From a virus, in the IMG/VR virus record IMGVR_UViG_3300004369_000164, positions 1 to 22,661 of that record: 22,661 nucleotides of DNA, one strand, 5' to 3'. The notes beneath the pieces were generated by a model. It was not told the origin of the DNA and did not search any database. It worked only from the letters and a program-made list of their open reading frames with translations. The stretch's first letter is position 1. The number at the start of each line of letters is the position of its first letter. Below, piece after piece: positions 1 through 22,661 of this stretch. Position numbers and translations under genes: made by a program.

Positions 1-101
1 GTGGTTCTTGGAAAGAAATATATGAACAATTTGATGAGGCATGTGGCGTCAAAAAGCAAAAACAATTAAATCAGAGCGATGCCGAAGTTTTCGTACCCTA
101 A
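1..101 (+). CDS. 3' end of an unidentified phage protein (partial)
   Basis: Frame 3 is open from the window edge to a TAA at 99-101, giving 32 visible C-terminal residues that begin GSWKEIYEQF and end EVFVP. The fragment is charged and soluble-looking. It overlaps the next start codon (79) by 23 bases, as expected for two neighbouring genes in a compact phage operon. Its position before a run of structural genes suggests a head, neck or tail gene, but I cannot name the family from so short a piece. Confidence 0.55.
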   Translation, partial: GSWKEIYEQFDEACGVKKQKQLNQSDAEVFVP

Positions 102-228
102 TGATCCAGAGGATGCCAAGTGTCCATACTGTGGTGAGAAAGGAAAACCTTGTTCTCACGTGACTAGTATGGCACGGGCATGGGCTCGGGGAGCATGTAA
201 AAAGAAATGTGAGGATTCCAAGAAATAA
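79..228 (+). CDS. Small cysteine-rich, zinc-ribbon-like protein (49 aa)
   Basis: This short gene starts at ATG 79 inside the end of the preceding frame and stops with TAA at 226-228. The product has 49 residues and five cysteines: C15 and C18 in a CPYC motif, C25, C40 and C44. Such spacing suggests a small metal-binding fold, although CPYC could also be a redox motif. The rest is lysine- and arginine-rich, which would suit nucleic-acid or protein contact. The function is unknown. It lies directly before an HNH endonuclease gene that also has CxxC pairs, and a late-promoter-like motif overlaps its stop codon. The short length is the main doubt; the gene-like overlap and the cysteine pattern support it. 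Confidence 0.6.
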   Translation: MPKFSYPNDPEDAKCPYCGEKGKPCSHVTSMARAWARGACKKKCEDSKK

Positions 229-231
229 ATA
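225..231 (+). promoter_or_regulatory. Late-promoter-like motif (ATAAATA) for the HNH gene
   Basis: ATAAATA, preceded by A, overlaps the stop codon of the upstream small gene and lies 20 bases before ATG 252. T4 late promoters have the -10-like box TATAAATA and no -35 box. The same motif recurs 20-34 bases before seven other starts in this window, and that regularity is the main support. Confidence 0.5.
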
Positions 232-251
232 ATAGAAACAGTAATGTTTTT

Positions 252-623
252 ATGCAACTCTACAACAATCCCCAAGCCTATGTCTTCAACCTCCAAACAA
301 CTAGTTCCGCCGAAGCGAAAAGATTATGGAGGCAAAAGATAAAGGAAGAATGGGATTTAGAGTGTGCATATTGTGGTGCTAATGAGAACCTCACATTAGA
401 CCACGTTGTTCCTCGTTCAAAGGGTGGTGCTGACTTCACAAAGAATGTTGTTTGTGCCTGCCACAATTGTAATCAAGATAAAGGACATACTCCTTGGGAA
501 GAATGGTACTTCTCACAGGAGTTTTTTAGTATGCAGAGATATGAAAAAATAAAAGCATGGATGAAACCTGATCCTCCAACTAACTTGTTTGCATATCGCC
601 CAAGAAGGAATAACGCCACCTGA
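252..623 (+). CDS. HNH endonuclease (free-standing)
   Basis: The 123-residue product has the HNH arrangement: a first zinc pair C38-A-Y-C41, then L49-D50-H51 with the catalytic histidine in DHVVP, a GG at 58-59, N65, and a second pair C70-x-x-C73 followed by N74 and K77. This matches the beta-beta-alpha-metal nuclease fold that cuts DNA. The roughly 55-residue nuclease core sits in the middle, with 35 residues before it and 45 after, so there is no obvious fused binding domain. The upstream ATG at 244 is in another frame, so 252 is the start. Free-standing HNH genes in phages are often homing endonucleases or recombination and packaging helpers; which applies here cannot be told. It stands between a small cysteine-rich gene and structural genes. 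Confidence 0.88.
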   Translation: MQLYNNPQAYVFNLQTTSSAEAKRLWRQKIKEEWDLECAYCGANENLTLDHVVPRSKGGADFTKNVVCACHNCNQDKGHTPWEEWYFSQEFFSMQRYEKIKAWMKPDPPTNLFAYRPRRNNAT

Positions 624-629
624 TAAATA
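623..629 (+). promoter_or_regulatory. Late-promoter-like motif fused to the HNH stop codon
   Basis: The TGA stop of the HNH gene (621-623) runs straight into ATAAATA, giving TGATAAATA. The motif ends 26 bases before ATG 656 and would drive the structural genes that follow. Confidence 0.5.
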
Positions 630-655
630 AAGTTATCGAGAAATAAGTATTTTAA

Positions 656-994
656 ATGGCTGCAATAAGTTTAAATTTAACAATTGAGCAGGGAGCAGAC
701 TTTGAAGTTGAGTTTACTATCACAAATGATGATAATGAAACTCCTCTCAATTTAACTGGATATAATGCGGCTAGTGTTCTCAGGAAGCATTATGGTGCAA
801 GTATTAGCACTGCTTTTACTGTAACTTTTGTAAACAGACTTGCTGGAATTATTAAACTTGCAATGCCAAGAGCAAGTACCTCTACCCTCAAAGAGGGGAG
901 GTATGTTTATGATGTTGTAATTACTTCTGGAAATGATTTAGCAACACGTGTTGTTCAGGGTAGTGTATTAGTTACCCCAGGAGTTACTCTATGA
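656..994 (+). CDS. Small virion protein with a BppU-N / Ig-like fold
   Basis: The 112-residue product reads as a single beta-sandwich domain: SLNLTIEQGADFEVEF near the N-terminus, LNLTGYNAASVLRK at about 32-45, then EGRYVYDVVIT and VVQGSVLVTPGV at the C-terminus. This pattern (QGADF...LTGY...G.YVYDVV......G...V.PGV) is common in small baseplate or tail proteins of many phages and resembles the N-terminal domain of lactococcal-phage BppU; that link is my inference from motifs. The gene overlaps the next one by four bases (ATGA), so the two are probably translated together and may form one sub-assembly. The late-promoter motif at 623-629 lies just upstream. It has no signal peptide or membrane segment. 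Confidence 0.65.
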   Translation: MAAISLNLTIEQGADFEVEFTITNDDNETPLNLTGYNAASVLRKHYGASISTAFTVTFVNRLAGIIKLAMPRASTSTLKEGRYVYDVVITSGNDLATRVVQGSVLVTPGVTL

Positions 995-1698
995 GTAATA
1001 ATTATAAGGTAAGAGTTAATACACCATCACAAAGAGTTGTACTAACACCACCTGCAAATTATAGACTTGGTGTTAACTACGAAATACCATCAAAAGCACA
1101 GCAGTATAATAACATTATACTTGATGATATTTCTGGTGGATTTACTGGTGTAGCGCAGACTTTTACATTATATGATAATGGAACTGCATATCAACCAATT
1201 AATGATCAGCAGTTAATCGTAAGTCAAAATGATGTAATATTAGAACCATCCGTAGATTATACGGTATCTGGAACTTCCATCATCTTTACAACAGCACCTT
1301 CTGCTGGTGATGATGTTTGGATCAATGCTCTTGTCACAACTGCTGATCTAACAAGAACCATTAATATGGTTGTTGATAGTGGATCACTTGCTATGACTCC
1401 TGGAAACAAAGGATCTTTGACTCTTGATGTGAGTGGGGCGATAGCAGATGTTACGCTTCTTTCCGATCAAACTGGTAGTTTGCGGGTTGATATTAAGAAA
1501 TCAACTTACAGCACTTATCCAACATTTACGTCTATTGTTGGGTCAAGTTACCCTCAGATAACAAACGGTGATAAATATTTTGATGATAGTTTGAGTGGTT
1601 GGACTACTAGTGTTATTGCTGGCGACATCTTCCAGTTTGAAGTCGTATATTCTATAAATATTACTAGATTTGTTATTGCTCTTAAATTAAATCTTTGA
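991..1698 (+). CDS. Virion structural protein, tail or fibre associated
   Basis: The 235-residue product starts within the ATGA overlap with the previous gene. Two modules are visible. Residues about 45-115 (TFTLY...VDYTVSGTSIIFTTAPSAGDDVWI) match a beta-rich pattern frequent in phage fibre proteins. Residues about 140-235 (VTLLSDQTGSLRVDIKKSTY...GWTTSVIAGDIFQFEVVYSINITRFVIALKL) match a C-terminal module found in structural proteins of many phages, with the hallmark DxxxS.Y and GW.T.I.AGD. Both point to a virion surface or tail component rather than an enzyme. No catalytic motif, signal peptide or membrane segment is seen. The stop codon TGA is part of the motif TGATAAATA. Confidence 0.65.
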   Translation: MSNNYKVRVNTPSQRVVLTPPANYRLGVNYEIPSKAQQYNNIILDDISGGFTGVAQTFTLYDNGTAYQPINDQQLIVSQNDVILEPSVDYTVSGTSIIFTTAPSAGDDVWINALVTTADLTRTINMVVDSGSLAMTPGNKGSLTLDVSGAIADVTLLSDQTGSLRVDIKKSTYSTYPTFTSIVGSSYPQITNGDKYFDDSLSGWTTSVIAGDIFQFEVVYSINITRFVIALKLNL

Positions 1699-1704
1699 TA
1701 AATA
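1698..1704 (+). promoter_or_regulatory. Late-promoter-like motif fused to a stop codon
   Basis: The TGA stop at 1696-1698 continues into ATAAATA, as at 621-629. It lies 34 bases before ATG 1739. A clear Shine-Dalgarno sequence, GAGGA at 1726-1730, sits 8 bases before that ATG. Confidence 0.5.
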
Positions 1705-1738
1705 CTCAATAAGATAGAAAAGCACGAGGAATTTTTAA

Positions 1739-2809
1739 ATGGCACTAATCGTTCCACAAATTGGTGAGGTTGAATCCTTAAGATATCTTGTCGGCGCAAA
1801 TAATCATATCCCCGAATTAAGAGAAGCCGCACCAAGAAATCTTATTCTGAAACTGTATAGTGATAACACTACACCAGCAGACAGCGATGTTCCAAATAAT
1901 GATGGAGCAAATGGTGGCAAGTACTACGAGCCCCTTGGTGCTGGAAATACTAATACATATGGATATACTTCAATTACTGGATATCCAGCTTGCGTAAACA
2001 ACAGACCAGACCAGCAATACATCAATAATTTTGGTATTCTTTTGAATGGTTCTCGCTGGACCCTCAGCAGATCTGGTACTGCAACCACAGAAACAACTGG
2101 TGCAGGTACAACTGCATCATATCCAGAGCAGACATTTACATTCACTGGTAGCACTTCTGCTGGCACTAATGCAGGAAATATCTACGGATACTTCCTGGCA
2201 AGAGCAAACAACATGCCTGTTGAGATTCATGGTGTTAAGAATGCTGCAACAGTAGGAATCGGCACTACAATTAGTAAGGGTAACAATACAAACCCAACTA
2301 TTGGTGTTGTTGGAAATTCTTATTTCACAATCGATCCAAACGTAACAGTTGATGACATCACTGTTGGAATGGGTGTTTCTCACATCACAACTGGTGGAGC
2401 AAGTGTAGGTATTACCACTGCTTCTAAGGTTGTTGGTGTTGACAGACAAACCAAGCAGATCTTCGTTGATAATGCACTGGAAGCAAACATTCAGGTTGCA
2501 ACTGGTTCTACTGTTGAGTTTAACTTCTCCAAGGTAGAGGTTGGTGCAGCACACAGTCATGGACTTGCACAAGGTGACGTAATTTACATCGCACGTGGTT
2601 CATCAAACGCCACTACAACCGCAGATGTATATACAGTTCATACTGTAGTTGATTATAGAACATTCACTACAACTCCTGCGATTGATGGTTATGGTGATGC
2701 TACTCTTCATAGCAGCATCTTCTACTCTGAAAGATTCACAAATGGTCCATACAACATTCAAAACCCTGGTGACCAAATCAAGGTAACCCTGAACGTATCA
2801 CTTGAGTGA
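1739..2809 (+). CDS. Virion structural protein of T4-like cyanophages
   Basis: The 356-residue product begins MALIVPQIGEVESLRYLVG and continues with ILKLYSDNTTPADSD, a pattern I associate with structural proteins of marine T4-like phages. The middle is Thr/Gly/Ser-rich beta-type sequence (GTATTETTGAGTTASYPEQT) and the end (FTNGPYNIQNPGDQIKVTLNVSLE) is a typical last beta strand. The start has a strong GAGGA ribosome site and a late-promoter motif upstream, and a Rho-independent terminator follows 32 bases after the stop. This suggests it is highly expressed and closes the first structural unit. Its exact virion location (tail, baseplate or decoration) cannot be told from sequence alone. Confidence 0.65.
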   Translation: MALIVPQIGEVESLRYLVGANNHIPELREAAPRNLILKLYSDNTTPADSDVPNNDGANGGKYYEPLGAGNTNTYGYTSITGYPACVNNRPDQQYINNFGILLNGSRWTLSRSGTATTETTGAGTTASYPEQTFTFTGSTSAGTNAGNIYGYFLARANNMPVEIHGVKNAATVGIGTTISKGNNTNPTIGVVGNSYFTIDPNVTVDDITVGMGVSHITTGGASVGITTASKVVGVDRQTKQIFVDNALEANIQVATGSTVEFNFSKVEVGAAHSHGLAQGDVIYIARGSSNATTTADVYTVHTVVDYRTFTTTPAIDGYGDATLHSSIFYSERFTNGPYNIQNPGDQIKVTLNVSLE

Positions 2810-2841
2810 TTTTTAACCATATATAAAATGTGTTTACTTGG

Positions 2842-2867
2842 GGGGAGATGCTTTGCACTCCCCTTTT
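2842..2867 (+). terminator. Rho-independent terminator
   Basis: GGGGAG at 2842-2847 pairs with CTCCCC at 2858-2863. Inside, after a bulged A, TGC pairs with GCA around a TTT loop. TTTT follows at 2864-2867. It sits between the stop of the 356-residue structural gene and the next start, in the only sizeable gap of this region. Confidence 0.85.
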
Positions 2868-2889
2868 AACTAGATTTAGGGTCGTCTGA

Positions 2890-3264
2890 ATGGAAAAAGA
2901 AGAGAGAAATCAATCGAATCCTAACGAAGATCAATCTCTTGGTGATTGTGGTAGTATTGCTGTACCTCCCGATATTCTTATTGATCGTGGAACCCTAGAA
3001 CCAGATACAACTCCTAAAACCTGTTTTATTGCTGTTGGTGGAGTACCAGATCCAGAAACTGAAAAATCTGGTATGAAAATTGGTGGAGAATCTATAACTG
3101 TTGTAAAAATATCTCCATTTGTACCACATGAAGATCTCAATACTTGTGAGATCATTTATTGTGGTATTGTTTTAACTTGGATTGGTTTTGGTACGGTATT
3201 TGAATTAGATAATGGATCCGAAAGGATTACATCTCCATATCTATCTTCAGGTACAGTACGATGA
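2890..3264 (+). CDS. Unknown small protein coupled to the giant fibre gene
   Basis: The 124-residue product is not a family I recognise. The first 30 residues are highly charged and polar (MEKEERNQSNPNEDQSLGDC), followed by a beta-rich part (TCFIAVGGVP, MKIGGESITVVKI, CEIIYCGIVLTWIGFGTVF). Five cysteines are present. The hydrophobic stretch near 90-107 is too broken for a confident membrane helix. AGGG at 2878-2881 is a good ribosome site 8 bases before the ATG. The stop overlaps the start of the 1734-residue gene (ATGA at 3261-3264), so the two are probably translated together; it could be an assembly partner, adaptor or chaperone of that fibre, by context only. Confidence 0.6.
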   Translation: MEKEERNQSNPNEDQSLGDCGSIAVPPDILIDRGTLEPDTTPKTCFIAVGGVPDPETEKSGMKIGGESITVVKISPFVPHEDLNTCEIIYCGIVLTWIGFGTVFELDNGSERITSPYLSSGTVR

Positions 3265-6200
3265 GTGACTTGAAGATTTTTATATACCCCAATATACTAT
3301 TAAGAGAAAGTTGGGGAGTAACAACAGACTCCGTTGGAGTCGCAACAACCGATCATGGTCTGGTAACATCAGCGAACACCGACCATGAAGATTTTGGATT
3401 AATAACAGATATTTTCGATAGTGGAACAGAAGGATCTCTAAGGTTTGGTGATACGCTTGCAGAGTCAAGAGCGGCATCATATAACTTAGAATCAAAAGTT
3501 ATTACACAAGAACCAGAAGATTATGGATCAGTTGCGGATTCTGTAACAGCAACTGATAACTACGGTATTCTCTTAGATACACTAGGATTTTTTGGTGATT
3601 ATGGAACATTAGTTGAAATTAATGATCCATTCGGTGCCATTAGACTTTCTGGATTTGCGACCATTGAAACGGTTCAACCTCAGATTCATGTTGGTATCGG
3701 TACAATCACAATTAGTGGTGGTGGTGCAGAGGCAATATTTGAGAAGGCAACATTTGCTGATAATGAGACTTTACTAGGAACTCTCAGTGGTACTGGTGCT
3801 GAGTCATTTATTCCACAAGTTTATACTGGATCTGGATCATTTAGTAAATTTGGATCTAAGGTTGAAAGTCGAGGATATTCATACAATCTTGGTTCTATTC
3901 AAGTCATTGAATCACCAGAAGATTATGGTTCAGTTGCCGATTCTGTTCTATCTTCCGATGATTATGGATCATATCTCAATGAACCATTAAATGCATATTC
4001 TGATTATGGGAATATATTCTCAACAGAAGAGACTTTAAATCCATTTGGTACTATTAGTCTTTCTGGATCTGCTGAGATTGAAACTGTTCAACCTCAGATT
4101 CATAATGGATCTGGTGAAATAACCATCAGTGGTGGTGGTGCAGTAACAGCATTTATTGAGAAAGCAACATTTGCTGATAATGAGACTCTACTGGGAACAT
4201 TCAGTGGCGGTGAGGGGGATTCTTATAAGAAAGTTTATATTGGTTCTGGAAACATTGGCGTATTCAGTGGAGCAGCCGAGTCTATATCCTATGTTTATAG
4301 TATTGATTCCATCGATGTCTTTGGTGGATATGAAGATTATGGTCTGATAACCGACAGCCCATCTTATGAGGACTTGGGTTCAATCACAACACCAGTTGTC
4401 TATGACGACTTAGGTATTGTTCAGAGTCCTCCTGTTTATCCTTATGGAACCGTTGTTATCTCTGGTGCCATTAGTGAGCAGGGATCATTCTCTTATGAGG
4501 CTTCTGGTGAAATCGTTATCTCTGGTGAAGCGTCGGCAGTTGAGAAGAGAACTGCTGCTGATGATGAGACCCTACTAGGAACGTTTAGTGGAACTGGTGC
4601 AGAAGCATTTGTACCACAAACTTATACTGGATCTGGATCATTCAGTGCTTTTGGATCTAAGGCAGAATCCAGAGGTTACTCTTATGGTCTTGGATCGATC
4701 CAAGTCATTGACTCACCAGAGGATTATGGTTCTGTTGCCGATGCAGTATCCTCATCTGAGGATTATGGATCTTACATCGGTGCTGGATTAACTTCTTATG
4801 CCGATTATGGTGACATATTCTCCACACAAGAGACTCTAATTCCATTTGGTAGCATTGTTATCTCTGGTACTGCCGAAGTTGAAACTGTTCAACCTCAGAT
4901 TCATAGTGGATCTGGCGAAATCGTTATCTCTGGTGCCGCCACATTTGAAGCAATCACTAAGGTAGAAGAAGATAAGACTCTGCTAGGAACATTTAGTGGT
5001 GGTAATCAATATTCGGATGTCAATGTTTATGTTGGTTCTGGAAACATTGGCGTATTCAGTGGAGCATCTGAATCTAGAACTTATGATTACAATATTGACT
5101 CCGTACTATTCGGTGGTGCAACACAAGATTATGGATCTGTTGGTGTAGCAGCAACTACATCTCTGGATTATGGAATACTATCTCTATCAACAACAAGTCC
5201 TACACAAGATTATGGATATATTGTTGGTGGTGGATATCCTTATGGAACTATCGTTATTTCTGGTGCCATTAGTGAGCAGGGATCATTCTCTTATGAAACT
5301 TCTGGCGAAATTGTTATTTCTGGTGCTGCCACATTTGAGAAGATAACATTTGCTGATGATGAGACCTTACTGGGAACATTTAGTGGTGGTAATCAATATG
5401 CTGAGGTAAGTTCTTATGTTGGATCTGGTGCTATTGGTATATTCAGTGGAGCAGCGGAATCTATATCCTATGTTTATAGTATTGATTCCATCGATGTCTT
5501 TGGTGGATATGAGGACTATGGTTCAATAGCATCTTCTGTTACTTACGAAGATCTGGGTTCAATCACAACACCAGTTGTCTATGATGACTTAGGTATTGTT
5601 CAGAGTCCTCCTGTTTATCCTTATGGAACCGCTGTTATCTCTGGTGCCAGTGATGAACAAAGATCATTCTCTTATGAGGCTTCTGGTGAAATCGTTATTT
5701 CTGGTGAAGCATCGGCTGTTGAAAGGGTAACTGCTGCTGATGATGAGACCCTACTAGGAACGTTTAGTGGAACTGGTTCTGAATCATTCCAGGAAGGTGT
5801 TTATACTGGATCTGGATCATTCAGTGCCTTCGGATCTAAGGCAGAATCCAGAGGTTATTCATACAACCTTGGATCGATCCAAGTCATCGAATCACCAGAG
5901 GATTATGGTTCTGTTGCCGATAGTGTAACATCATCGGATGACTATGGATCTTATATTGGCGCTGGATTAACTTCTTATGTTGATCATGGTAATCTGTTCT
6001 CTACACAAGAGACATTAACACCATTTGGTACGATCAGAATTTCTGGTACTGCTGAAGTTGAAACTATTCAACCACAAGTCCATTCTGGATCTGGCGAAAT
6101 CGTTATCTCTGGTGCCGCCACATTTGAAGCAATCACTAAGGTAGAAGAAGATAAGACTCTACTAGGTACATTCAGTGGTGGTAATCAATATGCTGAGGTA

Positions 6201-8465
6201 AGTTCTTATGTTGGATCTGGTGCTATTGGTATATTCAGTGGAGCATCTGAATCTAGAACTTATGATTACAACCTAGAATCGATTGATGTCTTTGGTGGTT
6301 ATGAAGATTATGGTCTCATAACTGATAGTCCATCGTATGAGGACTTGGGTTCAATCACAACACCAGTTATCTATGATGACTTAGGTATTGTTCAGAGTCC
6401 TCCTGTTTATCCTTACGGTGAAATTATTATTTCTGGTGGATTTACTAATCCTCAGCTTACATTTGCTCATGAAGCAACTGGTCAGATTACAATCAGTGGT
6501 GAAGCATCGGCTGTTGAAAGGGTAACTGCTGCTGATGATGAGACCCTACTAGGAACGTTTAGTGGAACTGGTGCAGAAGCATTTGTACCACAAACTTATG
6601 TTGGATCTGGTGAATTTAGTGCCTTCGGATCTAAGGCAGAATCCAGAGGTTACTCCTATGGCATTGAATCTATTGCTATCGTTGATTCCCCAGAGGATTA
6701 TGGTTCTGTTGCCGATAGTGTAACATCATCGGATGACTATGGATCTTATATTGGTGCTGGATTAACTTCTTATGATGATTATGGTAGTCTCTTCCTAACA
6801 CCAGAGACTACGCAACCATTTGGAACAATCATCATTTCTGGTGGTATTACTGACGAGCAAGTAATATTTGCCCATGAAGGTTCTGGAACAATTGGTATCT
6901 TTAGTGGTACTGCTGAGGTTGTTGGTTGGAATCCACCAGATCAAACTGTCGATATTACCATTTCTGGTGATGCTCTAACTGCTGTTGAAGCAGAGTACAC
7001 TCCTGATCCAGGAATCGGAACAATTTTCATTGATGGAACATTAGTAGAGCGTAGAACTTATAGTTACAACATAGATTCTGCATCACTTACATTTGAATCT
7101 CAGGATAATGGTCTCATATCTGATTCTCCAGATGTTGCTGAGATAGAAGGTGGAAGCATCGCTTCACTGCCAACAGAAGATGGCATAGATTATGGTGTAC
7201 TTACAATTGATGCAACTACACTACCTTATGGCACCATCAGAATTTCTGGTGGATTTACTAATCCTCAACTTACATTTGCTCATGAAGGTTCTGGAACCAT
7301 TGGCATATTCAGTGGTACTGCTGATTCTGTCGGTTGGAATCCACCAGATCAAACTGTCGATGTCACGATTTCTGGTGATGCTCTAACTGCTGTTGAAGCA
7401 GATTACACCGAAGTTGGTATTGGAACAGTTAATGTTTCTGGATTCGCTACTGATGAGAGGAGATCATTCTCTCATGTTGGTAGCGGTCAAATTGATATTG
7501 GTCTCTTTGCTGATGTTACGTCTAATATCCCATCTCCAACAGGTGGTGTAATAGAACTATTTGGTCGTGCAGGAGAAGTATTTGTACCAACAACCTATGT
7601 CGGTACTGGAACAGTATTTACTAGTGATAATGGATTAGAGTCCAGAACTTATATTTACAATGAGACTTCGATTAATGCATTAATTTCAGAAGATAATGGA
7701 TTCATAATAGATCCTGCAACTTATGAAGATCATGGTGTTCTATCTGACATTGTAATATATGATGATTATGGATATGTCTTCGATGATGGAACTCAATATC
7801 CATTTGATGGTGTTATTGAAATCTCTGGTTCTGCTTCCGTCAGATTTGATACTGAAACACTTTATGAGGGATCTGGTGCCATTGGCATTGGTGGAAGCGC
7901 AAATCCAGTCTTCTACACTCCAAATTATCCTGGTATCGGAACAATTACGATATCTGGATCTGCTCAGGAAGCAAAAACACCAGCAACACATATTGGAGTT
8001 GGAACTGGTCAGTTCTCAGCTATCACTGGATCTGCCGAAGTTGTTGGTTGGAATCCACCAGACAGAACAGTTGATATTACTATTTCTGGTGTTGGTTCGG
8101 AGAGATTTAGCACTCTACAAACTTATAGTGGAGTTGGAACCATCAGTATTGGTGGAACTGCAAGTCCAGTATTCTTTAATCCAGCATACATTGGATCGGG
8201 CACAATTGATGTTAGTGGCATTGCAACTTCCCACTATGTTCCAAACTATCCTGGCATTGGAACGATATTTGCAATTACTGGTGCCGCAGAAGCATATGGT
8301 GCAAAACCACCAATTGTTCCTTCTGACATTATTATTACTGGTATTGGATCCGAAGCATATGCTCCTGCTGGATATACAGGTATTGGAACAATCGTTATTA
8401 GTGGTGCTGGCATTGGAGTTTCCAATCCATACAGAGCTCCATTCGTATTCGTTACCATCATATAA
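3261..8465 (+). CDS. Giant repetitive fibre-like virion protein (1734 aa)
   Basis: This product is almost wholly beta-type sequence, rich in Gly, Ser, Thr, Tyr and acidic residues, with few Lys or Arg and almost no Cys. Residues about 165-1220 consist of eight units of about 130 residues, each anchored by (D/E)D(E/K/N)(E/T)LLGTFSG. Two types alternate: A has FGSKAESRGYSY, then SPEDYGSVADSV and ETVQPQIHSGSGEIVISG; B has IDSIDVFGGYEDYG, then ITTPVVYDDLGIVQSPP and YPYGTVVISG. The C-terminal part has shorter repeats of GIGTI-ISG type, 30-40 residues each. Such GSGxIxISG strands suggest a long stacked-beta fibre. The ATGA overlap with the upstream gene fixes the start. It most likely is a tail fibre or whisker-like appendage; no enzyme motif is seen. 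Its true fold and position on the virion are unknown. Confidence 0.75.
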   Translation: MSDLKIFIYPNILLRESWGVTTDSVGVATTDHGLVTSANTDHEDFGLITDIFDSGTEGSLRFGDTLAESRAASYNLESKVITQEPEDYGSVADSVTATDNYGILLDTLGFFGDYGTLVEINDPFGAIRLSGFATIETVQPQIHVGIGTITISGGGAEAIFEKATFADNETLLGTLSGTGAESFIPQVYTGSGSFSKFGSKVESRGYSYNLGSIQVIESPEDYGSVADSVLSSDDYGSYLNEPLNAYSDYGNIFSTEETLNPFGTISLSGSAEIETVQPQIHNGSGEITISGGGAVTAFIEKATFADNETLLGTFSGGEGDSYKKVYIGSGNIGVFSGAAESISYVYSIDSIDVFGGYEDYGLITDSPSYEDLGSITTPVVYDDLGIVQSPPVYPYGTVVISGAISEQGSFSYEASGEIVISGEASAVEKRTAADDETLLGTFSGTGAEAFVPQTYTGSGSFSAFGSKAESRGYSYGLGSIQVIDSPEDYGSVADAVSSSEDYGSYIGAGLTSYADYGDIFSTQETLIPFGSIVISGTAEVETVQPQIHSGSGEIVISGAATFEAITKVEEDKTLLGTFSGGNQYSDVNVYVGSGNIGVFSGASESRTYDYNIDSVLFGGATQDYGSVGVAATTSLDYGILSLSTTSPTQDYGYIVGGGYPYGTIVISGAISEQGSFSYETSGEIVISGAATFEKITFADDETLLGTFSGGNQYAEVSSYVGSGAIGIFSGAAESISYVYSIDSIDVFGGYEDYGSIASSVTYEDLGSITTPVVYDDLGIVQSPPVYPYGTAVISGASDEQRSFSYEASGEIVISGEASAVERVTAADDETLLGTFSGTGSESFQEGVYTGSGSFSAFGSKAESRGYSYNLGSIQVIESPEDYGSVADSVTSSDDYGSYIGAGLTSYVDHGNLFSTQETLTPFGTIRISGTAEVETIQPQVHSGSGEIVISGAATFEAITKVEEDKTLLGTFSGGNQYAEVSSYVGSGAIGIFSGASESRTYDYNLESIDVFGGYEDYGLITDSPSYEDLGSITTPVIYDDLGIVQSPPVYPYGEIIISGGFTNPQLTFAHEATGQITISGEASAVERVTAADDETLLGTFSGTGAEAFVPQTYVGSGEFSAFGSKAESRGYSYGIESIAIVDSPEDYGSVADSVTSSDDYGSYIGAGLTSYDDYGSLFLTPETTQPFGTIIISGGITDEQVIFAHEGSGTIGIFSGTAEVVGWNPPDQTVDITISGDALTAVEAEYTPDPGIGTIFIDGTLVERRTYSYNIDSASLTFESQDNGLISDSPDVAEIEGGSIASLPTEDGIDYGVLTIDATTLPYGTIRISGGFTNPQLTFAHEGSGTIGIFSGTADSVGWNPPDQTVDVTISGDALTAVEADYTEVGIGTVNVSGFATDERRSFSHVGSGQIDIGLFADVTSNIPSPTGGVIELFGRAGEVFVPTTYVGTGTVFTSDNGLESRTYIYNETSINALISEDNGFIIDPATYEDHGVLSDIVIYDDYGYVFDDGTQYPFDGVIEISGSASVRFDTETLYEGSGAIGIGGSANPVFYTPNYPGIGTITISGSAQEAKTPATHIGVGTGQFSAITGSAEVVGWNPPDRTVDITISGVGSERFSTLQTYSGVGTISIGGTASPVFFNPAYIGSGTIDVSGIATSHYVPNYPGIGTIFAITGAAEAYGAKPPIVPSDIIITGIGSEAYAPAGYTGIGTIVISGAGIGVSNPYRAPFVFVTII
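4550..4625 (+). repeat. 76-base perfect direct repeat (mate at 6524-6599)
   Basis: Bases 4550-4625 and 6524-6599 are identical and encode the unit anchor plus AEAFVPQTY in two A-type units. The flanking bases differ, so the borders are sharp. Confidence 0.9.
4907..4981 (+). repeat. 75-base perfect direct repeat (mate at 6086-6160)
   Basis: Bases 4907-4981 and 6086-6160 are identical and encode GSGEIVISGAATFEAITKV plus the following EEDKT. They join an A unit to a B unit in both copies. Confidence 0.9.
5895..5959 (+). repeat. 65-base perfect direct repeat (mate at 6690-6754)
   Basis: Bases 5895-5959 and 6690-6754 are identical and encode PEDYGSVADSVTSSDDYGSY in two A-type units. The neighbouring codons differ in both bases and residues. 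A further identical block of 53 bases is shared by B units at 4281-4333 and 5460-5512. Confidence 0.9.
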
Positions 8466-8469
8466 TACC

Positions 8470-8476
8470 ATAAATA
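8470..8476 (+). promoter_or_regulatory. Late-promoter-like motif (ATAAATA)
   Basis: CATAAATA lies just after the stop of the giant fibre gene and 23 bases before ATG 8500. It would start the receptor-binding cassette. Confidence 0.5.
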
Positions 8477-8499
8477 TCAAAAAGTAGGCTTGTTTGTAA

Positions 8500-9771
8500 A
8501 TGACAAGGGTTTTAAAATTTAGACGTGGAACCACAGCAGAACATGCGGTTTTTGCTGGGGCTGAGGGGGAAGTAACTGTTAATACTGATAAAGATTGTCT
8601 AGTTGTTCATGATGCATTCACTGTCGGTGGAATTGAGCATGTAAATTTAAATTCAATTCAGAGACTTACTAATAAAGATATTTCTGCAACTCATCTGACT
8701 GTGAGCGGGGTTTCTACATTTAGTAATAATGTTGAAGTTGGAACTGGAATTACATTTTATTCTTCAACTGGTATTATTAGTGCTACAAGTTTTGTTGGGG
8801 ATGGATCTAATCTTACTAATACAGGTTCCACTCTAAGTTCTTCTTCTGGATCACAAAGAATCGTTCTTACAAGTCAAACTAGTGGCACGATGACTGCTTC
8901 TAGTACTAATTCAGATTTAACATACGATACATCAACTAATACATTAATAGTCAGTAACATATCAATTGGTGGAACTCTTACTTATGAAGATGTAACTAAT
9001 GTAGATTCAATTGGCGTTATAACAGCCAGAAGCGGAGTTAGAATTACTGACGGTGGATTAATAGTTGGTGGTGGGACAACAACACTAATAGTCAATGGTG
9101 ATGCTAGAATTACTGGTATCTTAACTGTTGGTACAGGAACTATTTCTATCAATGGTGATACTAATGAAATTGGTATTGGTACAGTTACTCTTACTGAGTC
9201 TAAGATTTCTCAACTGAATGATCTTACTGGTAGTAATAGCGATTTTAGTGGAGATGTAAATATTTCTGGAATTGTTACCGCCACAAATGTATCTGTCGGT
9301 CAGTCTGCAACAGCAACAACTTTTTATGGGAATGGAACTATTCCAATTGGTGGAATTATTATGTGGTCAGGAACTATTGTAAATATTCCAATTGGATGGT
9401 CACTTTGTGATGGTTCTAACGGAACACCAGATTTGAGAAATAGGTTTATTGCTGGTGCTGGAAGTGATACTTTAAGTGTTTGGGGATTTAACGCAACAAC
9501 AGGAGCTACAACATTCACAGGTGGTCAATCTTATGTTGGAGTTAATTCCACTGGCGGTTCTATTGCTCACAAACTAACTGTTGCTGAATTAGCGGCACAT
9601 ACTCACACTGAGCAATATAATGTTAATTCTAGTGGTCAAGACCAGGCAGGTAGTGGATCTGGTGATAATGATAATACTTCTACTCGGAATTCTGGAAGCA
9701 CTGGTGGAAATAATTACCACGAGAACAGACCATCATACTATGCTCTTGCTTTTATCATGAGAACTTCTTAA
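8500..9771 (+). CDS. Short-tail-fibre-like protein: Mtd-like N-terminus, collar C-terminus
   Basis: Residues 1-50 carry the Mtd-type N-terminal pattern (FRRGTTAEHAVF, GAEGEVTVNTD, VVHD), which in other phages anchors receptor-binding proteins to the baseplate. A long Ser/Thr/Gly beta stem follows with strands such as LTVSGVSTFSNNVEVG. The C-terminal part from about residue 278 is a phage tail collar domain: GTIPIGGIIMWSG, IPIGWSLCDGSNGTPDLRNR, then H367-T-H369, HENRP and the ending YYALAFIMRTS. In T4 gp12 an HxH pair binds a metal ion in the trimer core, so H367 and H369 are likely to do the same. It is likely a trimeric receptor-binding fibre. The next gene is a close paralogue. Confidence 0.85.
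   Translation: MTRVLKFRRGTTAEHAVFAGAEGEVTVNTDKDCLVVHDAFTVGGIEHVNLNSIQRLTNKDISATHLTVSGVSTFSNNVEVGTGITFYSSTGIISATSFVGDGSNLTNTGSTLSSSSGSQRIVLTSQTSGTMTASSTNSDLTYDTSTNTLIVSNISIGGTLTYEDVTNVDSIGVITARSGVRITDGGLIVGGGTTTLIVNGDARITGILTVGTGTISINGDTNEIGIGTVTLTESKISQLNDLTGSNSDFSGDVNISGIVTATNVSVGQSATATTFYGNGTIPIGGIIMWSGTIVNIPIGWSLCDGSNGTPDLRNRFIAGAGSDTLSVWGFNATTGATTFTGGQSYVGVNSTGGSIAHKLTVAELAAHTHTEQYNVNSSGQDQAGSGSGDNDNTSTRNSGSTGGNNYHENRPSYYALAFIMRTS
9316..9379 (+). repeat. 64-base perfect repeat shared by two fibre genes (mate at 10350-10413)
   Basis: Bases 9316-9379 and 10350-10413 are identical and encode TTFYGNGTIPIGGIIMWSGT, the start of the collar domain, in the two neighbouring paralogues. The upstream stems are unrelated at DNA level, so the identity begins sharply at the domain border. 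Confidence 0.9.
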
Positions 9772-9777
9772 TAAATA
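9771..9777 (+). promoter_or_regulatory. Late-promoter-like motif overlapping a TAA stop
   Basis: The stop TAA (9769-9771) runs into ATAAATA, 20 bases before ATG 9798. It is the third stop-codon and motif overlap in the window. Confidence 0.5.
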
Positions 9778-9797
9778 CAAAAAAGGTCTATCAATAA

Positions 9798-10790
9798 ATG
9801 AGTACGACTGTAAAATTACGTAGGGGTACAACGGCACAGCATTCTACATTTACGGGTGCTGAGGGAGAAGTAACTGTTAATACTGATAAAGATTCTCTTG
9901 TTGTTCATGACGGATCAACTCCTGGTGGATTTGAACATGTAAATTTAAATTCAAACCAAAGACTTACTAATAAGGATATTATTGCAGTCGGATTAAGTGT
10001 AAGTGGTGTATCTACGTTTTCATCCAGATTAAATGTTACTGGTATCTTAACATGTGGTATTTTAACGTGTAATTCTCTTCGTATTGAAACTAAACTTTAT
10101 GATGGATTTGATACCTTCGGATCTTCTGGACAAATCTTATCTTCTGATGGATCCATAACTAAATGGATTAATGCATCCGATGCAAACGTTGGATCTGCAA
10201 CATCTGTCGGAATCAATTTGGATGCACAAGACGCTCCTAGATACGTTGCTTTTGCGGACACTACAACTGGAAATAGTGTCGTTAGAGTTGATTCTGATTT
10301 AAGTTATAACCCAAGTACAAATGAATTATCTGTTGGTGTTGTAACGGCTACAACTTTTTATGGGAATGGAACTATTCCAATTGGTGGAATTATTATGTGG
10401 TCAGGAACTATTGCCACTATTCCTACTGGTTGGAATTTATGCAATGGATCAAATGGTACACCAAATTTAACATCTAGATTCATTGTTGGTGCTAGTGATG
10501 ATGCTGGTACTGGTGAAACATTTAATGCTGATACTGGTGTAATTAGTGGAGTATATGCTCCTGGTAATACTGGAGGAGAAACTGCCCACCAGTTAACCAT
10601 TGCTGAAATGCCTGCTCACAGTCACAACCATCTTAATGACATTGTTGAAGAAGGTAGTGAATTTACTATCGGAGCTGGTAGTAGAACAGCATCTAGCAAA
10701 ACTGACGCAACAGAGTCTACTGGTGGTAATGATTATCATGAAAATAGACCTAAGTATTACGCTCTTGCTTTTATCATGAGAACTTCTTGA
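9798..10790 (+). CDS. Second short-tail-fibre-like protein (Mtd-like plus collar)
   Basis: The 330-residue paralogue of the preceding gene has the same N-terminus (LRRGTTAQHSTF, GAEGEVTVNTDKDSLVVHDG) and the same C-terminal collar domain (GTIPIGGIIMWSG, IPTGWNLCNGSNGTPNLTSR, H274-S-H276, HENRPKYYALAFIMRTS). The stem between them is shorter by about 90 residues and of different sequence (FDTFGSSGQILSSDG, DAQDAPRYVAF). The loop after the HxH motif, which would be exposed at the fibre tip, also differs. It probably is an alternative or additional receptor-binding fibre rather than a redundant copy. Confidence 0.85.
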   Translation: MSTTVKLRRGTTAQHSTFTGAEGEVTVNTDKDSLVVHDGSTPGGFEHVNLNSNQRLTNKDIIAVGLSVSGVSTFSSRLNVTGILTCGILTCNSLRIETKLYDGFDTFGSSGQILSSDGSITKWINASDANVGSATSVGINLDAQDAPRYVAFADTTTGNSVVRVDSDLSYNPSTNELSVGVVTATTFYGNGTIPIGGIIMWSGTIATIPTGWNLCNGSNGTPNLTSRFIVGASDDAGTGETFNADTGVISGVYAPGNTGGETAHQLTIAEMPAHSHNHLNDIVEEGSEFTIGAGSRTASSKTDATESTGGNDYHENRPKYYALAFIMRTS

Positions 10791-10812
10791 TTGAGCACCG
10801 AGTACAACATGA

Positions 10813-10819
10813 ATAAATA
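10813..10819 (+). promoter_or_regulatory. Late-promoter-like motif (ATAAATA)
   Basis: AATAAATA lies in the 56-base gap before ATG 10847, 27 bases upstream of it. Confidence 0.5.
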
Positions 10820-10846
10820 ACTTAAAGTAAAACTAATGTTAGATAA

Positions 10847-12070
10847 ATGACGAAAGGTGTTCAGCAGAGAAGAGGAAACACTGCACAACATGCTTCATTC
10901 AATGGTCAGCAAGGTGAAATTACTGTAAACACCGATAGGTGGACGGTTGTAGTTCAGGATGGAAGTACCCTTGGTGGATATGAACATGTAAATATTAACT
11001 CAGAGCAGAGAATTACAAATAAAGACATTGTTGCTTCTCAGTTAAGTGTTGCTGGTGTTTCCACTTTTGTTGGCGTAGCAACTGCTCAATCAACTTTATT
11101 TGCCAACGAGTTAAGTGTTTCTGGTATTGCAACTGCTACAACATTCCAAGGTCAGTTTGTCAATTCTGGCGTTGGAACTATTACAAATCTAACATCCGTT
11201 GATTCTTCTTTCACTGATATTAGGTCTAGTGGCATTAGTACCTTAGCGACTTCCGAAGTAACTAATTTAAGAGTTGATAATTTAACTGCAACTGGTCTCT
11301 CCACATTCACTTCAACATCAACCGTTCTGATCGGAACTGGAACTTCAACTGGAACTGCTAATCAAGGACTTCAAGTTGGGAATGGTTCATATCTATCTTC
11401 TGCTGGAATAGGAACTACTGTATCAACAGCATTATTGCATCTTGCTGCTGGAACTGCAAGTGCAAATACATCTCCTCTCAAATTTGATCCTGGTGTAGTT
11501 CTCACAACACCAGAAGCAGGAGCAATTGAATATGATGGTTTAGTTCTTTATGCATCTCCTTCTTCTGCCCGCGCTATTGTTCCTACACAATATTATTATA
11601 GAAATGGAACAAGCATAACTCTGGCTAACAGCACTGCTAACCAAAATTGGTTAGATCTAGCACTCACTATTCCAGCAACTGGTACATATGAATTTGAAGG
11701 TTTATTTGCACTGGGAACAACAGGAACCACTTCACATGTTGAGCGAACTGCTATTACTGGAACAGCAACTTTTACCCGTGTTTATTATCATGTATTGCGT
11801 GCTATTGAAACTACTGGTGCTTATGCCACTGGTTCCCAATATATTGAAAATACTTCTACAACTAATATCACTGGTAACATTACATCAGCACAAAACGTAG
11901 TATATGCAGTGAAAGGTACTTTTGATGTTACTGCTGTTGGAACTTTCATTCCAACCATTGGGTTTAGTGCTGCCCCTGGTGGTACATCTACAATTCGTGC
12001 TGGTGCATACTTAAAAGTTCACGTACTCGGAGCAGCTGGATCAGACGTTTCCGTTGGAAATTGGGCATAA
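10847..12070 (+). CDS. Mtd-like fibre protein with a different C-terminal head domain
   Basis: The 407-residue product shares the N-terminal anchor (QRRGNTAQHASFNGQQGEIT, VVVQDGSTLGGYEHVNINS) and the serial SGVSTF / SGIATATTF stem strands with its neighbours. From about residue 245 it has a distinct domain (YYYRNGTSITLANSTANQNW, then ALTIPATGTYEFEGLFALGT, ending AGAYLKVHVLGAAGSDVSVG). That pattern, a beta sandwich with an aromatic rim and a closing LKVH strand, recalls C1q/TNF-like jelly-roll heads of viral fibres; this is inference from pattern only. No HxH motif or glycine-rich tail is present. It is likely another receptor-binding protein, with specificity in the C-terminal 160 residues. 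Confidence 0.75.
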   Translation: MTKGVQQRRGNTAQHASFNGQQGEITVNTDRWTVVVQDGSTLGGYEHVNINSEQRITNKDIVASQLSVAGVSTFVGVATAQSTLFANELSVSGIATATTFQGQFVNSGVGTITNLTSVDSSFTDIRSSGISTLATSEVTNLRVDNLTATGLSTFTSTSTVLIGTGTSTGTANQGLQVGNGSYLSSAGIGTTVSTALLHLAAGTASANTSPLKFDPGVVLTTPEAGAIEYDGLVLYASPSSARAIVPTQYYYRNGTSITLANSTANQNWLDLALTIPATGTYEFEGLFALGTTGTTSHVERTAITGTATFTRVYYHVLRAIETTGAYATGSQYIENTSTTNITGNITSAQNVVYAVKGTFDVTAVGTFIPTIGFSAAPGGTSTIRAGAYLKVHVLGAAGSDVSVGNWA

Positions 12071-12091
12071 TCTTTTAATACGAATTAAATT

Positions 12092-13513
12092 ATGACAAAA
12101 GAAGTACAGTTTAGAAGAGGTTCATCAGAAGATCATATTGCAGTAGGTGCTGGATTTACTGGTGCCGTTGCAGAAGTTACTGTCGATACTACAAATAATA
12201 CTTTGAGAGTTCATGACGGAACCACAAAAGGTGGTCATGAACTCGTTGGTGTTGCCGCTACTCAACATATTATAAACAAAGACGTAGTTGCCATTGGATT
12301 AACGGTTAGTGGTATTTCAACCTTTGGTGGATCTGTAAGTGCTAATCAAGGGTTGAGTGTGATTGGCGGACTAGATGTAACTTATGGTGCAACACTTGAT
12401 CAATTAAATGTAACTGGTGTTTCTACATTCCAAGATAATGTAAATGTAACAGGAAATCTTGAAGTTGATGCAAATCTTGCAGTTGATGCAAACACACTTT
12501 TTGTTAATGCTGCAAATAATAGAATTGGTATTGGAACTGATAGTCCAGCATACCAAGTAGAAATAGAAAACACTGGTGCAAACGCACTATTGGTGTTAGA
12601 TAGAACAGACGGTGCAGCTTGTTTTATTGAAGGTCAGCTTACTCGTTCAGCATTTGGTTCTGTGGGTGCTACACCTTTGGCACTGGCATACAACAGTTTA
12701 GCAGTAGTTACGATTGGTGCTGGTGGATCTATTAGGGTAAATCCAGACGGAGATGGATTCACATTCCCAACCACAGATGGTAGTGCTAATCAAGTACTAA
12801 AAACGGATGGTGAGGGTAATTTAAGCTTTACAAGCATTACATCATCAATTCAAACTTTGACATCTGGTACTTCTGCAACTTATACACCACCAGCAAACTT
12901 ACTCACTGCTCTTGTCATTGCCACAGGAGCTGGTGCGGGAGGTGGTGGAGCAGATGGTACTGACACTGGATCTGCTTCTGGTGGATCTGGTGGTGCTGCT
13001 GGCGGAACTGCTATCAGAGTTTATAATGCTGCCGAAATGGGTGCATCTGCAACTTATACTATTGGTGCAGGAACTGCTGGTGGGTCCAACACTGGTGGAG
13101 ATTCTACCACTGGTGGTTCTACATCTTTTACACCCGCAGGAACTGGAACTGCATTAACTGCTAATGGTGGTGCTGCTGGTCAAGGTACACCAACATCAGG
13201 AAACGCTGTACACCCAGCAACAGTTGGTGGAACGGCAAGTGGTGGAAACATTAATATTACAGGTGGAGATGGAGATGGTGCCGCAACTGCTGACGTTGCT
13301 GAGATCGCCCAGGGCGGTACTGGTGGTGGGTCATTCTGGGGATCAGGTGGTGGCGGAGGTGTTGCTGCTGGCTCTGGATCAGATCCAGGAGATGCTGGAC
13401 ATGCATACGGAAGTGGTGGAGGCGGTGCTGCGACTCATGATACTACAACAGGTAATGTCGGTGGTGCTGGGGCTGGCGGTGTAATTTTTGTTCTAGAATT
13501 TACAGCAGGATAA
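12092..13513 (+). CDS. Mtd-like adhesin with a polyglycine-rich C-terminus
   Basis: Residues 1-52 give a diverged Mtd-type anchor (FRRGSSEDHIAVGAGFTGAV, AEVTVDTTNNTLRVHDGTT). The stem carries LTVSGISTFGG and ANNRIGIGTDSPAYQVEIEN, a pattern seen in fibres that carry intramolecular chaperone or spike domains. From about residue 273 the protein is a glycine-rich domain with many GG/GGG runs (GAGAGGGGADG, WGSGGGGGVAAGSGS), ending in the hydrophobic strand GGVIFVLEFTAG. Polyglycine sandwich domains of this type bind host receptors in T-even gp38-like adhesins. A chaperone-type gene starts four bases after its stop. No late-promoter motif precedes it, so it is probably transcribed with the previous gene. 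Confidence 0.78.
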   Translation: MTKEVQFRRGSSEDHIAVGAGFTGAVAEVTVDTTNNTLRVHDGTTKGGHELVGVAATQHIINKDVVAIGLTVSGISTFGGSVSANQGLSVIGGLDVTYGATLDQLNVTGVSTFQDNVNVTGNLEVDANLAVDANTLFVNAANNRIGIGTDSPAYQVEIENTGANALLVLDRTDGAACFIEGQLTRSAFGSVGATPLALAYNSLAVVTIGAGGSIRVNPDGDGFTFPTTDGSANQVLKTDGEGNLSFTSITSSIQTLTSGTSATYTPPANLLTALVIATGAGAGGGGADGTDTGSASGGSGGAAGGTAIRVYNAAEMGASATYTIGAGTAGGSNTGGDSTTGGSTSFTPAGTGTALTANGGAAGQGTPTSGNAVHPATVGGTASGGNINITGGDGDGAATADVAEIAQGGTGGGSFWGSGGGGGVAAGSGSDPGDAGHAYGSGGGGAATHDTTTGNVGGAGAGGVIFVLEFTAG

Positions 13514-13517
13514 AAAA

Positions 13518-13895
13518 ATGAAAATTTGCATACTAGACTCAAATACAAAAATAGTTAAGAATGTTTCACTTACCGATTCTCTTGAAGGTATTAATCTCCC
13601 AGAAGGTGAAGAATTAGCACCTAGACATGATGGAGCAATTGGGTGGAAGTGGAGTGGGACTGATTGGGAAATACCACAGGTAGAAGTTTCTTTTGATGAA
13701 AGGTGTCTTAGAGTAAGAAGAAACAGAGATGGGAGACTTAAAGTACACGTTGACAAATACACTGCTATTAGATGGTCATTATTGAGTGCAGATCAACAGC
13801 AAAAAGTGCTCGACTATCGTCAAGCACTTTTAGATGTACCACAACAAGAAGGATTTCCAGATAATGTAACTTGGCCAGAAGTTCCTAATCTATGA
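13518..13895 (+). CDS. Phage tail assembly chaperone-type protein
   Basis: The 125-residue product has its diagnostic end at about residues 60-123: FDERCLRVRRNRDG, W86, then YRQALLDVPQQEGFPDNVTW and PEVP. This Rxx(R/N)RD...W...LS..Q...YRQAL.D.P...GFP..V.WP.P pattern is that of the phage tail assembly chaperone family encoded directly after tail-fibre genes. The N-terminal 55 residues (MKICILDSNTKIVKNVSLTD, GWKWSGTDWEIP) form a separate small domain. By family and position it probably helps fold or trimerise the polyglycine adhesin just upstream. Its stop codon abuts, back to back, the stop of the minus-strand gene that follows. Confidence 0.75.
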   Translation: MKICILDSNTKIVKNVSLTDSLEGINLPEGEELAPRHDGAIGWKWSGTDWEIPQVEVSFDERCLRVRRNRDGRLKVHVDKYTAIRWSLLSADQQQKVLDYRQALLDVPQQEGFPDNVTWPEVPNL

Positions 13896-14531
13896 GTTTG
13901 GATCGGGTATAAGGGGGCATTTATAATTGTATCCTATTTTTCCAATGTGAGAGACTTCTTTGGATAAATCATGATCCACATATACTTTTGCATGTGATTT
14001 AATATCCATACAAAATTGATAGTCTTCTCCACGATATTCTTCTTCTTTTTCCAGATAAGTATATTTAAACCAAGGTTTTTCTAATTTGTCAAACAAACTG
14101 GTTGCCGTTAGGCATAATCCAAATCCAATACCATCGACACTCTCTAATCCATATGATCTTCTTGTTGTTGGTATTGGTTCAAATCCATTTAAGTACTCAT
14201 TGAAATTTGCAGCAGTAAATCTATGTGGACTTCTTCTTGTTGAATAATTCACACCAACAAAATCTAATTCATGATTTAAAAGTTGGTAAAACGAATGTGA
14301 TGGAAAAGACATATCACTATCAACCCAAATAATATGAGTTGCATTTATTTTTTGGGCATATTTAACTACTTGTATTCTGCCATTATGAATATAAGTTTCT
14401 AACATTGGTACATATGCAATAGAGCAATTGTACTTGTTGGAAACGAGATATAAAATATTTTCAACAATACTTTGTGAATATCCAGTGTGAACCATATCTC
14501 CACAAGGACCAGAAATTAAAATGCTCTTCAT
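13890..14531 (-). CDS. Glycosyltransferase-like protein with DxD motif (minus strand)
   Basis: The 213-residue product starts MKSILISGPCGDMV. I chose ATG 14531 over the longer open frame because the extra 33 residues are AT-biased, look non-coding and cover the promoter. Residues 64-77 (ATHIIWVDSDMSFP) contain D71-S-D73, the metal-and-nucleotide-sugar motif of GT-A glycosyltransferases. FVGVNYSTRR, VDGIGFGLCLT and GEDYQFCMDI follow in the order expected for a sugar-nucleotide and acceptor site. It is clearly related to the plus-strand gene at 20036-20815. It is the only minus-strand gene, set among fibre genes and with its own promoter-like sequence. It may modify a virion or host glycan; the substrate is unknown. 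Confidence 0.82.
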   Translation of the reverse strand: MKSILISGPCGDMVHTGYSQSIVENILYLVSNKYNCSIAYVPMLETYIHNGRIQVVKYAQKINATHIIWVDSDMSFPSHSFYQLLNHELDFVGVNYSTRRSPHRFTAANFNEYLNGFEPIPTTRRSYGLESVDGIGFGLCLTATSLFDKLEKPWFKYTYLEKEEEYRGEDYQFCMDIKSHAKVYVDHDLSKEVSHIGKIGYNYKCPLIPDPNS

Positions 14532-14556
14532 TATTATGGATACACTCTTTCTTTTA

Positions 14557-14585
14557 ATTATAACATAGTTAAATACATAAATAAA
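14557..14585 (-). promoter_or_regulatory. Sigma-70-like extended -10 promoter for the minus-strand gene
   Basis: On the minus strand TGTTATAAT is seen: a consensus TATAAT at 14557-14562 with an upstream TGn (14563-14565), the extended -10 pattern. A poor -35 (TTTATT, 14580-14585) lies 17 bases away. The -10 box is 25 bases before ATG 14531, a typical spacing. It overlaps the late motif of the divergent plus-strand gene. Confidence 0.6.
14577..14583 (+). promoter_or_regulatory. Late-promoter-like motif (ATAAATA)
   Basis: CATAAATA lies 29 bases before ATG 14613, overlapping the -35 region of the divergent minus-strand promoter. Confidence 0.5.
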
Positions 14586-14612
14586 TTTAGACTTAAAAAG
14601 GCACAATCTATC

Positions 14613-14801
14613 ATGGCTAAGCAAGTACAATTAAGAAGAGGTACTACTGCGGAGCACGCTTTATTCACTGGTGCTGAGGGAGAAGTTACATACGATACTC
14701 AAGCGAAAGTTTTAGTCGTTCATGATGGGTCTACCCAAGGGGGAATTCCTACTGCTCAATTGAGTACAGTAACTGCATTATCAATAGCATTAGGCATTTG
14801 A
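14613..14801 (+). CDS. Stand-alone Mtd-like N-terminal domain protein (62 aa)
   Basis: The whole product is the anchor domain shared by the four fibre genes at 8500-13513: MAKQVQLRRGTTAEHALF, then GAEGEVTYDTQ and VVHDGSTQGG, followed by a short tail of 15 residues (TAQLSTVTALSIALGI) with no stem or head. The frame is intact and has a late-promoter motif before and after it, so it looks like a real gene rather than a decayed fibre. It could cap or occupy the same docking site on the baseplate, or be a remnant left after loss of a C-terminal domain. The short length lowers confidence in function, not in existence. Confidence 0.75.
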   Translation: MAKQVQLRRGTTAEHALFTGAEGEVTYDTQAKVLVVHDGSTQGGIPTAQLSTVTALSIALGI

Positions 14802-14809
14802 TCAATCAA

Positions 14810-14817
14810 TATAAATA
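14810..14817 (+). promoter_or_regulatory. Late promoter with full TATAAATA consensus
   Basis: TATAAATA, identical to the T4 late-promoter box, lies 27 bases before ATG 14845. A GGAG ribosome site at 14830-14833 lies between them. It is the best late-promoter match in the window and precedes one of the two largest genes. Confidence 0.65.
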
Positions 14818-14844
14818 TTCTACAAGACTGGAGAAGTTCTACTA

Positions 14845-17800
14845 ATGGCAAAAAGATTGCTGCACAAATATACGTTTTCCGCTGGAACAGATACTGTTGC
14901 TATTGATGGTAACTGGTCTAGGGAAAAACTGCTTCTTATTACCAACGTAACTGATAATATTATCATTTACAATTTTGCTGATCCAAATCTTAGAGCAACT
15001 TCTTACAGTTATAATAGTACGACTGATAAAACAACTGTTGTTCTAAATTATGATTGTAATGCAATGGTCGATACCGACATATTGCAGATTTTTGTTGAGG
15101 AGGAAGCGGTTGCATTTAAACCAAGTCAGACCTTCATTGACCCTGTTTCAAAGATCAGAGTTTCTCAGGGTGAAACCCTGATTGATACCGACTTTGAATA
15201 TGGTCTCCAGTATACAAAATGGGAAACATTAGAACTTGTTAATAATATCCCAGGATTCTACTCAAAAACTGGTGATACTCCACTTGCAGTTACCGCAATT
15301 AACGTTGTAGATGGAAGCCGTACTATTACTGTTACAGCACCTTCTCACGGTCAAACAGTTGGAACACCAGTTGACGTAAGAGGTTTATCGCAAACGGCAC
15401 TGGAAGGTAGTTATATTGTTACTTCTGTTCCTGACGGTGATAACTTTATTATTAGTGGAAGAGCTGTTGCTAGTAGTTCTGGAAACGTAAAGACACCATA
15501 TTCAACAATTATTCCTGGTAGATTTTACGCTAGTTCCCAGATTAATTATTCGGAAATTGTTGGTATCGGAACATCAATTACAGTTACAACTCATAATCCA
15601 TCAGGATTCAAAGATGGATCCGAGTTTTATCTAGTCAATACACTTGGAACAACGAGTTTAGATATTGATTCTACTGCCGTTGATATTGACGAAATCGAGG
15701 AGCAAGCAGAATCCTTCGATCCTATTGGCGCTTACACTGCTGGTGATGGAAACTCGAATACCATGAGCGTAGACCCATGGGATTATATAAGCTCACTTAA
15801 CTCAAAATTTGTTAGATGTGGTGCTGGTGGAAATATACCATCCAATAATATTATTACTATACCTAACCATGGTTTCTCAAATGGTCAGGTAGTTGCTGCT
15901 GTTTCTCCTACTGGAACTACGTTACCTTCGGGTATCACTAATGGTGGAAGATATTACATCCGTCAAGTAAGTGGGAACAATTTTAGACTTGCAACTTCTA
16001 ACAGTGATGCAAACGTAATTTCATTTACTGCAAATACTGGACAAGGTACATTTGGACTTCTTCGTGGATATGCAATTACATCCATCAACTCAACAAACGC
16101 TGGTGGAAACCAGGATAGAGTTACACTGCACCAAAACCTGATAACCACAGGAACTACAACTAGTACACCATTTATTGTTATTGGAACTACACCAACATAC
16201 TTCGGAACTTCGACAGGTAACGTAGCTCTGTATACCAACAAAGCAGTTACTTATGCACAAACAACTAACTTAGGAACTTCTCCTTTCCATGATTATTACC
16301 TGATATACGTTGCTAACACATCTAGAATTCAACTTAAAACTTCAGCGGGAACCACGACCAGATTACCATTTAGTGGTAACTACAACGCAACAAACAATGG
16401 AGCTCCAACTCTCATTCCTGTTACATTAAACCCCAATCGCAACACTATCAATATTCAAGATGCTGTTAAAGATTATAAGTTTAGAGAAAATGATCCAATT
16501 CACACTGGAACAGCTCTAACTTATCGTTATAGTGTTGGTTCTGGCACAGTTGCAATTCCAGGTTTGACGGATAATGCAATTTACTACTTAGAAAAAGTTA
16601 GTGATAACTCATTCGGTCTTAAATCAACTCCTTCGGGTTCAAGAATAGCAATTCATGGATATCCAACAGAAACTGGAACTGCACACACAATCTTTACTCG
16701 TTACGAAAGACTAACGCAAAATACAATTATCATTCCTGGACATGGATTGTCAGTTGGACAACTAGTTGTTTATTCTGGTGTTGGCACGGGAACTACAATT
16801 GGTGGATTAACTGAGGATCAGTCTTACTATATTGGTGCTGCTAGATCTGATACGAATAATAGAATTACTTTGCAAGCAGTTTCTGGTGGAAGTACGATTG
16901 ATCTTACTTCTGCTGGTATTGGAACACATACATTACTTCTAGATTCTGTTGGTACTCTTGACGGATCTTATGCACTATTAGAAGTAGTTGATAATACCAA
17001 ATTTACAGTTTCTAATATTTCATCAGTTTCAGCAACTGTAAGATCCTTTGATCCCGAAGTTGTTGGTATTGTCAGTGCAACAGACGATACTATTTCTATC
17101 CCTGTCCATAGATTTATTACGGGTACTGCGGTTACTTATACCTCTACGTATCCTGACTCTACGGATATTGGTGGACTCACGAGTAATGAGAGATATTATG
17201 TTATTAGAGTTGGTAAAGATAAGATCAGACTTGCATCATCATCAGAAAATGCTACCAACAACACCTACATTGATCTTACAGAATCTATTGAACATTTCGT
17301 TGGTGTTGGACAAACACACACTTTCACCTCCAATAGTATTGTTGGTGAAAGTGTTGGAGTCGGATCTGTCAGTTTGACTACTGGATCCGCAAAAGTTACT
17401 GGTGTTGACACCAAGTTCTTGGCATCATTTAAGAGTGGTGACCCATTTGTAGTTGATTTACCAAATACAAATAATGGTATTGGATCTGTATTTACTGCTG
17501 AGGTTGCTTCTGTTGGTGGTGATCAGCAGATGTTCCTAACGGGGACTGCATCAACAACCATTACAGGTGCTGATTATCTGATTAAAACTGGATTCTATGT
17601 CAAGTCTGAGGGATTTGCACTTCATAGACCATTTGATGGTGGTGTTGAAATTAACGCGAAGAACATTGCTGATGCACAAATCATCAGACAAACGAGAAGA
17701 TATTTCAGATATCAGTCTGGTAAAGGTCTGAATGTCCAGTTTGCAATCAACTTTAACCCACCGATTGATGCAATGTCAATCGTTTCAACTGGAACTACTG

Positions 17801-19953
17801 CTCTGGTTACCACAAGATATAGACACCAAGTAAGTGTTGGTTCTTCTATTACTGTGAGAAATGCGGAAGTATCTAGTGGTGATAATGAGTATAATGGTAC
17901 ATTTTCTGTTCAAACAGTTCCATCTGAAACCACATTCACATATACAATGAATAACACTCCTGCTCAAGGATTTGCAGGAGGATTCCCAGAGTTTGTTGTT
18001 ACGAACTGGGGTGGTGCCAGAATGAAAGCTGGTGCATTTGATAACCAGAATGGACTATTCTGGGAATTTGATGGTACTACATTGTATGCTGTAAGAAGAA
18101 ATTCTATTCAGCAACTTGCAGGTGAAATTTCTGCAACTAATAAGTTAAACGAAATACATGGAGTTGGAACTAGATTCTTAACACAATTAACTAATGATGA
18201 TAGAATTGTAATTAGGGGACAAACCTATAAAGTAGTTCAAATTGACAGTAATACAACTGCATATATTCAACCTGCTTATAGAGGAACAACTGTTAATAAT
18301 GCAATTGCATCGAAAGTTGTAGATGATAAAGTAGCACAGCAAAACTTCAGTATTGATGTTTGTGATGGAACAGGTCCAAATGGATATGTGTTAGACACAA
18401 CTCGTATTCAGATGGCATACATCGACTACTCATGGTATGGTGCAGGTAAGGGTAGATTTGGATTCAAGGATGCAAATGGTGAAGTATTCTACTGCCACGA
18501 ATTCATTCATAACAACCAGAGAAATGAAGCATATTTCAGATCTGGTAACATGCCCGCTCGTTATGAAATTGAAAACGTTGGAAAACCACTATTTGCACCT
18601 ACACTAGCACACTGGGGTACTACCGTTCAGATGGATGGTGGACTAGAAGATGACGCCGCATACTTGTTCACTGCATCTTCATCACTACTAACGTTTGCTG
18701 GATCACAAGTTTCGATTGCAACAACCGCTGGTGCTTATAGTGGAGTGTATGTGTATGTGAATAATAATGGTTCAGTTGCAACTGATATTGGTACATACAG
18801 TACCAGAAACTTTAACGGATCTTCTACAAGTAGCTCTAACGGCATTAACATCTCTGGTGATTACATTACATTCTCATCAAACCACAACTTTGCAACTGGA
18901 CAGTTAGTTCAGTACAACTCTAATGGTGGAACTGTGGTTGGTGGATTAACAAATGACCAATTCTATTATGTAAGAGTTAGAACTAATAGAACCATTTTCC
19001 TCTACACTTCCGAAGCAACATCAATTGCTGGTGGATCAACTGGTCGTGTTAACATCACTGGTACTGGTACTGGTACTCAACATCAAATCAGATATGCATT
19101 TACATTTAATGTAACTACAACTTCTATTACTGGCTACGGTAACAGAATTCTCCATAGAATTAGAACTCAAAACAATACCTATTCTGACTATTCTTCACTT
19201 TCCTTTGGTACTCCAATTACATCCACTGCAATTGAGACCTATGGTGGTGATATTGATCCACAAGCGTTTATTTACAGGGTTACACAAGATTCTGCAACTA
19301 GTTCGGCACTAATTGACTTCTTCTTTGCAAATGAACCTTCTTCACTAAACTATCCAAACTTCCCATCTCTTGGTGAAACTGGATTTATTCCTACTGGAAC
19401 TAGTTCCGTAGATACATTTGAAGCTGGTGAAGTTGTTCCTGTTCCTGCTCTTATTCCTCTGATCTCAATTCGTCTAGCACCTTCGGTTGATAGTGGTATT
19501 CCTGGCGCTCTTGGTGTTAAGGAAATTCTCAATAGAATGCAACTTGACCTCAGAGGTGTTGGTCTTCTTACAACTCACGACGTTGATATTAGATTGATCC
19601 TTAACGGACAGATTGATAACTTTGCTTGGGAAACCCAGGGTGTTCCAAGTTTGAGTCAGATTGTTAACCATACAAACAATGATACAATTGATAGTGGAAT
19701 CAACATCTTCTCCTTCCGTGCATCTGGTGGTACTGAAATTACTAGTGGTGGTAAGAGAAACGCTAACACGTTCTCTGAGGACATTAGTTCGCTGCTATCA
19801 TTGGGCAATTCAATCCTTGGTGGAGATGGAATCTTCCCAGATGGTCCAGACGTACTAACTCTGGCGGTTTCACCATTGAACCCATCGCAGATTACTCTTG
19901 CTTCTCCACTATCAGTTTCTGGTAGAATCACTTGGTCTGAGTCTCAGGCATAA
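14845..19953 (+). CDS. Giant virion structural protein with repeated modules (1702 aa)
   Basis: The N-terminus (MAKRLLHKYTFSAGTDTVAI) leads into beta-rich sequence. At least four clear copies of a module of about 65 residues occur near residues 338-405, 548-617, 630-695 and 751-830, with another at 1342-1410; the pattern is (IP)xHGFxxGxxVxY...GGLTxxxxYYVxxV...LAxS. Residues about 915-1280 form a compact conserved domain (YVKSEGFALHRPFDGGVEIN, RRYFRYQSGKGLNVQFAINF, WYGAGKGRFGFKD, EYRG-less MPARYEIENVG) of the kind I know from large structural proteins of T4-like cyanophages. The C-terminal 200 residues (LISIRLAPSVDSG, GVLTTHDVDI-like strands, ending GRITWSESQA) form a last domain. No enzyme motif is seen. 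It is likely a large tail or baseplate appendage protein; its exact place is not resolvable here. Confidence 0.75.
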   Translation: MAKRLLHKYTFSAGTDTVAIDGNWSREKLLLITNVTDNIIIYNFADPNLRATSYSYNSTTDKTTVVLNYDCNAMVDTDILQIFVEEEAVAFKPSQTFIDPVSKIRVSQGETLIDTDFEYGLQYTKWETLELVNNIPGFYSKTGDTPLAVTAINVVDGSRTITVTAPSHGQTVGTPVDVRGLSQTALEGSYIVTSVPDGDNFIISGRAVASSSGNVKTPYSTIIPGRFYASSQINYSEIVGIGTSITVTTHNPSGFKDGSEFYLVNTLGTTSLDIDSTAVDIDEIEEQAESFDPIGAYTAGDGNSNTMSVDPWDYISSLNSKFVRCGAGGNIPSNNIITIPNHGFSNGQVVAAVSPTGTTLPSGITNGGRYYIRQVSGNNFRLATSNSDANVISFTANTGQGTFGLLRGYAITSINSTNAGGNQDRVTLHQNLITTGTTTSTPFIVIGTTPTYFGTSTGNVALYTNKAVTYAQTTNLGTSPFHDYYLIYVANTSRIQLKTSAGTTTRLPFSGNYNATNNGAPTLIPVTLNPNRNTINIQDAVKDYKFRENDPIHTGTALTYRYSVGSGTVAIPGLTDNAIYYLEKVSDNSFGLKSTPSGSRIAIHGYPTETGTAHTIFTRYERLTQNTIIIPGHGLSVGQLVVYSGVGTGTTIGGLTEDQSYYIGAARSDTNNRITLQAVSGGSTIDLTSAGIGTHTLLLDSVGTLDGSYALLEVVDNTKFTVSNISSVSATVRSFDPEVVGIVSATDDTISIPVHRFITGTAVTYTSTYPDSTDIGGLTSNERYYVIRVGKDKIRLASSSENATNNTYIDLTESIEHFVGVGQTHTFTSNSIVGESVGVGSVSLTTGSAKVTGVDTKFLASFKSGDPFVVDLPNTNNGIGSVFTAEVASVGGDQQMFLTGTASTTITGADYLIKTGFYVKSEGFALHRPFDGGVEINAKNIADAQIIRQTRRYFRYQSGKGLNVQFAINFNPPIDAMSIVSTGTTALVTTRYRHQVSVGSSITVRNAEVSSGDNEYNGTFSVQTVPSETTFTYTMNNTPAQGFAGGFPEFVVTNWGGARMKAGAFDNQNGLFWEFDGTTLYAVRRNSIQQLAGEISATNKLNEIHGVGTRFLTQLTNDDRIVIRGQTYKVVQIDSNTTAYIQPAYRGTTVNNAIASKVVDDKVAQQNFSIDVCDGTGPNGYVLDTTRIQMAYIDYSWYGAGKGRFGFKDANGEVFYCHEFIHNNQRNEAYFRSGNMPARYEIENVGKPLFAPTLAHWGTTVQMDGGLEDDAAYLFTASSSLLTFAGSQVSIATTAGAYSGVYVYVNNNGSVATDIGTYSTRNFNGSSTSSSNGINISGDYITFSSNHNFATGQLVQYNSNGGTVVGGLTNDQFYYVRVRTNRTIFLYTSEATSIAGGSTGRVNITGTGTGTQHQIRYAFTFNVTTTSITGYGNRILHRIRTQNNTYSDYSSLSFGTPITSTAIETYGGDIDPQAFIYRVTQDSATSSALIDFFFANEPSSLNYPNFPSLGETGFIPTGTSSVDTFEAGEVVPVPALIPLISIRLAPSVDSGIPGALGVKEILNRMQLDLRGVGLLTTHDVDIRLILNGQIDNFAWETQGVPSLSQIVNHTNNDTIDSGINIFSFRASGGTEITSGGKRNANTFSEDISSLLSLGNSILGGDGIFPDGPDVLTLAVSPLNPSQITLASPLSVSGRITWSESQA

Positions 19954-19973
19954 TTCAAAACTAAATATAAATC

Positions 19974-20005
19974 AAGAGGGGGGTTGCAATTACCCCTCTT
20001 TTTTT
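19974..20005 (+). terminator. Strong Rho-independent terminator
   Basis: AAGAGGGG at 19974-19981 pairs with CCCCTCTT at 19993-20000, with an 11-base loop, and a run of seven T ends at 20005. It follows the 1702-residue gene by 20 bases and closes the late structural region. Confidence 0.92.
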
Positions 20006-20012
20006 GTATAAT
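19984..20012 (+). promoter_or_regulatory. Sigma-70-like promoter embedded in the terminator
   Basis: TTGCAA at 19984-19989 (4 of 6 to the -35 consensus), exactly 17 bases, then a perfect TATAAT at 20007-20012. The -35 lies in the terminator loop and the spacer includes its 3' arm and T-run. Transcription would begin near 20019, just before ATG 20036. Confidence 0.7.
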
Positions 20013-20035
20013 ATGACCTGAGTAGAAGAATTTTT

Positions 20036-20815
20036 ATGAGTAGAAATAGAGGTAAAAAAGTTCTAGTCGCATCAATTTGTGCAGAACAAGTGTATAGTCA
20101 ATATGCAAATTGTGTTGGAAAAGCGATGTTGTATTTTGCATCGTGTAAAAATCCATGTCCAATGACCTATGAAATTATACATGCAACTTATTTGCATGAT
20201 GGTCGAAATGATGTAGTAACTTTGGCGCGAAAAATAGGTGCAACTCATATCATTTGGATTGATGCTGATATGATGTTCCCTCCCGATTCTTTTGAAAGAC
20301 TATTGAATCATAATTTGGATTATGTTGGCGTTAATTATTCGAATCGTAAACCACCACATTTCCATACGGCAATGTATAGAATTCTTAGGAATCAAAATGA
20401 AGAAGGTAAACCTCTAAAAGATATTCTTGGATACACACCAGTTTATACGACAGATTCTAGTACTGGTTTGCAGAAAGTTGATGCCATAGGATTTGGACTA
20501 TGTGTTACATCTATGAAACTATTTGATACAATTGAGAGACCATGGTTTGAATATTACTACGTTCCAGAAAAAGAACAACATGCAGGAGAAGATATATATT
20601 TCTCTAAGAAATTAGAACCATATTTTGATTGCTTTATTGATCACGATCTGAGCAAAGAAATTCAACATATCTCTGTTGGGTATATCGATTATAATGCACC
20701 CAATAGAAAGATGGTAAAGGAAGTTACTGGTGCAGATCAGATTTTGAAAGCATCAAAGAGTCCCGTAGAAATTCTTAGAGAATCTATGTCCGATGATACT
20801 AATGGAGAAGAGTAA
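20036..20815 (+). CDS. Glycosyltransferase-like protein with DxD motif (plus strand)
   Basis: The 259-residue product carries ATHIIWIDADMMFPPDSFER at residues 69-88, with D76-A-D78 as the GT-A type DxD motif, then YVGVNYSNRKPPHFHTA, VDAIGFGLCVTSMKLFD and AGEDIYFSKKL. The order and spacing match the minus-strand gene at 13890-14531, so the two are paralogues; this one is 46 residues longer, with an insert near 120-140 and a longer acidic tail. It should transfer a sugar from a nucleotide donor in the cytoplasm; acceptor and sugar are unknown. It is the first gene after the terminator and has its own host-type promoter. Only one base separates its stop from the glutaredoxin start. Confidence 0.82.
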   Translation: MSRNRGKKVLVASICAEQVYSQYANCVGKAMLYFASCKNPCPMTYEIIHATYLHDGRNDVVTLARKIGATHIIWIDADMMFPPDSFERLLNHNLDYVGVNYSNRKPPHFHTAMYRILRNQNEEGKPLKDILGYTPVYTTDSSTGLQKVDAIGFGLCVTSMKLFDTIERPWFEYYYVPEKEQHAGEDIYFSKKLEPYFDCFIDHDLSKEIQHISVGYIDYNAPNRKMVKEVTGADQILKASKSPVEILRESMSDDTNGEE

Positions 20816-20816
20816 A

Positions 20817-21056
20817 ATGAAATTCACAGTATATTCGAAAAGTGGTTGTCCTTATTGCGACAAAGTAAAAAAGGTGTTAGAATTGACAAAGTTACAGCAC
20901 ATCGTACAAGTTCTAGATCAAGATTTTACAAAAGAAGAATTTTACTCCAAGTTTGGAGACCAGTCTACTTTCCCACAAGTAGTATTAAATGATAATGTTA
21001 ATCTTGGTGGATGTACAGATACTGTAAAATTTTTAAAAGAGAATCAGATTATCTGA
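20817..21056 (+). CDS. Glutaredoxin
   Basis: The 79-residue product has the thioredoxin fold of short glutaredoxins: FTVYSKSGCPYCDKV with the redox pair C11-P-Y-C14, the cis-proline motif T51-F52-P53-Q54-V55, and the glutathione-site G64-G65-C66-T67-D68. It would use glutathione to reduce disulphides, most relevantly ribonucleotide reductase during phage DNA synthesis; T4-like phages carry related small proteins (NrdC). The start at 20817 is chosen because it lies one base after the previous stop and gives the usual N-terminus; an in-frame ATG at 20793 would overlap the upstream gene and add a charged extension. The stop overlaps the next start as TGATG. Confidence 0.93.
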   Translation: MKFTVYSKSGCPYCDKVKKVLELTKLQHIVQVLDQDFTKEEFYSKFGDQSTFPQVVLNDNVNLGGCTDTVKFLKENQII

Positions 21057-21268
21057 TGACCGACATAAATAAGAATGATGACCACAGAAATCGTGGATTT
21101 GAATTTATTCTTAGTGGGAGGAAAAGAAAGCAGACTCAACCGTTTCATATCATCTTTGAAAAGATGGTTTGCTTTCTAAGTCGGGAAGTAACCATTTATT
21201 TCGAATTTTCCTTAGTTTCAAGGAAAAGAAAAGTAGTTTCCCGAGGTAAAAGAAATGCTCGCAATTAG
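21056..21268 (+). CDS. Small basic protein of unknown function (70 aa)
   Basis: I do not recognise the family. ATG 21056 overlaps the glutaredoxin stop (TGATG), a classic coupled start, and the frame ends 14 bases inside the next gene. The product is strongly basic towards both halves (SGRKRKQTQPF at about 20-30 and VSRKRKVVSRGKRNARN at the end) with a hydrophobic beta-like centre (HIIFEKMVCFLSREVTIYFE). Nucleic-acid or membrane-surface contact is possible. The tight overlaps on both sides argue that it is real; a longer upstream start at 21011 is rejected because it would lie inside the glutaredoxin gene. Confidence 0.6.
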   Translation: MTDINKNDDHRNRGFEFILSGRKRKQTQPFHIIFEKMVCFLSREVTIYFEFSLVSRKRKVVSRGKRNARN

Positions 21269-21488
21269 TTTAGTTTTCGGTTCTATTCTAACCGTATTGT
21301 TTCTAATAGTGGGACTTGTAACTGGTTGGGTAGCAAGAGAATACATGATGAACTATCGGGAGATTCCAAGACCTCACCCCGAAATGTTTGATGGTAACGG
21401 GAACCTAATTCCTGATGAGGTGATCGCATTTAACTTTGAAAACTATCATGACTACGAAATCAACGACGACGAAGAAGACGACCAGTAA
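21255..21488 (+). CDS. Small single-pass membrane protein
   Basis: The 77-residue product has an N-terminal hydrophobic helix (LAISLVFGSILTVLFLIVGL, residues 2-21, extended by VTGW), then REYMMNYREIPRPHP and a very acidic end (HDYEINDDEEDDQ). This predicts an inner-membrane anchor with a short soluble acidic tail, probably in the cytoplasm given the arginines after the helix. GAGG at 21243-21246 is a good ribosome site 8 bases before the ATG. Its last 41 bases also encode the N-terminus of the next gene in another frame. Small membrane proteins of this layout are frequent in cyanophages; the role is unknown. Confidence 0.75.
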   Translation: MLAISLVFGSILTVLFLIVGLVTGWVAREYMMNYREIPRPHPEMFDGNGNLIPDEVIAFNFENYHDYEINDDEEDDQ

Positions 21489-22071
21489 AACTACTGCAAA
21501 AACTTCTTCACCAAAACCAAAAGTAATTTCTCAAGCAATTCCAGATCTTCCTGCTAATCCTTTTTTGTTTGAAGTTCTTGGTATTGTAAACAAACAACGG
21601 AGTGCTGCAAAAAAGGTCGAAGCACTCAAAAAATTTGAACATCCTGCATTGAAAGCAATTTTCATCTGGAACTTTGATGAAACTGTAATCTCAGTTCTTC
21701 CTCCTGGGGATGTTCCTTATGCAGCAGTTGATGAGATGGATTCGTTTAAAGGAACTTTAACTGAAAAAATTGCTGATGCTGTAAACAAGATGGAAGAACT
21801 TGGTTCTAGTTCTCTTGGATCTCAAGACCAGGGTAGATCATCTATCCGTAAAGAATATCAAAAGTTTTATAATTTTGTGAAAGGTGGTAACGATGGACTA
21901 AGTTCTCTTCGCAGAGAGACGATGTTTATCAATATTCTTCAAGGACTCCACCCACTGGAAGCAGAAATCATTGTTCTTACAAAAGATAAAAGGCTTACGG
22001 AAAAATATAAACTTACAAAAGAAATAGTTTCGGAAGCATATCCTGATATTAAGTGGGGGAATCGTTCTTGA
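21448..22071 (+). CDS. Conserved T4-like phage protein of unknown function (DUF6433-like)
   Basis: The 207-residue product starts with a lysine/threonine-rich, low-complexity leader (MTTKSTTTKKTTSKTTAKTS) followed by a conserved globular part from about residue 32: NPFLFEVLGIVNKQRSAAKK, ALKAIFIWNFDETVISVLPP, then YNFVKGGNDGLSSLRRETMF, LHPLEAEIIVLTKDK and SEAYPDIKWGNRS. I recall this as a family shared by T4-like phages of marine bacteria, probably DUF6433; the number should be checked. No enzyme is known for it. The ATG at 21448 is preferred; a TTG four codons earlier is possible. It overlaps the membrane-protein gene by 41 bases. Confidence 0.75.
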   Translation: MTTKSTTTKKTTSKTTAKTSSPKPKVISQAIPDLPANPFLFEVLGIVNKQRSAAKKVEALKKFEHPALKAIFIWNFDETVISVLPPGDVPYAAVDEMDSFKGTLTEKIADAVNKMEELGSSSLGSQDQGRSSIRKEYQKFYNFVKGGNDGLSSLRRETMFINILQGLHPLEAEIIVLTKDKRLTEKYKLTKEIVSEAYPDIKWGNRS

Positions 22072-22072
22072 T

Positions 22073-22339
22073 ATGGGAAAGGGTATTAATATTATTCATA
22101 CAAACTGTGACCCTTCTCTTGCCGAAGATAGGAGTCTCCCACGAGATTCTTATCTTGTAACCTATGGAGATAATGGTGAACAAAAGCATGATGTTGTTCA
22201 AGGTCTTCAAGTAGATATTTTTGATCAATATTGGGACAAATATCGTGATTTTAGGGGAATGAAATGGACAAATGGAACAGTCAACCCAAAGTCTTGGGGA
22301 TTTGTCGCATCACAAGGTAAAAAGGGAAAAGGAAAATAA
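22073..22339 (+). CDS. Conserved-looking small protein of unknown function (88 aa)
   Basis: The start lies one base after the previous stop. The product reads MGKGINIIHTNCDPSLAEDR, DSYLVTYGDNGEQKHDVVQG, DIFDQYWDKYRDFRGMKWTN, and ends in a lysine/glycine tail (SQGKKGKGK). The aromatic, charged centre looks like a folded small domain, and the basic end may touch nucleic acid. I do not recognise a named family. It is the last gene of this unit: its TAA stop forms the first base of the hairpin at 22339-22360, and a strong promoter follows. Confidence 0.68.
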   Translation: MGKGINIIHTNCDPSLAEDRSLPRDSYLVTYGDNGEQKHDVVQGLQVDIFDQYWDKYRDFRGMKWTNGTVNPKSWGFVASQGKKGKGK

Positions 22340-22360
22340 ACTGTAACAAAAGTTACAGTT
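22339..22360 (+). terminator. Hairpin, possible terminator or RNA end
   Basis: AACTGTAAC at 22339-22347 pairs perfectly with GTTACAGTT at 22352-22360 around an AAAA loop. The stem is AT-rich and has no T-run after it, so it may be a weak terminator, a transcript-stabilising hairpin or a protein-binding palindrome. It sits exactly between a stop codon and a promoter. Confidence 0.55.
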
Positions 22361-22364
22361 ATGC

Positions 22365-22393
22365 TTGACTATATAGAATGTAAGGTCTATAAT
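22365..22393 (+). promoter_or_regulatory. Near-consensus sigma-70 promoter (probable early promoter)
   Basis: TTGACT at 22365-22370 (5 of 6), a 17-base spacer, and a perfect TATAAT at 22388-22393. This is the best host-type promoter in the window. Transcription would begin near 22400, immediately upstream of ATG 22412, and host sigma-70 recognition suggests early expression. Confidence 0.85.
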
Positions 22394-22411
22394 GACCACA
22401 CGTTCATCCAC

Positions 22412-22612
22412 ATGTTAGCACTATTGCTGGCATTCACCCTTGCCCATCATGATGATAGTTCACCCTATGGGTGGCACATGTCATGTGAAGAGTGGTTAAA
22501 ACAATCTATTGAAATCCAACAGGATCCAAACCTTGACTTTCGTGCCAAGAGGAACCTAATTGGATACCTTAGATCAAAAGTACCAGGTGAATGTAACCAA
22601 GTGTTAACATAG
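22412..22612 (+). CDS. Small putative exported protein (66 aa)
   Basis: The product reads MLALLLAFTLAHHDDSSPYG, W21-H-M-S-C25-EEWLKQSIEI, then RAKRNLIGYLRSKVPGEC. The first eleven residues are hydrophobic like a short signal peptide or membrane anchor but lack an N-terminal positive charge, and two cysteines remain in the mature part. The start is set by the promoter: transcription near 22400 excludes the in-frame ATG at 22361. Only about 12 bases separate the transcript start from the ATG and no ribosome site is seen, so translation may be leaderless-like, or the later in-frame ATG at 22478 may be used. The stop codon is inside the structured element that follows. Function unknown. Confidence 0.62.
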   Translation: MLALLLAFTLAHHDDSSPYGWHMSCEEWLKQSIEIQQDPNLDFRAKRNLIGYLRSKVPGECNQVLT

Positions 22613-22653
22613 GACGCAAGTAAGTCGCGGAACGGAGCGTTCATCCTATGTTA
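22605..22653 (+). ncRNA. Candidate structured RNA element at the end of a short early transcript
   Basis: TAACATAGGA at 22605-22614 is perfectly complementary to TCCTATGTTA at 22644-22653 (10 base pairs). Inside, CGC (22615-22617) can pair with GCG (22637-22639), leaving a GC-rich loop of 19 bases (AAGTAAGTCGCGGAACGGA). The core is far richer in G and C than its surroundings, as structured RNAs in AT-rich genomes often are. It overlaps the stop codon of the upstream gene. I have an uncertain memory of this core recurring between cyanophage genes, but I cannot assign it to a named RNA family. Confidence 0.5.
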
Positions 22654-22661
22654 TCATTAGC

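Follow-up and report, generated by a model that had tools for sequence, protein, structure and literature searches.

The main marine picocyanobacteria are hosts of Kyanoviridae, which share a conserved giant gene that is annotated as hypothetical or misnamed. This gene follows a gene of the phrog_10467 family in S-SCSM2R, S-CAM1, S-CAM3, S-SSM7, S-SSM6a and Sf-FS3, and in S-SSM7 and Sf-FS3 it lies downstream of the gp7, gp8 and DUF4815 baseplate genes, with tail proteins next. The model of the protein family phrog_11522, whose function is unknown, is the 2130-aa product SXBG_00232 of S-CAM1.

The window analysed here, a stretch of 22,661 nt from IMG/VR virus record IMGVR_UViG_3300004369_000164, carries a giant gene (3261–8465) whose product matches phrog_11522 (E 2.3e-60, in 15 stretches), as do relatives from L010, L096 and S-SSM7. 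The window and S-CAM1 have in common the gene order, the elementary repeats and a C-terminal xxII end; by contrast, identity is only ~25%, and the S-CAM1 protein has a looser composite repeat of ~246 aa, lacks arrays of two module types (A and B) and holds its N-terminal part within one ORF. A Pfam search of the giant protein up to E 0.1 gave no match, phrog_11522 was alone below E 0.01, and sequence and profile searches of the PDB gave no useful match, so that the statement in the preliminary description that no characterised protein has this layout holds within these searches. We propose that the products of the genes at 2890–3264 and 3261–8465 probably make up a long fibre, associated with the tail, in the virion of a Kyanoviridae-type cyanophage, and that this fibre grows by block duplication.

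The tail cluster and the split N-terminal ORF

All genes and repeat units described between 656 and 8465 lie on the plus strand. The conserved block opens at 656–994 with a 112-aa protein of the LtfC-like / L-shaped tail fibre assembly family (phrog_3304, E 1e-31); an ORF of 110–112 aa occupies the same position in S-SCSM2R, where it is named ‘L-shaped tail fiber protein’, and in S-SSM7 and Sf-FS3. Next come a 235-aa virion structural protein (991–1698; phrog_10330, E 3e-86), 46–56% identical to its orthologues in S-SCSM2R, S-SSM7, S-CAM1 and S-CAM3, and, directly upstream of the fibre genes, a 356-aa protein (1739–2809; phrog_10467, E 6e-108) that is called ‘tail fiber rope protein’ in S-SCSM2R, shares 50–55% identity with cyanophage orthologues and has 200 relatives in IMG/VR. 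Downstream of the giant gene, the window carries Mtd_N/collar tail proteins. This gene order comes after the gp7, gp8 and DUF4815-type genes in S-SSM7 and Sf-FS3 and is found again in S-SCSM2R, S-CAM1 and S-CAM3.

This neighbourhood bears on the rather unlikely alternative that the product is a tail or head decoration or whisker protein instead of an adsorption fibre, its modules forming a spacer or surface coat. Such a protein would also be at home in a virion cluster, no receptor-binding domain was recognised by Pfam in the window copy, typical collar/Mtd_N fibres are encoded further downstream in the same cluster, and the next gene downstream in S-CAM1 carries the deposited label ‘hoc’. However, the genes next to it encode LtfC-like, ‘tail fiber rope’ and baseplate proteins, and the lectin- and propeller-type insertions found in relatives (see below) fit binding.

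Several other genes of the window deserve mention. Four consecutive tail proteins (8500–13513) have like starts (M..V.xRRG, Mtd_N type) and differing C-terminal ends (collar, glycine-rich, other), and are followed by a tail-fibre-assembly protein (13518–13895). A second giant gene (14845–19953) encodes a virion structural protein of 1702 aa (phrog_5838, E 2e-166) that also matches a baseplate wedge family. Part of the tail cluster is flanked by two phrog_1574 proteins of unknown function (13890–14630, minus strand; 20036–20815, plus strand), 45% identical to each other; the latter gives a weak glycosyltransferase-like match below the Pfam cut-off, and a role of the pair in tail glycosylation is possible. 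Just upstream of the fibre cluster, a stand-alone HNH endonuclease (252–623; phrog_2214) is possibly a homing endonuclease able to promote exchange of the cluster.

Between the phrog_10467 gene and the giant gene lies a 124-aa ORF (2890–3264) with the motif TWIGFGTVFELDNGSER, which represents the N-terminal portion of the putative fibre, split off as a gene of its own. This small ORF also stands alone in L007–L012, L087–L089, L091 and L094–L096, and the small-ORF motif WxGxGTxxE is found within the giant ORF, at aa 85–124, in S-CAM1, S-SSM7, Sf-FS3, L092 and L093. The N-terminal part is thus fused to the giant ORF in some phages and is a separate, coupled ORF in others. In the window, alignment places an ATGA stop/start overlap between the two genes (3261–3264), with the junction GTACGATG identical across nine aligned loci; L091, L094, L095 and L096 likewise have a small ORF with a 4-base overlap. 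A programmed frameshift at 3261 was considered and set aside: GTACGATGA shows no evident slippery heptamer and split relatives keep a separate small ORF, hence translational coupling is preferred. The conserved N-terminal part encoded by the small ORF would probably dock the fibre near the baseplate.

A further alternative is that the protein acts outside the virion, secreted or at the cell surface during infection. Neighbouring genes bear deposited names such as ‘large exoprotein’ and ‘polymorphic membrane protein’, and repetitive sequence of this style is common in adhesins. We nevertheless regard this reading as highly improbable: judged by eye, the N-terminus is without apparent signal peptide or transmembrane stretch, the neighbours belong to virion structural families and the position near baseplate genes is conserved.

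Repeat hierarchy of the giant protein

The giant modular protein (1734 aa) is Gly/Ser/Thr-rich, with 14% Gly, 12% Ser, 3% Lys+Arg and no Cys. Nearly all of it is made of two elementary repeats, one of ~21 aa with the pattern GxGxIxISGxA(E) (GSG..SG) and one of 12–14 aa with the pattern EDYGxI (DYG). Eight repeats of the ~21-aa kind form LLGT(F/L)SG anchors, which start at aa 171, 310, 438, 574, 703, 831, 967 and 1096 (nt 3771, 4188, 4572, 4980, 5367, 5751, 6159 and 6546) and are therefore spaced by 139, 128, 136, 129, 128, 136 and 129 aa. Anchor positions and identities between units define A1 (3771–4187), B1 (4188–4571), A2 (4572–4979), B3 (5367–5750), A3 (5751–6158), B4 (6159–6545) and A4 (6546–6953); unit and sliding identities single out a variant, B' (4980–5366), whose first third is B4-like and which departs from B chiefly in its middle.

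The preliminary description had proposed precisely this order, four A units interspersed with B units and one B variant in the fourth place and giving way to shorter GIGTI-ISG repeats, and anchors, identities and shuffles confirm the series A, B, A, B', B, A, B, A. Amino-acid identity amounts to 59–85% among A units and 55–83% among B units but only 40–48% between A and B, in support of the two-type modular architecture, and self-identity of the protein reaches 25.5% at its best shift, 393 aa, whereas 50 shuffles gave no more than 11.8%. Same-type units differ by 15–37% in nucleotide sequence and hence are not an assembly duplicate. The suggested unit length of about 130 residues agrees with the observed spacing of 128–139 aa, but the anchors do not mark the natural boundaries and the eight units cover 3771–6953 only, not the entire ORF. 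The natural module, common to relatives, extends between successive PFG/PYG marks, which are 127–138 aa apart in the window and 91–93 aa apart in L009 and L010.

After the eighth unit, a C-terminal zone (6954–8408) contains partly degenerate modules and then ~21-aa GxGxI-SG repeats. It is followed by a conserved C-terminal end, GIGVSNPYRAPFVFVTII (8409–8462), recognised by aligning 13 proteins; the extreme end [FY]xxII is common to this set, one of the 13 ending in IV. This end would probably cap or dock one end of the fibre. A 242-aa ORF in another frame (7759–8487) was rejected as a Leu-rich shadow ORF cast by the repeat sequence, of a sort that also occurs in L009 and L010.

Self-comparison of the gene gave the off-diagonal matches predicted for the units, at 384–417 nt (weaker) and 792–801 nt, and the strongest of all at 1179 nt. 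At the latter shift, nucleotide identity is 0.43, whereas none of 100 codon shuffles exceeded 0.32. Sliding identity locates the signal in ~930 nt that recur with an identity of 0.65–1.00 and drop to background on both flanks (families D1, D2 and D5): the first copy of this B-A-B triad block spans 4161–5090 and the second, 1179 nt downstream, 5340–6269. The stretch B1-A2-(first third of B') is thus repeated as B3-A3-(first third of B4). In keeping with this pairing, dS is 0.39 for A2/A3 and 0.41 for B1/B3, below every other same-type pair computed. The order in the window, best described by the formula A-[B-A-B']-[B-A-B]-A, would most simply have arisen by triad duplication with later replacement of part of B' or B4. 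Between module copies of the window, dN/dS ranges from 0.23 to 0.59, indicating purifying selection.

Module arrays and length among relatives

IMG/VR relatives were fetched via the neighbour gene, the small ORF and single-type module alignments, a mixed module alignment being too diverse; a whole-protein scan of viral contigs gave no relatives. Like the window, L009, L010/L011, L090, L098, L007 and L012 have two-type alternating modules and, wherever that part is present, a split N-terminal ORF, and L010, L090 and L098 share with it the end NPY[RK]APxVxVTII. Unlike the window, their modules measure 91–93 aa and lack LLGTFSG repeats, and the sequences of their two types, X and Y, have 33–35% mean identity to window modules. 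X and Y are each common to L007, L009, L010 and L012; the window A type is nearest X while B is unplaced, in a comparison of 74 columns with long branches.

Module types in L009, L010, L090 and L091 were assigned by the motif that opens each DYG stretch. L009 bears 16 type marks in strict YX alternation, L010 bears 11 and L090 six; the chance of strict alternation is about 2e-4 for L009 (15 modules) and 2e-3 for L010. Taken alone, the A/B order of the window is weakly non-random (at most one like-neighbour pair in 8 of 70 arrangements), and the alternation is convincing because relatives carry strict arrays. In L091 (2585–8072), modules run through three types in a fixed cycle, unlike the two types elsewhere.

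PFG/PYG modules number nine in the window, 15 countable in L009, which ends inside its array, and 11 in L010. Module number thus differs between lineages, as proposed beforehand, yet the idea of growth by unit pairs proves too narrow: the repeating block is an X-Y pair in L009/L010, a B-A-B triad in the window and a three-type cycle in L091, so that change occurs by pairs or longer blocks depending on the phage. Recent length change was not seen among isolates, all six of S-CAM1 having 2130 aa and all three of S-CAM3 2558 aa; neither is an A/B array, and these constant lengths imply that such change is infrequent in those phages. Over the 5466 nt that they share, L010 and L011 are identical and hence provide no test of length change, and L009 and L090, from the same metagenome, have no exact end overlap of at least 15 nt and were not treated as one gene. 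Arrays of this kind may explain assembly breaks in such genes, as in L009.

Mean module likeness within a phage is 0.50–0.53 (window, L009, L010) but 0.33–0.35 when window modules are compared with those of other phages, the pattern that homogenisation and repeated copying of blocks should leave. Mechanistically, homologous recombination between similar modules would copy whole two- or three-module blocks, keeping the cyclic order of types, altering shaft length between lineages and homogenising modules within a phage; length would presumably matter to the fibre. Whether the cycle itself matters is a separate question. That two or three types make up a real structural period (e.g., one turn or bend), with length changing mainly in whole cycles, seems doubtful to us. 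Somewhat more credible, though still tentative, is that, whatever the protein does, alternation is a neutral by-product of unequal recombination among repeats, the existence of two types having no functional role; this reading is compatible with the block-duplicated fibre and competes only with the view that the cycle is important. A cyclic order can be created and preserved by block duplication alone, there are two types in L009/L010 but three in L091, and the order seen in the window is irregular. Against neutrality, X and Y are still distinct across four relatives, the window modules are under purifying selection, and had the two types been interchangeable, gene conversion should have merged them.

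Relatives also carry inserted domains, namely an FG-GAP propeller in S-SCSM2R, an SGL-type propeller in L089 and laminin-G in L094. Propeller- or lectin-type binding domains would thereby be added to some fibres, perhaps for receptor contact.

The proposed fibre and known systems

A fibre role is most likely in view of gene neighbourhood, composition and architecture, and would place the product in the virion. The giant chain would form a long shaft of beta-rich repeats, presumably a stacked-beta oligomer and perhaps a trimer, in which GSG..SG and DYG repeats build modules of ~92–135 aa belonging to two or three types. AlphaFold2 monomer models of modules 2–6 (19 alignment rows) and of the C-terminal 550 aa (eight rows, window and IMG/VR) reached pLDDT values of 32.6 and 33.5, respectively, and gave no usable fold; a pLDDT of ~33 fits an obligate oligomer and equally a shallow alignment. 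Strands appear at GTIxISG segments only in these models, whose confidence is too low, and a repeat period of 20–21/41–42 aa recurs in several relatives. No homologue of the giant protein was found in virion data. The S-CREM2 virion proteome was considered as direct support and discarded, as it has no homologue at this place, gp130 at the corresponding position being non-homologous (PMC10665884).

In a distant, unrelated phage, L110, a gene at 2008–7323 combines an RCC1-type propeller with about fifty ~20-aa GSG..SG repeats and matches phrog_11522, which suggests that the elementary repeat is a wider fibre building block.

The locus provides a higher-order repeat within a cyanophage family that, although uncharacterised, is itself not new. 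The clean array makes the evolution of fibre length testable by comparison and experiment, and the split or fused N-terminal gene and the conserved C-terminal end offer two fixed points for structural work. The closest named proteins, S-SSM7_110, Sf-FS3_93, S-SCSM2R_111 and C421010_094 of S-CAM3, resemble the window product in being encoded after the phrog_10467 gene and in their GSG..SG repeats and conserved C-terminal end, but have no regular module array, and S-SCSM2R_111 further differs by its FG-GAP propeller. Pfam and PHROG profiles gave no sequence match between the giant protein and a known tail-fibre family (T4-type long tail fibre). The T4 long tail fibre (gp34–gp37) is nonetheless comparable as a long, repetitive fibre whose gene is altered by domain duplication, and its adhesin domains have reportedly been duplicated. 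Beyond the absence of a detectable sequence relation, the two systems differ in what is copied: a small adhesin domain in T4, whole modules of a putative shaft in the window.
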